Below, piece after piece: positions 1-64,000 of a stretch of 64,000 bases of DNA (position 1 is its first letter; every line of letters begins with the position of its first letter). The notes beneath the pieces were generated by a model. That model ran no database searches, was not told the DNA's origin, and worked only from the letters and a program-made list of their open reading frames with translations. This DNA comes from a virus. Position numbers and translations under genes: made by a program. The DNA lies in the IMG/VR virus record IMGVR_UViG_3300032073_000011, positions 38,193 through 102,192 of that record; one strand, written 5' to 3'.

Positions 1-182
1 TGTAATATAAATAAACCTGGACTTGCTGCGGGTTGTTGTGTGTAACAATCATAGTTAACTTCACTATCACCTATTTGGAAAAGTCCTATATTTAATTTTC
101 CTTCTGATAGTTTTCTTCTACCGGCATCGGTAAGACGAGCGACTATCGCTCCTTGTGTACTGTTTTTAATTATATAACTCAT
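1..182 (-). CDS. Partial structural protein, N-terminal 60 residues
   Basis: The gene starts with ATG at 182 and runs off the left edge of the window, so only about 60 residues are visible, beginning MSYIIKNSTQGAIVARLTDA. The segment reads like the start of a virion protein: a short strand, then a helix with a GRRKLSEG turn, then a strand with DSEVNYD. No family could be assigned. It is the last visible member of the leftward run of large tail or fibre genes, and the late-type motif at 192-207 lies just upstream of its start, so it probably begins its own transcript. A structural role is inferred from the neighbours only. Confidence 0.6.
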   Translation of the reverse strand, partial: MSYIIKNSTQGAIVARLTDAGRRKLSEGKLNIGLFQIGDSEVNYDCYTQQPAASPGLFIL

Positions 183-191
183 AGTTTTTTA

Positions 192-207
192 CTTTATACA
201 TAAATAC
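192..207 (-). promoter_or_regulatory. Late-type motif before the partial left-end gene
   Basis: On the coding strand this reads GTATTTATGTATAAAG, ending 9 bases before the ATG at 182. It matches the recurring RTATTTATnATAAAA pattern found upstream of many leftward units here. A promoter role is inferred. Confidence 0.5.
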
Positions 208-224
208 ATTTTATTTCAAAATGT

Positions 225-3200
225 TTAATATCCACCTTCAAATCCTTCAGCTCCACCTGGTCCCGCTAAATTAACTGGATTTATACCTGTTGGGGAATAA
301 AATACATCTCTTGTTATTTCAAATGGAACTATGTCCGTTTGACTTGTAGCATAAACACTTTCACCATTTAATAAAGGGTATTGTCTTGTAATGGATACCC
401 TGTATTTATAATTTCCTGGTGCTGGTGGTAACAATTTAAAAGAACAATAAATAGCTCCTATTCTATCAGCATCTATTGTTTTACTTAGTTCTTGTACTAT
501 ATTACCATCTTCATTAAATAATCTAACTCTAACAACATCTATTAATGTTTTATCTTTTAAATAGTTTATTGGTATTTGTGGTTCTTTGTTCATACTTATC
601 CCAGCTATCATATAAATTGTCTTATAAAATAAAGCGAAGGTGTCACCTGATTGGTAAGTATCTAAAGAAGATAATAATTGTATTCTAGTGTCACTGACTT
701 TGGTGTATCCACCAGCTCCTTCTCCTTGGGTTACACCATTTATTGCTAGTTGTACTCCACCGAATGACTGTTTTTCTAAATTAATATAGTAGTAACCATT
801 TTCTTCAAATATCATCTCAGTATCTGTGGTGGTAACAGTTTCTGGCATTGTAAAAAATTGTGCCCATGAACCACCTATAGCATCATACATAAATTTTAAT
901 TGGTCACCATTTTGTACTGTTTCAGGAAAAAATCTTACCGCCCTATTATGTAAAGTTAATTCATAGTCTCCGGTAGCTAATATAGTATTATAATTAGACA
1001 CATCCTTACCCATAGAATCAGTCATAGGAACATAAGTTGTGGTACCTGACCTTCCTTCAGAAACTACAATACCGTTTACTGTGACTATTGGTATACTAGG
1101 ATTAGCACTTCTAATTTGATGCGTGTATGTTGCACTACTGAAATCTGGGTGGGTTGCTGCAGGCATATTAGTGACTACTGTTGTTTCTACCCTTAATGAT
1201 GGTGTGGTAAAGGGAATTCTAAAACTATCTAATGTTAAAACAGGGATAGGTGGGTCTTTTACCAAAGCCATATAAAAATCCTGACTTGTAGAAACTAGTT
1301 CTTGTGGTGGATAAAAAGCTGTATCAATCCACACATCATTAGGTGATTTTTTATCTTTAAATAAATAACTTGGTCTTACAATATATTCCCAACTGCTTCC
1401 CGTACAGAAACCAGACCAAGGAATAAAAGTACTAGCACTTATTATAGTGCTTTGACTACTTTCATCATAATAAGTTGGTAAGGTGTCAAATATTGCTTCA
1501 TAAACTGGTGATGTTGCAATTCTATCTTCTTCTGTTATGTATGGATATATCCTAAATTTAGGGTACATATTACCGAATAACATGTCCGTATTGTTACCCC
1601 CATAATATACTTTTATTTCTCCACCACCTCCTTGACTTGCATTATAAACTGATAATGCTGGTTTATTACCTATCTGTGCACTTAATTTAACATTTGGTTT
1701 ACTTAAACCAACAATACTTAGACTAGGGGATGGCATTGTTTGTAATGTCACGTTAACTTTTGGGTTAACTTTTGGTACGTTTGGTTCCGTAGAAGTGTAA
1801 CTACTTGTATTATTAGTTTGTATTATATTAGTGGTTGTCCCTGTGGTAGCGGTAATAGTGACGGTGTTTGAAGGTCCTTGACTATTTCCACAATCTGGTG
1901 GGAGTATTTCTTGTTGTGATGGGTTACCAGTAAAACTAACGTGATAAAAACTTAACCCGGGTTGTGATGCTTGACCGTAACCAATTCTTTTAGAGCCTAA
2001 AAATTTACATAAATCATATCTTTGTAACCAATCATATTCATCATAAGCAGAAAAAGAGTTTCCAGACCATGTGGTTCTATCTAAAAGATTAAAATTAATG
2101 TCGTACCTTGGATTATATCCGTTTGATTGTCCTATCGCTCTGGTTGCACTAGAACCGGTACCCATTGTTTCAGTAAATTGTATATGAAAATGTTCTCCTG
2201 TAGTCCCTGAACGATTTATTTTAACTCTTACCGCTCCCATGTTTGCCCAAGCCCCTGTTCCCGCACTAAAAGGCGTAAGATAATCATCAAAATTAGCTAT
2301 GGTTACTTTACCCGCGTTAGGGTTTACACTAGTACATGCACCTTGGAAACAATCTCTAAACTGATAACCTTCTCTTTTAAAACCGAAACCACTACTACCC
2401 GCATTGTGACCTATACTAATTTTTCCTGATGTACCATTAGCTTGTAAATACAAACTATATGTAAACCCAGATGGTCCATATTTTGCGTCATCATCTCTAA
2501 ATGCAGCCAAAAATATATATAGACTATCATTATCTAATGTAGCATTAAATGTTGTTTGCCATGAATAGTTGTTATAGGAACATAAACTTAACATACCACC
2601 AGTACTAGAATTATTTGCCGTAGAACTTGCATAAAATTTACCATCAGTACCACCATCCGGATATATACCACTAAATGGAGCTACATTTCCTGAAGATGGG
2701 TCTACAGTAACATCCACAGCTGACACATCGGCTATAGAAAATCCTGAAGTAGCTCCTGTTAGATTAGAACTTCTGGGGTTACCTGGTATCCCATAGTTTT
2801 GACGTGGGTCATATGTTATCCAACTAAGTACAGCTCCATAACTTGGCCATAAATAAACAAATTTATTTATTATACTATTGTAATAAAACTTACCTATATT
2901 ACCCACACTTCTAGCTATGTCTGGCCCCACATTATTATTACCTTCTTCTGTTGTTAAAGCACTAACACCTAAGTACCAGTTTTGACCTAAATCTGTTTTT
3001 CTAGTTAAAGTGTCACCAGTATAAAACCACACATAAGGATTATCTGTGTCTATAGTCCCGTCTGGCAAAATACCAGTTTCATAGTATATTTGAGTTCCTC
3101 CTGTTGCTGGACCCCAACCAGGAGTACCAGGAAGGAAACTAAGGTGAAATGGTGCGTTAGGAAGAAAATTTTCCCATGTATTACCAATAACATTAGGTAA

Positions 3201-3782
3201 TAACCACCCATAAGATGTACCATTATCATTAAAATTATAGGCGGTACATCCACTTTGTGATGGTCTGGTATTAAAATCTATTATTTTTTCTTCCATTACT
3301 GTAACAGTATATAAACCATTTTCTATACCACTAAAAGCGTGACTTGTATCACCTGTGTTCCCATAATAAATGTCTACTAATTTATTATTTTTTCTTAACT
3401 CATATGTATATGTGGCTGTTGTGGTAGTAGAGTCTGATACTGTTATCTCTCCTTTTTTGTTTGGGTCTAATACACAGTCATCGTTAGTTAAACTGGCATT
3501 TATACTAGGTACTGTAAAAGCACTAAGTGTTATTGTTGTGGTTGCTGTCGCTCCCGTATAATCTGTTATAGTAGCCACATAATCATCAGCACATAAATTA
3601 CTAATATCAAAAGTATCTGCTGTATATAAAGTATTAGTACCTGACCAAGTTACTAGGTAAGGTGCACTATTAGTAGAAGCAGATATATTTGCCCCTATAA
3701 TACTCCCATTACAAGACCCACTTAATGTGTTGGTTATCTTATACCCGTTTAATTTCATATTACCTACATACGATATTGACAT
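225..3782 (-). CDS. Large tail/fibre protein with SprB-like repeats (1185 aa)
   Basis: Probable adsorption or tail-fibre protein. Residues about 20-90 and 95-170 resemble SprB-type adhesin repeats: a Cys, then a strand-rich segment, a line such as FSGIENGLYTVTV, then a distal Cys. These repeats are known from surface adhesins of gliding Bacteroidota. The middle is rich in Gly, Ser, Thr, Asn and Tyr, as in beta-structured fibre proteins. The protein ends in a Gly-rich tail, EGFEGGY, much like the tail of the protein encoded at 7725-10916. It is 13 bases downstream of the 1307-residue gene. Its sense leader reads AAAAATATATAAATA directly before the ATG. The receptor-binding role is inference from position and composition; the fold is not proven. 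Confidence 0.6.
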   Translation of the reverse strand: MSISYVGNMKLNGYKITNTLSGSCNGSIIGANISASTNSAPYLVTWSGTNTLYTADTFDISNLCADDYVATITDYTGATATTTITLSAFTVPSINASLTNDDCVLDPNKKGEITVSDSTTTTATYTYELRKNNKLVDIYYGNTGDTSHAFSGIENGLYTVTVMEEKIIDFNTRPSQSGCTAYNFNDNGTSYGWLLPNVIGNTWENFLPNAPFHLSFLPGTPGWGPATGGTQIYYETGILPDGTIDTDNPYVWFYTGDTLTRKTDLGQNWYLGVSALTTEEGNNNVGPDIARSVGNIGKFYYNSIINKFVYLWPSYGAVLSWITYDPRQNYGIPGNPRSSNLTGATSGFSIADVSAVDVTVDPSSGNVAPFSGIYPDGGTDGKFYASSTANNSSTGGMLSLCSYNNYSWQTTFNATLDNDSLYIFLAAFRDDDAKYGPSGFTYSLYLQANGTSGKISIGHNAGSSGFGFKREGYQFRDCFQGACTSVNPNAGKVTIANFDDYLTPFSAGTGAWANMGAVRVKINRSGTTGEHFHIQFTETMGTGSSATRAIGQSNGYNPRYDINFNLLDRTTWSGNSFSAYDEYDWLQRYDLCKFLGSKRIGYGQASQPGLSFYHVSFTGNPSQQEILPPDCGNSQGPSNTVTITATTGTTTNIIQTNNTSSYTSTEPNVPKVNPKVNVTLQTMPSPSLSIVGLSKPNVKLSAQIGNKPALSVYNASQGGGGEIKVYYGGNNTDMLFGNMYPKFRIYPYITEEDRIATSPVYEAIFDTLPTYYDESSQSTIISASTFIPWSGFCTGSSWEYIVRPSYLFKDKKSPNDVWIDTAFYPPQELVSTSQDFYMALVKDPPIPVLTLDSFRIPFTTPSLRVETTVVTNMPAATHPDFSSATYTHQIRSANPSIPIVTVNGIVVSEGRSGTTTYVPMTDSMGKDVSNYNTILATGDYELTLHNRAVRFFPETVQNGDQLKFMYDAIGGSWAQFFTMPETVTTTDTEMIFEENGYYYINLEKQSFGGVQLAINGVTQGEGAGGYTKVSDTRIQLLSSLDTYQSGDTFALFYKTIYMIAGISMNKEPQIPINYLKDKTLIDVVRVRLFNEDGNIVQELSKTIDADRIGAIYCSFKLLPPAPGNYKYRVSITRQYPLLNGESVYATSQTDIVPFEITRDVFYSPTGINPVNLAGPGGAEGFEGGY

Positions 3783-3795
3783 TATTTATATATTT

Positions 3796-6700
3796 TTAAC
3801 ATTCTTCTTTTAATGGTATACACCCTCTTTTTTCACACCAATAAGTACCTGCTTTACAAATACCGGCTTCTTCTTTTTCTTTTATGGATTCTTTTAAAAT
3901 CCGTGTTATTTCATCTTTAGATGTTGGTTTACCTTTTACACCCACCTCTACAACCGCTTTACTGTCTATAACCGCCTCTGTCGCTGCTTCTTCAATAGGG
4001 TCTGCTGGTTCTTTAGGTGTGACTGGGCCACCACCCCTTACTTTTTCAACACAGCTTTTTACACAATCATCTAAAGTACGATAAATACCACTTCTATCTT
4101 CAAAACACCTACCATCCATACATGAATAGAGTGTTTGGGAATCTGTAGGACCACCGGTTGGTTTACCACTAGGACCATCAGTTTCTTCATCACTCCTATC
4201 ATCTATTGGTGGTCTTGTGGTGGTTGTTGTGTCAACAATAATAGTCCCTTTTAACTTAACTGGTATACCGGTTTCTGTTGTAGATTGTGCATAATCTTTA
4301 AGTTCTGAACAGTCTTCTATTATAACTGGTTTACATTTTGCGTGTATTTCACTACAGTGTTTTCTGGAATTTTTAACACAATCAGTACAATCTTTTCCTT
4401 CTAAATCCGTAAATAAATCTGTTATACCATATATGGGGTCTATCTCTAAATGTTCCGCAACATCTTGTCCACAATCACAAAAGTACTTGCAGATATTCTG
4501 ATTGGGAAGTGTTTTAGGTTTAGGATTAGAATGGGAATCACTACTTAATATAGTTATCTCTTTTCCGTTTATAGTTATTTTTTTATCAACATTTTCTACC
4601 TTCCATTTATCTGGTCGTGTTTTGTGTAATATATCATAATCACTTAACACTTTTGTACCTGAACAAGGTTTGTAAAAATTACAGCTTGGTGTTACTACAA
4701 TATAATGAGTTAAATCATTACCGAAAAAGTTTTTAAATTTATTAATAATAACGTAAGATTGTGTAATTTGTGGAAAATTAAAATCACATTTTGCACCAAA
4801 ATCACTATTGTAGGTGGGTAAGTAAAAACAAAACACACCTTCTTTTTTCATCGCTGTTAATTTATTTTCTGGACTACTTGTTAGTTGGTAATCCTTTATT
4901 GTGTTATTTTCTAATAAATTTTGCCAATTATTTACTGGTTTTCCCGATTTTAGATTCCACATTAATTTATGGTTAGGTGCTGAACTATCTAAAAATGTTT
5001 GACGTGTAAATGATTCTGGAGTAATAGTTGGTCTTTTTATATTACCACATTTACGGTCTGAAAGATATAAAGTCCCATCTAATCTTACTTCTCTATCCAT
5101 ACCATTAGTTTTCATTAAAAACGGTTTGGATTGTTTACTTGCGTCAAAAAATAAATTTTTATATATTATAGAGTCTGATAGTTTAACCCCTCTGTACCAA
5201 GGAGATGCTATTTTATCCCCTAGGTGGTTTAGTTGGTGCCCTAAATTAATATCTAAATTTGTTGTACCCCCACCACCAAAATAATTACCCTTAGAAATGG
5301 ATTCCCAATTTACATCATAAGCTAATTCTATTATGTCACCAGCTGCTAAACTTATTAATCCGGTATCTAATACAATAGGTATTTGTTTAGAGAATATGGT
5401 AGTTGCTGATGCACCAGTTGTTATACAAACATTGTATGTGTTAGAAAACTTATCGTTTTCACTAACATCTAAAGTTAAGTAGTTGTCCGCAGTTCCATCA
5501 ATATTTGCTCTTTTAACATTAGTACTTACTAGAGTAGATGGGGTACCAGAAGTACCACCTGTAACCACACCACTAGTGGTTGACCCACTTGTATATCTAA
5601 GTATGGAGGCTTCGAAATTAAATTTCATAATACCACTATTAATTGGTGTTTGGTCCCACCAACCATCACCGGGTCTTTTAAATCTATAACCTGGATGTGC
5701 TTTACCACCAGTGTCTTGTAAGGTGGTTCTAGTTTCATCTTCACCGCCTTGAATGATGGATGTATTTATCAATCTTTTAGTTTGGTAGTCATTTTGTGGG
5801 AATACTCCTGTAGTTGCTGTTACCGCACTAGGACAAATACGACTTACGTAATCACACCATTGAGTATCTGTATATTTAACATTTAAAAATGCTTTATAAG
5901 TAAACCTATAAACACCGGTACTTTTAACGGTATATGTCATATAGTGTTTAGGGCTACTTTCATCTAAAGCTAAAGACCCACCCGAATTACCACTATAAAC
6001 ACCACTAAAACTATATGGTTTATATTGTTTATTAACGTCATTAATCATTGGACAAACATACTCTCTTTCCATATTACTTACAGGTATACATGTAGTTCCT
6101 GTGGTAGTAGAATGTGCAGAAAATGAATTCCCACTTATATGTAAATCGTAGGTATAGTCTGGTTGGTAGGCGGAGCTTGTAGTAGAAGTGAACGCAGAAT
6201 ATATGTCCACCTTTTTCATACCATACGTAGTTAAATAAAAATCAGTAATACTATTTGCACTAATAGGTGCGTAACAATATAATTCTGTTAATAATTGTTG
6301 GTTTGGACTACTACTATCTTTACCTGTTACTGGACCCATTTTTGGGTTGTAGTGATAGTCCCCAATATAGGGTTGCCCATTTAATTGTCTTAAAATTGTA
6401 CCGTCACTATACATTTCTTTTGTAACCCCACCTTCATTATTTACCTTTGTTTTTTTCCTAGGGCAAATTAATATATTTTTTATATAAGAATCACTATCAT
6501 AAGTAAAACTAACATCATTATATTCATCTAATAGAGACCGTTCAATCCATTGTGATATTTTACTATATGTTTTTTTTGGTCTTGTGACGGCATCACCATA
6601 AGACTCTGTGAATGCGTTTGCTACCGGATAGGTTTCTACATTACCTATTTGTTGTTTTTTTAATTTTTCTGAAAAGGATATAAGTTGTTCTCTACTATTG

Positions 6701-7719
6701 AAGGATAGAGAAAAACATTTGTTACTTCTGGAAACTATTTTATTGTTTCTAAGTTCGTTAATCCAACCTAGTGGATACATCTCTTTACCGTTTTTTATTA
6801 TTTTTCTAGTAGTTTTTATTTTGCCATCTTCTACTTCTCTCGATATATTATAAGGTATTTCAATAATATTACTATCGGTTAAACCTACACCTTCTAAATC
6901 TGTATTTAAATTTTTTGGGTTTTGTATTGCATAAACCTCACTACTCATCAGTGTTAGTGACGCTGCATCAACATTTTGTGAAACTAAAGCTTTGTTATAA
7001 TCAAAAATAACTTCTCTTGACGCTAAATCATTACTGGTTAAAGATATATAAGTTGTATCTAGTTTTATAGTGGGTGTTACATTTATTATAGGTTCAGGGA
7101 TAGTAATTGGTAATTCTGTACCCTGTACTATTGTTATTTCTTCTTTTTGTGTTTTAAAACCTAAAGATTTTACATATTGGCCTTCTGACTGGATGTGTAT
7201 ATCCAAATCAAAAGAGTACTTATTAGCTTGTTTCTTTGGTATATTTGCACCTGGTAATAACATTTGTAGTGAATGGAATTTACCCATTACTATAGTTTCG
7301 AATGGTAGCATTGCTCCTACTCCTCTAACCGCGTGTTTTGGTGTTTGGGTGGAGAAATAGTTTGGGTGTGATAGAAAGGCACCAAACCCATTACCCTTAA
7401 CACTTTCAAAACTATGAACACCTTTATTGGTTTTAAAAACTTCTAGAAATAAATCTGTTTTTCTTAAAGATATTATATTAGAAAATTGTTTAATTTTTAG
7501 GTGGTCACCAGAAAATCTCAAAAATAGTCTTTCTTCCTCCCCTTGATACATGCAAATAGCTTCTACTAAATTATCAGTATTGTACGTTAGTTGTATACAT
7601 TTTTTCTTATTGTATGCTTTACTGGTTGTATTCCCTGGTGTATTAGAGATTAAAAGCATGAATTTTATTTCATCACCTAACACTCTTAAATCTATATATG
7701 TTTTATATGTTTTTGCCAT
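3796..7719 (-). CDS. Large baseplate/fibre protein with Cys-rich C-terminus (1307 aa)
   Basis: No family was recognised for the bulk of the protein, which is beta-strand-rich with many Thr/Ser/Gly turns and looks virion-structural. The C-terminal quarter changes character. It carries cysteine clusters (CKYFCDCGQD, then CTDCVKNSRKHCSEIHAKC), a Thr/Pro-rich linker, a module CMDGRCFEDRSGIYRTLDDC, and a final CKAGTYWCEKRGCIPLKEEC. The YRTLDDC-type module matches the unit repeated many times in the 2918-residue protein at 12731-21487, so the two probably share a small disulfide- or metal-stabilised domain. The gene sits 5 bases after the upstream gene, in one leftward operon of tail genes. The structural role is inferred. 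Confidence 0.6.
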   Translation of the reverse strand: MAKTYKTYIDLRVLGDEIKFMLLISNTPGNTTSKAYNKKKCIQLTYNTDNLVEAICMYQGEEERLFLRFSGDHLKIKQFSNIISLRKTDLFLEVFKTNKGVHSFESVKGNGFGAFLSHPNYFSTQTPKHAVRGVGAMLPFETIVMGKFHSLQMLLPGANIPKKQANKYSFDLDIHIQSEGQYVKSLGFKTQKEEITIVQGTELPITIPEPIINVTPTIKLDTTYISLTSNDLASREVIFDYNKALVSQNVDAASLTLMSSEVYAIQNPKNLNTDLEGVGLTDSNIIEIPYNISREVEDGKIKTTRKIIKNGKEMYPLGWINELRNNKIVSRSNKCFSLSFNSREQLISFSEKLKKQQIGNVETYPVANAFTESYGDAVTRPKKTYSKISQWIERSLLDEYNDVSFTYDSDSYIKNILICPRKKTKVNNEGGVTKEMYSDGTILRQLNGQPYIGDYHYNPKMGPVTGKDSSSPNQQLLTELYCYAPISANSITDFYLTTYGMKKVDIYSAFTSTTSSAYQPDYTYDLHISGNSFSAHSTTTGTTCIPVSNMEREYVCPMINDVNKQYKPYSFSGVYSGNSGGSLALDESSPKHYMTYTVKSTGVYRFTYKAFLNVKYTDTQWCDYVSRICPSAVTATTGVFPQNDYQTKRLINTSIIQGGEDETRTTLQDTGGKAHPGYRFKRPGDGWWDQTPINSGIMKFNFEASILRYTSGSTTSGVVTGGTSGTPSTLVSTNVKRANIDGTADNYLTLDVSENDKFSNTYNVCITTGASATTIFSKQIPIVLDTGLISLAAGDIIELAYDVNWESISKGNYFGGGGTTNLDINLGHQLNHLGDKIASPWYRGVKLSDSIIYKNLFFDASKQSKPFLMKTNGMDREVRLDGTLYLSDRKCGNIKRPTITPESFTRQTFLDSSAPNHKLMWNLKSGKPVNNWQNLLENNTIKDYQLTSSPENKLTAMKKEGVFCFYLPTYNSDFGAKCDFNFPQITQSYVIINKFKNFFGNDLTHYIVVTPSCNFYKPCSGTKVLSDYDILHKTRPDKWKVENVDKKITINGKEITILSSDSHSNPKPKTLPNQNICKYFCDCGQDVAEHLEIDPIYGITDLFTDLEGKDCTDCVKNSRKHCSEIHAKCKPVIIEDCSELKDYAQSTTETGIPVKLKGTIIVDTTTTTRPPIDDRSDEETDGPSGKPTGGPTDSQTLYSCMDGRCFEDRSGIYRTLDDCVKSCVEKVRGGGPVTPKEPADPIEEAATEAVIDSKAVVEVGVKGKPTSKDEITRILKESIKEKEEAGICKAGTYWCEKRGCIPLKEEC

Positions 7720-7724
7720 AACTT

Positions 7725-10700
7725 TTAATATCCACCACCACCACTAGACATACCCCCACCGGTTGACCTACCTCCCGAGGAGTTAGATATTCTACTTGTG
7801 TTTATACTACTACCTATTCCTCGCCTACCAGTTTGTATATTATCAGTAGGGGTTAGAGTGTAGTTTTCTAACCAACTTAGGTCATCAAAACCTAATTCTT
7901 TTAAACCTTTTATACACAATAAATTATCTGTACTTCCTTTTTTTGTAAAGACTGCCTTAGATGTAAATTTTGTTCTGTTAGTCTGAAAACTATTTGCTAA
8001 TTTATTGGTTTCTTTACTAAGTAATGGACTACCTATAAATCTACCTTGATTATTTATATTATAAGAAGTAGCGTAACTAGAAAGTGGTATGGTACTTGAG
8101 CCTGAAAATAAATTGTCATAATAAGTTGTACCAGATTGTGGTGGTGTGGGCATGGACATCATTCTAGCTGAATTACTAAATAAAGGCCATGGATAACCAG
8201 TGTATCCACTTGCGGAAGTGGTAAATGTCATTGAGTACACACTCTGCAGTGGGTCACCACTTACAGTAAAACATTTATAAACAAACTTATCTCTATGGAA
8301 TGCAGAATTTTCTACCTTAACACCACTTGTCCAAAGTGTTGTTGTGGGAAGCATCTGCTCAACAATTTTTATCCAATAATCACCTAAAGCTTGTGTATAA
8401 TCAATCATTTTTTGATAGGTGTATTGATTATTTTCACCACAATTTTTGTTTAAATATTCTAAATAAATTTGTTGTAGTGTTGGGTACCCACCTGTCTTAC
8501 CATCATTTATTGTCATTCTATTTTTGGCGTCTATAAAAACTTTCCAAAAATGATTTTTAAATGTTTTAAAATCTAAGGTTTTTGCATTTATCTTTGGATT
8601 TGTAGAGTCCCAAACACCACCTGGTCTAGGGTATGGTGAAGGTAGTGTACCACCACTAAAGAAACAATCCGACTTAACCGATTGTTGCCACACATCGTAA
8701 GTTAAACCTTGGCCTATATTAAGGGATAAATCAACATTTTTTACATTTAATACTAGTTTTTCACTTTGTGTTTGGTAATACGCGTCTCTATTATTGAAAG
8801 AGTAGTCTCTGTACTGTGTTCCTTCTTGTAGTACCCAAGATTTTTTATCATCATTAATTCTGGTAAGTCCAAACCCAAATGACATGTGTGGAAACCTCCT
8901 AAATCTATCTAGATAAGGTGCTTTTACTAAATTAGAATATTGACCCATCGTCCAAAAACCACCCCATGTAAATTCTGCGTATTTAGTAACAGTATTAGGT
9001 GTACACCCAGTTAGGGTAGAAGCACTTAAATTTAAAACTAAGTCTGATTTATGTTCTTCAGTCATTTCAAACCAACCAGCTCCTCTTTGGAAAAAGTAAC
9101 TTTCGGTAAATCTAGGTTTTGTGGGGTATCCCTGTGTGTCTATAGGATAGTCTGATAATACAAATGGATTAAAGGTTGTACCTGTAGAAATATAATATTG
9201 GTTAAATGGTATACTATAATTTAGTGTTTCTGTAGTATAGGACCCACCAGATATTTTTTCCCATTGGTAGTCGAATTTATTTTGTATTTTTTGGTATGAT
9301 GCAACTTCTCCAGCTGCTCCTTTAGACCATTCGAATCTCATACCTGGATTCATATTTATAGGAGCTCCAGCTATCACCACATATTCATTAAACTCAACCA
9401 AAGCTTCTGGTGCACCTAACAAAGTGAGTAAAAATTCTATAGATTTTCTAGTTCCTTTTGATTTAAATAGATAGGCTGTATTAAGTAATATTCTTCTATA
9501 TAATTCAATATCTAATTCTGCTGGTGTTTGTGAAACACTGGTACCGGAGTATTCGGGTGTATTAACACCTAAAACACTATCTAAAAATGTTGTGTTATCT
9601 AAAGTACTTGGTGTAGACCAACCTAAAGTTTTTGCGAAATTTTTTATTAACTCATTAGGTATATTATTTTTACCGTCGTAACTTACATTTGTCATATAAG
9701 CTATCCCATCTACAAATGTTTTTATATTATCAAAACTCCTACCATAAATCTGTAAAGTTTTTTCTATATATTGGTTTGTACCGTCGAATTCTTTTAATTG
9801 TGGTGAAGTTAAAAATCTAGAAACTAGATTGGTTTTTTCTCTATCGATTTCATCACCTAAGTCCGCTAATTTTATTAAATAATTAGTATATCTATCACTA
9901 TCGATGTCTATATTTACATTATCTTCTAAAGGCCAAGTTTGTTTTACTTTATCATAATATTTTACACCACTAGTTGTTTCTTTTACTACTTGGAATATTG
10001 AGGTATATATTGGTGTGATATCTCTATTAACTAAAAACTTTTCCACATTACCTAGATTTTTAAACTCTTCTTCTGTTTGGTTTTGTGTTGGTCTTATGTA
10101 GAATGTTTCTATTGTTGAGGTTACTATTGTTCCACCAGTCAATGGTAAATTAAATGGGTTACCTTTTACAGTAAATTCTATGTAGTCGGTCGTTGTTGTT
10201 TGTGGTTTAAATTCTTTAATTCTGTATTCTTTTTCACCAATCTGACCACTAAAACTTAAAGCGTATTTTTTAAAATGTTGTGTAATATTTCTAATTGGTG
10301 AGACTGTCCCATCAGCAATCTTTAGTAGGGTATCAGCGGAAACCCCAAAAGTGTTAAAATTATTTAATATTTGTTCTTTACTTATAGCACCGGTTAATAA
10401 ATCTCCATTTGTGGTAAATTCTAAACTAAATGGGTTGGATAGGGTGTTTACGTTGGTTTTAAATGTGGTTTCTTCAGTACTTAAACTATATAAAATATCA
10501 TAAGCTGTAGTATTACCTGAAACAAGGTTAATGTTAACCCCATCCACAAATAAGGCTGCGGGAAAAAAATTAACTACGTTTTGTGTGGCTACAGCTAGAC
10601 GTTTTTTTAATGACCCATATAAAACAAAACTAGATATTTCACTCATATCATTATTAACAAAAACTTCTAAACTATTACTTGTTAGTTTTTGAGCGAGAGC

Positions 10701-10916
10701 TAAACTTTCATTACTTAAAGACTCTAGGGTTATTGGTGTTGAGAATGTCCCTAAATTATATTCTGGTGTGTTGGGTTGGTTGTATGAAGGTTGTGTGTAA
10801 AAATTACCTAGGGTCATTTGCTGTGAACCCATAAATTGATTTCCAACAAGAAAATCACTAAAGGTATCCCCTCCGTTATTAGGGGCCGGTGGATATCTAA
10901 ATCGATTACTAGCCAT
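7725..10916 (-). CDS. Probable baseplate wedge protein, P2 gpI / tail protein I-like (1063 aa)
   Basis: Residues about 480-520 contain YLFKSKGTRKSIEFLLTLLG followed by APEALVEF. This is the hallmark of the P2 gpI/tail protein I segment (a GT-x-x-A/S-I-E-x-x-L-x-x-L-G helix), which in contractile tails bridges the gp6/J wedge to fibres. The T4 equivalent is part of gp7. The rest is much longer than P2 gpI (about 180 residues), so the domain is embedded in a large virion protein. The protein ends in a Gly/Ser-rich tail with SSGGGGY. It is 5 bases after the 306-residue gene. The gpI assignment rests on that motif and on the gp25 and gp6 genes further upstream; the other domains are unassigned. 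Confidence 0.55.
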   Translation of the reverse strand: MASNRFRYPPAPNNGGDTFSDFLVGNQFMGSQQMTLGNFYTQPSYNQPNTPEYNLGTFSTPITLESLSNESLALAQKLTSNSLEVFVNNDMSEISSFVLYGSLKKRLAVATQNVVNFFPAALFVDGVNINLVSGNTTAYDILYSLSTEETTFKTNVNTLSNPFSLEFTTNGDLLTGAISKEQILNNFNTFGVSADTLLKIADGTVSPIRNITQHFKKYALSFSGQIGEKEYRIKEFKPQTTTTDYIEFTVKGNPFNLPLTGGTIVTSTIETFYIRPTQNQTEEEFKNLGNVEKFLVNRDITPIYTSIFQVVKETTSGVKYYDKVKQTWPLEDNVNIDIDSDRYTNYLIKLADLGDEIDREKTNLVSRFLTSPQLKEFDGTNQYIEKTLQIYGRSFDNIKTFVDGIAYMTNVSYDGKNNIPNELIKNFAKTLGWSTPSTLDNTTFLDSVLGVNTPEYSGTSVSQTPAELDIELYRRILLNTAYLFKSKGTRKSIEFLLTLLGAPEALVEFNEYVVIAGAPINMNPGMRFEWSKGAAGEVASYQKIQNKFDYQWEKISGGSYTTETLNYSIPFNQYYISTGTTFNPFVLSDYPIDTQGYPTKPRFTESYFFQRGAGWFEMTEEHKSDLVLNLSASTLTGCTPNTVTKYAEFTWGGFWTMGQYSNLVKAPYLDRFRRFPHMSFGFGLTRINDDKKSWVLQEGTQYRDYSFNNRDAYYQTQSEKLVLNVKNVDLSLNIGQGLTYDVWQQSVKSDCFFSGGTLPSPYPRPGGVWDSTNPKINAKTLDFKTFKNHFWKVFIDAKNRMTINDGKTGGYPTLQQIYLEYLNKNCGENNQYTYQKMIDYTQALGDYWIKIVEQMLPTTTLWTSGVKVENSAFHRDKFVYKCFTVSGDPLQSVYSMTFTTSASGYTGYPWPLFSNSARMMSMPTPPQSGTTYYDNLFSGSSTIPLSSYATSYNINNQGRFIGSPLLSKETNKLANSFQTNRTKFTSKAVFTKKGSTDNLLCIKGLKELGFDDLSWLENYTLTPTDNIQTGRRGIGSSINTSRISNSSGGRSTGGGMSSGGGGY

Positions 10917-10921
10917 AATTA

Positions 10922-11842
10922 CTAAAAGTTAGTTATTGTACCAAACGCTTGACTAAAATCAATATTGTTCCCTCTATTTTCTTTTACTTCGTATAATTGT
11001 CCGTTAAATTGGTCTCTTACTTCATATAAATCATATTGCATATATATGTTGTTGGTACCAGATAAATCGTAAAGTGTGTAAATTCCATTATCGATAGATT
11101 TGGCTTGATTTCCATATAATGCGATAGCAAGTGTATCGAAATCATGGTCTACCATTTCTATGTCGAGTACAGTGGGATTAAAGTAAGTGTTAGTGATTAT
11201 GACTGATTGTCCGGGTTGTCCTATAAATGGTATAGCATTTGGATTATTAGATGGTGCACTTGTCGGTGTTAAGGTACAGTAAACCAAATTAGTTTTTGCA
11301 TTTGTATATACATATCTAGGTGAGGTTTGATTCGGGTTTGTATTATTTTGTTCTACTGTTGTACAATAAAAATTAGAAGTGACTATTCTATAAAAATTAT
11401 TAATTTTTGCTCCACTATCAGCGTCTAAATATTCTATTCTATAACCTACTAAATCCATAGGTGAAAATCTATTTCTAAATTGTGCGGGTATAGTGTTTAA
11501 ATCGAACACCAAACCTTTTACGTTTGGTAGTGATGATAATATACCACAATCTAATATTGTGGTTCTAATTTCTATAGGTCTTATGTAAACAGTATATATC
11601 CCTTTATTAGAAAATACGGCTGAAGGTAATTTTAAATCGTAAAGACCGCCTAGTACCTCTCCTACTGGACCACCTGTTTGTAAACCATTATGTACTATTG
11701 GTGTTAGTACGGTTGCAGCATTTATTTCGAAAACAGAAACAGCTGAACTTGCGTCTCGGTCTGCCTGTTGGTGTACTATTATTTGTACATCCTCAACTTT
11801 TACGTCTGCTGGTCTTTTAATTCCGTATGCTCCTAATGCCAT
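10922..11842 (-). CDS. Unknown tail-operon protein (306 aa)
   Basis: Not recognised. The first 20 residues include KRPADVKVEDVQIIVHQQAD, then strand-rich sequence with repeated YTVYIRPIEI- and GIYTLYDL-type strands suggesting a beta-sandwich. A run TIPAQFRNRFSPMDLVGYRI lies near residue 120. It has no signal peptide or membrane segment and few cysteines, unlike its large neighbours. Start and stop are within 5 bases of flanking genes on both sides (11846 upstream, 10916 downstream), so it is co-transcribed with them. A connector or baseplate-accessory role is a guess from position. Confidence 0.55.
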   Translation of the reverse strand: MALGAYGIKRPADVKVEDVQIIVHQQADRDASSAVSVFEINAATVLTPIVHNGLQTGGPVGEVLGGLYDLKLPSAVFSNKGIYTVYIRPIEIRTTILDCGILSSLPNVKGLVFDLNTIPAQFRNRFSPMDLVGYRIEYLDADSGAKINNFYRIVTSNFYCTTVEQNNTNPNQTSPRYVYTNAKTNLVYCTLTPTSAPSNNPNAIPFIGQPGQSVIITNTYFNPTVLDIEMVDHDFDTLAIALYGNQAKSIDNGIYTLYDLSGTNNIYMQYDLYEVRDQFNGQLYEVKENRGNNIDFSQAFGTITNF

Positions 11843-11845
11843 ATT

Positions 11846-12067
11846 CTATGGTTGTTTTTCTACTTTATAGTAACCGTATCCGTGTAATTCTAAATCACCT
11901 ATACTATTTATTTGACCTAGTCTTTGTGGTTTTTCAAATACAGTTATTTTACCCCTTTCAATAAATATATTTGACCTTACTTCTGGTCTTTGGCAAACAT
12001 TCATGAGTACCTCTAATTTTGTTAGTGGTAAAATACATCCTGTTACTTTTACTTCGCTTAATGCCAT
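11846..12067 (-). CDS. Small unknown protein (73 aa)
   Basis: Short conserved-looking ORF starting MALSEVKVTGCILPLTKLEV. It is mixed alpha/beta, with a mid-region SNIFIERGKITVFEKPQRLG that looks like a strand-turn-strand. No family is recognised. A late-type motif (12074-12088) lies 6 bases upstream of the ATG, so it probably opens the transcript that continues through the 306-residue and larger tail genes. Three bases separate its stop from the next ATG. The tight spacing and the clear promoter-like motif are the main evidence that it is a real gene. Confidence 0.6.
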   Translation of the reverse strand: MALSEVKVTGCILPLTKLEVLMNVCQRPEVRSNIFIERGKITVFEKPQRLGQINSIGDLELHGYGYYKVEKQP

Positions 12068-12073
12068 TACTTA

Positions 12074-12088
12074 TTTTATAATAAATAT
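12074..12088 (-). promoter_or_regulatory. Late-type motif before the 73-aa gene
   Basis: The coding strand reads ATATTTATTATAAAA, ending 6 bases before the ATG at 12067. It is a close match to the recurring pattern. It lies in the 29-base gap after the nucleotidyltransferase-like gene. Confidence 0.55.
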
Positions 12089-12096
12089 CATAACAC

Positions 12097-12729
12097 TTAT
12101 TTCCCTACTAATTCTGTTGCTGGAAAATATTTTTTGTAGTCTCTTAGGTAAATTTCGTCGTCGTATTTAAATCCGTTATTTATTCTCTGTATTTGTTTTA
12201 CCGATGGAAATTGTAATTTTGTAACCCAGAGACCTTCAATAACCTCTTCTTCTATATTCCAATTAGAAACTATCATATTATTTCTTTTAACATGGGGTGC
12301 GTAAGCTAGACCTACTTTTTCAAAGCTGTAAGGTTCACAATCTTTTATACCCCCCCTATAACAAATTTTATTTAATTCTACATTTTCTCTATTTTGGTAG
12401 TATACATCCATATAAAAATCACATTCTTCTAGTGCTACCCTAGATAAATCTATCAAAGTATCTCTAATTAATTCTAATTTATTATTACCGTCATCTATTA
12501 AAATAATATCTATATCCCAGCTATTCCAATTTATGTTACCATTAATATAATTAGGAAAAGAACCTGTCAACAACACATCAAATTGGTTAAAATAAGATTT
12601 TTTTTCTACAATATTTAACCACTTTTCAAATCTTCTAAGTGTGGGTCGGTAGATTTTTTTACTAACTGATATGGGGCCTACTTCAAAGTTAAAAAATCTA
12701 CCAAATTCTATTTCTCTTCTTATACTCAT
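12097..12729 (-). CDS. Nucleotidyltransferase-fold protein (210 aa)
   Basis: This looks like a minimal nucleotidyltransferase of the Pol-beta/MNT superfamily. Residues 56-57 are the Gly-Ser of a LLTGSFPNYINGN turn, followed by WDIDIIL with Asp72 and Asp74 as the DxD metal pair. CDFYMDVYY offers Asp104 or Asp108 as the third carboxylate. In the family these residues bind Mg2+ and NTP and transfer a nucleotidyl group to a protein, RNA or small molecule; the substrate here is unknown. The C-terminal half (KRNNMIVSNW, LQFPSVKQIQRINNG) is not recognised. It sits between the 2918-residue structural gene (1-base gap) and the 73-residue gene, an odd place for an enzyme. Modification of a virion or host protein is a possible role, not shown. 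Confidence 0.6.
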   Translation of the reverse strand: MSIRREIEFGRFFNFEVGPISVSKKIYRPTLRRFEKWLNIVEKKSYFNQFDVLLTGSFPNYINGNINWNSWDIDIILIDDGNNKLELIRDTLIDLSRVALEECDFYMDVYYQNRENVELNKICYRGGIKDCEPYSFEKVGLAYAPHVKRNNMIVSNWNIEEEVIEGLWVTKLQFPSVKQIQRINNGFKYDDEIYLRDYKKYFPATELVGK

Positions 12730-12730
12730 C

Positions 12731-15700
12731 TTAGGTTGGCATACACTGACATCTATCCCAATCCCATTGATATCCCTCCGGACAACTTTCAGTTTGTATA
12801 CAAGGTTCTTCGGTCACCCAATCATCCTCGATAGGTCCTCCAGGTCCAATAACTATTGGTACACAACTACAGTCTGATTGAGACCAAACTTGTCCAATAG
12901 GGCACGCCCAAGTTGGTGGTACACAACAGTCACTAGTTGGTTTTGTTACCCACCCTATACCTAACCAAAACTCACAATCACATGGGTTGTATGTGGTAGG
13001 CAGTGTTTGATAAATCCAAGTACCATCTTTTTTAAGTTTTCCACAACATTCGTTACATGGGGTTACTGGTGGTGGACATGGTGAATTTTGACATGCTTGT
13101 AGACTAGTATATGGACCACCTGGTACTGGTACACACTCGTGATTACTTGGGTCGAATATTGTTGGTCGGTGTAGACAATCATAGTAAATACTCCCTGAAA
13201 CTCCACTACATGGAAAGGACCCTGAAGGTGTACAACTAACCCAACCATAAATATTTCCATCAGTAAAAGGAACAATAACACCAGCACCGTAATATTCCCA
13301 ATTTCCATCTTGGTTTGTATCATACACAGCACACGGAGATGAATTAGAAAAACCAGGACCTCTAACGGGGTCATCATGGTCAACCCATCCAGAACCAAAA
13401 TCATTAGGGTCTACATTAGGTGACATCATACAACAATAACAACAACCGTCATTTGGGTCTACGACACATTGGTTCTGGTAAAAGTGTTGGTATGCTGGTG
13501 TTTTCCACTGTAAAGGTAGTGTTGCTCCCCAATTAGTAGACATGTAGGTATCACAATTATTACAATCTACCGCACCAGTACTATTATCACATGGAGAACC
13601 ATCTGTTGTAACCTTACAATCCATCCACATCGCACCACCACCTATATTTACACCTACATTTAATGATGGTTGATATCCGGATTTACAAATTACTTTAGTT
13701 GGTGATGGACCTGAGCCTCCTGGACCTGAGCCTCCTGGACCTGAGCCTCCTGGCCCAGCGGGACTTATAGTTCCATCATTCCTTTTAATCTTTGAATGAG
13801 GGTCATCGTCGTCATGTGGGTCGTCTGGCCCAAATGGGTATGGAACACAACAATAACAACAACCATCATCTGGGTCTGTCACACAATCATTCTCTACGTA
13901 GGCTGGGTTAAATGTAGAATACCATATACCTTCATAATCTATAGGTCCTGTTAAGTAACCAGATAGGGTTTGTGCACAATCTTCACAACCTTGTTTACAA
14001 TTTGCTATACATAATGATAAAGCATTTGGTCCTTGATATTGAGCTGTACCAGTATTATTTTGAATACAGTTACAACTTCCTGGACAATTAACACAATCGT
14101 AACCTATATCCGGTGGTGTTGTTGAACATTTTGGGTCACATGGCCACCATATTGGTCCTCTATTTTGAATATTTATTTCCGGAGTTACTGGTGTTGGGTC
14201 TTGTGTCCCATTATAATATTTCCCCAGTAAGTGATTCTGGTAGATTTGACTAGGTGAATAACTCATAATATCACTACCAGTAAAATGACAATTATCACAA
14301 ACTAAGACATAACAACAATCATCATATGGGTCTTTAACTATATCAAATGGAGTATATATAGTTCCTGATAACCAAAGACCTGCAATATTTGATGATGCTA
14401 GTGGAAGAGTTTGTGTGAAACCTATACTATAGGTACCGTTATGGTGAACGTAAGTTGGTGATATAAACGAAGATGGTGGACATTCTGTTGAACAGTCAGT
14501 TGATTGATTTTCACAACAGTTTGATACTGGTATTCCGTTTTGGCAATCACTAAGGGTAGCGTAGGTCCCAAATCCTGATACGTTAACTACACATTTACAT
14601 AAACCGTTATTACCGGGAACACAATCATATCTACCGGTATGACCAGTATAACAACAATCATTAACTTGAGCTTCACAATCTGCTTGAGTAGGCCAAACAC
14701 CACTTGCTGTTTGTACACATTTACAACCACCTGCTTTTGGACCAAAATCAACACATTCCCAATCTTTTGTTACTCCCGTATAACAACAATTATTATTAAT
14801 TGCTGTTTGACAATCATGTAACGTTGAGTATGGTCCGGTAGGGTCTATGACACAAGAACAATCTTTAGTACATCTCCACATATCTGGCATTGTTCTTCCT
14901 GAACAACATGTTGTTGGGTCATTTTCACAATCAAATAAAGCGTTTGGTCCGGTATAACTTCCCATCCCTGCGGGTACAACGACACATTCACATTTAAAAT
15001 TATTTGCACCTACAGGTCCTATAATTGGAATTTTTCTACACTCGTACTCATCATACCTTATTGTACAACAGTTATTAGAGTTATAACATTCTGTTTGAGA
15101 ACTAAATCCTGTTATGTCATTTGGTATAAACGTACAGTCACATATTTTTGGGTCACATTTCCAACTACCACAACAAGGGTCGTAATTTAGAGTAGTTTGA
15201 CAACCTGATAAACTATTAAAAGCTCCTGTTGGACCATTAACTTGTACACAGACACAAGGAGTTTGTGTACATCTACATGGGGTCATTTGTATGTCCATAC
15301 ATTTATCTCTAAGATATGAACCCCAAATTGCATTTATCCCTAAACACACATCATCCCAACTACTTGATAAGCTCAATATTGTACCACTTGGTGATGTTAC
15401 TCCCGCACCAGCTAAACTAGTAATCATAGAACTCCATGTGTTGTAACTTCCAGGTATCCCTATCATAACGCCCACATTTGGGTGTATTACAATTGGTCCG
15501 TTTACCTGATATAGTGGTGCTGCATTAGGAGTACCTGCAGCATATGTACATGGGTTACTAAATATAGGTCCAGGTCCATAATAAGGGAATTTTATAGTCA
15601 TGACATCGGTTGTTTGTAAATAAGGTACACCTGCTGGTGCTCCTATTACTTCCAATAAATCATACTGATTTAATGTTGCTGTAGGAGGAACCACTAAATT

Positions 15701-18700
15701 ACGGTTAGAACAACTATCCGTAATGGTTCCTGGTATACAATCATAAGTCTGTTGCATAACACCCGGTACACAATCAGGGTCACATGGTATCCACTGTAAA
15801 CTTAATGTTCCACCTCCTGGCCAAACTGGGTTACTTGTATTTAAATCGTTAATATATGCTTGGTAGTAAAAATAAGGTGGTACTGTCCAATCTTGAGATG
15901 TATCCCAAACATTCACATAACAACAAGATGTATTATCAAAACTAAATGTAACAACATCTCCTATGTTATATACTTGTCCTGATACCCAAGGTAAAGCACC
16001 TGTACTCATATTAACTGGTGTTGAGCCTAACACCCAAGACATAGTTCCAGTATCATACATTTGATATGTTATAGGACTATTTGTTGTACAGTGATAACAT
16101 CTACAACAAGAACCATCAGCACCAAATAAAGTTAGTGATTGAACATAAGTTTCACAATCTAACATATTTGTAAATGGATATGGTGAACATGAAGGGGATA
16201 CCGGACCATTTACGAATTGACAATGACAATCTCCTGCTGGAGGAACACAGTCACCACAAACAAAATTACACTCATCAGTACAAGCTGCGGCGTTTGTTCC
16301 AAAGAAAGTAACACATGGATTTCCATCACTACCCATTGGTGGAGTTCCTATATATGATAAACAACCATCAACTGCATGACAACAATATTCAGTTTGTGGT
16401 TCCCTACAAGTTCTATCACCTGTAACTGTTAATTGTTGTTGAGCACAATCTCCTGGTGAGGTAGAACTTGGTAGTCCTGTACCACAAGATGCTGTACCAC
16501 CACTACAAGTCATATCACCCCATGCACAAGCTACAACTGTTGGGTCACCGCACAAATCACAAACACCGGTACCTGGAGGTGCACAATCACAACAGAATCT
16601 ACATCTTTCTTCACACTGTGCTTGAGTAGGGAATCCCATTCCCGTAGGTACGTTACCTAGTGTTACCGCAAAAAAGTAATTATTATTTGGGTCCGAAGGT
16701 CCACCTGCGGCTTGTCCTATCGCTTGTGATTGGTATGCACTACCTTGACCTACAAAGTAGGAGCTTGGTTGACATGGTTGTGAACCTGGGGTGTCATACA
16801 ATCCTGCGTCCGCACCAGCCCAATCACACCACCATTCTTCTGATAAGTTTTGACATAAACAATTAGTATTTGCCAGTTCACAAGCTGTAGCTGAAGGATA
16901 TGTAACTGAAGCTAACGACATTGGTATAAATTGGCAAGTTTGTGCTCCTTGGGAATTACACTCCCAAGTACACCATTCTTGACATCCTGATAAACTAGTA
17001 AAAGTTCCTCCACTACCCATTACTGGGTAACAACCTACACCACCCACACAAGGATTACCCGCCACTGTAGGACAGTTACAACTACTGTCACATTCCCAGG
17101 TCATAATACTTGTATTTCCCGTACAACAAAATGCAAATCCAGGGTCTATCTGTGATTGACATAGGTCTAGAGACCCATAAGGCCAGGTAGTCAAAACACC
17201 GGTCATTTGAAAAACAATCCCGGGTTGAACTGGTGGCCATGTAAATGGAAATGGTGAATAACCATTAAAATGAATACCTAAGTTACCTGTCCCTGGTGAA
17301 TATATATCATTTAAATAATCTTGCATAACTACACAATTAGAAACATCTACTGGTTCTAATCCTGCTGGTGGTCCTGGGTCTGCACAATAACAGTCTGCTG
17401 TACATTGGTCGATACCCATTCCAATTAATGGTGTACTACAAGTTCCACCCGTATAACAGTTATTTTGTGTTGCCCATATCGAAACGTTTACACCTGGAGG
17501 TGGGTCAAATATACCACCCACACCACTAGCTGTAGAAGAAGGCAGTGACCCACAACCTGAAGTGCAACCACTAGGGGTACACCACATTGTAGCGGCAGAA
17601 CTAGGTCCATCACAAGGACCACAAGGGTCACCTATAGTTGGTACTGGAGTTGCTGGGTCATAAGCTGGTAGTCTTTCACATGTTTGCCAACAATTTGGTG
17701 GTCCGTTTACTGTATATGGTCCATCATCTGGGGGACTAGAATCACAATCATAACCTGTACCAGTTATATCTGGTGGACACATACACATGAAACAACATTC
17801 AGGTGTATTTCCGTCACTATAACTTACAGTCTCAAACATATTATAAGTGTTAGTGTTAGACCATGGCCCTGACCAAGTAAATGCACTAGTAATTGGTATT
17901 CCGTTTACAGTTAACCAATCTTCACATGCACAATTACAAGTTTCTTCTACAGGTGCACAACAAGTCATACCTGTTGTGTTTAGTGGGTCTGGGTCCGGAC
18001 ATAATGCGTTAACACAATCTATCATGTCACAGTAAGGTAATCCTGGATTGTCATCAAAACACTGTACAATACCAGTTAATCCATTCATTGAATTTACATA
18101 AGCTGGAGAACAACAATTAACATTTGTTGGGCCAACCTGTAGGTCTAAGTTAGTTTGTGAAATCCAATAACATGGTAGTTGTCCTCCACCACCACCTTGT
18201 AGTGCTGGACCTGTAGTTGTGTAAGCTGACCAACCATTTAGTCCTGCTTGAATTGGGTCATCTTCACATACTGCTCTACAACATTCTGTTGCGTTACAAC
18301 ATTCTTCAAAAGAGGTATACCCCGTAGGGTTACCAAATGGGTCTGTCGGGGAACCTGGGGACCAAGTAACTCCAAGTTGTATCATAACATACTCACTTGC
18401 GTAGTATGTACATCCACCTACTTGTTGTCCTATTTGTGCAGGGGGATTTGTATCGTCATATACAAAACAATCAAAACCACCAGGACAAGTACACCCTGTT
18501 TGACATTGTGGTAAATCTGGGAATGTTGGTGGACTACCGAATGGGTTTGGTGGCCAATAAGGACAGGACGCTGCGTTAGTAATTGGGTCTTGGTATATGG
18601 TACATGGTGTAGGATTTGTACAATCACAAACATAACATACGGTAGAACAGGAACAGTTCATTTCACAATCAATGTGCCCCTGTAAATCATATGCGTAACC

Positions 18701-21487
18701 ACAATTTAAAGTAGAACAAGTTGTACAAGGGTCACACATAGGGTCACATACCCATCCACAAGGGGTGTTACCTATACCTAACCATTGTGGGTTAGCGGCA
18801 TAACAAGATGCTTCATCGGTATACCCAGTACCCACATATACCGGTTTACAACCTTCTTCACAATTATAAATCCACCTAGTATAATCACAACAACCCGTGT
18901 AAGTTCCGGCTGAATTCGTAAATCCACCATTACAATCACTTATATCGTAAGGGTCAAAAAATAATTCAAAATTAAATGCCGCGTAGTCTACAAAATTTAA
19001 AAATGGTGCTGGTGTAGGTGGTAAAGTACTCATTACTGGTAATACACTATCAACATAAAATGAGGTTCCGTTTAAAAGGTCCTCATCACATGAAAGTAAT
19101 TGACAACAATTCCCTCCAGCTGCTGGTGAACTAGTAGTACATGAAAAAGCTGGGGGATTACACCAATTATTACAGTCAATTTCACTATCAAAAACTGGTC
19201 CTTGATTAGGGTCTAACCCACTTGGGTCATTATATAAAGGGTGTGCTGAAGTAATTTCTATACAATTACCACAAGAATATTGGTCTTCACAAACATACCT
19301 ATCTTCACAACAATTACCTAAGTAAAAAGTATCCATACAATCTTCAAAAGCTGTAAATCCGACACTTGTACAAGGACCTGTATTTGTTGACCCCGTACCT
19401 GGTACTAATTGACATGAAAGACTAGATGCTGTTAAAGCTGATACTGGTGGACATACCCAACTAGAACATCCAATATAATCCCAATATTGATTATTGGTTA
19501 GGCCGGATGGTGGTGGTAACGTACCACCTGATAAAGCTCTATAACAATTACCCCATTGACCTAAAGTAAATTGTCCTGTTGAGTACACATTACCATTACT
19601 GTATACTCCCGCTGGACCCACAGGTGATATGGTAGGATACGCATTCCATGTGTTAGTTGGGTCATAACAAGGTATAGCTGTAAAGTCTGGGCATGATTCA
19701 CACTCTGGAGTACAAGCCTCCCAAATATGTTCTGTTGGTTGTCCGTTATTCCACCAAACTCCTTGTACTAAATCAGTTGGTTTAATTCCAGCCCAAGGGT
19801 CTATAGTTCCACCACTCTGATTAATATCTGTTACTGCCATATAACAACAACACTCCCCCCAAGTAGAGTCAAATACTATATCTCCTTTAACATAGTTTGT
19901 CGTTGCCGACCATTCACCCCAATTAGTGTTAATCATTGGGTCGAAACTTATAGGTTCTGGTAGTGTGGTTATTCTATCAATATATTCGTCTTTTGTTTCA
20001 CAGTAAGTACAATCTTCTATTGCACATTTTACACAATCAAAAGCACCGAAAGCAAAAGCATCCATACCACAACTTGTAGCTTCATATAAAGTAACACCAT
20101 TACTAAAGTCATAAAAAGTTATTGGTGTATTTGTACCAATACTAATAGTATAAGCAGTATATTGTGTGTTTTCTACTGTAATTCTACCCATAACCCCTTG
20201 TTCTATAAGGTTGGTTATTGGATTTATTACTTCACCCATAATCGGTACATCAACATTTATTTGGTATCCCGGTGGTAAATTACCAGTTTGTAGTGATGTG
20301 TATGTTTGAAACGCACCTAGTAAACTTTGTGTGTTACCTGTAACCTCAAAACAATTACTATTATTACCACCACCAAATATAGGTGACATACCACTATATT
20401 GTAATATATCGGTACCAGAATCTAAAGGTGAAAAAGGATAGGCACCAAAATATGTATTAGTACCTGTAGGTCCAGTAGGTCCAACTACTGGAGCGTTACT
20501 AGGAGCTATACCTGTATTAAGAACTGAATTGTAAGGTTGAGCTTGTAATGTATTATAAGGCATGAATGGAACTGTTATAACTTGAGAAACTGAAGTTGGT
20601 CCCCATTCATTTTGATGAGTTATGGTAATCCTTCTTTGTCCTACACCAGCATAAGTATGTGGTGTTGGGTTTGTAAGATTTGGAAATTGTAGGGTTTCAC
20701 AACAAGGGTCACCAAATGAATTTGTACAAGGTGGTGTCACACAATCACAAGGACAGTCACCCCACTCTATAGTATATGGTGAATTTTGGTAGGTTTTGTA
20801 ATAACCAAAATCCGTAGTATTATATATTTGTATTTGGTTACCCATCGCGGTGGTTGCGGTAACAATAAAATTAGAAAAAATATCTTTTTGACCTAGATTT
20901 CCATCCCAAATATCATAATGCCCTATATCATTAAAATCTTGTTCTAGGAAAATAGGTATTTGATGTAAGTCATTAAATACTGGTGGTGGACAAAAACAAG
21001 ATACTGTGTTTGGTGTTAAGTGTGCACTAGTTTGGGTGTTTAGTGGTTGTGATAAAGTAGAATTTGTTAAAGAAAAAATACTTATTAAATCATCATAACT
21101 TTCACCAGTAAATGTCATTACCCCAGATTGGTATAAATTTAACCCAGCAAATATAACATAAGGATGGGATTCTACATCCAAACAAAATGGTTGATTCATA
21201 GTTGGTGCATTACCGTATGGTGGTGGTGCACCCATTACTGGCATCGTAGTTGTATCATTTAATAGGATACATGGGTTTGTTGACGAACATCCAGTTAGTT
21301 CGGTAGGAAAATTATTCATGTCACCCTGTAAAGCGTTCTGTACTTGACTAAATGTAGAGTTGTACATTGTTAATCCTGAACAGTTAGGGCTTGTATTGAT
21401 AGGGTAGAAATTAGTTCCACCGGTACAAGGTACTGTAAAATAAACACTAGGGTTACTTCTTTTTATTCTATATTTGTATACTTCCAT
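12731..21487 (-). CDS. Giant cysteine-rich repeat protein, probable fibre/adsorption protein (2918 aa)
   Basis: Very long virion-type protein with cysteines throughout. Two kinds of unit recur. Unit A is about 35-50 residues: [WY]xC, a CxC pair, a G-x-[YF]-x-[ST]-L turn, then C-Q and a closing CC or C. Examples are WKCDPKICDCTFIPND, STLHDCQTAINNNCC and YATLSDCQNG; there is a dense run at about residues 2055-2335 and scattered copies elsewhere. Unit B is about 60-90 residues, with W..Y..GD.V followed by CCY and a closing W: NYVKGDIVFD near 527, QVYNIGDVVTF near 1835, TIYTPFDIVKD near 2375. It resembles carbohydrate-binding modules of the CBM5/12 type with added cysteines. A GPGGS-type linker lies at about 2579-2594. 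The N-terminal 400 residues lack this pattern. It starts 4 bases after the 316-residue gene. Glycan binding at the host surface is inferred. Confidence 0.65.
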   Translation of the reverse strand: MEVYKYRIKRSNPSVYFTVPCTGGTNFYPINTSPNCSGLTMYNSTFSQVQNALQGDMNNFPTELTGCSSTNPCILLNDTTTMPVMGAPPPYGNAPTMNQPFCLDVESHPYVIFAGLNLYQSGVMTFTGESYDDLISIFSLTNSTLSQPLNTQTSAHLTPNTVSCFCPPPVFNDLHQIPIFLEQDFNDIGHYDIWDGNLGQKDIFSNFIVTATTAMGNQIQIYNTTDFGYYKTYQNSPYTIEWGDCPCDCVTPPCTNSFGDPCCETLQFPNLTNPTPHTYAGVGQRRITITHQNEWGPTSVSQVITVPFMPYNTLQAQPYNSVLNTGIAPSNAPVVGPTGPTGTNTYFGAYPFSPLDSGTDILQYSGMSPIFGGGNNSNCFEVTGNTQSLLGAFQTYTSLQTGNLPPGYQINVDVPIMGEVINPITNLIEQGVMGRITVENTQYTAYTISIGTNTPITFYDFSNGVTLYEATSCGMDAFAFGAFDCVKCAIEDCTYCETKDEYIDRITTLPEPISFDPMINTNWGEWSATTNYVKGDIVFDSTWGECCCYMAVTDINQSGGTIDPWAGIKPTDLVQGVWWNNGQPTEHIWEACTPECESCPDFTAIPCYDPTNTWNAYPTISPVGPAGVYSNGNVYSTGQFTLGQWGNCYRALSGGTLPPPSGLTNNQYWDYIGCSSWVCPPVSALTASSLSCQLVPGTGSTNTGPCTSVGFTAFEDCMDTFYLGNCCEDRYVCEDQYSCGNCIEITSAHPLYNDPSGLDPNQGPVFDSEIDCNNWCNPPAFSCTTSSPAAGGNCCQLLSCDEDLLNGTSFYVDSVLPVMSTLPPTPAPFLNFVDYAAFNFELFFDPYDISDCNGGFTNSAGTYTGCCDYTRWIYNCEEGCKPVYVGTGYTDEASCYAANPQWLGIGNTPCGWVCDPMCDPCTTCSTLNCGYAYDLQGHIDCEMNCSCSTVCYVCDCTNPTPCTIYQDPITNAASCPYWPPNPFGSPPTFPDLPQCQTGCTCPGGFDCFVYDDTNPPAQIGQQVGGCTYYASEYVMIQLGVTWSPGSPTDPFGNPTGYTSFEECCNATECCRAVCEDDPIQAGLNGWSAYTTTGPALQGGGGGQLPCYWISQTNLDLQVGPTNVNCCSPAYVNSMNGLTGIVQCFDDNPGLPYCDMIDCVNALCPDPDPLNTTGMTCCAPVEETCNCACEDWLTVNGIPITSAFTWSGPWSNTNTYNMFETVSYSDGNTPECCFMCMCPPDITGTGYDCDSSPPDDGPYTVNGPPNCWQTCERLPAYDPATPVPTIGDPCGPCDGPSSAATMWCTPSGCTSGCGSLPSSTASGVGGIFDPPPGVNVSIWATQNNCYTGGTCSTPLIGMGIDQCTADCYCADPGPPAGLEPVDVSNCVVMQDYLNDIYSPGTGNLGIHFNGYSPFPFTWPPVQPGIVFQMTGVLTTWPYGSLDLCQSQIDPGFAFCCTGNTSIMTWECDSSCNCPTVAGNPCVGGVGCYPVMGSGGTFTSLSGCQEWCTWECNSQGAQTCQFIPMSLASVTYPSATACELANTNCLCQNLSEEWWCDWAGADAGLYDTPGSQPCQPSSYFVGQGSAYQSQAIGQAAGGPSDPNNNYFFAVTLGNVPTGMGFPTQAQCEERCRFCCDCAPPGTGVCDLCGDPTVVACAWGDMTCSGGTASCGTGLPSSTSPGDCAQQQLTVTGDRTCREPQTEYCCHAVDGCLSYIGTPPMGSDGNPCVTFFGTNAAACTDECNFVCGDCVPPAGDCHCQFVNGPVSPSCSPYPFTNMLDCETYVQSLTLFGADGSCCRCYHCTTNSPITYQMYDTGTMSWVLGSTPVNMSTGALPWVSGQVYNIGDVVTFSFDNTSCCYVNVWDTSQDWTVPPYFYYQAYINDLNTSNPVWPGGGTLSLQWIPCDPDCVPGVMQQTYDCIPGTITDSCSNRNLVVPPTATLNQYDLLEVIGAPAGVPYLQTTDVMTIKFPYYGPGPIFSNPCTYAAGTPNAAPLYQVNGPIVIHPNVGVMIGIPGSYNTWSSMITSLAGAGVTSPSGTILSLSSSWDDVCLGINAIWGSYLRDKCMDIQMTPCRCTQTPCVCVQVNGPTGAFNSLSGCQTTLNYDPCCGSWKCDPKICDCTFIPNDITGFSSQTECYNSNNCCTIRYDEYECRKIPIIGPVGANNFKCECVVVPAGMGSYTGPNALFDCENDPTTCCSGRTMPDMWRCTKDCSCVIDPTGPYSTLHDCQTAINNNCCYTGVTKDWECVDFGPKAGGCKCVQTASGVWPTQADCEAQVNDCCYTGHTGRYDCVPGNNGLCKCVVNVSGFGTYATLSDCQNGIPVSNCCENQSTDCSTECPPSSFISPTYVHHNGTYSIGFTQTLPLASSNIAGLWLSGTIYTPFDIVKDPYDDCCYVLVCDNCHFTGSDIMSYSPSQIYQNHLLGKYYNGTQDPTPVTPEINIQNRGPIWWPCDPKCSTTPPDIGYDCVNCPGSCNCIQNNTGTAQYQGPNALSLCIANCKQGCEDCAQTLSGYLTGPIDYEGIWYSTFNPAYVENDCVTDPDDGCCYCCVPYPFGPDDPHDDDDPHSKIKRNDGTISPAGPGGSGPGGSGPGGSGPSPTKVICKSGYQPSLNVGVNIGGGAMWMDCKVTTDGSPCDNSTGAVDCNNCDTYMSTNWGATLPLQWKTPAYQHFYQNQCVVDPNDGCCYCCMMSPNVDPNDFGSGWVDHDDPVRGPGFSNSSPCAVYDTNQDGNWEYYGAGVIVPFTDGNIYGWVSCTPSGSFPCSGVSGSIYYDCLHRPTIFDPSNHECVPVPGGPYTSLQACQNSPCPPPVTPCNECCGKLKKDGTWIYQTLPTTYNPCDCEFWLGIGWVTKPTSDCCVPPTWACPIGQVWSQSDCSCVPIVIGPGGPIEDDWVTEEPCIQTESCPEGYQWDWDRCQCMPT
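13707..13751. repeat. Three tandem 15-bp repeats in the giant gene
   Basis: The plus strand reads GGACCTGAGCCTCCT three times without a mismatch, encoding Gly/Pro/Ser units of a flexible linker. It keeps frame. The surrounding GPG-type codons suggest expansion by slippage between two cysteine-rich modules. Confidence 0.9.
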
Positions 21488-21490
21488 ATA

Positions 21491-22441
21491 TTAAGGGTTT
21501 ACGTATTCATAAAATCTTATTGGTACAGCGTTAGGTACTTGTAGGGTACCAGGAACTGCATCTGCGGGTGTACCACCTGGTAAACCAGTTCCAGCAGGTC
21601 CACCACCACCTAAAGCCATGATTGCTTCATTAAATTGTGTAACAACATATCTAAATTTAGGGTCTATTGTAGATGCGTTACTGGGGTTTATAAATAATTT
21701 AACTTTATAATAAAACCATTCTGGATAACTTAACACCTCCCCATTGGTTATTTCACTAAGGGTTGGTGGCTTGTTTATCATATTAGTTACTTTTCCATTT
21801 TTTGCGTTAAAAAATTTACATGACATATAAAACTCATCAATTTCTGTAAGTTCTCTATCTTTTAACCATTGTATATAATAATTTTCACTTCTGCCGTGTA
21901 GTGGTCCTAAGACACAAACAGGCACATACACACCATACTTAGGGTTAGTAATGTTATTAGCTATTTGTGAATAGTACTCTGTGGGGTCCTCTAGTGGTAG
22001 TATCTCTGTCATTTCTTTCATACAATTATTTAAAGGCATAACGTTGGTGAACATTATTTTTTGTTCCTTTCTTAGGGGAGAATCGTAGAAATCAAATTTA
22101 AAAAAACTTCTTGTAAAAGCTTTTTTAGGTTTATGTAAATCTTTATCTTGGAAACCTAGAACATTAAAATTATCAACATACTGTAAAGTGTTAGGGTCCC
22201 AAAATTCAAAAGCGTAAGATATTGTGTTTGAGCCTCCACTAAATGTATTATTAACAGTGTTTCTATAAGCGTACCTGGTAGTTTCATAATCTTGTATTAC
22301 ATTTATATTATCTTGTAATTCAACCTCTTCCCACGTCCTAACTAATTGTTCATTACCTATTTCGTCAAATGTCTGCCCTATGGGTATAGTTATAGACTTA
22401 TCTTTCGTTGAAGCTTTTATATTTACTCTATTGACAGCCAT
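21491..22441 (-). CDS. Unknown structural protein (316 aa)
   Basis: Not recognised as a family. It begins MAVNRVNIKASTKDKSITIP and continues with a polar alpha/beta sequence including TFDEIGNEQLVRTWEEVELQ and a FDFYDSPLRKEQKIMF segment. A Gly/Pro-rich stretch (GGGGPAGTGLPGGTPA) near residue 278 looks like a flexible linker before a short C-terminal strand. Its start overlaps the end of the 596-residue gene by 14 bases, which indicates translational coupling. It is followed after 3 bases by the giant cysteine-rich gene. A linker or baseplate-peripheral role between the wedge proteins and the fibre is inferred from order alone. Confidence 0.55.
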   Translation of the reverse strand: MAVNRVNIKASTKDKSITIPIGQTFDEIGNEQLVRTWEEVELQDNINVIQDYETTRYAYRNTVNNTFSGGSNTISYAFEFWDPNTLQYVDNFNVLGFQDKDLHKPKKAFTRSFFKFDFYDSPLRKEQKIMFTNVMPLNNCMKEMTEILPLEDPTEYYSQIANNITNPKYGVYVPVCVLGPLHGRSENYYIQWLKDRELTEIDEFYMSCKFFNAKNGKVTNMINKPPTLSEITNGEVLSYPEWFYYKVKLFINPSNASTIDPKFRYVVTQFNEAIMALGGGGPAGTGLPGGTPADAVPGTLQVPNAVPIRFYEYVNP

Positions 22442-24218
22442 CAGTGTATTCGGTTAATATAGTTATTGTTGCTGAGGTTAGTGGGATTAATGCTGGCCCC
22501 ACCGCCTCTATTTTAAATTCTAAATTATGGTAAGGGTAGTGAGCATCATTTAAATAGGGGTAACTAACACCATTATCCCCATCTTCATAAGCTTCTACCG
22601 GTAAAATTTCTCTCCACCTAAATGTTTCCTCTGATAAAGAATAAACAGCATACTGGGGTGATGTAAACAGACTATCATTATAACTTACATAATTAGAGAA
22701 TTTTTTTACAGGTATCTTGTGGTGTGGATGGTATTTAAAGATAGAATCTACAAAATCATATCCTGGTGTACCACCAACTTTATACATCGCATCTCTATTA
22801 AATTTTAAGGAATGTCCTATTTCTGAAATTACTCTTTCTTTTAACTCAAAAGGGTTATATTCAGCAAAAGCACCTCTAAGTGTACTTCCACTTAATGGTA
22901 ATGGATTTACCCCTAAATTACCGTTTTGAGTTACATTTATGGGGTGAATTGTGTTATCCACAAAAGGGTCTACCACCCCATTTTTTTTAAAGTTCCACCC
23001 CCAACCATATCCAGCTGGACTAGAATTACCACCAGGATTCCAATCCCAAACTAAATTTCTATTTGTAGTAAAAATTGTTAAATAAAATTCTGTTAAAGGC
23101 CTATTAAATTGGTCGTAATAATCATCACTATTAATATTATAATTACAATTCCATAAAAATGAATCGTATTCTTGGATTAAAACCGACTTTTGTTTATAGT
23201 TTGGTGTTCTTTTTGCTGGAAATATTCTTCCTCTTTTATTGTATATCCCTCTTTCAAAACCTGTTTTATCTAAAGTTAAATCATTAGGGTTTGTTATTAA
23301 TTTATGTATTTGACAATAGTATTCAGATTTTGTCTCTAGCATATTTTCTGGGTTAGTGACTCTTTTTAAAGTACCTACTGGTTCTGTTGGTATTGAGGTA
23401 GCGTCTAACCCTAATGTGGTAATATTCATAACATAATCTTCAGAATTTTCTAATCCATTACCCAAATAATCTACTTTAAATATAGTTTGAGGCCCACTTA
23501 CCGGTGCAAATACAGTAGTAATTGCTACATCAACTAGTAGATTAGCGTTACCAAAAGTAGTTGCCCCAGATTGTATTTCTATATATTCTCCTGGTGATAC
23601 ACCATGTCTTACCGGTGTTATTATTTGTAACACTTCTTTACCATCAGTATTGGTCACTCTGGGGGTAAAAGGGATACCATCTCCAGCTACAAACTGCATA
23701 CCAGAAGGTGTGGTGTAGTCTGTATAGTATTCCATTGTTTGTTCTGGGTCTGCATCATGTACATAAGAAATATATCGCACCCAATTATCTTGGTGTGCTA
23801 ATATTGGTTCCCAACCTGCTTGACTAGGGTCAATACCATATCTTTTAGGTGGTATCATGGTAAAAGTACTAGATGGTGGTAAACCGGAACAACTAGTAGG
23901 TGGTACTCCACCTAAAAGATGGGGGCACCCTATATAATCTGGAATAAAATACATTGAGTCCATAAAATAAGCATCTTGTGTGCTACCACTAATAATATTG
24001 TTGTAAAGTATATCTATTTTCCCATATAACCTATATTGGGTTGAGTATTCTCTTTCAAAGTCAAATTGGTCTCTTAGGTCTAAAACTAGGTTTCTGTCAC
24101 CTTCATGTATTTGTTTTTGTGTGGATTCTAAAAACGGTTGTAATTGCAATTCTCTGTTAGGTGAACCAGCAAATTTAGATTCTCCTCTTACAATCCTTAT
24201 GTTTTTTTCGTTACTCAT
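22428..24218 (-). CDS. Unknown structural protein (596 aa)
   Basis: Starts MSNEKNIRIVRGESKFAGSP and has a long, aromatic-rich alpha/beta sequence with no enzyme motif that could be recognised. Several segments, such as HDADPEQTMEYYTDYTTP and NITTLGLDATSIPTEPVGTL, look like surface loops of a beta-rich virion protein. The ATG shares its first base with the stop of the 1221-residue gene (a TAATG junction) and the 3' end overlaps the 316-residue gene by 14 bases, so the three genes are translationally coupled. This points to subunits made in fixed proportion for one assembly. Baseplate or fibre-attachment is the most economical guess. Confidence 0.55.
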   Translation of the reverse strand: MSNEKNIRIVRGESKFAGSPNRELQLQPFLESTQKQIHEGDRNLVLDLRDQFDFEREYSTQYRLYGKIDILYNNIISGSTQDAYFMDSMYFIPDYIGCPHLLGGVPPTSCSGLPPSSTFTMIPPKRYGIDPSQAGWEPILAHQDNWVRYISYVHDADPEQTMEYYTDYTTPSGMQFVAGDGIPFTPRVTNTDGKEVLQIITPVRHGVSPGEYIEIQSGATTFGNANLLVDVAITTVFAPVSGPQTIFKVDYLGNGLENSEDYVMNITTLGLDATSIPTEPVGTLKRVTNPENMLETKSEYYCQIHKLITNPNDLTLDKTGFERGIYNKRGRIFPAKRTPNYKQKSVLIQEYDSFLWNCNYNINSDDYYDQFNRPLTEFYLTIFTTNRNLVWDWNPGGNSSPAGYGWGWNFKKNGVVDPFVDNTIHPINVTQNGNLGVNPLPLSGSTLRGAFAEYNPFELKERVISEIGHSLKFNRDAMYKVGGTPGYDFVDSIFKYHPHHKIPVKKFSNYVSYNDSLFTSPQYAVYSLSEETFRWREILPVEAYEDGDNGVSYPYLNDAHYPYHNLEFKIEAVGPALIPLTSATITILTEYTDGCQ

Positions 24219-27200
24219 TATATTACTGTATCTGATAATTCTTCATCTATATATTTCCTAACAAAAGTATTGAATGCTGTACCTCCAGGTCTTAAACCAA
24301 AATAATAAAATAATGGTTGTGAAAACACATAAGAATCACTACCTGGAATTGTACCATTAGTTACTGGGTAGTTGTTATTCGCAAATGAAAATGGTGGATT
24401 ACCCATATAGTGTTGGAAATTACCACTACTTAGATATTGTGTACCCCCGGAAAGACCTGGTACGGCATTTGTGGGGTGTATTGTTGAACCTTCTGCATCA
24501 ACAGAAGAAATTGCTGGTAAAATTGACATTGCTGGTCCAGGTACACCGAACGCATATCTATATTCTCCTAGAGTACCTAACCAGTCATTCCAAACAGTAC
24601 CGTACCCACCAATTGGGACACCCCCAAGTGTACCACTCGCATTATGTAAATGCCATGGATAAAATGGTACAGTCTGACTAGATGCTGACAACTCCATAGT
24701 GACACAATCTATTAAATCCTGACCATCCATAATAACTGATGTAGAACCTGTAAATAATAATGGTTCCCACAAAAGATTATGTCTAAAGTTATTTGAATTA
24801 TTTATATCGTTTACATTAAGAGCATTGGGTACGTAAGTTCCTCCCACAAAATTTGGTGATGGGTAAGTTAGTCCACTTGGTGGTAGTGAGTCTGTTGGTG
24901 ATGTGGAAAATCCTGGACCGTTACCAACTGGGAATTGACACTCACAAGCTGTATTACCATTATTTGCCTCATATCCTGCAACACCTAACATACAATTTTG
25001 CATAAGTGCTTGTGCTACATCACCACCAATTTCATATTCAGGACGAGGAAAGAACGTAGACATAGATGCCTTTGGATTTTGCATCTTAAGATTATAGGTA
25101 TCAGAAACTAGTTCTGTTATGTCTTGGAATGTTGTACTACCTATCTGGTCAGTCACAGAACATTCGTTAGCGTATTTAGGGTCTAAACATATTTGTTGTA
25201 TACATTGGTTTCTAGACCCCATATCTACCATTGTTGTTGGAAAAAGAATATGTCTGTCTTGGTCACCCTTAGCGTGGTTACTACCACTACTACCCGCAAA
25301 AGCCCACCAAGGATTATATACACCATCAGTATCACCAATAAAACTTCCTTCTAGTGGTTGGATACCGTTAACTTTAAATGGTGTGGACCTATAGTAAAAA
25401 GTATGTTCTGTTGGGTGTAGGTAGGTTAATTTTTTACACCACTGGGAATTGGTGACGTAGGTATCATTGGCGGTATCATATTCTACCTTAGCTCTAAATT
25501 GGAATTGGTATAAGAATCCACTTACCCAACTATTTTCCCAAAAATAATTCATAATACCATTACATAATGCCTGTGATACTTTTTCTCTTCTGGTCCATTC
25601 TAATAAAACTCTAAGATTATAGTTCTCAGCGACACAGTCTATATTAAAACATATTATTTTTACATAACAACCACCACCTGCTATACCATCCGTCGGGTCA
25701 TTACTTGTACTTGGGTCACCCGAAAAAGAAGAATTAAAACCATAATAGTCTGGGCAACATATTCTTGTCTCATCTGTTTGTGCACAACAATCATGTGACC
25801 ACTTGCCACCAAAATCATCACCTACAGCACCATTACCTGGTGGACATTGTGGTACACAAGTGGAACTTGCAGAGTATGTGGTACCCCCACTCATCCCCCA
25901 AGGTAGACCTCCTGGACATGGCCATTTAGAAGCTAAATATATAAGAGAGTCTGACTTACTCATATCCCCCATAGTTCTACACATACATTTTTCACATTCT
26001 GGATACTTGGTTTGTCTTAAAGTAAATAATACGAACCCCATTCTTAACCCAAAATATTTACAGTCAGCACCACAACCAAAACAATCAGAACCCCCGAGAC
26101 AAATTTGACCACATTCTTCTGGTGGGGGGGACATAAAACTAGACATTCTTAATATTGTAAAACCCCATAGTGTTATATGGATACAGTATATCGCACACCA
26201 CATCCAACATATTAACCACACGACAAACAATACAACTGCTAGTACTAAACTAAGAAGTGCGGCTATTGTAGTAACGAGTAATGTTAAAAACATGTAAATC
26301 ATCCCTAAGAAATCTATAAGGAACATCCAAAGAAATACCATTAAACTAGGAGCTCTTACAGCACTATTAATTGGAAAAAACATTGCAGTGGTCGCACATT
26401 GTTGGTCTGATTCTGGTAATATATTTTTTATCCCCACAAATTGTCTTCTACCACCATGTTTTATGTGGTCATGAAATTGTGAGAATGTGTACACCCTATT
26501 AAATGTCATATCATAAAAAACATCTTTTGCTCCAGGCATTAAATTTCTTTGTGCCCAAGGATTGTAGTCACTATAATTTACAGAAAAAGTATAAGTACTA
26601 GGGTCTATCCCTGGCCAATCACCATTACTATCACCAGCCCAAGGGTCATAAAATTCTCTAATATTAGGCACCAAATAACTAGCTATCCTTCTCTCTCTAG
26701 CTCCTCCAGTTGCCTGTTCTGGTCTAATCCTAAACCTACATCTTGTTCTAGTTGGTACGCCCACACTTGGGTCGTCAGATATAACCATTTCTCCAAATTC
26801 ATTGGTAATCATATAATCTAGATTCATCGGAATATGTACTAGAAAGGAACCGGAATCATCAATAACCCTACCTCCATTTGGTAGGTAGTATCTTTCTAGT
26901 ATGGGTACTTCTCCACCTAGTGGTGCCCCCCAACCTCCAGCGGTATATGCTGGGTAAGCATTTGGGTCATTTTGAAAAAATGGGGTATATCTTATACAGT
27001 CTATTATTCCTGGTCTTGAGATTAAACTACATAGTTCTCCCATAGCTGCTTTAGGTCTACAATTTCTATTAACAGAATCTTTATCGGTGTCAGATGCTGT
27101 ACTACCCATAAAAACAGCATTGGGTTCTAATTTAAACCCGGTAACACCTAAATCAAAATCTACTCTAGTAATTGCAGCTCTACAAAATTCTTCATCACCC

Positions 27201-27883
27201 CAAAAAGGTCTAACATCTATAGATTTTTGTTGACTTAGTATTTGTGGTAGACTATCTATAATAATGTCGTCTTTGAATTTTGCCCCATCAAAGTCAGAGT
27301 CTGGAAATCCTTTTATTTTAAAATCTTCTGGTAGAAGTGAGAAACATCCTATGTCACTCACATCAACATCCATTATAATACTTTGGTCTCCGACTGGAAC
27401 ACCATATATCATAAAGTCACCCGACTCATTAGTTTTTACAGTAAACTTATAGTACTTGTCATATACGTATTTAACATCTTGTTTATTTAAAACATCATTT
27501 AGTGTTGGGAAACTACCGACAGTAACATGACAATCGAAATTTGGTTCACTACTGAGTAGATTATATCTTTTACCTTCTTCGGTTACATCAAAAGGTTCTT
27601 TAAATGGGTAAAGTTGTTTTATTACTTGGTTTTCTGCGTCTTCATCAGTTAAAGGAATAAAAATAGAAACTTTGGCATTTGGTATGCCGAATCCTCCATT
27701 TGTTATGACTCTACCGATTACCACACCAAAATCAGCACACATACGTGTGTAAACTTCTTGTTGTGTTAGTGAAAGACTTAGGATTTCTAGTAAGTCAAAG
27801 TTTTGGTTTAGTTCAAAAGTTACATTCTTGTCTTTTGCACCACCAACTCTAACGTCTGTCCTTACTCTAAATGATTTACCCAT
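24218..27883 (-). CDS. Large tail protein with Cna/carboxypeptidase-regulatory-like N-domain and membrane-like segments (1221 aa)
   Basis: Residues about 45-175 look like a carboxypeptidase-regulatory-like beta-sandwich: GVVIGRVITNGGFGIPNAKV, then TVKTNESGDFMIYGVPVGDQ. Residues about 512-580 are strongly hydrophobic, with three or four consecutive membrane-like stretches (MVFLWMFLIDFLGMIYMFL, TIAALLSLVLAVVLFVVWLI, then a Cys/Trp/Ile-rich helix). Directly after this is a Cys-rich block (CLGGSDCFGCGADCKYFG, CEKCMCRT) up to about residue 720. The rest is beta-rich. A polytopic segment within a virion-type protein is unusual, and delivery into the host envelope at infection is one possibility. 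It starts 113 bases after the gp6-like gene, with a late-type motif at 27931-27946, and couples through TAATG to the next gene. Confidence 0.6.
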   Translation of the reverse strand: MGKSFRVRTDVRVGGAKDKNVTFELNQNFDLLEILSLSLTQQEVYTRMCADFGVVIGRVITNGGFGIPNAKVSIFIPLTDEDAENQVIKQLYPFKEPFDVTEEGKRYNLLSSEPNFDCHVTVGSFPTLNDVLNKQDVKYVYDKYYKFTVKTNESGDFMIYGVPVGDQSIIMDVDVSDIGCFSLLPEDFKIKGFPDSDFDGAKFKDDIIIDSLPQILSQQKSIDVRPFWGDEEFCRAAITRVDFDLGVTGFKLEPNAVFMGSTASDTDKDSVNRNCRPKAAMGELCSLISRPGIIDCIRYTPFFQNDPNAYPAYTAGGWGAPLGGEVPILERYYLPNGGRVIDDSGSFLVHIPMNLDYMITNEFGEMVISDDPSVGVPTRTRCRFRIRPEQATGGARERRIASYLVPNIREFYDPWAGDSNGDWPGIDPSTYTFSVNYSDYNPWAQRNLMPGAKDVFYDMTFNRVYTFSQFHDHIKHGGRRQFVGIKNILPESDQQCATTAMFFPINSAVRAPSLMVFLWMFLIDFLGMIYMFLTLLVTTIAALLSLVLAVVLFVVWLICWMWCAIYCIHITLWGFTILRMSSFMSPPPEECGQICLGGSDCFGCGADCKYFGLRMGFVLFTLRQTKYPECEKCMCRTMGDMSKSDSLIYLASKWPCPGGLPWGMSGGTTYSASSTCVPQCPPGNGAVGDDFGGKWSHDCCAQTDETRICCPDYYGFNSSFSGDPSTSNDPTDGIAGGGCYVKIICFNIDCVAENYNLRVLLEWTRREKVSQALCNGIMNYFWENSWVSGFLYQFQFRAKVEYDTANDTYVTNSQWCKKLTYLHPTEHTFYYRSTPFKVNGIQPLEGSFIGDTDGVYNPWWAFAGSSGSNHAKGDQDRHILFPTTMVDMGSRNQCIQQICLDPKYANECSVTDQIGSTTFQDITELVSDTYNLKMQNPKASMSTFFPRPEYEIGGDVAQALMQNCMLGVAGYEANNGNTACECQFPVGNGPGFSTSPTDSLPPSGLTYPSPNFVGGTYVPNALNVNDINNSNNFRHNLLWEPLLFTGSTSVIMDGQDLIDCVTMELSASSQTVPFYPWHLHNASGTLGGVPIGGYGTVWNDWLGTLGEYRYAFGVPGPAMSILPAISSVDAEGSTIHPTNAVPGLSGGTQYLSSGNFQHYMGNPPFSFANNNYPVTNGTIPGSDSYVFSQPLFYYFGLRPGGTAFNTFVRKYIDEELSDTVI

Positions 27884-27930
27884 AGTTTATATTATTACAC
27901 CCCATAAAATAATTTATTGCATTTATGGTG

Positions 27931-27946
27931 CTTATAACATAAATAG
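27931..27946 (-). promoter_or_regulatory. Late-type motif before the 1221-aa gene
   Basis: The coding strand reads CTATTTATGTTATAAG, 47 bases upstream of the ATG at 27883, in the 113-base gap after the gp6-like gene. The core TATTTAT is kept; the second half is looser. Confidence 0.4.
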
Positions 27947-27996
27947 TTCCACCATTAAAACTAAAAGTACTCAACATGCGGTTATAGTAAAGATTA

Positions 27997-29835
27997 TTAA
28001 AGTACTGGTTTAGATGGTTTTTTGTATCTAATTGCTATATCTTGATTTGGAAAACGTATCTGGAGTATCTCGTTAGGTTGAGCGTAAATAGTGTCGTCAA
28101 TCAATCCTATTTGTTTTGTGGTAGCGTTAACGTAAGGTTGGGTTGTTACCGATTGTGAATAATTGCCACCTACTTTATTAAATACTATTATATCAGTTAG
28201 GTTTAATACTCCTGGTTGGTTCATTATAAAAGCTCTTAAACTACCTAAAGCTAGGTCTTCTCCTAACTCCATTTTGTCAACAGCAAAATAATCACTTACT
28301 TTTGTTATGACATTTGTTACTATTTCACCTTCATTCGCATCTTTTTCTAAAATTAGGTCAATAGAAAAAGCTAAGTCTATTACTCTAGCCGCACCAACAA
28401 CAACATAATCATTTATCATTCTATAATTAGATAAATAATTAGCGATATTATTTTTAAGTGTGTTACTTACTAGTGAGGTTAATTTACCATCTGGGGTATA
28501 TGAAAGTACATTAACATTAACTTTATTTTCTATTTCTGTAACACCAACTTTTGCTGGTGCACCAAATGTTGCTGGCATCGTTCTTAATTTAGAAACATAA
28601 TCATTAATTGTAACCCCTCTATTCTGTGCTGCAAAATTAAAAGAGATGTAATTTCTTATTTCATCTGGTGTCATTTGATTTGCACCCCCTATAGCCGCAG
28701 TGGTATTAGTTACAGCTAAACTACTAATTACCGTCTGATTTATTTGTTGACTTGGTCCACCAACCATAAAATCTACATTACCTACAGTGTTAACTGCTCC
28801 CGCTCCAATATTTGCGGCTTTACCACCACCAACTCTATATTGTATGAATAGTGTGGTATTTGCTTTAACAGAGTTACCTAAAGCTATATTATTTAGAAAT
28901 TTAGACATATTTAACTTAACCCCTTTTGATGCAAAATCATCTAATAGGTCTTGTGAAGTTTGGTTTCCACTCCCAAAAGTTAAATGGAAAAACCCTTCCG
29001 GGGTAAATTCCGTTATAAATCTTTGTGGTACTGTTATATATTTACCAACTTTAATACCTGGTGTATCTGCTGGTATAGATGGGTCCAACACAAAAACTTC
29101 ATTTTGTGCTAAGGCTTCCACTTCGTACCATTTATTAGATACTGTTGATAAAAATTCACTGTTTGATGGTATGGTTTGGTATCCTAGTCCTGGTTTTTGT
29201 ATAACTGAAGTTACACCTATAACGTTTTTCTCTGGTAAAAATATTTGGTAAAATGGTTTACTGTCAGCGTCCGTAATTTCTTTTTTAAACACTTTAGTTA
29301 TTCCGTTAACCACAACTTCTCTTTTAACTATTGTATAGTTTTGGGTTATCCCATTGGCATCTTTATTAGGTATTTTAGTTTGGTTTGGTACTCCTTCTGC
29401 ATTATATTGTGATGAAAAATCACAATCTTCTACAAGTTCAAATACTTGACCTGCACCCCTAAATTGTGAACCCGCTCTTAGTCTCCCTAAATATTTAAAA
29501 TCTTCTTTATCCCCTAAAACTGGCACTATGATAGATAAATCTAAAACTGTTACTGAAGGTCTATTTCCTGGTATTTTTAAACCATAAGTTTTTGCTATGT
29601 TATATAATGAACTTCTTTCCTGTGCGTATTGTAGTACTGTTTCTTGAAAAGTTCTGTCTATTTGGAAGTTTAGGTTGTCTGCAACTGCAGCGTTAAGGTC
29701 TAAAAATACAGAGTATATAGATGCGTCATTTGCATTTTTAATTAAATCTGGGTAATAAGTATTAGTTAATCTTAATAATTCATTTCTAATACCTAAAAAG
29801 TCTCTTTCTGTATAAGCTATTTTTTTCTGTGCCAT
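27997..29835 (-). CDS. Baseplate wedge protein, T4 gp6 / phage J-like (612 aa)
   Basis: Recognised as a baseplate J/gp6-type wedge protein. The N-terminus KKIAYTERDFLGIRNELLRL followed by TNTYYPDL, then LDLNAAVADNLNFQIDRTFQ and ETVLQYAQERSSLYNIAKTY, is the characteristic gp6 N-terminal helical region. The family's beta-rich core follows (FRGAGQVFELVEDC and later NRGVTINDYVSKLRTMPATF). C-terminal segments include the region about KVSDYFAVDKMELGEDLALG. Length is close to T4 gp6 (660 residues). In the family, gp6 dimers form the ring of wedges around the hub. It is 1 base after the gp25-like gene, the conserved W-J pairing. Confidence 0.88.
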   Translation of the reverse strand: MAQKKIAYTERDFLGIRNELLRLTNTYYPDLIKNANDASIYSVFLDLNAAVADNLNFQIDRTFQETVLQYAQERSSLYNIAKTYGLKIPGNRPSVTVLDLSIIVPVLGDKEDFKYLGRLRAGSQFRGAGQVFELVEDCDFSSQYNAEGVPNQTKIPNKDANGITQNYTIVKREVVVNGITKVFKKEITDADSKPFYQIFLPEKNVIGVTSVIQKPGLGYQTIPSNSEFLSTVSNKWYEVEALAQNEVFVLDPSIPADTPGIKVGKYITVPQRFITEFTPEGFFHLTFGSGNQTSQDLLDDFASKGVKLNMSKFLNNIALGNSVKANTTLFIQYRVGGGKAANIGAGAVNTVGNVDFMVGGPSQQINQTVISSLAVTNTTAAIGGANQMTPDEIRNYISFNFAAQNRGVTINDYVSKLRTMPATFGAPAKVGVTEIENKVNVNVLSYTPDGKLTSLVSNTLKNNIANYLSNYRMINDYVVVGAARVIDLAFSIDLILEKDANEGEIVTNVITKVSDYFAVDKMELGEDLALGSLRAFIMNQPGVLNLTDIIVFNKVGGNYSQSVTTQPYVNATTKQIGLIDDTIYAQPNEILQIRFPNQDIAIRYKKPSKPVL

Positions 29836-29836
29836 C

Positions 29837-30304
29837 CTATAAATCTATTATAACAAAATCTTTAGTTTCAAACACACCGTCTCCAGATGTATAATCAATT
29901 CTAACTCTCATAGAATAATTTCTTTGTGCCTCACCAACAAAACTCATATTTCCATCATCCATTGATAAGTCGGTATTTTGTGAGTTTATTTTTTCTTCGG
30001 CTTTTAAATCTTCTAAAGTTTTTACCTCCACATTATTTATAGTTAAACTAGGTATATACTTATCTACAGCTTCTCTTATTTCTCTTTCTATAGATATTTT
30101 AGTTGTGGTATCCATTAATTCAAATATATATTTACTTAAATTAGTACCAAAATCTGGCAAAAAATATCTAGAACCCTTTGGTGTAACTATTAGGTGAATA
30201 AGGTTTGACCTTACTTCACTATCTGTATCTGTATTTAACCCAAGAAAAAAACCTTCTGGACTATCTACAAATGGAAATGTTATACCGTATCTTTGTGTTG
30301 GCAT
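29837..30304 (-). CDS. Baseplate wedge protein, T4 gp25 / GPW-like (155 aa)
   Basis: Matches the gp25/W family: VTPKGSRYFLPDFGTNLSKY followed by IFELMDTTTKISIEREIREA and VDKYIPSLTINNVEVK. The family signature is a strand ending TxxGERxxxPxFG, here KGSRYFLPDFG, then a long helix. T4 gp25 is 132 residues, so the size fits. In contractile tails gp25 sits in the wedge core next to gp6 and primes sheath assembly. It lies directly before the gp6-like gene with a 1-base gap, and a strong late-type motif (30308-30324) immediately precedes its ATG. Confidence 0.92.
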   Translation of the reverse strand: MPTQRYGITFPFVDSPEGFFLGLNTDTDSEVRSNLIHLIVTPKGSRYFLPDFGTNLSKYIFELMDTTTKISIEREIREAVDKYIPSLTINNVEVKTLEDLKAEEKINSQNTDLSMDDGNMSFVGEAQRNYSMRVRIDYTSGDGVFETKDFVIIDL

Positions 30305-30307
30305 TTC

Positions 30308-30324
30308 TTTTTTATAATAAATAC
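30308..30324 (-). promoter_or_regulatory. Late-type motif before gp25-like gene
   Basis: The coding strand reads GTATTTATTATAAAAAA, 3 bases before the ATG at 30304. It is one of the best matches to the recurring pattern. The A-rich end may also serve as the translation leader in place of a Shine-Dalgarno site. Confidence 0.6.
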
Positions 30325-30355
30325 TTCAAAGATTGGTTTATTATGGTGTTAGTTG

Positions 30356-30562
30356 TTACGTTAATACTTTATTGTTTTGTTGGTGACTTGGTTGGTATGG
30401 GCAGTGTCTACAATTATTACCACAACAGTAACCTCTTTTTTTGTGATACTCTTCTGTCATTACCATTCGTCCTTCCTCCCAGTAAAAATCTTTTGGTTGT
30501 AATTTAGGTTTTATAAATTCTCTATAATATAATTCTTCAATCCAGTCGTCTTTTCTTTTCAT
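30356..30562 (-). CDS. DUF5522-like small Cys-rich protein (68 aa)
   Basis: Contains FYWEEGRMVMTEEYHKKRGY followed by CCGNNCRHCPY. That arrangement (EGRMV.TE.YH..RGYCCG..CRHCPY) is the signature of the DUF5522 family, a small protein widespread in Bacteroidota chromosomes. Four cysteines and a histidine in a CCxxxCxxC array suggest a metal or Fe-S site. Its biochemical role is unknown to me. It lies between ribonucleotide reductase and gp25, preceded by an inverted repeat at 30581-30612. Finding a host-type gene at the end of the replication module fits acquisition from a Bacteroidota host, but its job in infection is unclear. Confidence 0.75.
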   Translation of the reverse strand: MKRKDDWIEELYYREFIKPKLQPKDFYWEEGRMVMTEEYHKKRGYCCGNNCRHCPYQPSHQQNNKVLT

Positions 30563-30580
30563 TTTAATTTATATTAGATA

Positions 30581-30612
30581 ATAAATGGTGACCCTAAAGA
30601 ATCACCATTTAT
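30581..30612. terminator. Inverted repeat between ribonucleotide reductase and the small Cys-rich gene
   Basis: A perfect 11-base stem, ATAAATGGTGA and TCACCATTTAT, encloses a 10-base loop. It lies 24 bases past the reductase stop and 18 bases before the next ATG. The U-run after it is weak, so it could be a leaky terminator, an mRNA-stabilising hairpin or a leader structure. One arm also resembles the late-type core (ATTTATTAT). Confidence 0.5.
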
Positions 30613-30635
30613 AATAATTTATTTTAAATTTTACG

Positions 30636-32540
30636 TTAACTTAACTCAACTTCTTTTTCTTTATCAATAGATTTCATATCAACATCTATTTCACATTGTC
30701 CACCAGCACAAGCTAACTCACCAGTTAAATTAGTATTGTCATCCAATTCAACAACTTTACTTAAATCAACATCTTTTAAAGATTTCATCATTTCATTATA
30801 TTGTTCTTCTGTAATGTCTTCAAATGGTGCCTGAGTATAAGTACCTCCATTGTATGGTAATACAGATAAACCATTATAAGATTTTCTATTTTCCCACATC
30901 CATTCTCCAGCTAAATCCCAATCACTCTCTTTTAACGATATTGTTGCCGATACATTATGTGAGTTTGAGCCGTTTCTATGTCCTGATTTTACCCATTCTG
31001 TAGCCACTTTTTTAACTCTCTCTAATAAATCAAAAGGTGATTCTGTTCTGAGTATAGAACCTTTTGGAGCTTTTTGTGGTATACTAATAACAGCGGTATC
31101 GTGTGGTCTGAAATATTCGTCTTCAACAAGTTCAGGGTGGTTAATATTTAAATAAGTATATATTGCTTCATTCTTACCAACCCTAACTCTTCTAATATAA
31201 TAGTCGTTATGCCATGCATGAATTCCTGATGATGTTCCTAAAGTTAAAGATGTTGTTCCTGCCGGTTTAACTGTTGTACATCTTGCTGATGGGTTGATGT
31301 CTATTAATTTAGCTACCCTAGTATTTTCTCTTTTAACTAGACTTGCAGCTTTTTTCATGTCGTATTTTAGTACTTTTCCAGAACCTATACCTGTCATTGA
31401 TACACCAATTAAAGCATCTTTTTCAGTAGTTTCTTGCCAAACTTCTCTTAAGTAATGAAACGAAGTGTACCCTGCTTGAAGTGTGCCAATAAATGCTGCT
31501 GCTTTTACTCTCTCATTTAAGTCTTCTTGAGACTCTATATTTGATACGTTTACCTCACAAAGATTACAGAATTGATTTGGTCTTAGTGCTATTTCACAAC
31601 AAGGATTAGTCCCCCAATCTTTGTCATTATTTAAGTATATACCCGGTTCCCCTGCTCCTGATAATTCAACTCTTTTCCATAAATCCATAAAAAACTCTTT
31701 TGTTATTTTATGTCTCATTAAACAAGCTGAATTATTAGCTCTACCTCTTTGTGGGTTTAATTCCCACCAGTTACCAGCTTTACACCCAATCATAGCATCG
31801 TCATCAGCACTAAACAAACTAATAAGAGCTGCTCTACGTATTCCACCTGCCAATACCGCGTCTGCAATATGACATACAATATCGTGTACTTCAATAGTTG
31901 TAAGTTGTTCTCCATTTTCTTTTTGATTTAATAAACCTTCAATTTTCACTAAACATTCTTTTAGTGGTTGAGGTCCTGGTGCTTTACCACCTGATGTTAT
32001 TAATCTAGCTCCTTTTGGTCTAATATCAGAATAATCAAATTCTACTCTACTACCACCACCATTCATATATGTTTTCATAAGAACTTTAATTGCGTCTGCC
32101 CATCCTTCAATACTATCACCAATTAAAAATCTTTTCTTTCTTTTTGGGTATGGTTGTTGGATTACGGGTAATTTTTTTACATGGTGTTTTTGTACCGAAT
32201 ATCCAACACCTGTACCTCCCAGTAATAAAAACATTGTCTCACTAAAAGAGTCAATATGGTCAATAGGTACATAAGCACAGTTATAGATTCTATTAGGACT
32301 AATCTCAATAGGTTTACCACCAAATTGCATACTTCTCATTGAGGGTAAAACTTTTTTATCATAAACAAATTTGTATTTTTGTTCTATTTCTTCTTTTAAA
32401 TGCGGATATTTTTTTATGTGCATTTTTTTATTTCGGGTAACTAATTCATCCCATGTTTCTCTTCTATTTAGTTCCGGTATATACTTAGCGTACTTCATGT
32501 AGACAGTAATATCCGACAGAATCTTATTTGATACTTCCAT
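30636..32540 (-). CDS. nrdJ: Adenosylcobalamin-dependent (class II) ribonucleotide reductase, monomeric RTPR-like (634 aa)
   Basis: Reduces ribonucleotides to deoxyribonucleotides for phage DNA synthesis. The sequence fits the monomeric RTPR type of Lactobacillus leichmannii. Asn312, Cys314 and Glu316 in NPCCEIALRPNQFC match the catalytic N-x-C-x-E triad, with Cys325 eleven residues on matching the second active-site cysteine. Cys88 in RIYNCAY fits the first. The C-terminal CAGGQC (Cys611/Cys616) fits the swinging C-x4-C dithiol. LLLGGTGVGYSVQKHHVKKL and TTVKPAGTTSLTLGTSSGIH are typical family segments. It is about 100 residues shorter than the Lactobacillus enzyme (739). No small subunit gene or radical-generating partner is nearby, as expected for class II. 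It follows the helicase gene by 14 bases. Confidence 0.88.
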   Translation of the reverse strand: MEVSNKILSDITVYMKYAKYIPELNRRETWDELVTRNKKMHIKKYPHLKEEIEQKYKFVYDKKVLPSMRSMQFGGKPIEISPNRIYNCAYVPIDHIDSFSETMFLLLGGTGVGYSVQKHHVKKLPVIQQPYPKRKKRFLIGDSIEGWADAIKVLMKTYMNGGGSRVEFDYSDIRPKGARLITSGGKAPGPQPLKECLVKIEGLLNQKENGEQLTTIEVHDIVCHIADAVLAGGIRRAALISLFSADDDAMIGCKAGNWWELNPQRGRANNSACLMRHKITKEFFMDLWKRVELSGAGEPGIYLNNDKDWGTNPCCEIALRPNQFCNLCEVNVSNIESQEDLNERVKAAAFIGTLQAGYTSFHYLREVWQETTEKDALIGVSMTGIGSGKVLKYDMKKAASLVKRENTRVAKLIDINPSARCTTVKPAGTTSLTLGTSSGIHAWHNDYYIRRVRVGKNEAIYTYLNINHPELVEDEYFRPHDTAVISIPQKAPKGSILRTESPFDLLERVKKVATEWVKSGHRNGSNSHNVSATISLKESDWDLAGEWMWENRKSYNGLSVLPYNGGTYTQAPFEDITEEQYNEMMKSLKDVDLSKVVELDDNTNLTGELACAGGQCEIDVDMKSIDKEKEVELS

Positions 32541-32554
32541 ATTTGTGCTTTTTA

Positions 32555-33934
32555 TTAATTATTTTTATTTATTACTTGTTCTCTTCTTTGTAGAGCTCGG
32601 GCAACTCTTTCTCGATTTCTGTTAGTTTTTTCTTCCTCGAAACCAAGGAATGTTTGTGTAGTTTCAGTGTCTATTTCTAAAGTTCCATTATCAAATTTAC
32701 AATTTTCAAATATGACACCATCTCTTCCTAGTCTTGATTTTACAATAGCTATAGTTGCTAACCCCATTTCTTTTTGTTGTAAAGTCTTTGCGACTGAGAT
32801 AATTACATGCCCAACTTGTGCTTTCTTAATGGAACCACCCATTTGGTCTGTGGTTACAACATCTGAAGAAATAGAACTTCTGTTTCCTTGTGTTGCTGTC
32901 CAACCTGCTATATTTAATTCGTGACACATCCCCTCAAATTTTCTCATAACAGAACCTTCACCTTTCCATTCATCATTAAATGAACGGTCTGGCAATATAC
33001 AGTCAATATAATCAATTAATACTATATCTATTTTAGTTCCTTCAGATATAATTTTTCTTACTTGATTTTTAATCTGTAAGATTGTCATTTCATCCGAAGG
33101 TAATTTTTTTAATATTAATTTACCTCCAGTTTTTTTCATTTCATCTGCTTTATCTAATACGGTTTCTTTATGGTTACTTAACTCATCGTTAGGTATTCCC
33201 GTCCAACAGGTGAAATGTTTTCTTTGTATAATTTTAGGGTTATCTTCAAAAAATATTTGTAACACATTATAACCCATATTAAATGCTGTATTAGCAAATC
33301 TAGTTAACATAGTGGTCTTACCAACACCTGTAGGTGCTAAAACCACACCTATTTCCCCTTTAGCCAAACCACCATTTAGTATATTATCTAGTCCGTCAAC
33401 TCCTGTTGGTAGTGGGTGCCTATAATCATCCTCTAATAGTTTTTCTAATTCTGTAAAAATTTCAAAACTACCCATATCACCATCACCGATTTTAATAGCA
33501 TCACGTATATATTCTTCACACTTATCATAACTTTCAAAATCACCTTTTTCCATTATATTTTCAACTTTTTTAATAGCTTTTTTAAGTTCTTGTTGTTTAC
33601 AGAACTTAATAGATTTTTCTTTAATAAATAAATGGTCTTCAAATGAGACTTCTTTAATTTCTTTTAACATGTCAAAAATATTTTTTCTTGCCATTTCAGA
33701 AGAAATTTCTATCCTTGTTAGTTGGTCTAAAGCGTCAAATGAAGGTGCTGTTTGGTATTTTTCATAATACTCCTTAATTAATTGCATAATCAATCTGAAG
33801 TATTGGTTGTCAAAATATTTAGCAGTAATTGCATCAATTATTGACTGGAAAAAAGTATTATCTGTTACTATTAGGTTAATTAATTTTAATTGAAAGTTAT
33901 AACCTAAATAACCAAAATTTTTATTATCTGTCAT
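32555..33934 (-). CDS. Replicative DNA helicase, DnaB / T4 gp41-like (459 aa)
   Basis: Hexameric replicative helicase that unwinds DNA 5' to 3' at the fork. The N-terminal 150 residues are helical, like a DnaB N-domain. The RecA-type core begins near residue 175 (LPTGVDGLDNILNGGLAKGE), with Walker A APTGVGKTTML near 200. The TKIDIVLIDYIDCILPDR segment is Walker B. A TATQGNRSSISSD-like line carries the sensor Gln, and SVAKTLQQKEMGLATIAIVK with SRLGRDG carries the arginine-finger region. Length is close to T4 gp41 (475). A late-type motif lies just before its ATG, although it also follows the exonuclease operon closely. A separate primase or loader was not recognised in the window. Confidence 0.88.
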   Translation of the reverse strand: MTDNKNFGYLGYNFQLKLINLIVTDNTFFQSIIDAITAKYFDNQYFRLIMQLIKEYYEKYQTAPSFDALDQLTRIEISSEMARKNIFDMLKEIKEVSFEDHLFIKEKSIKFCKQQELKKAIKKVENIMEKGDFESYDKCEEYIRDAIKIGDGDMGSFEIFTELEKLLEDDYRHPLPTGVDGLDNILNGGLAKGEIGVVLAPTGVGKTTMLTRFANTAFNMGYNVLQIFFEDNPKIIQRKHFTCWTGIPNDELSNHKETVLDKADEMKKTGGKLILKKLPSDEMTILQIKNQVRKIISEGTKIDIVLIDYIDCILPDRSFNDEWKGEGSVMRKFEGMCHELNIAGWTATQGNRSSISSDVVTTDQMGGSIKKAQVGHVIISVAKTLQQKEMGLATIAIVKSRLGRDGVIFENCKFDNGTLEIDTETTQTFLGFEEEKTNRNRERVARALQRREQVINKNN

Positions 33935-33945
33935 ATTTTTTTATT

Positions 33946-33960
33946 CTTTTAATAAATACT
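33946..33960 (-). promoter_or_regulatory. Late-type motif before the helicase gene
   Basis: The coding strand reads AGTATTTATTAAAAG, 11 bases before the ATG at 33934, in the 29-base gap after the 149-residue gene. It is a good match in the first half and shorter in the second. Its presence before a replication gene suggests the motif is not exclusively late, or that the match is by chance in AT-rich DNA. Confidence 0.4.
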
Positions 33961-33963
33961 AGA

Positions 33964-34413
33964 TTAGTTGACCATTAGGTCATAATCTTGGTAGTTGGTT
34001 GTAACTTTTCTTTGTGATAGTACTCCGGTCAATTCTCTTAATATATAAGATATTTGTGGTCTTATATCTACCGTGTATCTAACTTTTGGGGGATAGATGG
34101 TGGCAGGTGTAATTGTGTCGTAAATTACCTTGTTTCCTTTTTTTATAGTTATCGTAAAATACTCATCTTCTGAACCTTCATCTAAAACATTTTCTCTATA
34201 GTTACTTTCTAATAAATATAAAGTTTTAAGTTTTAAGTCATCCACAATATCAGTAATTACACCTTGCACTGCATAATGTAAGTCTATTGAATTTGTGGCT
34301 CTGTTATTAAAGTTTCTAACTGAAAAGAATCTTTGACAAACTATGTTATTACCTAATTTTAATACGAATTCACACTTTTGTGTGTTTTCTCCTTTTTGTT
34401 TAATTTTACTCAT
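33964..34413 (-). CDS. Unknown replication-module protein (149 aa)
   Basis: Not recognised. It starts MSKIKQKGENTQKCEFVLKL and reads as an alpha/beta protein: strands KCEFVLKLGNNIVCQRFF, a helix AVQGVITDIVDDLKLKTLYL, strands EYFTITIKKGNKVIYDTI, then KVRYTVDIRPQISYILRELT. Its ATG overlaps the stop of the exonuclease gene (34410-34413), so the two are translationally coupled, and the helicase gene follows. By position it could be a small accessory factor of the fork, such as a helicase loader, but nothing in the sequence shows that. Confidence 0.55.
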   Translation of the reverse strand: MSKIKQKGENTQKCEFVLKLGNNIVCQRFFSVRNFNNRATNSIDLHYAVQGVITDIVDDLKLKTLYLLESNYRENVLDEGSEDEYFTITIKKGNKVIYDTITPATIYPPKVRYTVDIRPQISYILRELTGVLSQRKVTTNYQDYDLMVN

Positions 34414-35411
34414 CTTTTTTTATTTTTATAAAAATCTTTTTCTATTCTTGTTAATCTTAAAAATGGTCTCACAAAATCTACCCAAGAGTCATCTTTCTTT
34501 GGTAAAATATTAAGAATTCCATCTGACATCATCAAGTCCAAGGCATTTTTCCAATGTCTACCATCTGGGTCTATAGCCTCTTTTGATAAATCTTTTATTC
34601 CGTTTACGGCATCTTTAGTTAGAAATTGTTCCCCAACACCAATAATTTTATAATTTGTTTCTAATATAGAACTATCTGGTTTTTTTTGTGTCACACCTTC
34701 TAATATATTTTTTTCTTTTTTATTTATTTTCTTTTTAGATTGTATTGTTTTTAATATATCCTCTAGACTTACTTTTTCCTCTAAAATTTCTGGTTTTATT
34801 TTTACTAATGATTTTATCCCAACCATTTTTATCCCATATATATTATCGGAAGAATCTCCACATATGGTTTTTACAACCCTAACATTAGATGATGGTATGT
34901 TAACACCATTTAAAGGTACTTTCTCACCATATTTAAATAATTTGTTTAAAGAAATTATATGTACAGAAACATTTTTACCAATCAACTGTAATAAATCTCT
35001 ATCTGAAGTTAATATAATAATGTTTTCTTTTTGGGCTTTTTTGGTGTAGTGCGCTATACAATCATCGGCTTCACACCATTTGAATGTTGCTTGTCGGACA
35101 TAAAGTTCTTCTAGATATTCTTGTACTCTTAACTTTTGTTTAGCGTATGATTGTAGGTCATCTTGTGGTTTGGGTTTTAACCTCCTATTTAATTTATAAT
35201 CTGGGTATAGTTCAAGTCGGGGCTTTGTATTATCTTCCCCATCCCAAAAAACGACAATTTTAGTTAATAGATAGGTGTCTATTAGTTTTCTTAAGGTATT
35301 AAGAAAATGGTATAGACCACCTATATGGTCAGTACCATTATACATATTTTTTATACCATGAAAACCTGTATTTAATAAGGAATTTCCGTCAACTAATAAT
35401 GTTCTTGTCAA
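34410..35411 (-). CDS. 5'-3' exonuclease, FEN/T4 RNase H-like (333 aa)
   Basis: Removes RNA primers and 5' flaps during lagging-strand synthesis. Acidic metal-binding positions are visible in order: TLLVDGNSLLNTG (Asp8), VVFWDGEDN, then KWCEADDCIAHY, ILTSDRDLLQL and TICGDSSDNIYGIKMVG. The last is the helix-hairpin-helix and downstream Asp pair of the family. The size matches T4 RNase H (305). The start is TTG at 35411: no in-frame ATG lies upstream, and starting there puts the first strand and Asp8 exactly where the family has them. The C-terminal region after about residue 240 is less clear. It lies 30 bases after the FKBP gene and its stop overlaps the next ATG. Confidence 0.85.
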   Translation of the reverse strand: MTRTLLVDGNSLLNTGFHGIKNMYNGTDHIGGLYHFLNTLRKLIDTYLLTKIVVFWDGEDNTKPRLELYPDYKLNRRLKPKPQDDLQSYAKQKLRVQEYLEELYVRQATFKWCEADDCIAHYTKKAQKENIIILTSDRDLLQLIGKNVSVHIISLNKLFKYGEKVPLNGVNIPSSNVRVVKTICGDSSDNIYGIKMVGIKSLVKIKPEILEEKVSLEDILKTIQSKKKINKKEKNILEGVTQKKPDSSILETNYKIIGVGEQFLTKDAVNGIKDLSKEAIDPDGRHWKNALDLMMSDGILNILPKKDDSWVDFVRPFLRLTRIEKDFYKNKKR

Positions 35412-35441
35412 AACACATTCTTAAAGGGTTAAACAATTTTT

Positions 35442-35876
35442 TTACTTTACTACTTCTAATAATTCAATTTCGAAACTCAAATCTTCACCAGCTAAAGGAT
35501 GGTTCATATCTAAGTTTACACTCTCCTCATCAATCTTTACAACTTGTCCCTGTACTGGTCTTCCTTTATCATCTTGTCCTTGGATAAAACCATTTAGTTC
35601 GTATTTTAGAGATTCTGGAAATTCACTTTTTTGTACTGTTATCACAGCCTCAGTAATATATTCACCGTAAGCTTCTTTAGCTTGAATATCTACTTTAGCG
35701 GTACTACCAACCTCTAAGTCTTTAACAGCATCATTAAAACCTTTTAGTAGTTTACCATCATCGATTACAAATTCTAAACCCTCACCTCTTTCTCTTGAGT
35801 TGTCAAATTTAGACCCATCTTTTAAGGTGCCTATGTAGTGCACTTTTACTTTGTCTCCTGTTTTTATTTTAGTCAT
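35442..35876 (-). CDS. FKBP-type peptidyl-prolyl isomerase, SlyD-like (144 aa)
   Basis: The enzyme catalyses prolyl cis-trans isomerisation and can act as a chaperone. The N-terminal TGDKVKVHYIGTLKDGSKFD followed by SRERGEGLEFVIDDGKLL is the FKBP half. An inserted flap KSEFPESLKYELNGFIQGQD is the SlyD insert-in-flap chaperone domain. The closing DMNHPLAGEDLSFEIELLEV is the characteristic SlyD C-terminal strand pair. The His/Cys-rich metal-binding tail of E. coli SlyD is absent; the protein stops right after the FKBP fold. The start overlaps the UvsX-like gene by 8 bases. A phage copy beside recombination genes suggests folding of phage proteins, perhaps the very large tail proteins, but its client is not known. 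Confidence 0.88.
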   Translation of the reverse strand: MTKIKTGDKVKVHYIGTLKDGSKFDNSRERGEGLEFVIDDGKLLKGFNDAVKDLEVGSTAKVDIQAKEAYGEYITEAVITVQKSEFPESLKYELNGFIQGQDDKGRPVQGQVVKIDEESVNLDMNHPLAGEDLSFEIELLEVVK

Positions 35877-36873
35877 TTTCTTTTTCTATTTTTAAGTCGA
35901 AATCACCACCAACCCCTAATTGTTCAGACCAGAAGGTAGCATTTTCTTGTTTATACTTTTCTATTGATTTCTTTTCTTCACTAGCTTCTCTTCCAGCAAT
36001 GAATCCGTGTGGGGTTATAAGTATTTTACCATCCTCATAACCCAAACCATTAACATGATTTTTCATAATGGTTATTTTTGTTCTGGTAGCAAATTTTACT
36101 TTTCGTTTCTCTTTAACCGCAGTAATATTTGTTGTACCACCATTTTTTTGATTACCGAATCTAAATACTAATGTAGAATTCAACCACAATGATTCCCCAC
36201 CTTTTGCTTTAATTTTTGGTTGTCCAAATGGATTGTCCGGTAACTCTACCCATGGTTGGTTAACCACCACAAGGGTGTTGGTGTATTTAGAATCTTGTCT
36301 TCTTGATTTACCTATTCTTTGGTTTAGTCCCATACCTATTTTATCAGCGAGAGTGGCTGCATTATGCATTTTACCACCTTTACCTTCAAAAGTCATTTTA
36401 CAGGGTACTGAACCAACAGAATCCCATAGAAATAATAAATCATATTCTAATTCACCTTTATCCTGTGCATCAAGTAGTGTATTAATATAATCTGTTATCT
36501 CTTCAATGTATTGAAAGTCGTTGTTAAAAAGGAAGAATCCGTCCCAGTCTATTTCTCCAGTGGTTTTGTCCACAACTTCTTCACAGTCAAAACCTAAAAG
36601 TTTTGCGTGTTCAAAACCCCATTTTTGTTCGGTAATAATTAAAACAGGAAGAATTCCTTTTTTTTGTGCATCCACGGCTGCTTTTATTAAAGCAGTTGTT
36701 TTGCCAGTATCCGAATGTCCTAAAAACATTTGTAAGTGCCCCATCGCTGGTCCTGGTAAACCAGTAGCATCAAGGAAAGCTTTCCCTAAATCAAAAAATC
36801 TTTCTGGTTTAAAGTTAGCTTTCTTTGAGAATTTATTTTTCAAATCTGAAAATGTTCTTTTTTTCAATGCCAT
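35869..36873 (-). CDS. Recombinase, T4 UvsX / RecA-like (334 aa)
   Basis: Strand-exchange protein for recombination-dependent replication and repair. Walker A is LGHSDTGKTTAL at residues 52-60, a GxxxxGKT variant. YDLLFLWDSVGSVP near 165-175 gives Walker B and the following Ser. NTLVVVNQPWVELPDNPFGQ and KIKAKGGESLWLNSTLVFRF match the L2/ATP-cap area of UvsX-type proteins. T4 UvsX is 391 residues, so this is slightly short. It lies 8 bases after the SSB gene and overlaps the FKBP gene by 8 bases. Its co-occurrence with the gp32-like protein and helicase matches the T4 recombination-replication set; no UvsY was seen. Confidence 0.88.
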   Translation of the reverse strand: MALKKRTFSDLKNKFSKKANFKPERFFDLGKAFLDATGLPGPAMGHLQMFLGHSDTGKTTALIKAAVDAQKKGILPVLIITEQKWGFEHAKLLGFDCEEVVDKTTGEIDWDGFFLFNNDFQYIEEITDYINTLLDAQDKGELEYDLLFLWDSVGSVPCKMTFEGKGGKMHNAATLADKIGMGLNQRIGKSRRQDSKYTNTLVVVNQPWVELPDNPFGQPKIKAKGGESLWLNSTLVFRFGNQKNGGTTNITAVKEKRKVKFATRTKITIMKNHVNGLGYEDGKILITPHGFIAGREASEEKKSIEKYKQENATFWSEQLGVGGDFDLKIEKEND

Positions 36874-36881
36874 ATCCCTAG

Positions 36882-37751
36882 TTAAAATGGTAAGTCTTCA
36901 TCTTGTGGGTCGTTTGCCTGTGGGTCTGAGGTACTACCTAATGTTGTTGTGTTGGTAGTATTTTTAGTAGCGTTTGGGTCATCGTAAACATATTTTTTAA
37001 GTTCAGAGTCCCACACTGGGTCTAGTCCTTTAGAAATTGCTTCCAAGTATTCAACAGGTTTTTGTGAATAAACATCTTTCCATGTTCTTTCATCTCCTGA
37101 CCATTCTTTTACTTTATCAGCATCTTCTGATAATTTTCCTGGGTCTTCGTACATAACAGAAGATACTGTTGTATATTCACCTCTACCACCTGGTAATGGT
37201 ACCGCCTGTAGAATTAAGATAAGGTCTCTTCCTTCATTAATATCTGTTACATCACCTTTATTTCTCCAGATTGGAATGATTTTGTCAATTGGTCCGTCAC
37301 CTTTCCAATTATGTTTGAATCTCCAAAACTTAACACCGTCTTCTTCATTATCTCTATCCACAACTTTTACAATGTAGAATTTTTGTGAACGATAAGAACG
37401 TGCTAATTCTTTTGATTGTGCGTCACCAGCTAACCTTAAAGCTTCTTCAACTTCATTTAATGGACTTCTTTCACCGGATGGTTTTCCAGTTTCATCTTTT
37501 CCTGGGTCATAAAGTTTTTGCCACCTTCCCTGTACTTGTACATTGTGGAAAAATACTTCCTTAAATGGTGATGAACCATCTGTAGTAGGTACTATTCTGA
37601 TTCTTTTTTCTCCTTGTTTTGTTCCTTTTGGTAACATAATGGAAAGATATTGTTTCATTCTTTCTTCTGATGTCATTTGTGGTTTTGTGGAACCACCACT
37701 TTGTTTGTTTTTCTCGTATTGAGCTAAAACTGCATCTAAACTATTACTCAT
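36882..37751 (-). CDS. ssDNA-binding protein, T4 gp32-like (289 aa)
   Basis: Coats single-stranded DNA in replication and recombination. The middle (KRIRIVPTTDGSSPFKEVFF, KFYIVKVVDRDNEEDGVKFW, then LILILQAVPLPGGRGEYTTV) looks like the OB-fold of gp32-type proteins. The last residues are acidic with an aromatic tip, PQDEDLPF, close to the DDDIPF tip of bacterial SSB that recruits partners. The zinc-binding Cys/His array of T4 gp32 is not present. The protein is slightly shorter than T4 gp32 (301). It opens the replication operon, with a host-type promoter at 37793-37824, and is followed after 8 bases by the recombinase. Confidence 0.75.
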   Translation of the reverse strand: MSNSLDAVLAQYEKNKQSGGSTKPQMTSEERMKQYLSIMLPKGTKQGEKRIRIVPTTDGSSPFKEVFFHNVQVQGRWQKLYDPGKDETGKPSGERSPLNEVEEALRLAGDAQSKELARSYRSQKFYIVKVVDRDNEEDGVKFWRFKHNWKGDGPIDKIIPIWRNKGDVTDINEGRDLILILQAVPLPGGRGEYTTVSSVMYEDPGKLSEDADKVKEWSGDERTWKDVYSQKPVEYLEAISKGLDPVWDSELKKYVYDDPNATKNTTNTTTLGSTSDPQANDPQDEDLPF

Positions 37752-37792
37752 AAATTTTCTTTTTAAATATTATTAATTAATAAACATATGTA

Positions 37793-37824
37793 TAAATGTA
37801 CACATATATTATTGGTATGTCAAA
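37793..37824 (-). promoter_or_regulatory. Bacteroidota-type promoter before SSB
   Basis: On the coding strand a TTTG box (37821-37824) is followed by exactly 20 bases and then TACATTTA (37793-37800), seven of eight positions of the TAnnTTTG -7 box. The leader to the SSB ATG at 37751 is about 40 bases. It is the head of the replication module and shares the exact N20 spacing with the promoters at 54229 and 61742. Confidence 0.6.
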
Positions 37825-37842
37825 TAAATATGGGGGGGAAAT

Positions 37843-38598
37843 TTAATCTTCGTCTTCCGCGTTTGGGTCTCCGAAACTTTTTTGGATATCTACGTCACTG
37901 TAGTCTTCTACAGCGTCTTTGGTTAAAACATATTGTTTTTTACCTGTTTTGTCAAACACTTCTTCTTTGTCTGTAAAAAAATCACTAAGTGTCTTATTAT
38001 AAGGGCCACTATCATGTTTTCTTAAACCTAATTTTTCTTCTGGTGTTCTTGGTCTATATTCTTCTAATTTATCTTCTAGACTACTAATTTTAGTAGCTAC
38101 ATCTTCCATAGAGGATAATTGACTCTCTAGGTCTGAAAGTTTTGTCATTAAATCCTCTAGACTTTGTGTGTTTTTAGATAGAATATCGGTTTGGTCAGAT
38201 AGTTCTGTATTTACCTCATCTTGTTTACTAACTAAATCAGTAACATCAAGTTCTGTAGTGTCGTCTTCAGTACCCATATCAGTATCTATATCGGCATCTA
38301 AATCCATTTCATCTTCAACAGCCACACCCTCTTCACCACCTTCATCTTCAACAGGTACTTCTTCAGTATCAACTTCTAATTCTTCATCTTCCAATTCTGG
38401 AACTTCTTGTTCAGCCATTTCCATACCGAATCTTTTCGCTAATCTTTCAACATGACTTCCCATACCAAGATTACTAACACCACCAACATCATTACCAATA
38501 GCAGTAACTGTCTGTTCATTCAAATTATCACTGTTGTGGTTAATTTGGTTGAATCTTTTAAGTTCTTCTAGGATAGATTTTTCTACTTTTTTACCCAT
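37843..38598 (-). CDS. Acidic coiled-coil protein, possible head-core or hub scaffold (251 aa)
   Basis: Begins MGKKVEKSILEELKRFNQIN. Residues about 65-120 are extremely acidic (ELEDEELEVDTEEVPVEDEG and VEDEMDLDADIDTDMGTEDD), and 120-180 form heptad-like Leu/Ser repeats such as KNTQSLEDLMTKLSDLESQL, a probable coiled coil. The C-terminus is polar. Acidic coiled-coil proteins of this size are common as scaffolds or core proteins in T4-like phages. It overlaps the 79-residue gene by 8 bases and precedes SSB by 91 bases. No enzymatic motif was found. The scaffolding role is inference from composition. Confidence 0.6.
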   Translation of the reverse strand: MGKKVEKSILEELKRFNQINHNSDNLNEQTVTAIGNDVGGVSNLGMGSHVERLAKRFGMEMAEQEVPELEDEELEVDTEEVPVEDEGGEEGVAVEDEMDLDADIDTDMGTEDDTTELDVTDLVSKQDEVNTELSDQTDILSKNTQSLEDLMTKLSDLESQLSSMEDVATKISSLEDKLEEYRPRTPEEKLGLRKHDSGPYNKTLSDFFTDKEEVFDKTGKKQYVLTKDAVEDYSDVDIQKSFGDPNAEDED

Positions 38599-38830
38599 TT
38601 AATAATTGTTTTACTTGTCCTGATGGAGATTCTACTTGAACTTTTCTGTTGACTCTTATACTGTTTTCTACTCTTTCTATTAAACCATCTCTACTTCTAA
38701 TGGTGTAACAAATCCCAGTATCTAAATCACAAACTTGTTGTCCTTCAGGTGTTTGTCCGTTTTCAACAATATTATCTGTTTTTTTACATAAAAAATTTCC
38801 TAATTTTTGTCTAAGTTCTTCTGTTATCAT
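38591..38830 (-). CDS. Small unknown protein (79 aa)
   Basis: Starts MITEELRQKLGNFLCKKTDN, then has strand-like QQVCDLDTGICYTIRSRDGL and IRVNRKVQVESPSGQVKQLL. Two cysteines in VCDLDTGIC could pair. No family is recognised. A late-type motif (38843-38856) precedes the ATG and its stop overlaps the next start by 8 bases, so it leads a two-gene unit with the acidic coiled-coil protein. It follows the 2097-residue hub gene by 56 bases. Confidence 0.55.
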   Translation of the reverse strand: MITEELRQKLGNFLCKKTDNIVENGQTPEGQQVCDLDTGICYTIRSRDGLIERVENSIRVNRKVQVESPSGQVKQLLNG

Positions 38831-38842
38831 AATATATTAGTA

Positions 38843-38856
38843 TATCTATAAATATA
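38843..38856 (-). promoter_or_regulatory. Late-type motif before the 79-aa gene
   Basis: The coding strand reads TATATTTATAGATA, about 12 bases before the ATG at 38830 and after the 2097-residue gene. The core matches the recurring pattern. Confidence 0.5.
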
Positions 38857-38886
38857 CGTAAATTCATTAATAGTCAATATTATAAC

Positions 38887-41800
38887 TTATTGTCGTGTTC
38901 TAGGTAAAAATTCTGCAGGGTTTAAATAATGTTCTACTATTTTACCTTCTTGTTTAACACCTCTTTTTATTTCAAAATGTAGGTGTGTACTTTTAGATAA
39001 TCCACTATTACCCATTTTACCAATTACTTTATTTCCAGAACCAACACCTATAAACCCTCTTTCTATTGGGTCGTTTACGTTTACAGTTATACCTTCCCTC
39101 AAAAAAGCGTATCGTGTTAGATAGTAAGCTGTCCCTTCTTCTGGTGGGTCATTATTTAGTATAGTTTTAACCTCAACATGATTACCGTATTTAGCACAAG
39201 ATTCACTTTCTTGTAATGGTTTACAACCATCAACAACTTTAGTTACTACACCATAAACAGCCGGATAAATTTCAATACCACCATTTTCATCATTTGCAAA
39301 ATCTATATTATCTGAAGTAGGACATATATCCACACCTAAATGTCGTTTTTCTGGGTCCTCATTTGGTGTTACTATAAATGTTCCCGCACTTAAGGTAACA
39401 TCAACCCACCTTACATTATCAGTGTCTAATGGTGGTGTTTGGTATGTTACACCAGTAGCTATGTAATTATTTTGTTTAGGGTTTAATTTTTTCTGACTTT
39501 CAGTAGCACTTAATCCATCATAATATAAATCTATAGGTATCTTTTCTAATCTGTCTTCGGCTTTTTCATATAATTTAACATTAACTCTTTGTACTAGGTC
39601 ACTTATAGCTGGTAAAGTTGGTTTTGGTACTCTAACTCCTTCAAATGTTGTTTCTATTGTATTTGGTCTAATTTCGTGTTCAACATTAATAATTAAATAA
39701 GGCCCATTAAACATTGGTAAGTATCTTAGTTGGAAATATTGTGTTGGTTGTATCGTTACGTTACCCACACATGTAACCCTTGCTGTATAGGACCTACTAG
39801 CGTATACATTAAATAAAGAAACCGATGCTGGTGATGTAGAATTTCCACCCCCTGAATCTGCCATACTTTGTAGTATCTTAAAACTCTCTGAGGTATTTTG
39901 AAATTGTGATTGGTCTAGTGTTATTGATTCAAAAATGTTTTGGTTGGGTATACCAAAGTCTACGTTGAACCCCATCACCTTATTTGACTGTTCTTTATTG
40001 CCACATTCTTGTGTTACCAATGGGGAGTTTGGTGAGTTATAATTAAATGAATCATTATTATAACCATTATTAGGTGTTTTAGCGTTTAGTTGTGATGATG
40101 GTTTACCTACGTATTGACATAGGAAAGCCGGTGCTGAATCTATATAATCTACAGTTTTAAATGTACCGAACATTGCATTTCCTTGAGCTTGTGTGTCGGT
40201 ACCTTTTTTTTCCACATTAAAGAAATTTATATAAGAAGGTAGTGGTATAAAATTAAAGTAATTGTTAGCTAATATAATACTTAAGTAACTTGAGACACTC
40301 TGTGTTAATGTTTTAGAGTTAGTGTCGGTAAACGGAGAGTCTAGTTTGAGTATGTCCCATATGTTAATTATTGCTTCGTCACCAATGTCTTGGTTTGCCC
40401 TATCTAAAAATAAAAATTTCTCAAATAACGTTTGGTCTGTAAGGTTAGTCCCAGAAACCCACCTATCATTTATTATTTTAAACTGATTATATAACTCTAA
40501 TTTTAGGTCATCAGACTTAACTTCTGGTCTATCATCTGTAACCACATCTAATGTGGTATCATCAGTTTCTAAATTTTGTTTTATATTTTTTTGTAGTTCG
40601 GTTAATAAAGTTTCAGCGTATAGTTCTTCCGAAGTCTTTAGTGAGTCTATACGAGCCATAAAAGTATCTAAAAATGTACTCGCTGGAGTGGTTCCATTTA
40701 AACTAACATGACTAGCGTATAGTTTAATAAAGGGAGCAAATGATATTATATTATTTGTATTAAATTGCATACCATCTGGAGTGATTTTATTAATACTTTG
40801 GAAAAAATTATACATTGGATTTGAGTCATCAGCATCAATTAACATGCCAAATTGATTTGAACTGTCTGGATAAAACTCCCCAACTTCAAGTCTCATTGTT
40901 TGATGTTCTGGGTTACCTGCAGGAAAAAATCCACCAGCTAGTGGTATCGCTTGTCCACTAGGATAACTACCGTATAGTTCAGTTAAATTATTAAATACCT
41001 CATCTTTGTTATTATTAATATCACGAAGTTGTGTTAGTCTTTGTAATAAAGTTTCATTATTTATAACCAAATCTAAATTAGTAGTACTTCTATGGATATA
41101 TTCTACTTTTTTACTTAAAAACTGAGACATGGAATGGTTAAACTTTAAAAATTGTGCTTCTGCGAGTGATTTAGAGTTAGTCCCCCCACCGGCATTAAGA
41201 CCACCAACAGTAGTTAACCAAGTATCTTCTACCACAACTAATTGTTTAATTAACCCTTTAAGGGAACCACCCAAACTAGTAGAACCTCCTGGTGTGGAAA
41301 AAACTAAAAATTCTCGTTCAAATTCATCTAGTTGTTCTTTATTAAACACACCTCTGAGTACTTCTATACTATCATAGAGTCCTGGATTACTAAAACTCCA
41401 AGATTCTTGTTCATTTTGTTCTGGATTAATTTTTTTAAAGTAGTCTCCAGGTCCAGATTTATACGCTGCTTGGTGTTCGAAATAACCGTAGTGTGAAGCA
41501 CCCCATAATAATCTACATGCTCCATTATGTAACGCAGCGTTACCGTAGGTTGGTGTTTCGTAAGTTGAAGCGTCGGTACCGTCAAGTCCTCCAGAAGAAG
41601 GAAAAAGTATGGTATACTCCGAGGTCTGTGGTGAGTTAGGGGTACTCACACCAAAAACGGGGTCAGCAATATTAGTGGACCGTAAATAAACATTATAAAA
41701 TCTTACATCTACACCATCAAATGAGGTGTAGTTAATATCACTATTAGGTTCTATAGTTAATGGAGCATTTCCCGCAGTGTCTATAAGGTTATTCAATTGT

Positions 41801-44800
41801 TGTCCTGGACCAATATTACTATAACTATCGTTATCACTAGCTATGAATTGGACTGTATCAACTAATGCTGGGTAAACCCCCACTCTCATAGTAGTATTGT
41901 TAACGTTACTTTCTTGACTTACATAGGGGTAGGTGTTTCCATTTTGTAAAAATGTATAGTGATTTAGAGTATTTAAAGCTGTTTCATAAACACTACTTGG
42001 ACCTGTATACCCTAAATAACTAACAAATCCCAAATTACCCCAAATAGAACTTAATGGGTCTACTTGTGTTTGTACTTCTGTTTTGTATCTCCACCAAACT
42101 GAACCAATTCTTAATATTAAAGCTACTGGTAAATTATGAATAGCAGGCATCTGATTAAACATCTGTGATATATAATTACCAAATTTATCATTATCACCAT
42201 CCTTATATAATGCTTTTTCTCTTAGTGTCGGTAGTGGTAATGAATTTAAAAATAAATAAGCAGCTTGTGTATATGGATTTGGGGTTCCTACTTTATCTCT
42301 TTCCACACCACCAATTAATGCGTTTATAAAATAAGGTGTGTTTAACATAGACGTTAACCTTACAGCAGCCATTTCTATATTGGTACCTCCCGTAGGGGGT
42401 ATTGTAGATACTGTTGGGAATCGATGTATTTCACCTTCTGTTATAAATTTATGTTGTATGTAATTTTCATATGTTTCATCTACCGTACCTATGGTGTTAA
42501 GGTTGTACGCTCCAAGTCGTCTATACAACATTTTTTCTGAGTCTTCTTCTATAAAATTTGTCCTACTGTATTTTGCTCTTGTTAAGTACATCGTACTCCA
42601 AGTGTCGGTTAAAACATTTTTTTCATTTATGTCATACTGTACGTTTTTACTTATATTAAAAAAATCATTACTACTAATTGTGTTTCCATTAGCAAAGTTT
42701 CTTCTTACCCAATTACCAAAAATACAAGGAGCTAAGTCATAAGCACTATTACTCTTTCCCTCTAATAATATCTCAGTATTCAATTCAAAATCTTGACTTC
42801 TAACTGAAAATAAAGATTTATTATAATTTAATGTAAAGGTTGGTTTTACTTCATATGGTGTGATAATACCGTACTGTTGATATAGGACAAACCTAAAAGG
42901 GTCAGCATCCTTTAAAATTGTTAACATTTGGGTTAACCCCCCTAAATCTAAAAATACTTGTTTTTGTGTACTATAATTTTTAATTCTTTGGTATAGGTTT
43001 AAAGCGTCGTATTTTGCTAATTCTCTGAGAGCTGGATTAATAAAACTAGATGTACTTAACACACCTGTTTGTCCCACATATCTAGAAAATAAACCACCAT
43101 TTAAAACCGCTCTTTGAGTTCTATCTAATATCTCAAACCATATATCCAAATCTTCTATACTAAAATAAGGGGTAGATGTAGGTGGCCAATCATATACTGT
43201 TATTGGGGTCCAGTCTTTATCTACAGCCTTATTATCAACTGTTGGGTTAAATAAGCTAAACTTATAGTTGGTGGCTTTAGTGTATTCTTCTACGAACTCG
43301 ACCTCGGGCCATATTTTTGGGTTATTAGCTAAAGTATTAGCTATAACATCTGAAGCACCTGGATAAGTTAAAACAGAATTTGTTGTGGTACAGTTACCAC
43401 CTTTTTGTTGTTCCTCAATTTTATAATATTGAGGCCATGGATACACTATTTGGTTAGTTGCGTTGGAGTCATCGGATGAAACTGCTGCTGCCAATCTTTG
43501 TTCGTTTTGTCTCTGAGCAAATGCATCTGTATGTACATCATCTAATAATTTTAAAAAGGTGTCAGCACCAGCTAATATTATCGCAAAAACATTTCTTATC
43601 GTTGGTTTAAACCCTATGGCTTTTTGTAACCTACCGTTAAGTTTTTTACTCAGGTCTTCTGCCATACTTTTTGCCTTACTATCAAACATTCTTTTAGTTT
43701 TTGTCCATATATAAACAAAACTATCCACATCTCCCTCAAACATAAACCAAGGTGCTTGCCCTGCTGGTAGTTGTGTTGTTATACCACCTATCTGGACACT
43801 TCCTTTAATTTGTGAATTTTCAAATATGTCGTAGGTTGGGTCACTGAACCTAGTGGCTACGGAATATTTACCACCTTCCACAGTACTTCTTGCTTTAAAG
43901 GTTGGGTTTTGTTGTAGTATTTTAAAATATTTTTTGACTATCGATTCTAAAGCGTTTTTAGCTTCATTAATTATCTTATCTTGGTTTTCTTTTCTTTTAG
44001 TAGCGTCTGTTTCTGCTGTAGCTGCTGACATACCTTTTAAAGGATATGCCTGAGTAATTACAGTTCTTCCTGTATTTGGTGTTGTTGGGATTTGTTCTCC
44101 TGGTTGTGGTGGGAATGGCGGTTCATTTACAGTAACGTTTCTTCTACCAGCTGGAGAGGTGTCCAAATATTTTCCAACCCACCCTTTCTTACCAATTATA
44201 GCACTTTTAAATTTTTCTAAAGTTTTTTCATACTCTAGTTTATGGGTAGTACTTTCTAAACTAGCTTCACCAAATACTTGAGCCATATCATTATCTATAG
44301 ATTGTATTTTTTCTATTAACTCTACAGTGGTATATTGGTTATTGAATAAGTTGTCACTAATTAAGCCTTTAGTGTAGTACTCTCTATAAACTTCCCCAAG
44401 TACTTGTCTTCCTTTAGTCATTTGAATATTTCCACTTTGTGGGTCTTGTCTTGTAGGGTATAGGTAAGGTGCTGTGACCGCTTCATGCATGTTTATATCC
44501 CTTAACATTGCTATATGATTACCTTTAAAATCACATGTGACTAAGTAATCACCAGATGCTGGGTCAAAACGAGATATAAATTTTTCTAGGGTTAGTTGGT
44601 ATTGGACTGCCTTCCCGTAATATCCTTTAAGTGTTAGAAAAAAGGTTGGGTATGGTAGGTGAAAAAAAGCAGTGTAGGGTGTGTTGACCTTAGCTTGTTC
44701 AAATAATGTTTTCCCCCTAACATCTGTGAAGTTTATAGTTACTTGGGGTATGTAGGATGCGTTAACTTTAATACTAATAGAGGTTATACCAAATCCCTGA

Positions 44801-45180
44801 AAATCATTTTGGTTATTTATACTAGTAGATGTTGTAACACCATCTTTTGTTTTAGTTTTTATTTTTTTATTAACATCTGGATTAGTGAAGGCCTCTGTCC
44901 AATCTGAATCAAATGAACTTTTGCCTTTTGGTTTTAAAAAATTTAGTTCACCATCTGCTATTTCTACCCTAATTTCATCTCCTGCAGCCGCACCAACTAA
45001 TAACTTACTTCTAGGAAATATTTTCGCTGTAAGGTTAGCGTACATCACAAAATCCTCTTGATTAACCAACCTATCTTTTATAACACCATCTGCCCCCACC
45101 ACTTTATTAGGGTCTATTGACACTACGTTACCCCCTATTTGGGTGGTTAGTATATTACCGGAATTTAAATTATCTGCCAT
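38887..45180 (-). CDS. Large baseplate hub/tail protein with C-terminal M23 peptidase (2097 aa)
   Basis: The C-terminal ~160 residues form an M23 (LytM-type) zinc peptidase. HLGVD supplies His1947 and Asp1951, YGNHVEVK is a core strand, and the closing HLHFEIKRG supplies His2066 and His2068. Such domains cut peptidoglycan cross-bridges. The region around residues 130-215 (ISIKVNASYIPQVTINFTDV, then FFHLPYPTFFLTLKGYYGKA) resembles gp27/gpD-type hub beta-barrels. Most of the long middle is unassigned. In T4 the hub enzyme (gp5) is a lysozyme; here an endopeptidase on a giant hub protein probably plays that role, helping the tail tube cross the murein layer. The start overlaps the gp53-like gene by 11 bases. 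Confidence 0.72.
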   Translation of the reverse strand: MADNLNSGNILTTQIGGNVVSIDPNKVVGADGVIKDRLVNQEDFVMYANLTAKIFPRSKLLVGAAAGDEIRVEIADGELNFLKPKGKSSFDSDWTEAFTNPDVNKKIKTKTKDGVTTSTSINNQNDFQGFGITSISIKVNASYIPQVTINFTDVRGKTLFEQAKVNTPYTAFFHLPYPTFFLTLKGYYGKAVQYQLTLEKFISRFDPASGDYLVTCDFKGNHIAMLRDINMHEAVTAPYLYPTRQDPQSGNIQMTKGRQVLGEVYREYYTKGLISDNLFNNQYTTVELIEKIQSIDNDMAQVFGEASLESTTHKLEYEKTLEKFKSAIIGKKGWVGKYLDTSPAGRRNVTVNEPPFPPQPGEQIPTTPNTGRTVITQAYPLKGMSAATAETDATKRKENQDKIINEAKNALESIVKKYFKILQQNPTFKARSTVEGGKYSVATRFSDPTYDIFENSQIKGSVQIGGITTQLPAGQAPWFMFEGDVDSFVYIWTKTKRMFDSKAKSMAEDLSKKLNGRLQKAIGFKPTIRNVFAIILAGADTFLKLLDDVHTDAFAQRQNEQRLAAAVSSDDSNATNQIVYPWPQYYKIEEQQKGGNCTTTNSVLTYPGASDVIANTLANNPKIWPEVEFVEEYTKATNYKFSLFNPTVDNKAVDKDWTPITVYDWPPTSTPYFSIEDLDIWFEILDRTQRAVLNGGLFSRYVGQTGVLSTSSFINPALRELAKYDALNLYQRIKNYSTQKQVFLDLGGLTQMLTILKDADPFRFVLYQQYGIITPYEVKPTFTLNYNKSLFSVRSQDFELNTEILLEGKSNSAYDLAPCIFGNWVRRNFANGNTISSNDFFNISKNVQYDINEKNVLTDTWSTMYLTRAKYSRTNFIEEDSEKMLYRRLGAYNLNTIGTVDETYENYIQHKFITEGEIHRFPTVSTIPPTGGTNIEMAAVRLTSMLNTPYFINALIGGVERDKVGTPNPYTQAAYLFLNSLPLPTLREKALYKDGDNDKFGNYISQMFNQMPAIHNLPVALILRIGSVWWRYKTEVQTQVDPLSSIWGNLGFVSYLGYTGPSSVYETALNTLNHYTFLQNGNTYPYVSQESNVNNTTMRVGVYPALVDTVQFIASDNDSYSNIGPGQQLNNLIDTAGNAPLTIEPNSDINYTSFDGVDVRFYNVYLRSTNIADPVFGVSTPNSPQTSEYTILFPSSGGLDGTDASTYETPTYGNAALHNGACRLLWGASHYGYFEHQAAYKSGPGDYFKKINPEQNEQESWSFSNPGLYDSIEVLRGVFNKEQLDEFEREFLVFSTPGGSTSLGGSLKGLIKQLVVVEDTWLTTVGGLNAGGGTNSKSLAEAQFLKFNHSMSQFLSKKVEYIHRSTTNLDLVINNETLLQRLTQLRDINNNKDEVFNNLTELYGSYPSGQAIPLAGGFFPAGNPEHQTMRLEVGEFYPDSSNQFGMLIDADDSNPMYNFFQSINKITPDGMQFNTNNIISFAPFIKLYASHVSLNGTTPASTFLDTFMARIDSLKTSEELYAETLLTELQKNIKQNLETDDTTLDVVTDDRPEVKSDDLKLELYNQFKIINDRWVSGTNLTDQTLFEKFLFLDRANQDIGDEAIINIWDILKLDSPFTDTNSKTLTQSVSSYLSIILANNYFNFIPLPSYINFFNVEKKGTDTQAQGNAMFGTFKTVDYIDSAPAFLCQYVGKPSSQLNAKTPNNGYNNDSFNYNSPNSPLVTQECGNKEQSNKVMGFNVDFGIPNQNIFESITLDQSQFQNTSESFKILQSMADSGGGNSTSPASVSLFNVYASRSYTARVTCVGNVTIQPTQYFQLRYLPMFNGPYLIINVEHEIRPNTIETTFEGVRVPKPTLPAISDLVQRVNVKLYEKAEDRLEKIPIDLYYDGLSATESQKKLNPKQNNYIATGVTYQTPPLDTDNVRWVDVTLSAGTFIVTPNEDPEKRHLGVDICPTSDNIDFANDENGGIEIYPAVYGVVTKVVDGCKPLQESESCAKYGNHVEVKTILNNDPPEEGTAYYLTRYAFLREGITVNVNDPIERGFIGVGSGNKVIGKMGNSGLSKSTHLHFEIKRGVKQEGKIVEHYLNPAEFLPRTRQ

Positions 45181-45487
45181 AATAGAGGAAGTGTTGGTCT
45201 AATTTAGATTTATAGTCCTCTAGTGATTGCATTAATGGGAATGGTACTGTTATAATAGTACCGTCAGGTATGTTCCATTCTTGCCCACCATATGTTGGAT
45301 TTGCTTGCATTATAAGCCATGCGTAGTATGGTGAACTGTAGAATTGGTCCGATAACTTATCTAACCTAGTTTTTCCCACTTTATAAACTATTTTTCTATC
45401 ACTAGATTTAGGTGTAAGTCTTATGCTTGGGACCATTACGTAGTCCCCATTAATAATAAACTCATTATATCTATTATAATAACTCAT
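45170..45487 (-). CDS. Baseplate wedge protein, T4 gp53 / LysM-like (105 aa)
   Basis: Residues about 35-90 read RKIVYKVGKTRLDKLSDQFY, SSPYYAWLIMQANP, then WNIPDGTIITVPFPL. This is the LysM-like pattern of gp53 and tail protein X families: a strand, a helix with YYAWLIM.AN, then the I.DG..I.VP strand. T4 gp53 is 196 residues, so this is the compact form. In baseplates it clamps wedges to the hub. Its stop overlaps the start of the 2097-residue hub gene by 11 bases, and it is 5 bases after the 366-residue gene. Confidence 0.72.
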   Translation of the reverse strand: MSYYNRYNEFIINGDYVMVPSIRLTPKSSDRKIVYKVGKTRLDKLSDQFYSSPYYAWLIMQANPTYGGQEWNIPDGTIITVPFPLMQSLEDYKSKLDQHFLYYGR

Positions 45488-45492
45488 ATCTC

Positions 45493-46593
45493 TTAACTAA
45501 TATATAGTTGGTTTAGTAATTTGTAATTAAACTTACTATCACTAATACCTACATTTTTATCTCTTAGATTAACTCTAACTATATTTTCTGCTGTTGCTCC
45601 CGTATTAATCTTATAACCAACATTAAAATCAGAATAATATCTATTTATAACACCTTTAAATGTTTCATAACCACCATCTAAATTACTCGTAAATCTAGAA
45701 ACCATTAAACTTGTATCGTAATCTATCCATTCTTTTACCGCGTTATTTAATTGTGGTTTAAATACTCGTATTGTGACTGGTGTGACACCAGTAATACCTA
45801 GTGGGTCAATATTGGTTAAATCATCATACAGTGTACTTTTTCTATAATTAAGTAACTTTTGTAATTCTGGTCTATTATCAAATGTAAAAGAAGTAGCTTC
45901 ATTTGTGTATATTACCGGACTAAAGAAAATATATTCACCACCACCAGGATAATTTTTAGTAAACGCAGAATTAACATGGTTAACTATAAAAGTATTTAAA
46001 TACCCATTAGTTATGTTGTAGTTAGTCATTACTCTGCTTAAAGCAGTAGTAGCTGTTAATTGGAATGCTATTACTCTACCTCCATTTGGGTTTAGGTATT
46101 GTCCGTCAAAATAACCATCATGGCCATTTGGGTTTGTAATAAAATTAAGTTTATCCGCTGTGGTAGTTAATTTATGTTGTGAATCTCTAAGATTATTAAC
46201 TAAAGTCATAACTTGTGTTATTGTATTATTTAGTTGCGTTTCTAATGTATTGTATAAAACATTTTTTACATATTGTTTTTCGGGCTCTGTTGGGTTAGAT
46301 ATGTTTAACTTGGTTTGGATTGTTGTTGTTTCCGCACTTATGTTATTTTTAACGGTTTCGTAATAAGTGGTTATTCTACTTATTATTTTATTGGGTATCC
46401 CCATTAAAGTACCATTTGTATTTGTACCTAAAGTTCCTGTTTTATAATTTCTGGAAAACATAGATTCTTCAACAAGACCCATACTGTGGTATAGGAAAAC
46501 GTCGTCTAACCTATTCTTTACGTCCAAAGAATATGCATTACTTTCGTCAACGAAAGCATTTAAAAGATTTTTATAATTTATTGTGTAATCCAT
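45493..46593 (-). CDS. Unknown tail/baseplate protein (366 aa)
   Basis: Not recognised. MDYTINYKNLLNAFVDESNA begins a largely helical N-terminal half with Thr/Asn-rich coiled segments (TTYYETVKNNISAETTTIQT). The second half has strands such as YIFFSPVIYTNEATSFTFDN and helices like ITPLGITGVTPVT-type turns. It sits between the 1026-residue and gp53-like genes, 10 and 5 bases away, so it belongs to the hub operon. It could correspond to a tube-initiator or hub-linker protein, but no motif decides. Confidence 0.5.
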   Translation of the reverse strand: MDYTINYKNLLNAFVDESNAYSLDVKNRLDDVFLYHSMGLVEESMFSRNYKTGTLGTNTNGTLMGIPNKIISRITTYYETVKNNISAETTTIQTKLNISNPTEPEKQYVKNVLYNTLETQLNNTITQVMTLVNNLRDSQHKLTTTADKLNFITNPNGHDGYFDGQYLNPNGGRVIAFQLTATTALSRVMTNYNITNGYLNTFIVNHVNSAFTKNYPGGGEYIFFSPVIYTNEATSFTFDNRPELQKLLNYRKSTLYDDLTNIDPLGITGVTPVTIRVFKPQLNNAVKEWIDYDTSLMVSRFTSNLDGGYETFKGVINRYYSDFNVGYKINTGATAENIVRVNLRDKNVGISDSKFNYKLLNQLYIS

Positions 46594-46603
46594 TTATTAT
46601 ATT

Positions 46604-49600
46604 TTATGGTCCAGTACCCCAGAGATTTTGCCAAAAACCACCACTTTGTTCTCCATCTGTACTGGTACCTTCAGTATCACTACCATTAGAGCTTCCTTGT
46701 GTGGCATTAGCTTGTTGAGCTGCTATCCCTTGAATTATTTCTTGTTCATCTGGAATGGTTTTTTCTTCGTCAGATGCTGTTTTTATACTTCTATTATTAT
46801 ACATCTCTGTATTTGCAAAGAAGTTATTTGATAAAGCGTTTTGTAATTCTGATACAGGAGCTTCTAATCCTTGACCCCCAATGTATTTAAAGTTCATAGA
46901 AACATTTGCTATCATAGGTTGTACCCCAATACCTTCTGGATTTAAATCATATATCAAAGGGTCATAACTAAAACTTACAGAATCAATAGCTATTTTTGTG
47001 TGGTAAAAATCACCAATTCTTAATACACATATAGGTGGAGCACCAAAAGCTGTATTGTCAACATCTCTTTCGGAATCTAAACTACCATCCGCATTAACGG
47101 TAGGTATTGTATTTCCTGGTCTAGTACACTGAAGTAAAAAACTTAATCTATTATTTAATCCTTCTGGTGTCATAGAATGAAATGAAGGATGAAAATGTTT
47201 TAACTGTCTTTTTAGGGAGTTATATATAAATTCATCATCTTGTTTTAATGCGTTAAAGTAATTTTCTTCACCAAGTAATTTAGCTAATATTTTTGCAGTA
47301 TCTAGTTTCTTTTCTGCACCTGCTCCTGCTTGGTTATTTGCTGTCGCTTGTGTTTCTGCATCAGGATTTTCACCATTTTGATTTGCCCAGAATGGGTCAA
47401 ACGAACCAGCCATTGATGTATTCTGTACATTATTAGGTACACTATTATTTGTATTTGTATTTCCTGGGAATACCCCTTCAGTGTCAGTAGCTGCAGTATT
47501 TCCTGGGAATACCCCTTCAGTATTAGGATTGTCCATCTCGTCTATATCACTGGTTTGATTATACATTGTGGTAAATGGGTCCGCATTATACTCATCCGTA
47601 ACATCATTTTGTATACTAATAATATCGTCTACTGATAAGTTGGGGAATATGGACGCTAATTCATATATATCATATTCTTTACACCCAGCAAAAAATGCTT
47701 CTATAGCCTGGTCTGCGACATAGTCTGGTACACCTTTTAATGTTTGTTCTGTAATTGAGTTTAGTATAGATGGGTGGTCAACCACTATTTTCCAATTTAG
47801 TGTACCAATTCTTTCAGTGTAATTGTAAGTATATATTGGTTCTGGTCTACCTAAGAAATTAACAGAATTCCATTGTGCGGAATTAGTATCCCCGACTTGT
47901 AAATCGTAAGGTGGGAACCACATTATTCTACCACCTTGTGGCCCTCTTTCGGACTTAGGTAATTTTAATAACTCTGAAGTACCTCTCCAGGCAAGATTTT
48001 CTATAGAAAACATGTACTTACTTACATTTTTTTCTGTTTTTTCTGTGTCTACGTTGACACCAAATATTGGTGCTATATTTAAATTAAATGTGTTGGTTAG
48101 GACTGAACCTGCTTTACCTAGATGATTTCCTTTATGTCTTTGTAGGTTATCCATTTTCCAATAAGGGTCATCCTTTGTCCATGTTCTACAAAATTCTCTA
48201 GCTACTAAACCACCACCAATCCCGAATACACCGGAAGATTCATCAACAAATCTAACCCCTGAACCTTTTGATATTTCTTTATATCCGTCAGAAAATACTT
48301 TAGATGTTTGGTCTATGGCGTGTCCCACATGTTTTCTTCTTGCTCCACCCATAAGTGGTGCTGAATCTATAAGTTTTTGAGTTTCATCTAATATCCCACC
48401 TTTTCTTTTTGGTTTTTGGAATGACCTAGTTGCTAAGAGGTCATAAGGTGCGTTTGTTGAAGCAAATGATTGGTTACCCATCCAAGTCCACCCTCCCGCT
48501 AAACTACCACCGTCATTGTAGGTATACCCTTGTACACCAAACATATAATATGGCCAAAGTGGTTGTCCGTCTACTGTTTCTAATTGTTTAGCTAATGTAG
48601 ATGGACCATAAACTAAAGCGTTTATAGGTCTACCAAACTCATCACTTGGTATTGCACCCATAGGGGATTGTACTTTTGATGGTTCATTATTTTTAGAACC
48701 TAAATAGTAATATGGTGTTATGTTGGTTACTCCGTCTCTTAGTTGTACTCTAGAGTAGTCAGGTCTATATTTGTTAAAGTCTAAAGATGTAAATAATGCT
48801 TTTTGTTGTTCAGAACCCATATAACTGATAAATCTATCACTTGGTACTGGGTTGGAGACTGTGTTAGTTGGTATGTTGTCACCTCCGGTTAACATATTTC
48901 CTATAGCGTTAGCTGTAGCTTGTATGTTACCAAATATCCCCGTAAAACTTATTCCATTTTTAGCTAAGAAATTAATGTCTGGTTTAAATATCCCATCAAA
49001 ATAGTTACCTGGTATATTAGAATACCCATAATATAAATTTGTTATCCTTGATAAAAAGTCTGTGCCATCCAATTCCTTTTGGCCTGGATTTGCACTAACA
49101 TTAAACATAAAAGAACCTTTATCACTTAAATCTAAATCGTTCCATCCTTGATTGTACCCTAATTGTTCTCTTAAATTACCACTAGATTTTTGTACTAACT
49201 CACTATCATTTAAAATTTTACTATTTAAAGTATTAGTAATACCGTTAGTTATATTAACTGTTTCTAATATTTCTGCTGATGTATACTCAGAAGAAACGAA
49301 TGATTTTGGTTGTAGTGTGTTAGGTGTTACATAATCTAACCCTCTTCTAGGGAGTACTTTTTTAACATTTATCGTTTGTACGTCTGTAAACCCCCCTTCA
49401 GGACCATAACTATTATCTAAAAATAAACTTACTAGATTTGGTGGTGCTAATTCCTCTACTGTTTTTTGGTCTATAACAGGACGTTCATATATACTAGTAT
49501 TTTGTTTTCCAGGTGGTTGTATACCAAAAGGTGGAGAAACTGGATTACCATCTGCAAGATATGAACTTTGTAAATTTTTACCCAATAAAAAAACACGTAA

Positions 49601-49684
49601 CTTTTCAGTAGAAGCTACATTAGGTCTATAAGGACCCTGCATCCCAAAAGCTTGTACACCACCTGTATTTAGACCTACTGACAT
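46604..49684 (-). CDS. Large baseplate/tube-initiator-like protein (1026 aa)
   Basis: A central segment (ITPFYYLG-type strands, YNYTERIGTLNWKIVVDHPS, then ILNSITEQTLKGVP) and a C-terminal segment (CVLRIGDFYHTKIAIDSVSF, SYDPLIYDLNPEGIGVQPMI, ANVSMNFKYIGG) resemble baseplate/tube-initiator proteins of the gp48/gp54 type. These carry tube-like beta-barrels facing the tail tube. The assignment is by general pattern and is not firm. Residues about 725-745 contain a repeated TEGVFPGNT encoded by a 26-bp direct repeat, in a Gly/Asn/Thr-rich linker. Position next to the tape measure and the hub fits. A late-type motif lies 9 bases before the ATG. Confidence 0.5.
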   Translation of the reverse strand: MSVGLNTGGVQAFGMQGPYRPNVASTEKLRVFLLGKNLQSSYLADGNPVSPPFGIQPPGKQNTSIYERPVIDQKTVEELAPPNLVSLFLDNSYGPEGGFTDVQTINVKKVLPRRGLDYVTPNTLQPKSFVSSEYTSAEILETVNITNGITNTLNSKILNDSELVQKSSGNLREQLGYNQGWNDLDLSDKGSFMFNVSANPGQKELDGTDFLSRITNLYYGYSNIPGNYFDGIFKPDINFLAKNGISFTGIFGNIQATANAIGNMLTGGDNIPTNTVSNPVPSDRFISYMGSEQQKALFTSLDFNKYRPDYSRVQLRDGVTNITPYYYLGSKNNEPSKVQSPMGAIPSDEFGRPINALVYGPSTLAKQLETVDGQPLWPYYMFGVQGYTYNDGGSLAGGWTWMGNQSFASTNAPYDLLATRSFQKPKRKGGILDETQKLIDSAPLMGGARRKHVGHAIDQTSKVFSDGYKEISKGSGVRFVDESSGVFGIGGGLVAREFCRTWTKDDPYWKMDNLQRHKGNHLGKAGSVLTNTFNLNIAPIFGVNVDTEKTEKNVSKYMFSIENLAWRGTSELLKLPKSERGPQGGRIMWFPPYDLQVGDTNSAQWNSVNFLGRPEPIYTYNYTERIGTLNWKIVVDHPSILNSITEQTLKGVPDYVADQAIEAFFAGCKEYDIYELASIFPNLSVDDIISIQNDVTDEYNADPFTTMYNQTSDIDEMDNPNTEGVFPGNTAATDTEGVFPGNTNTNNSVPNNVQNTSMAGSFDPFWANQNGENPDAETQATANNQAGAGAEKKLDTAKILAKLLGEENYFNALKQDDEFIYNSLKRQLKHFHPSFHSMTPEGLNNRLSFLLQCTRPGNTIPTVNADGSLDSERDVDNTAFGAPPICVLRIGDFYHTKIAIDSVSFSYDPLIYDLNPEGIGVQPMIANVSMNFKYIGGQGLEAPVSELQNALSNNFFANTEMYNNRSIKTASDEEKTIPDEQEIIQGIAAQQANATQGSSNGSDTEGTSTDGEQSGGFWQNLWGTGP
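47457..47482. repeat. 26-bp direct repeat, copy 1
   Basis: The plus strand starts GTATTTCCTGGGAATACC and is repeated exactly at 47496-47521, 39 bases on. Both copies are in frame and encode the same TEGVFPGNT, so the linker was probably expanded by duplication. Confidence 0.9.
47496..47521. repeat. 26-bp direct repeat, copy 2
   Basis: Identical to 47457-47482 and lying within the same linker-coding region. Confidence 0.9.
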
Positions 49685-49693
49685 ATATTATTC

Positions 49694-49708
49694 TTTTATA
49701 ATAAATAG
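49694..49708 (-). promoter_or_regulatory. Late-type motif before the 1026-aa gene
   Basis: The coding strand reads CTATTTATTATAAAA, 9 bases before the ATG at 49684, in the 64-base gap after the tape-measure gene. Confidence 0.55.
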
Positions 49709-49748
49709 ATTGTAACGTAATTTCGTCAGGTTATTTAGACAAATAAGA

Positions 49749-51665
49749 TTATGCCCCTAAGGACATAGCGTCATTTAGTAGTTTACCAGTTTCTAAAGCT
49801 ACACCCCTATCCATTTGTAGTAGTTTTAAAAAGTCTTGCCCATTCATTCTTGCCTCACCATTATTAACATCAATATTACCTTCCAACTTTAAACTAAGTG
49901 GTCTCATAGTTGTTGTGTTGGTTGTGGTATTTGTATTTTCTACTATACTTTTATTTAAAGTTTCTGTTCTACTCGCGATAGACGCATCAAGGTCTTCTCC
50001 TAATTTTACATTTCCAGCTTGTGCTGCTACTAAAATATCTCCTTTATCAAAAGTTGTTATACCTTCTGGTGTGATTATTGCATCATTTGCATGCATTTTT
50101 TGTAATTCTTCCAAAGCTTTCTTAGCTCCATCGGTACCAGCTTTTTCAATCTCAGCAGATATAGAGTCTAGGTCACCTTTTCTTAAAGATTCTAGTTGTT
50201 CATCTGTTAAGCTTGGCATTCCAGAGGCTATTGTTTGTGTTAAAGTTTCTGTTCTTATAGCTTTGTCAGCTCCCATTCCTAACTCGTTTTTTACCATTAA
50301 CCTAATACCTGCATCCATCGCTGCAAGATACTGATTAGCTTTTTCAGCAACGGTAAGTTGTTGTTTATAGACATCAGAATCCGTCATCCCTTCCTTTCTT
50401 AATAATTCCATTTGTTCTTCGGTAACATTAGAAACATCAACCATTTCTTCAATACCTGGAATTTTTACTTGTGCTACCCCACCTTCACCAATTTTAGACA
50501 TAGAAGCTATTAACTCCTTATCGGTTTCTGACATATCACTAAAGTCTCCTATTTGGTTAAATACTTCTGCTCTTCTTGCTGACCTGACTGCGGTATCTGC
50601 TAATTCTTGGTAACTCATACCCATTTGTTCTGCCATAGCTTTTAACTGTCGTCTCTGTTCCGGAGATATAGAGAATTTGTTCTTTTCTTTGTCAAAATAA
50701 ACAGCTGAAGCTGCTGTATCCGCAATAGCCTCTTGTAGACCTTCTAGGTCATTAGTTGCCATGTACATTAATTTAAATGGGTCTGCTAGGTCACCAACCG
50801 CGCCCCCAATTACACTCATTTGTGCCGCAAAATCAATCGCCCCTTCCGGGTCAAAGAATTTATCCGCGAGACTTGTTACCGTACTCATTTCAATACCTAA
50901 TGCCTGACCTCTAGCTACCATTCTAGCTAATCCCTCAACACCTCTTTCAAATCCGTAAGTATTAATTAATTTTAATTCACCACTTATATTACCTAAGAAT
51001 TTTTCCATTACAACACCAAAATCTCTACCTGTTTGTAAGATTTCAGACATAGCATTATCAGTTTCATCTACTTTACCCATTGCTGTATCTAAACTAAATC
51101 CTATAGTATCAAAACTTTCTGCAAATTTTCCAGCATCAAACCCTTCTAATGTTTTGGTTAATAGTGCAGCTCTTTCACTAACTTCTGGTGGGATATATAG
51201 GTTTCTTGAAATTTCTTTGGTCATTTCTTTGAAGACCGTGAATAAATCGTTTACGGTCATACCAAATTTGGATGCTGACATTCCTGCCTCAGTTAGACCA
51301 TCTACTGTATCCATTAACTGTGCGTTGGACATTCCTAGACTTTTGGAGATGTCTACCCTTAGAGTATCTTCTAAAGCTAACATGTCTAATATTGTTTCCA
51401 TATTATCCATATTAGTTACGTTTAAAGTCCTTATATTTTTAAGGACATCAGCCATTTTTTCTAAATCTCCTGTTGATACACTTTCTTTTGGTGTTCTATC
51501 GGTTGCTATTTTACCTAGCTTTTCCCATACGGAACCCTTACTACCTCCACCAACATTACTTTTTGGGGGTGGCCCATAACCAACTGGTACCCAATCACCA
51601 TTTGCATTATAAATGTGGTTTACACCATTAATTGTTTTTTCATCACCTAATTGTGGAGTTGCCAT
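49749..51665 (-). CDS. Probable tail tape-measure protein (638 aa)
   Basis: Long helical protein, Ala/Met/Glu/Asp-rich with weak hydrophobic patches (FAAQMSVIGGAVGDLADPFK, LEGLQEAIADTAASAVYFDK). It has regular heptad-like segments (LTKTLEGFDAGKFAESFDTI) and a Gly-poor body, as in T4-like phage tape measures. It follows the gp26/gp51-like genes and precedes large baseplate genes, the usual position. Length is comparable to T4 gp29 (590). At about 1.5 angstroms per residue it would set a tail near 95 nm, an inference. The N-terminal Gly-rich stretch GYGPPPKSNVGGGSKGSVWE is unusual. A late-type motif lies 10 bases upstream of the ATG. Confidence 0.65.
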   Translation of the reverse strand: MATPQLGDEKTINGVNHIYNANGDWVPVGYGPPPKSNVGGGSKGSVWEKLGKIATDRTPKESVSTGDLEKMADVLKNIRTLNVTNMDNMETILDMLALEDTLRVDISKSLGMSNAQLMDTVDGLTEAGMSASKFGMTVNDLFTVFKEMTKEISRNLYIPPEVSERAALLTKTLEGFDAGKFAESFDTIGFSLDTAMGKVDETDNAMSEILQTGRDFGVVMEKFLGNISGELKLINTYGFERGVEGLARMVARGQALGIEMSTVTSLADKFFDPEGAIDFAAQMSVIGGAVGDLADPFKLMYMATNDLEGLQEAIADTAASAVYFDKEKNKFSISPEQRRQLKAMAEQMGMSYQELADTAVRSARRAEVFNQIGDFSDMSETDKELIASMSKIGEGGVAQVKIPGIEEMVDVSNVTEEQMELLRKEGMTDSDVYKQQLTVAEKANQYLAAMDAGIRLMVKNELGMGADKAIRTETLTQTIASGMPSLTDEQLESLRKGDLDSISAEIEKAGTDGAKKALEELQKMHANDAIITPEGITTFDKGDILVAAQAGNVKLGEDLDASIASRTETLNKSIVENTNTTTNTTTMRPLSLKLEGNIDVNNGEARMNGQDFLKLLQMDRGVALETGKLLNDAMSLGA

Positions 51666-51675
51666 AATTCTAAAC

Positions 51676-51692
51676 TGTTTTTATATAAATAT
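51676..51692 (-). promoter_or_regulatory. Late-type motif before the tape-measure gene
   Basis: The coding strand reads ATATTTATATAAAAACA, 10 bases before the ATG at 51665. The same 17 bases occur on the plus strand at 63528-63544 before the gene at 63551, so the motif follows gene direction. Confidence 0.65.
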
Positions 51693-51902
51693 TTAGAATC
51701 TGTTTTTAGCCTTGTTATTTGCTTGTTCAATTGCCTCATTCTTTTTTTGGAATTCCTCTGTTAGGAAATTTACGTAGAATCTACGTTCAAATGTAGGCAT
51801 TTGTAAGAGGTCGGACCACGCGATGTGGAGGTGTTTCATTAGATAATAGAATTCTTGCAATAGGGCATTCCTATATGCCGTAGAAAGGACGAAAAAACTC
51901 AA
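51693..51902 (-). CDS. gp51-like tail assembly protein, possible frameshift product (69 aa)
   Basis: Small helical protein with MPTFERRFYVNFLTEEFQKK in the middle. It resembles T4 gp51 and similar small assembly factors (an ERR-F/Y-x-V motif before a charged helix). The only in-frame start overlapping the upstream gene is TTG at 51902, within the last 32 bases of the gp26-like gene; the next ATG is 21 codons in. In its frame a TAA lies a short way upstream of the TTG. Either the TTG is a real coupled start, or it is reached by +1/-2 frameshifting at the T6C run (51891-51897) from the gp26-like gene, like the paired tail chaperones of other phages. It sits immediately before the tape measure. 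Confidence 0.6.
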   Translation of the reverse strand: MSFFVLSTAYRNALLQEFYYLMKHLHIAWSDLLQMPTFERRFYVNFLTEEFQKKNEAIEQANNKAKNRF

Positions 51903-52629
51903 CCCCGAATGTGATTCTCGCGTTTATCTCTTCATTCGATGGAGTTAACACGGGGATAGTTAAATCTAGTGAAGGCGAGTTTTCTCTAATTACTTTTCTA
52001 ATGTTTTGAGAATCTCGAATTGGCATTGTTTGTATAAATTGTGCGATAGTCATTGGGTCTCTTACTCCGTCTATTTCTTTAATTAACAATTCTAATTGTT
52101 TGGTCATGTAAGTGTTTACTACCGCTTTTTTATTTTGTTCGTCTAATGCTTTTAATGTTCTTTCGTTTTGTGGGGTTAAGAAAGATAGTTTTACCTTCTT
52201 TTTAGAAATTTCTAAGTAATGGTCAAACTCATTATTATTATCTAACTCCACGCCTACTTCATTAGTTTTTAATATAGATAAATCTATTGTTGTTTCAAAA
52301 GACTCTTTTGTTTTTGGGTCTGTTAAGGTAACTTTATAGTCTGAACCAAAAGCAGTATTTCTTAAAAATACAAGTACAGCTTCTTTATCACATTCTGGCA
52401 TATCCATAATATCTATATCTTTATCTAAAATTTTTCTAGATATTAACATGTTGATTAATTCACCATTAGCTTGTAATGATGGTGTTGCCAATAAATTTTC
52501 GTCTGAAGCATTTAAGTAGGTTACCTTTACAGATTTCTTTTTATTTTTATAAAAAACACCCTGAGAAGGTAAACTTACCATGTCGTAAGGTAAGATTGTT
52601 TCTGGTTGTTGGCCTAATTGTTCTTGCAT
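51871..52629 (-). CDS. Baseplate/tail-assembly protein, T4 gp26-like (252 aa)
   Basis: The N-terminus MVSLPSQGVFYKNKKKSVKV matches the PSKG-x-x-Y opening of the gp26-like baseplate hub and tail-assembly family. LNASDENLLATPSLQANGEL follows, then a helical body (ERTLKALDEQNKKAVVNTYM, TKQLELLIKEIDGV) and a C-terminal strand pair ending FGVEFFRPFYGI. T4 gp26 is 208 residues. These proteins sit between the tube and tape-measure genes. The 3' end overlaps the gp51-like gene by 32 bases and contains a T6C run. A weak late-type motif precedes the gene. Confidence 0.65.
   Translation of the reverse strand: MQEQLGQQPETILPYDMVSLPSQGVFYKNKKKSVKVTYLNASDENLLATPSLQANGELINMLISRKILDKDIDIMDMPECDKEAVLVFLRNTAFGSDYKVTLTDPKTKESFETTIDLSILKTNEVGVELDNNNEFDHYLEISKKKVKLSFLTPQNERTLKALDEQNKKAVVNTYMTKQLELLIKEIDGVRDPMTIAQFIQTMPIRDSQNIRKVIRENSPSLDLTIPVLTPSNEEINARITFGVEFFRPFYGI
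51891..51897 (-). other. Candidate frameshift site (T6C) in the gp26/gp51 overlap
   Basis: The coding strand reads GAG TTT TTT CGT in the gp26-like frame. The gp51-like frame is +1 (equivalently -2), and a TTT-to-TTC slip at the second Phe codon joins the two without a mismatch. The offset differs from the usual -1. The run also occurs by chance often in AT-rich DNA, so this is a candidate only. Confidence 0.45.
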
Positions 52630-52655
52630 AGCTTATAATTTAATTAATATATTAT

Positions 52656-52667
52656 AATAGTAAATAC
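52656..52667 (-). promoter_or_regulatory. Weak late-type motif before the gp26-like gene
   Basis: The coding strand reads GTATTTACTATT, 26 bases before the ATG at 52629. It is the weakest match of the set. Confidence 0.3.
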
Positions 52668-52750
52668 ATATATTTAAGTTTTATTAATTTAAATAGGTTG
52701 CGCTATAAGCATCTTAAAATATATAATTAAAGTCAAGTAGTTTGCAATAA

Positions 52751-52774
52751 AAAAGCCCTAACTAAAGGGCTTTT
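52751..52774. terminator. Bidirectional terminator after the tube gene
   Basis: A perfect stem AAAAGCCCT / AGGGCTTTT with a 6-base loop, flanked by A- and T-runs on both sides, lies 21 bases past the tube stop codon and ends the leftward tube transcript. The same stem can act on the other strand. Confidence 0.75.
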
Positions 52775-52795
52775 ATAAAATCTATTTAGTTTGGT

Positions 52796-53284
52796 TTAGT
52801 AAACTAAGATACATCTATCTGGTCTTAAAGTGGCTGAAATATTTGCAAGACCGTCATCACTATAACTTAAGTCATTAAAGTTAACGTCTGTTAAGAAACA
52901 CCCTTGTAGTATCCATTTTTCTACAACAACACCAGTAGGGTCTAACATTTCTAGGTCGATGTTTTTCTTATAACCCGCAGCGTAACCCATTCTACCAGTT
53001 ACAGATTCTGCATGTGTTCTAACCCACTCCATAAGAGCTTGTGCTGCTGATGGTCCGATTGGGTCTCTAAATGTTACGTTTATTGTGTTCCATACAAATC
53101 TACCCGCTACATAAGTAGAGGTGTTTAAGAACGGTACTTCTACAGAGTTAATTGTAACCTGTGGTCTAGAAGTACTCTCTACATACCATTCATTAATCCC
53201 CAAAGAAGAGTCGAATCGCATGATAAACCTATTCTTTTTCTTTGGCTCATAAGGTATAGGCATTTTCATTAATAAGTCAGCCAT
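52796..53284 (-). CDS. Tail tube protein, T4 gp19-like (162 aa)
   Basis: Forms the inner tail tube. It has the gp19 look: RFIMRFDSSLGINEWYVEST, then SRPQVTINSVEVPFLNTSTY, the FVWNTINVTFRDPIGPSAAQ strand-helix, and a C-terminal NISATLRPDRCILVY. T4 gp19 is 163 residues, a close match. A late-type motif (53319-53332) lies about 34 bases upstream with an A-rich leader, and a terminator (52751-52774) directly follows. That isolates it as a strongly expressed single-gene unit, as expected for a protein needed in over 100 copies per virion. Confidence 0.9.
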   Translation of the reverse strand: MADLLMKMPIPYEPKKKNRFIMRFDSSLGINEWYVESTSRPQVTINSVEVPFLNTSTYVAGRFVWNTINVTFRDPIGPSAAQALMEWVRTHAESVTGRMGYAAGYKKNIDLEMLDPTGVVVEKWILQGCFLTDVNFNDLSYSDDGLANISATLRPDRCILVY

Positions 53285-53318
53285 ATCTTTTTAATTTTTT
53301 GTTTTTACTTTTTTATTA

Positions 53319-53332
53319 TATACTATAAATAT
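53319..53332 (-). promoter_or_regulatory. Late-type motif before the tube gene
   Basis: The coding strand reads ATATTTATAGTATA, about 34 bases before the ATG at 53284. The leader between is A-rich and has no Shine-Dalgarno sequence. Confidence 0.5.
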
Positions 53333-53353
53333 ATCGGGAATGAAAAAAATGTC

Positions 53354-54208
53354 CTAATTCACTTGTTTTAATACTATTTTGTTCATTCCACCTTCAGATG
53401 TGTCATAAACTATGAAATCTACATCTGGAAATTCTACTTGTAATACCTCTTTTATAAAAGGAATTATCGCGTTTATATTACCTAAATCATCATCACTAAA
53501 CCCCACTGATAATTTTTTATTACCCATATTTACCATCTGAGACGCCTTAGATACTATATTTGTCACATAATCTCTTAAAGCTATTTTTTTATTTTCTTCT
53601 GGATTTGCTGCCGAACCACCTTCTAATCCGAATTTATCTGTAAATTTTTGTGATGTTACTGGGTGATATTCGTGTGAGTCTAAATAAGTCTTTATTACTA
53701 TTTCTGGGTCTTGTCCATCTAATTCTGGATAATTTTGTTGGATGTTGTCAATCATTTTACCTAATTCTTCCTCGGTAAACGTGTGGGATATAACTAAATC
53801 CATACCTTTCCTTAACACTGCGGGTTCATGTCCTCTAGCTGTTATAATAGATATTGGATTTGCATATATTAGGGCCTCTTTAAATTTGTCGAATGAGGGT
53901 GCGAAAGAACCCATAGTTAAAGCCTTTTCTAAATCCATTAGAAAAGCGTCCTCATCTATAAAGTTATCAAAAGCTCCCTCGTCTAATTTATAATAATTAC
54001 TATCCCTAACTAAGGCAAACTCTTCCGTACCTACATTAACAGGCACCCAACCGTCTCCAGTATTTTTTAACATTTTAATAGTGGTTGGCATTTTAAGTAT
54101 ATTATCATCCCAATCAAAACTATATGCTCTAATACCGTTAGACTGTTCTTCTATTAGTCCACCAATTCTTTTTAGTTGTTCCTTAGTTATTATTATCTGT
54201 TGTGACAT
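53354..54208 (-). CDS. HAD-like hydrolase-fold protein (284 aa)
   Basis: HAD-superfamily-like. AYSFDWDDNIL gives the motif I Asp pair (Asp32/Asp34) in the DWDDN form seen in phage HAD proteins. SIITARGHEP is a motif II-like Thr, and VGFSDDDLGN fits the motif IV acidic cluster. In the family these hydrolyse phosphate esters (nucleotides, sugars, or polynucleotide 3' ends), but the substrate is unknown. I start it at the ATG at 54208 because the TTG further upstream (54223) falls inside the late-type motif. The N-terminus ITKEQLKRIGGLIEE carries the recurrent helical motif shared with three other genes. It precedes the tube gene. It was not matched to a known T4 gene. Confidence 0.65.
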   Translation of the reverse strand: MSQQIIITKEQLKRIGGLIEEQSNGIRAYSFDWDDNILKMPTTIKMLKNTGDGWVPVNVGTEEFALVRDSNYYKLDEGAFDNFIDEDAFLMDLEKALTMGSFAPSFDKFKEALIYANPISIITARGHEPAVLRKGMDLVISHTFTEEELGKMIDNIQQNYPELDGQDPEIVIKTYLDSHEYHPVTSQKFTDKFGLEGGSAANPEENKKIALRDYVTNIVSKASQMVNMGNKKLSVGFSDDDLGNINAIIPFIKEVLQVEFPDVDFIVYDTSEGGMNKIVLKQVN

Positions 54209-54221
54209 ATAATATAAATAC
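54209..54221 (-). promoter_or_regulatory. Late-type motif before the HAD-like gene
   Basis: The coding strand reads GTATTTATATTAT and abuts the ATG at 54208. The closeness argues that it acts with a very short leader, or that the match is coincidental. Confidence 0.45.
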
Positions 54222-54228
54222 AATTTAA

Positions 54229-54260
54229 TTTGGTTTAATCGACTTTTTTTATTATCTTTG
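54229..54260 (+). promoter_or_regulatory. Bacteroidota-type promoter before the lipoprotein gene
   Basis: TTTG (54229-54232), then exactly 20 bases, then TATCTTTG (54253-54260), a perfect TAnnTTTG box. The ATG at 54265 follows after only 4 bases, so the mRNA would be nearly leaderless. The same geometry is seen before the helicase at 61778. Confidence 0.7.
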
Positions 54261-54264
54261 TAGT

Positions 54265-54843
54265 ATGAAAAATCTACTAAAAATATTATCTTTATTTCTA
54301 TTGTTAAGTTCTTGTGTTAAAGAACCAATATATCCACCATGCACAACCACATACCCAACTACACAAAATAACGGGGAGTATGTAGAAACAAATTTCCTAG
54401 AAGGGTGTTGGGTTTTAAGAAGTGGTACAATGTATGTACAGAATTTGGATACGGAAGAGAACACTGAGATATTTTTATTTGGTGGTGGATTGAGTAGTAG
54501 TTTACGATATGACGGAATATCAGTATTTTCTTTTGAAAGTATAACTAGACATCAAACAACTTGGTGTTTTGATTTTCCTGAAAATATACCGGGTAATGGT
54601 AGTTTTACTATAGACGGGGACACAATATACCCGTATGGTTTAAATATTACAACCAATAATATTACAGTAACTGAGGACGTTTCTGGTAATTACCAACTAC
54701 TGGGTGGTTCATCAAGACCAATTCACTATGAAGTAGTAAGTGTAGAGAATAAAGTCATTAATGTTTACGTACAAGAGACTTATGAGAATATTTATGGATA
54801 TAACTACTACTATTTTTCAAAACTAAGATTTAAAAAACTGTAA
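54265..54843 (+). CDS. Putative lipoprotein, likely host-envelope modifying (192 aa)
   Basis: Starts MKNLLKILSLFLLLSSCVKE: a short positive region, a hydrophobic core and lipobox L14-S15-S16-C17, so it is a likely lipoprotein. The rest is beta-rich (CWVLRSGTMYVQNLDTEENT, HYEVVSVENKVINVYV), with a lipocalin-like look reminiscent of Bacteroidota surface lipoproteins, although that is a guess. It is on the opposite strand to the structural genes, driven by its own host-type promoter, in a two-gene cassette with the small membrane protein. Such morons commonly alter the host surface or exclude superinfecting phages; here that is inference. Confidence 0.65.
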   Translation: MKNLLKILSLFLLLSSCVKEPIYPPCTTTYPTTQNNGEYVETNFLEGCWVLRSGTMYVQNLDTEENTEIFLFGGGLSSSLRYDGISVFSFESITRHQTTWCFDFPENIPGNGSFTIDGDTIYPYGLNITTNNITVTEDVSGNYQLLGGSSRPIHYEVVSVENKVINVYVQETYENIYGYNYYYFSKLRFKKL

Positions 54844-54901
54844 CTTATAGTTAAAAAAATCGTATATATTAATAGAAGTTTAACCCTTTAAAATAAAAAT
54901 T

Positions 54902-55138
54902 ATGTTAGAATATATTATACCTTATCTAATTGTATCACAAATACTAATGTTTGTATTTTTGTTAATTAACGAAAAAGACATTTATAGTGGTTATCTATCG
55001 TTTGAGTCTAAACGAGGAGATAGACCAACTACCAAATGGTATGTGTTCTACATTATCACACACATACTTAAAGCCCCTATATTGGCTCCGATGATATTAA
55101 TTTTAATAATATTAAATGGTGGTAAGTTAGTTGAATAA
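54902..55138 (+). CDS. Small membrane protein, two predicted TM helices (78 aa)
   Basis: Residues about 3-21 (EYIIPYLIVSQILMFVFLL) and 48-71 (VFYIITHILKAPILAPMILI onward) are hydrophobic helices with a polar middle (KDIYSGYLSFESKRGDRPTT). The topology is compatible with a holin or an envelope effector, but no family was recognised. It lies 58 bases after the lipoprotein, same strand, probably on the same transcript; no clear promoter of its own was seen. The stop codon falls at the start of the bidirectional terminator (55137-55163). Confidence 0.55.
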   Translation: MLEYIIPYLIVSQILMFVFLLINEKDIYSGYLSFESKRGDRPTTKWYVFYIITHILKAPILAPMILILIILNGGKLVE

Positions 55139-55163
55139 AAAAAGGTCCTTTTGGACCTTTTTT
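55137..55163. terminator. Bidirectional terminator between convergent genes
   Basis: Stem (A-run)-GGTCC / GGACC-(T-run) with a TTTT loop and long flanking A/T-tracts, between the plus-strand membrane-protein gene and the minus-strand 132-residue gene. It serves both strands. It begins within the stop codon of the plus-strand gene. Confidence 0.85.
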
Positions 55164-55168
55164 ATTTA

Positions 55169-55567
55169 TTATCTTCTTCTAGACCTTTTTACTTTTCTAG
55201 ATTCTGCCATTCTTTTTCTTGGTTTTCTTGATTCACGAAAATCTGTATCTTTTTCATCACGGTCCTCATGGTCTTCATCATAACCCATATCTTTTTTAAG
55301 GTAACCTAAGTGGTCTTCTATAGCTTTAACATGGTCTTCCATAGACATTTCTTCTTTTCTATCCGAACCTTCATCCTCACCATAGTTATATGTTTCTTCA
55401 CCTTCACTATCTTCTTCTAGATTTTCAGTTTCAAACATTTCTTTATATTTCGCTGTTGGTGTGTTCATTATTCCGAAATTTTGTCCGTTTCCAGCTCCGA
55501 GGTTTTCTTTAACTAATTTTTCTATTAAGTTAACCAATTCCACCTCTTTTAATTTAATCTTTTTCAT
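55169..55567 (-). CDS. Small charged protein with recurrent N-terminal helix (132 aa)
   Basis: Opens KIKLKEVELVNLIEKLVKEN, an instance of the recurrent [IV]-x-[IL]-x4-L-x-[RN]-[IL]-x3-[VIL]..E motif. The middle is strongly acidic (EEDSEGEETYNYGEDEGSDR) and the end strongly basic (RKPRKRMAESRKVKRSRRR). Such disordered, charged proteins are typical of internal head or core proteins of T4-like phages. A basic tail could contact DNA. It lies 4 bases after the 251-residue acidic protein in one unit that ends at the terminator 55137-55163. Function is inference. Confidence 0.6.
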   Translation of the reverse strand: MKKIKLKEVELVNLIEKLVKENLGAGNGQNFGIMNTPTAKYKEMFETENLEEDSEGEETYNYGEDEGSDRKEEMSMEDHVKAIEDHLGYLKKDMGYDEDHEDRDEKDTDFRESRKPRKRMAESRKVKRSRRR

Positions 55568-55571
55568 ATTT

Positions 55572-56327
55572 TTAGATTTTTGATATAGGGTTTATTATTT
55601 GTTTCATCTTTTTTATATCCTCTTGGATTAGTTTTTCTTTTTCTTCTTTTGATTCTTTCATTGATTTTTTAATAGCTTTATCTTTAGCCATTAAATAGTC
55701 GTCAGAGTCTATGTCACCATCACCATCATGGTCTTTTTTCTTACCTTCATCCATTTCGTGGTGTCCTTCTTCCATGTCATCCATTTCGTATACATCACCA
55801 TCTTGACCATCATAACCTTCATCTAAGTCGGGATAAGGAAGTGGGTCTTTTAATGAATCAGGGTCCGCCATCGCTCTTTGGTCTCTTCCAGAAGCAATTG
55901 CATCGGCTGTAATAGTCATAAAATTACCTAATTTAGTAATAGAGTTAGCCAACTTTTTTCTAGTATCACTATCTTTAATCATGTCATAAGCTTTTTTAAC
56001 ACCATTAATGATATTTTCAATACCATTAGCAGCAGCTACACCACGATTATACCCACCAGTATCAAATCCCTCACCTAATAAATCATGAGAGTAGTCCTCA
56101 ACATTTAAATCTAGACCTTCCTTTTTAATAGATTCTCTAATTAGCTGGTGACACTCTTTAATAATTGTGTTAATAGAATTTTCTTTTGTTTCTTCTAACC
56201 TCATTAATAACCTATCTAATTGTTCTTCACTTAAAATAACATCTTGCCTTTTACCCTCAGTAAAAACTTTTTTGTTAGTTTTAGGTTGTTTTAGACTCTC
56301 GTTTAATGTTTTTTTACTAAATTTCAT
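55572..56327 (-). CDS. Acidic protein with EF-hand-like loop (251 aa)
   Basis: Residues 30-47 (VILSEEQLDRLLMRLEETKE) carry the recurrent helical motif. A later DHDGDGDIDSDDYL (near residue 205) is a DxDGDGxIDxxD calcium-binding loop, the EF-hand/dockerin type, followed by a basic, Lys-rich helix (MKESKEEKEKLIQEDIKKMK). The middle has helices with a Gly/Ala stretch (GYNRGVAAANGIENIINGVK). A scaffolding or internal head protein is plausible. It follows the sheath gene with a late-type motif before its ATG. The EF-hand call rests on one loop only. Confidence 0.6.
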   Translation of the reverse strand: MKFSKKTLNESLKQPKTNKKVFTEGKRQDVILSEEQLDRLLMRLEETKENSINTIIKECHQLIRESIKKEGLDLNVEDYSHDLLGEGFDTGGYNRGVAAANGIENIINGVKKAYDMIKDSDTRKKLANSITKLGNFMTITADAIASGRDQRAMADPDSLKDPLPYPDLDEGYDGQDGDVYEMDDMEEGHHEMDEGKKKDHDGDGDIDSDDYLMAKDKAIKKSMKESKEEKEKLIQEDIKKMKQIINPISKI

Positions 56328-56332
56328 ATCTC

Positions 56333-56349
56333 TGTTTTGTTATAAATAT
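56333..56349 (-). promoter_or_regulatory. Late-type motif before the EF-hand-like protein gene
   Basis: The coding strand reads ATATTTATAACAAAACA, 5 bases before the ATG at 56327, and overlaps the end of the sheath gene. It shares the AAAACAG ending with the tape-measure motif. Confidence 0.55.
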
Positions 56350-59300
56350 TATATATCTTCAAAAGATGCCCCTGTAGGAGTTATTAAGAACTCAACAAAG
56401 ATATATTCTAAAGCTCTGGTAGGTTTAATGTAAATCTTACCATTCATTTCATTTCTATCTATTTCTTCAGGGTCATTAGAAAGTACCACTCTAAAGTCTG
56501 TCAAACCTCTATCTCTTCTTATAGAGTCTAGAATTGGGTTAACTAAGTCTAAGAATTGTTGTCTTACAATATCGTCATTTTGTTCGAATATTAATCTTAC
56601 CGAAACAGCCGAAATTAATTTTCTAGTTTGTAGTAACAATCTTCTAACATTAATTCTATCTAAAGCAGATTCTCTAATCTGTAAAGTTTTATTACCCCAG
56701 ATAATTGGACCTACATCACTGAATGTCGCGATAGGGTTAAGTCTACCTACATATAATGTATCTCTTTCATCTAAAGTCAGTTTCTTTCTCGCTTTAACAG
56801 CGTCCACTAAACCTCTCGTATATCCTGCCGAAGCGAACCATGGGAATGAAATATTATCAGTTAATGCTATATTTCTCATTACCTCTGCTGTTGGTGGGAT
56901 GTAAATTTGTTTATTATTAGCGGTATCTCTTACCTGTATCCAAGGATAATAGGTAGCTGTATAGTTAGAATCAATTAATGAATCTTCTAAATTGTCTACA
57001 GCTTCTTCTGGTGAAACTTGGTTTGTTTTATCTGTTGTGTCTGCTACAAACATATTATAGTCTGGTGTTGTTACCACATATAAAGAGTCAGCTCTTTGTG
57101 TTTCTACCATATCTATAGCTTCATTTACTAAACCTAAGTTATCTACATAATCTAAACCTGGTGTTGTAAACACATTAATATCTACTGATTCTGGGTTATT
57201 GAATGTTTCTATACCTCTTAAGAATGCAAAATAGTCAGTGTTTGCTTCGATGGTACTTAACTTCTTAAATGTACCTAATCCTGTACCTAGTGGGAAATCA
57301 CTACTTGTACAAGCTCCCGCTAAGAAACCACTTAATCCCATTCTATAGTCATCACTATTAGACCTAGTTTTTCTGTAAATGTCCCAACCGTCGAAACCAC
57401 CATGAGGTGCAACTGTAAACTTACGACTTCTAAGTTTTTTATATGTTTCGGTAGATAGTGTAGGTTCGTGGTTAAATTGTCCTGCTCCACAATCAAATAC
57501 TTGTTTATTGTTTAAGGTAGTACCTGTCCAATCTGTATACGCTCCAGTACCTCCTATAACCACAGTAGCTCCAGAATCCATGTGGAATCCTTTAGTTATT
57601 ACATTCCACTCACCACCATCTGCTGGTGTACATAATGTGGACGGTACTTGTTTTCCTTTATAGTTGAAGAAGTCTGGGTCATAAGCTGCACCTGTACTAT
57701 TAGATACACCTAGATAAACTTTACTAACTTTATCACCACCACTAACAGTTTGGTTATTTACCGTACCACTACCGAAAGGTGGGTCAAAAACTGTTTCACC
57801 TGGTGTGTAATATTTTGTTTTATAAACTAATTTAGGGTTTGTAGGACATGTTCCATAACCTCTAAACCTATATCCCTCAAATCCTGCTGGTACTGAATTA
57901 GCAAATGTCCCATCTAATAAACCTTCACCTAAATATAACATAGTATACTTAGATTTTAATTCAAACTCACCTGTAGATGTACCTATTTTTCTACCAACAA
58001 ATGAAACTTTAGTAGGGTCTAAACTACATCTAGTATATTTTTCTAAGACGTTTGGATTTGCATCAGTATCATAGAAATCTCTTACCAAGATATCAAATTC
58101 ACCTCTCTCAAATGACATATTAATTAATGAAATTTTAATTTCTCTGTTTGCTGTTGTACCATCAGATATAGAAATAAATTTAAATAATCTATATACGTCA
58201 GTACCTTGTAATTCTGAAACAATCCATGGTGTTTCAGGTGTTGTCCATTGATGCATGTACCAAGCTATAGTATTTGTGTTTGTTGTATTTCTTGCGGAAG
58301 GTAAGTACTGTAAACAACACTGTAACCCTCTTACTTTTCCTTTTTTCCAAGCATCTGTTAACAAAGCTGGATAAGTTTCTTCTACAAATAAAGGAACCTC
58401 CTCTTTCTTTTTATCAAAAGGACTTCTACCAAATACTCTAGAAACGTAGTCTTGTGAAGTATTACTCATAGAAGTTTTAAATGTGTAAGCTGTACCATTA
58501 ACAGTTCCAGCACTTATACCAAACGAAGCGAATGGATTTTCCATAACTTTATAATAATCTCCAGTACACTGCATATTAACAGTATTCGCACTAATAGAAT
58601 AAACCGGTCCACCCGAAGCCTTATCACTTAATCCTCTAGACCTTAAAGTTAATACTACCATACCATCATATTCAGTCTCAGCTGATAAATTTGTATAAGT
58701 AACGTAGTCCATTACTACATTACCAGAATAAACTACTGTACCAGCACTTGTTGTTCCTGTTGCTGCCGAATAATAACCAGCATATCCTACAGGAGTTCCA
58801 GCTGCAGAGAAAGATATATCTGATGGATTACCACTAATATATAGTTGGTACGAAACCCCACTATACGTAGAACCTGTACAACATGTTGTACTATTGTCGT
58901 TATCAAATAAAGCGTAATACCAAGAATCGTTTTTATATGAAGTCCAGTCAGTACACTCACTTCCTAATATATTAGTTACTGTTAAAGCTGAAGTTGCAGC
59001 TGTTAATGTATCTACTGTATCAGCAGTAGCAGCATTAGTTGTTGCACTAGGTATACAACCATATTGGTAGACTGTTGGACAAGGCCAAGCAGTCGCTGCT
59101 GAAGCTGGGGTTTGTGAACCACCAGTATAACATAAAGTATTAGATGATGTTTTAAGACTTAGAGTCGCAGAAAAGAAATCAAGGAATGATTGTTTTAACG
59201 TTGGTAGTGTAGTTCCGTTCGTTAATGTTACTACTTCACCCAAATCAGTGTCTGTGTCGGATTTTCTAAAGTGATTTAATACCACACCTGGAATTTGTGT

Positions 59301-59798
59301 AAAGAAGTCAGCATTTAAGGCATCATTTATACTTGCACTTTCACCCACAGTAGTATTAGTACCAGTTAGTGGGATGAAGAAAGGCATTATTGTTTGGGTA
59401 ATAGCAGATACAACGCTACTACCAGAATCAGCCCTAAAACTCTTAGGGTCTAATTCCCCCAAAGTTAATACACTAAATGATGGTCCCGCATCATAACCAC
59501 TAAGACCTAATACTCTAGTCACAAATAATTGATTTGATTGACTTAAGTAAGACTTAGCTATATATCCTAACTCATATTTAGGAATCTGTGAATCCACGTA
59601 TGTTGTTGGTGATGTACCACCAAATCTTGTTGTGAAGTCATCATATGATTGTATAAAAATAGGTTCAAAAGCTGGTCCCTTTAGAGTTTCACCAACCACA
59701 CCTAATGTTGTAACACCTACACTTTGTGCTACAAATGTTAAATCTTTCTCAGAAGTATATACCCCTGGAGAAACAAATACCTTATTACCGTCTGCCAT
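56349..59798 (-). CDS. Tail sheath protein, T4 gp18-like, oversized (1149 aa)
   Basis: Forms the contractile sheath. The N-terminus VFVSPGVYTSEKDLTFVAQS followed by VGVTTLGVVGETLKGPAFEP, and the C-terminal region RGLVDAVKARKKLTLDERDT, VNVRR-like LLLQTRKLISAVSVRLIFEQ and EYIFVEFLITPTGASFEDI, are the conserved sheath core. T4 gp18 is 659 residues, so nearly 500 extra residues lie in the middle, in Ser/Thr/Gly-rich beta-like sequence (about 120-420) and further variable loops. These probably decorate the sheath exterior. Its own late-type motif (59828-59842) lies about 29 bases upstream, with a long A-rich leader. Confidence 0.9.
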   Translation of the reverse strand: MADGNKVFVSPGVYTSEKDLTFVAQSVGVTTLGVVGETLKGPAFEPIFIQSYDDFTTRFGGTSPTTYVDSQIPKYELGYIAKSYLSQSNQLFVTRVLGLSGYDAGPSFSVLTLGELDPKSFRADSGSSVVSAITQTIMPFFIPLTGTNTTVGESASINDALNADFFTQIPGVVLNHFRKSDTDTDLGEVVTLTNGTTLPTLKQSFLDFFSATLSLKTSSNTLCYTGGSQTPASAATAWPCPTVYQYGCIPSATTNAATADTVDTLTAATSALTVTNILGSECTDWTSYKNDSWYYALFDNDNSTTCCTGSTYSGVSYQLYISGNPSDISFSAAGTPVGYAGYYSAATGTTSAGTVVYSGNVVMDYVTYTNLSAETEYDGMVVLTLRSRGLSDKASGGPVYSISANTVNMQCTGDYYKVMENPFASFGISAGTVNGTAYTFKTSMSNTSQDYVSRVFGRSPFDKKKEEVPLFVEETYPALLTDAWKKGKVRGLQCCLQYLPSARNTTNTNTIAWYMHQWTTPETPWIVSELQGTDVYRLFKFISISDGTTANREIKISLINMSFERGEFDILVRDFYDTDANPNVLEKYTRCSLDPTKVSFVGRKIGTSTGEFELKSKYTMLYLGEGLLDGTFANSVPAGFEGYRFRGYGTCPTNPKLVYKTKYYTPGETVFDPPFGSGTVNNQTVSGGDKVSKVYLGVSNSTGAAYDPDFFNYKGKQVPSTLCTPADGGEWNVITKGFHMDSGATVVIGGTGAYTDWTGTTLNNKQVFDCGAGQFNHEPTLSTETYKKLRSRKFTVAPHGGFDGWDIYRKTRSNSDDYRMGLSGFLAGACTSSDFPLGTGLGTFKKLSTIEANTDYFAFLRGIETFNNPESVDINVFTTPGLDYVDNLGLVNEAIDMVETQRADSLYVVTTPDYNMFVADTTDKTNQVSPEEAVDNLEDSLIDSNYTATYYPWIQVRDTANNKQIYIPPTAEVMRNIALTDNISFPWFASAGYTRGLVDAVKARKKLTLDERDTLYVGRLNPIATFSDVGPIIWGNKTLQIRESALDRINVRRLLLQTRKLISAVSVRLIFEQNDDIVRQQFLDLVNPILDSIRRDRGLTDFRVVLSNDPEEIDRNEMNGKIYIKPTRALEYIFVEFLITPTGASFEDI

Positions 59799-59827
59799 GT
59801 TTTATAATTTTTAAAATATTTTATTTT

Positions 59828-59842
59828 CTTTATTATAAATAC
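59828..59842 (-). promoter_or_regulatory. Late-type motif before the sheath gene
   Basis: The coding strand reads GTATTTATAATAAAG, 29 bases before the ATG at 59798. This is close to the consensus. Confidence 0.6.
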
Positions 59843-59880
59843 AAGGGGTATTATCAAAAGTTACGTAGTAAATTAGTATA

Positions 59881-59921
59881 TTTGGTGGTTAGTAGGTAAA
59901 TTTTCATACTTTTTTCATACT
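59881..59921 (+). promoter_or_regulatory. Candidate promoter and operator of the RHH gene
   Basis: Two direct copies of TTTTCATACT (59901-59910 and 59912-59921), 11 bases apart, lie in the promoter area of the small RHH gene. They overlap a possible -7 box TACTTTTT (59907-59914) that follows a TTTG box (59881-59884) at a longer spacing of 22 bases. One-turn spacing of tandem repeats fits RHH-protein operators. Autoregulation is inferred. Confidence 0.5.
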
Positions 59922-59953
59922 ATATAGTAGTTATAGCAAAAATATCCTCTATA

Positions 59954-60121
59954 ATGGCCAATAAAGACAAAAAACCAAAAATAAAAAATTTAAAGATAAG
60001 TGAAGAGGTTCATTTTACCCTAAAAGAGTACTGTAAGAAAAACGGACTTAAGATGTTTGCTTTTGTTGAACAACTGATAAGGATAAATTGTAAATCTAAA
60101 AGAGATATTTACGGAGAATAA
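59954..60121 (+). CDS. Ribbon-helix-helix-like small DNA-binding regulator (55 aa)
   Basis: Starts ATG at 59954 and ends at a TAA at 60119-60121. It reads MANKDKKPKIKN, then LKISEEVHFTLKEYCKKNGL and KMFAFVEQLIRINC. This is the RHH pattern: a strand (LKIS), helix A (EEVHFTLKEYCKKNG) and helix B (KMFAFVEQLIRI), as in Arc/MetJ/CopG proteins and the small RHH proteins of phages. Helix-turn residues K-x-F-x-x-F-V-E-x-L-I are well placed. It lies on the plus strand between the sheath and neck genes, flanked by the tandem repeat at 59901-59921. A role as repressor or promoter-switching factor is inferred from fold and position. Confidence 0.7.
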   Translation: MANKDKKPKIKNLKISEEVHFTLKEYCKKNGLKMFAFVEQLIRINCKSKRDIYGE

Positions 60122-61198
60122 TTAGTATATTAACTTCTCTTGTAGTGTTAAGGTAGCGGGTGCAGCACTATTATCCTTATCAACCCAAATTGTCAACTTA
60201 TCACCAGGATTTATCATTAACACCTCATTAATGTTATGTTGTACATCATTTATATAAAATTCGTAAGCAATAACATTCTTAATTCTTAAAGCTGAAATAT
60301 TAACTTTATAGTCGTAGTTAAGTACTAACTCATCATTACCAGCGTCAAAAGTTAACTTAGTATTTATTTTATCTGGATTTTTTGGAGTTCCTTTTGGTTC
60401 CTTTTGTCTTTCTTTTTCATCAAAACCAAACATAACTAAACTCCTACTAATTGCCGGTTTAACTTCAAATTCTTCTTCATCTAATAAAAATCCTTGTAAT
60501 TGAAATTGATAATTTTGTTGGTAGTATCTTCTTTCTTCTGTGTCTATCTTACTTTCGTCACCTATAGAATTCATCACTATAGGAATATAATGCCCTTTTA
60601 CAAATGTGTAAGCCTGTCTAGATGTAAACTTTTGTAGTACAACCCTATTAAAATTATTTAACTCTCTCATTCTATTACAAATAATTTTAACATCATAAGT
60701 TATGTCAACAGGAACTGGTTGAGGTATAGTATATATGTCGTATCCTTTTCTATTTCCATCCCATGTTGGGACTTTTGCATAATGAAATTGTTTTCTATCT
60801 GGTATTGTATACTGTAAAGCGGGATTAGTACCATACTGTACTTCTGGATTTCTAACAACCACAATAAAAGGTAGTTCTACGTTTTTGTCTTTTGTTGAGA
60901 ATTTCCATGTTTGTGCTAACTCCCCCCATCTTTGTAACGTAAGAATTCTATCTATAACATTAATCTTTTTACCATTACTTACAGTTTTTAATTGTTCTTC
61001 TACAAAATCTAACATACCCCTATCCATATCCGCATGTAGTACTGACTTTGGTAGATAGGTCCCATCTTCAGTTATTAAATTTGCAAGTTCTTTTCTTCTA
61101 TTAGGTGTGGTTATACCATTGTACCCAGTAGGGTAGTGTCCCTGGATTGGTCCCGGAGATATATTCAAACTCTTTTTTACTTTTTTTGGTAATGCCAT
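60122..61198 (-). CDS. Probable tail-completion/neck protein (358 aa)
   Basis: No firm family. Mixed alpha/beta with PVPVDITYDVKIICNRMREL, then NNFNRVVLQKFTSRQAYTFV and KGHYIPIVMNSIGDES. This resembles the strand-helix-strand of tail terminator or sheath-terminator proteins (gp3/gp15-like pattern). An acidic run (LLDEEEFEVKPAI) precedes the C-terminal domain with LTFDAGNDELVLNYDYKVNI. It is 1 base after the preceding neck gene and lies immediately before the RHH gene. Placement between neck and sheath genes favours a terminator or neck role, but the sequence evidence is modest. Confidence 0.45.
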   Translation of the reverse strand: MALPKKVKKSLNISPGPIQGHYPTGYNGITTPNRRKELANLITEDGTYLPKSVLHADMDRGMLDFVEEQLKTVSNGKKINVIDRILTLQRWGELAQTWKFSTKDKNVELPFIVVVRNPEVQYGTNPALQYTIPDRKQFHYAKVPTWDGNRKGYDIYTIPQPVPVDITYDVKIICNRMRELNNFNRVVLQKFTSRQAYTFVKGHYIPIVMNSIGDESKIDTEERRYYQQNYQFQLQGFLLDEEEFEVKPAISRSLVMFGFDEKERQKEPKGTPKNPDKINTKLTFDAGNDELVLNYDYKVNISALRIKNVIAYEFYINDVQHNINEVLMINPGDKLTIWVDKDNSAAPATLTLQEKLIY

Positions 61199-61713
61199 TA
61201 TACTCCTTTAAATTCATTAGGACTTACGTAAGAACATGTAACAGTTCTATAAAAAGCCTTATACCCACCTATAGTGTGTTTATTATCAGATGTTACTCTA
61301 CCGTCATTTGTTACGCTATAATATCTCATTTTATTTTCCGTTTCAGCATAACCTATATAATCACCATAATTAATATCTATATTTAATTCGTTTAAATGTT
61401 TTATATAAACACCTAATGTCATATTTCCAGGTTCTAAATCTTTAACTAACCCACCCGCATAACTATCAAGTTTTGGTTCATCTATTTTAACATAAGCATT
61501 AAACTCTACCGGTGCTTTATATCTAATTTCTTCTGGACCAGATTCACCGTAAACATCGTCAACATCTGAAAGTCTCGCATCCACCCTAAATAAAACCAAA
61601 GTAAAATGCATATCACCGTGTAACCACTCCATACCTACGTTCTGTTCTAACTGAAAATCTTCAGAACTAAAAAATCTAGATATCCTTGTAATAGGTATTT
61701 TTTTATTTGCCAT
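61198..61713 (-). CDS. Probable neck/head-closure protein, gp14-like pattern (171 aa)
   Basis: Beta-rich protein with SDVDDVYGESGPEEIRYKAP followed by VEFNAYVKIDEPKLDSYAGG. A loop-strand of this kind (D-D-V-Y-G-E-x.. then P-V-E-F/Y strand) occurs in head-closure and neck proteins such as gp14. The remainder is INYGDYIGYAETENKMRYYS and FYRTVTCSYVSPNEF, small strands of a beta-barrel. T4 gp14 is 256 residues, so this is shorter. It is the first gene of the leftward block after the divergent helicase, with a late-type motif 11 bases upstream of its ATG. The next gene starts on its last base. Confidence 0.5.
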   Translation of the reverse strand: MANKKIPITRISRFFSSEDFQLEQNVGMEWLHGDMHFTLVLFRVDARLSDVDDVYGESGPEEIRYKAPVEFNAYVKIDEPKLDSYAGGLVKDLEPGNMTLGVYIKHLNELNIDINYGDYIGYAETENKMRYYSVTNDGRVTSDNKHTIGGYKAFYRTVTCSYVSPNEFKGV

Positions 61714-61724
61714 ATAGTGTTTCC

Positions 61725-61739
61725 TTTTATTATAAATAC
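61725..61739 (-). promoter_or_regulatory. Late-type motif before the neck gene
   Basis: The coding strand reads GTATTTATAATAAAA, one of the best matches, 11 bases before the ATG at 61713. An AGGA lies between, the only clear Shine-Dalgarno-like string among these leaders. Confidence 0.65.
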
Positions 61740-61741
61740 AA

Positions 61742-61773
61742 TTTGTCTTTCTTTTCTCTTTTTATTATATTTT
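61742..61773 (+). promoter_or_regulatory. Bacteroidota-type promoter before the SNF2 helicase
   Basis: TTTG (61742-61745), then exactly 20 bases, then TATATTTT (61766-61773), seven of eight positions of TAnnTTTG. The ATG follows after 4 bases. It is divergent from the late-type motif of the neck gene. Confidence 0.6.
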
Positions 61774-61777
61774 TAAT

Positions 61778-63511
61778 ATGGAAAATTTCCCACCAGAAAT
61801 TAAAGCTAAGAATTCATTAGCTGATTATAGTGGGGCCAATAACTATATTATAGGCCTTAGAAATAATATGCTTAACAGTAAAACATTCACACTAACACGT
61901 TCACAGGCAGACTACATTAATAAAAACTATAGTGAAAAACCTAAGGTTGTTAGACTGTGGATGGAAATAGATGATTATTTAGCTAAAGAATACATGTCAA
62001 CCAAATTTTTACAGTCCCCACCCAAATCTATTTGGATTGAGAAGTTGTTAAGTGAGACAGAAAAAGCTTATCATGTCTGGGGTAAGGTAATTGATTCTGA
62101 CACACTTAATTCTTTTTGGGTCCCTAAAAATCAGATTATTCCGAGAGCTAATCCTGATGTTAAGGTTGACTTCGGTGAGTTTTCTCATCGTCCACCATTC
62201 GAACACCAAAAAACAGCTATAACTAAATTAGTGTCAAATAAAAAATATATCCTAGCGGACGATATGGGTTTAGGTAAAACTAGTTCTGCTATTATGGCTA
62301 GTATAAGTTGTAAGGCAAAAAAAGTATTAATTATTTGTCCCGCATCTTTAAAGGTTAATTGGAAAAGGGAAATAGAGAATTATACTGATGAACCGGTCGG
62401 TATTGTAGAAGGTAAAAAATGGTTGGACGGTAAATATGTGATTATTAACTATGACATACTCAAAAACTTTCATTCCTTACCAAAAGACAAAGATAAGAAA
62501 AAACAAATTATAGATTCCAAGTTTGATTTGGTCATAATAGATGAAGCACATTATGTATCTAACGGAAAAGCTCAAAGAACTAAATTGGTTAACAACTTAA
62601 CTTCTAGAATAGATAGATTATGGTTATTGTCTGGTACCCCTATGACATCTAGACCTATGAATTACTATAACCTGTTAAAGTTGGTTGGGTCAAGAGTTGC
62701 AAATAATTGGATTAATTATGTTAGGAGGTATTGTGATGGTAAACAAATTTTTAGGGGGTATAGAAAAATATGGTTGACTTTTGGTGCTACTAATTTAGAA
62801 GAGTTACGTGATAAAACTAACGATAAAGTTTTACGTAGACTAAAAGAAGATGTGTTAGATTTACCGGATAAGATTATTACCCCCATTCATATGGAACTAA
62901 AATCTAAAACATATGAAGACGAAATGGGTGACTATCTTGACTGGAGGAGACAAAATAGGAATAAAGGATTATCCATACAACTTTCAAAGTTGATGAAAGT
63001 TAGGCAAATCATAGCTTTAGAAAAAGTTAAGGAGACAATCCAACTAATAGAACAGTGCCTACAACAAGATAAAAAAGTTATTGTATTTACTAATTTTACA
63101 GAACCTTTAATGACTTTACATGAAAAATATAAAAAAGAATCTGTAATTCTTAACGGTACAATGAAAAAAGAAGATAGACAGGAAAGTGTAGATAGATTCC
63201 AAAACGATGACAAAGTAAAAGTTTTTATAGGAAATGTAAAAGCAGCTGGGGTGGGAATTACCTTAACCGCTGCAGAAGTTGTAATCTTTAATGATTTATC
63301 ATTTGTACCCTCCGACATGTCTCAATGTGAAGACCGAGCATTTAGAATAGGACAAGATAAAAAAGTGTCTTGTATGTATCCTATTTATGACAATACTATA
63401 GAAAGAACCATATATGAATTAGTTAATAAAAAGAAATCCGTGATAGACACTGTTATGGGCGATAATATTAATGAAGAAGATATTTTAGGTGAAATTTTAC
63501 TTGGTTTGTAA
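61778..63511 (+). CDS. SNF2-family DNA helicase/translocase (577 aa)
   Basis: ATP-dependent double-stranded DNA translocase. Walker A DDMGLGKT at 161-168, DEAH at 255-258 and SGTP at 285-288 (motif III) are present. VFTNFTEPLM and the QCEDRAFRIGQ motif VI near 517-527 complete the SNF2 set. Motif VI in the form Q-x3-R-x2-R-x-G-Q is characteristic of SNF2 proteins rather than UvsW or RecG. The N-terminal ~150 residues (KTFTLTRSQADYINKNY, VWGKVIDSDTLNSFWVPK) may be a HARP/SMARCAL1-like annealing domain, by pattern only. Phage copies are linked to fork remodelling or recombination. Strand and host-type promoter set it apart from the structural genes. Confidence 0.88.
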   Translation: MENFPPEIKAKNSLADYSGANNYIIGLRNNMLNSKTFTLTRSQADYINKNYSEKPKVVRLWMEIDDYLAKEYMSTKFLQSPPKSIWIEKLLSETEKAYHVWGKVIDSDTLNSFWVPKNQIIPRANPDVKVDFGEFSHRPPFEHQKTAITKLVSNKKYILADDMGLGKTSSAIMASISCKAKKVLIICPASLKVNWKREIENYTDEPVGIVEGKKWLDGKYVIINYDILKNFHSLPKDKDKKKQIIDSKFDLVIIDEAHYVSNGKAQRTKLVNNLTSRIDRLWLLSGTPMTSRPMNYYNLLKLVGSRVANNWINYVRRYCDGKQIFRGYRKIWLTFGATNLEELRDKTNDKVLRRLKEDVLDLPDKIITPIHMELKSKTYEDEMGDYLDWRRQNRNKGLSIQLSKLMKVRQIIALEKVKETIQLIEQCLQQDKKVIVFTNFTEPLMTLHEKYKKESVILNGTMKKEDRQESVDRFQNDDKVKVFIGNVKAAGVGITLTAAEVVIFNDLSFVPSDMSQCEDRAFRIGQDKKVSCMYPIYDNTIERTIYELVNKKKSVIDTVMGDNINEEDILGEILLGL

Positions 63512-63527
63512 AAACAAGCTTTTCCTT

Positions 63528-63544
63528 ATATTTATATAAAAACA
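63528..63544 (+). promoter_or_regulatory. Late-type motif before the right-end gene (plus strand)
   Basis: ATATTTATATAAAAACA lies 6 bases before the ATG at 63551, in the same orientation as the gene, and is identical over 17 bases to the tape-measure motif (51676-51692). It confirms that the motif is directional. A TTTG (63505-63508) with an 18-base spacing to TATATTTA is a weaker host-type alternative. Confidence 0.65.
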
Positions 63545-63550
63545 ATTGTT

Positions 63551-64000
63551 ATGGATAAGAAAGAATTCACAAAAAAACAACTTAAAAAACAGTTAACCAC
63601 ATTAACTGAAGAAAAAAGTGCACGTTCTGAAACTGCACTAAAAAAAGATTTAAAAAACTCGTTTGACGCGTTAAAAAAATTAGACCAGGTTACTACAGGT
63701 CAAAAAATAGGTGATGTTACAATAACAAAAGCTATGAACAAAAAAATTAAGAACGCTAAAAGATATATAGAGGATTTATATGATAATATAACTGATGGTG
63801 AAATACAAGAAAAAGAACAGAACGAAGAAAACGAAGTAACTGAAAGAAATGAACAATCTGAAGGTCATGGAAAAATGTATAATGCTTTACAAGGTGTAAG
63901 AGAAGGTAAGGTTGTTAAGATTAACCAAGGTACACTTAAAAGAATTGTAGAAAGAGTTATTAAAGAACAGGAGGTAACTGGTTTACCTATCGCATTTAAA
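63551..64000 (+). CDS. Partial charged protein with recurrent helical motif (N-terminal 150 aa)
   Basis: Begins MDKKEFTKKQLKKQLTTLTE and continues off the right edge, 150 residues in frame without a stop. The N-terminal 90 residues are helical and Lys-rich. The next 25 are acidic (TDGEIQEKEQNEENEVTERN). Residues about 121-140 (GKVVKINQGTLKRIVERVIK) then carry the helical motif also found at the starts of the HAD-like, 132-residue and EF-hand-like proteins. That favours a head-internal or scaffold protein, possibly processed after the motif. It lies 39 bases after the SNF2 gene and has its own late-type motif. Confidence 0.6.
   Translation, partial: MDKKEFTKKQLKKQLTTLTEEKSARSETALKKDLKNSFDALKKLDQVTTGQKIGDVTITKAMNKKIKNAKRYIEDLYDNITDGEIQEKEQNEENEVTERNEQSEGHGKMYNALQGVREGKVVKINQGTLKRIVERVIKEQEVTGLPIAFK

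Follow-up and report, generated by a model that had tools for sequence, protein, structure and literature searches.

In the tail of the Agrobacterium phage Milano, the sheath, the baseplate and the receptor-binding proteins are disulfide-linked in the virion, and cysteine makes up 2.1% of the structural proteins of this phage versus 0.9% of T4 proteins (PMC10811340). For cyanophage Pam3, the fibres are stated to be disulfide-linked to the baseplate (PMC10329688). The Tal protein of Oenococcus phage Vinitor162 is a very long tail-tip protein with several carbohydrate-binding modules in series (PMC8540738).

The locus described here lies in a window of 64,000 nucleotides, corresponding to bases 38193-102192 of a 102,192-base IMG/VR virus record, and encodes a giant cysteine-rich tail protein. 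As in Milano, a contractile tail is combined with an abundance of tail cysteines; however, whereas Milano averages 2.1% cysteine and has both interchain and intrachain bonds, here one chain reaches 8.4% and arranges its cysteines in serial small units, and our searches of protein families and phage collections gave no match that relates it to Milano. Vinitor162 Tal differs in belonging to a siphophage and in carrying other CBM classes, and the cited parts of its description mention no Cys-rich units. With T4-type baseplate and fibre genes, the giant gene shares an operon position beside the gp25 and gp6 wedge genes, but neither the giant protein (no family at E ≤ 1) nor the adjoining tail genes matched PHROGs, and no known fibre motif was seen; a trimerisation or known fibre-tip element was likewise not found.

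The giant gene and its tail operon

The giant gene and the tail genes around it occupy the following positions in the window.

56349-59798, minus strand: tail sheath (phrog_23, E 1.6e-53)
27997-30304, minus strand: gp6-like and gp25-like baseplate wedge genes (PHROGs phrog_6, E 1.1e-18, and phrog_261, E 9.4e-18)
21491-27883, minus strand: conserved upstream tail genes, 316, 596 and 1221 aa (iterated HMMs, about 100 loci)
12731-21487, minus strand: giant cysteine-rich tail protein, 2918 aa, 246 Cys (open reading frame and translation, orthologues, dN/dS)
12097-12729, minus strand: nucleotidyltransferase-like gene, 210 aa, between the giant gene and the detached domain (open reading frame and sequence)
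11846-12067, minus strand: detached C-terminal domain gene, ~73 aa (...NIFIERGKITVFEKPQRLGQINSIGDLELHGYGYYKVEKQP; HMM of the compact-form C-terminus, E 7e-22)
7725-11842, minus strand: conserved downstream tail genes, 306 and 1063 aa (iterated HMMs, about 80 loci)

The minus-strand operon runs from the sheath, tube and wedge genes (45-60 kb) through the gp25-like and gp6-like genes to those for proteins of 1221, 596, 316 and 2918 aa, and continues after the 2918-aa gene with proteins of 210, ~73, 306, 1063, 1307 and 1185 aa. The tail sheath gene indicates a contractile tail, and genes for the tail tube and for a wedge protein of the baseplate also lie at 45-60 kb. The sequence-only reading had placed the giant gene in a tail operon, and the gp25, gp6, tube and sheath genes bear this out. 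The flanking tail genes are common to about 80-105 loci, and gp6 is distantly related to that of Flavobacterium phage immuto and Microcystis phage Mel-JY01 (27% identity). The 210-aa protein bears a nucleotidyltransferase-like GSFPNY...DIDIILID motif and found no match in Pfam or NCBIfam; in several other giants, the gap is too short to hold its gene.

More specifically, the giant protein is encoded by a single unbroken frame, in which the 246 cysteines represent 8.4% of the residues. The DNA is metagenomic, and such a gene might be suspected of being an assembly artefact or a pseudogene, an explanation so improbable here that we regard it as already refuted: a second IMG/VR contig (L002) carries the frame at 100% identity, divergent full-length homologues are many, including open frames of 2901-2990 aa in L003, L004, L006 and L031, and a dN/dS of ~0.22 relative to L003 (with dS high, at 0.94) indicates purifying selection. 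A search along all 2918 residues for a signal-like or hydrophobic segment found none, so that the protein is presumably synthesised in the cytoplasm.

Compared as a whole with Pfam, NCBIfam and PDB sequences, the giant protein gave nothing or sub-threshold matches. No convincing relative was found among 50,697 phage records (INPHARED), no homologue in bacterial genomes, and no relative on plasmids, which were searched with the compact form introduced below; nor did we find a published description of such a protein in the open-licence literature. The earlier statement that no phage fibre of this design has been described thus holds for INPHARED, PHROGs, NCBIfam and that literature.

Core, modules and six-cysteine units

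From its N terminus onwards, the giant protein comprises the following parts.

20978-21487, minus strand: conserved N-terminal block MExYKYRI..., residues 1-170 (alignments)
20558-20872, minus strand: PKD-like domain, residues 206-310 (fold match; sub-cut-off Pfam matches in relatives)
19988-20530, minus strand: conserved beta domain, residues 320-500, also in the compact form (giant and compact-form alignments)
19700-19918, minus strand: CBM5/12-like module 1, residues 524-596 (module HMM i-E 5e-13, in seed)
17675-17869, minus strand: weak CBM5/12-like module, residues 1207-1271 (module HMM i-E 0.11)
16859-16966, minus strand: four-Cys form of the unit, residues 1508-1543 (unit HMM i-E 2.6e-9)
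15770-15991, minus strand: CBM5/12-like module 2, residues 1833-1906 (module HMM i-E 2.2e-13, in seed; Pfam CBM_5_12 E 0.016)
14513-15277, minus strand: six tandem six-Cys units, residues 2071-2325 (unit HMM; AF2 pair model)
14126-14380, minus strand: CBM5/12-like module 3, residues 2370-2454 (module HMM i-E 3.3e-14, in seed)
13847-13945, minus strand: degenerate CBM5/12-like module, residues 2515-2547 (module HMM i-E 0.025)
13400-13546, minus strand: degenerate CBM5/12-like module, residues 2648-2696 (module HMM i-E 0.31)
12743-12904, minus strand: two four-Cys modules C..G..W....C.C, residues 2862-2915 (alignment and table of Cys gain and loss)

The sequence-only reading had the protein built from cysteine-rich repeats and CBM5/12-like modules. 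Profile searches found both, but they cover the chain only in part, and residues 1-500 form a conserved, non-repetitive core that includes the PKD-like domain. The model of this core has an overall pLDDT of 48.7 and is better in the PKD part, which alone was used; in this low-confidence model, the best fold matches of the PKD part are PKD domains (probability 1.00, TMt 0.70, E 8e-3). Three relatives, L014, L022 and L025, matched Pfam PKD_4/PKD below cut-off in the corresponding region (E 0.0017-0.066), and the window giant gave no Pfam PKD match at E ≤ 1. The domain may resemble PKD (PF00801, PF18911) in its fold, as far as the model predicts it, and has the motif WGD...H.Y...G.....T, but differs in the Cys-rich insertion that the giant form holds within it and in scoring under the Pfam cut-off.

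The window giant carries three strong CBM5/12-like modules, which were in the seed of the module HMM, and three weak ones; module 1 directly follows the core in every giant and intermediate form inspected. Against Pfam CBM_5_12 (PF02839), the whole protein scored 15.7 bits, below the curated cut-off of 26.2. When the modules were scanned singly, 8 of 12 matched this family (best E 9.2e-5), and the module profile matched chitin-deacetylase CBMs in PDB (E 1.5e-4), which supports the modules as they had been named from the sequence. Module and family share the W..Y..GD.V core, of which W and Y are invariant and D is nearly invariant in our alignment, whereas the extra invariant CC and the terminal W..C...C set the modules described here apart.

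The six-Cys unit has the consensus [WY]xC..CxC..Gx[YFW]x[ST]xxxC..CC, and more four- and six-Cys forms lie outside residues 2071-2325; the number of C-terminal C..G..W....C.C modules differs between orthologues. A profile from six hand-cut units gave 40-47 bits for each of them in the window, by construction since these are its seed, and the same profile recovered all six in L003, L004 and L006, which lie outside the seed. When iterated, it detected 143 units across 58 non-redundant homologues; shuffled copies yielded none, even those in which every Cys was kept fixed. The repeats are therefore detectable, as had been claimed. Tandem unit pairs, mostly 26-38% identical to the first, keep the pattern C..CxC..C..CC twice.

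In an AF2 model of a unit pair (pLDDT 69.9), each unit consists of a beta hairpin and a helix. This model gave no fold match in PDB at E ≤ 0.001, the unit no match to PDB sequences, and a comparison of 29 units with Pfam no family above cut-off, which makes this a small, putatively Cys-stapled unit without a Pfam or PDB match. Among predicted structures, slice 3 of BFVD entry A0A516LFR9, a large viral protein, matches the unit pair (window 14504-14767; probability 1.00, E 1.2e-3, 26% identity); tblastn with unit arrays gave nothing convincing in phages. The GxYxSxxxCxxxC end of the unit looks similar to Kunitz domains; a Kunitz-like reading was dropped, as Pfam and PDB give it no support. Elsewhere in the operon, the end of the 1307-aa protein (3796-7719, minus strand) looks like two four-Cys units (YSCMDGRCFEDRSGIYRTLDDCVKSC; ICKAGTYWCEKRGCIPLKEEC), such that the unit may serve in more than one tail protein.

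Compact, intermediate and giant forms

A profile of the N-terminal ~600 residues identified relatives of the core on more than 520 viral contigs, and yet INPHARED, PHROGs and NCBIfam gave no match. Among the best 80 loci, which were retained, the core-gene relatives sort into three forms. The compact form is a single gene of 362-432 aa with 0-1.2% Cys, in which the N-terminal block, the PKD-like domain, the beta domain and a conserved C-terminal domain of ~75 residues (...VYVERGKNSALEYIERLGEVDNVGDLEKYGYGFFNV) follow one another. We define a compact PKD tail protein family by this N block, PKD and beta domain together with the ERGK..LG....L..YGY C-terminal domain, all of which are present here; its members lie between tail genes of ~270-330 aa and ~305 aa, and in giants they are split over two genes.

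In the intermediate form, an N-terminal gene of ~780-1260 aa (3-6% Cys) is followed by a second, repeat-bearing gene of 227-1086 aa that terminates in the compact-form C-terminal domain. The bodies of intermediates contain GCTDPxAxNYxP repeats, dockerin-like motifs (sub-threshold in Pfam) or four-Cys units. For example, GCTDPxAxNYxPxA Cys repeats precede the conserved C-terminal domain in L014 (12623-15823), L022 (11781-14027) and L025 (12952-13632), and dockerin/EF-hand-like repeats (DLNNDGIVNTADL...DFNRDGVVNVSDL), likewise sub-threshold in Pfam, lie in the N-terminal part of the core gene in L025 (10001-12958) and L027 (10001-12619). The giant form, at 2440-2990 aa and 7.4-8.7% Cys (roughly 200-250 cysteines), is followed by a separate frame of 73-81 residues that holds the C-terminal domain alone (E about 1e-18 to 1e-23 downstream of giants). 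The C-terminal domain is present in every locus whose contig extends past this point, and its location tracks the form. In intermediates and giants, the chain is interrupted after the beta domain, and Cys-rich and CBM5/12-like modules stand at this position, with the C-terminal domain on a separate downstream gene.

In a gp6 tree, which is independent of the giant gene, giants form one clade (100/97), which is sister (100/100) to a single clade of intermediates (98/91), and the compact forms fall outside both, with an outgroup that is distant and on long branches. Given these clades and the distribution of forms over them, the simplest reading makes the compact gene ancestral. On this tree, the giant form arose once, and, most simply, the Cys-rich body would have been inserted behind the beta domain and ahead of the C-terminal domain, accompanied by gene fission. 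Comparison of the compact single gene with the split giant likewise presents the giant as a compact tail protein split and extended. The family would then offer a traceable route, with extant intermediates, by which insertion and fission turned a tail protein of ~390 residues into a giant modular adhesin. The PKD-like core, the compact form of 362-432 aa, the detached C-terminal domain gene and the single origin of the giants all go beyond the sequence-only reading.

Cysteine pairing and proposed function

Cysteines are the most conserved feature of the giant protein. Among four orthologues with identities of 56-72%, 236 of the 246 Cys are invariant (96%), versus 66% of Trp, 52% of Gly and 21-45% of most other residues. 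Across 19 non-redundant giants (median pairwise identity 38%), the invariant residues are 126 of 246 Cys, 8 of 68 Trp and 20 of 287 Gly; non-Cys conservation in these giants is ~0.5 near the N terminus and declines to 0.16 towards the C terminus, a fall that is expected of an exposed adhesin.

Units can also be compared by their cysteine complement. Of the 134 distinct units that could be scored, CxC and CC occur together in 62 and are both missing from 61, and 11 show just one of the two; 123 of 134 are therefore either CxC+CC or C+C, a pairing whose Fisher p value is inflated because the units are related and their independence is overstated. Several of the 11 exceptions show another extra Cys on inspection, so that an even count is retained. 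Likewise, orthologues differ mostly by twos or fours: C924 is present with C929 only in the window protein, L004 and L006 show eight differences, and the ends of L003 and L004 show four. Gain and loss in pairs favours disulfides over metal clusters as the putative state of these cysteines, so that, of the two options in the original description of the protein as disulfide- or metal-rich, the former fits better. As L004, L006 and L031 have odd Cys totals, full pairing within one chain is impossible there, and some cysteines may be free or intermolecular.

Bound metal is known in some phage tail spikes and fibres, and four-Cys versions of the unit exist, so a metal-stabilised tail component of that kind, with cysteines binding zinc or an iron-sulphur cluster, has to be weighed. 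We consider it unlikely, given that Cys gains come two at a time (C-x-C together with CC) rather than in fours, that the 26 His residues are few and little conserved (35% invariant in the four orthologues), and that no known zinc-binding Pfam family was detected in the whole protein or its units. Rather unlikely, too, is a structural baseplate collar or skirt without a receptor role, in which the extension would covalently cross-link neighbouring wedges and stabilise the particle as in Milano. The giant gene adjoins the wedge genes, odd Cys totals allow interchain bonds, and the neighbouring ~1220-aa tail protein gains Cys in step with the form (1.3% in compact, 2.4% in intermediate and 3.1% in giant); the CBM5/12-like modules nevertheless speak against a purely structural part, as does the C-terminal half, which changes fastest and varies in module number, as expected of an exposed host-facing part. 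We give still less weight to an adhesin for particles or matrix (chitin, algal polysaccharide or other) that would raise host encounter rather than serve as primary receptor binder, although the modules resemble CBM5/12 of chitin-active enzymes and phage adhesins for non-bacterial surfaces have been described (PMC13370021).

On balance, we lean towards the giant protein being an adhesin of the contractile tail that developed from a compact protein of the baseplate region. It is most likely a tail adhesin that would fold oxidatively after lysis, its binding, disulfides and virion location being putative, and it probably holds on to host cells through a predicted sugar-binding-like extension. 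In such an adhesin, the core and the detached C-terminal domain would still be seated in the baseplate region, with the Cys-rich extension projecting outward. The chain, which has no signal peptide, would be translated in the reducing cytoplasm and assembled unlocked; after lysis, its cysteines would pair as disulfides to give a stiff, protease-resistant rod of beta-hairpin/helix beads, along which the CBM5/12-like modules could touch glycans on the host or on particles where hosts live. Cytoplasm-assembled phage proteins are usually Cys-poor, and ~246 conserved Cys raise the question of when and how oxidation occurs, and whether lysis is the trigger. We propose more tentatively, as a possibility that we would not yet favour, that the protein represents a new adhesin class among phages: insertion would have opened up a baseplate protein, whose C-terminal domain became a gene of its own and whose body was rebuilt from a new six-Cys bead fold, which would be reduced and flexible during assembly and armed by oxidation after lysis. 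As a kind, the protein is a modular tail adhesin, and it is the six-Cys unit and the fission route that are new, as far as the libraries searched show.

The tail of Milano and the fibres of Pam3 are precedents for functional tail disulfides, and Vinitor162 Tal is one for long tail proteins with serial CBMs. Redox partners were sought in the phages themselves. A search for a dedicated thiol oxidase (Evr1/ALR) gave no match, with the positive controls silent too. A glutaredoxin-like gene is present (G000:C1:20855-20947); similar genes also occur in compact-form phages, so that glutaredoxin was uninformative as a specific partner of the Cys-rich forms and was set aside. Finally, the 1221-aa protein of the operon (24218-27883, minus strand) contains a continuous hydrophobic block of ~60 residues (~residues 511-572) flanked by conserved Cys, and is possibly a membrane-inserting tail protein.
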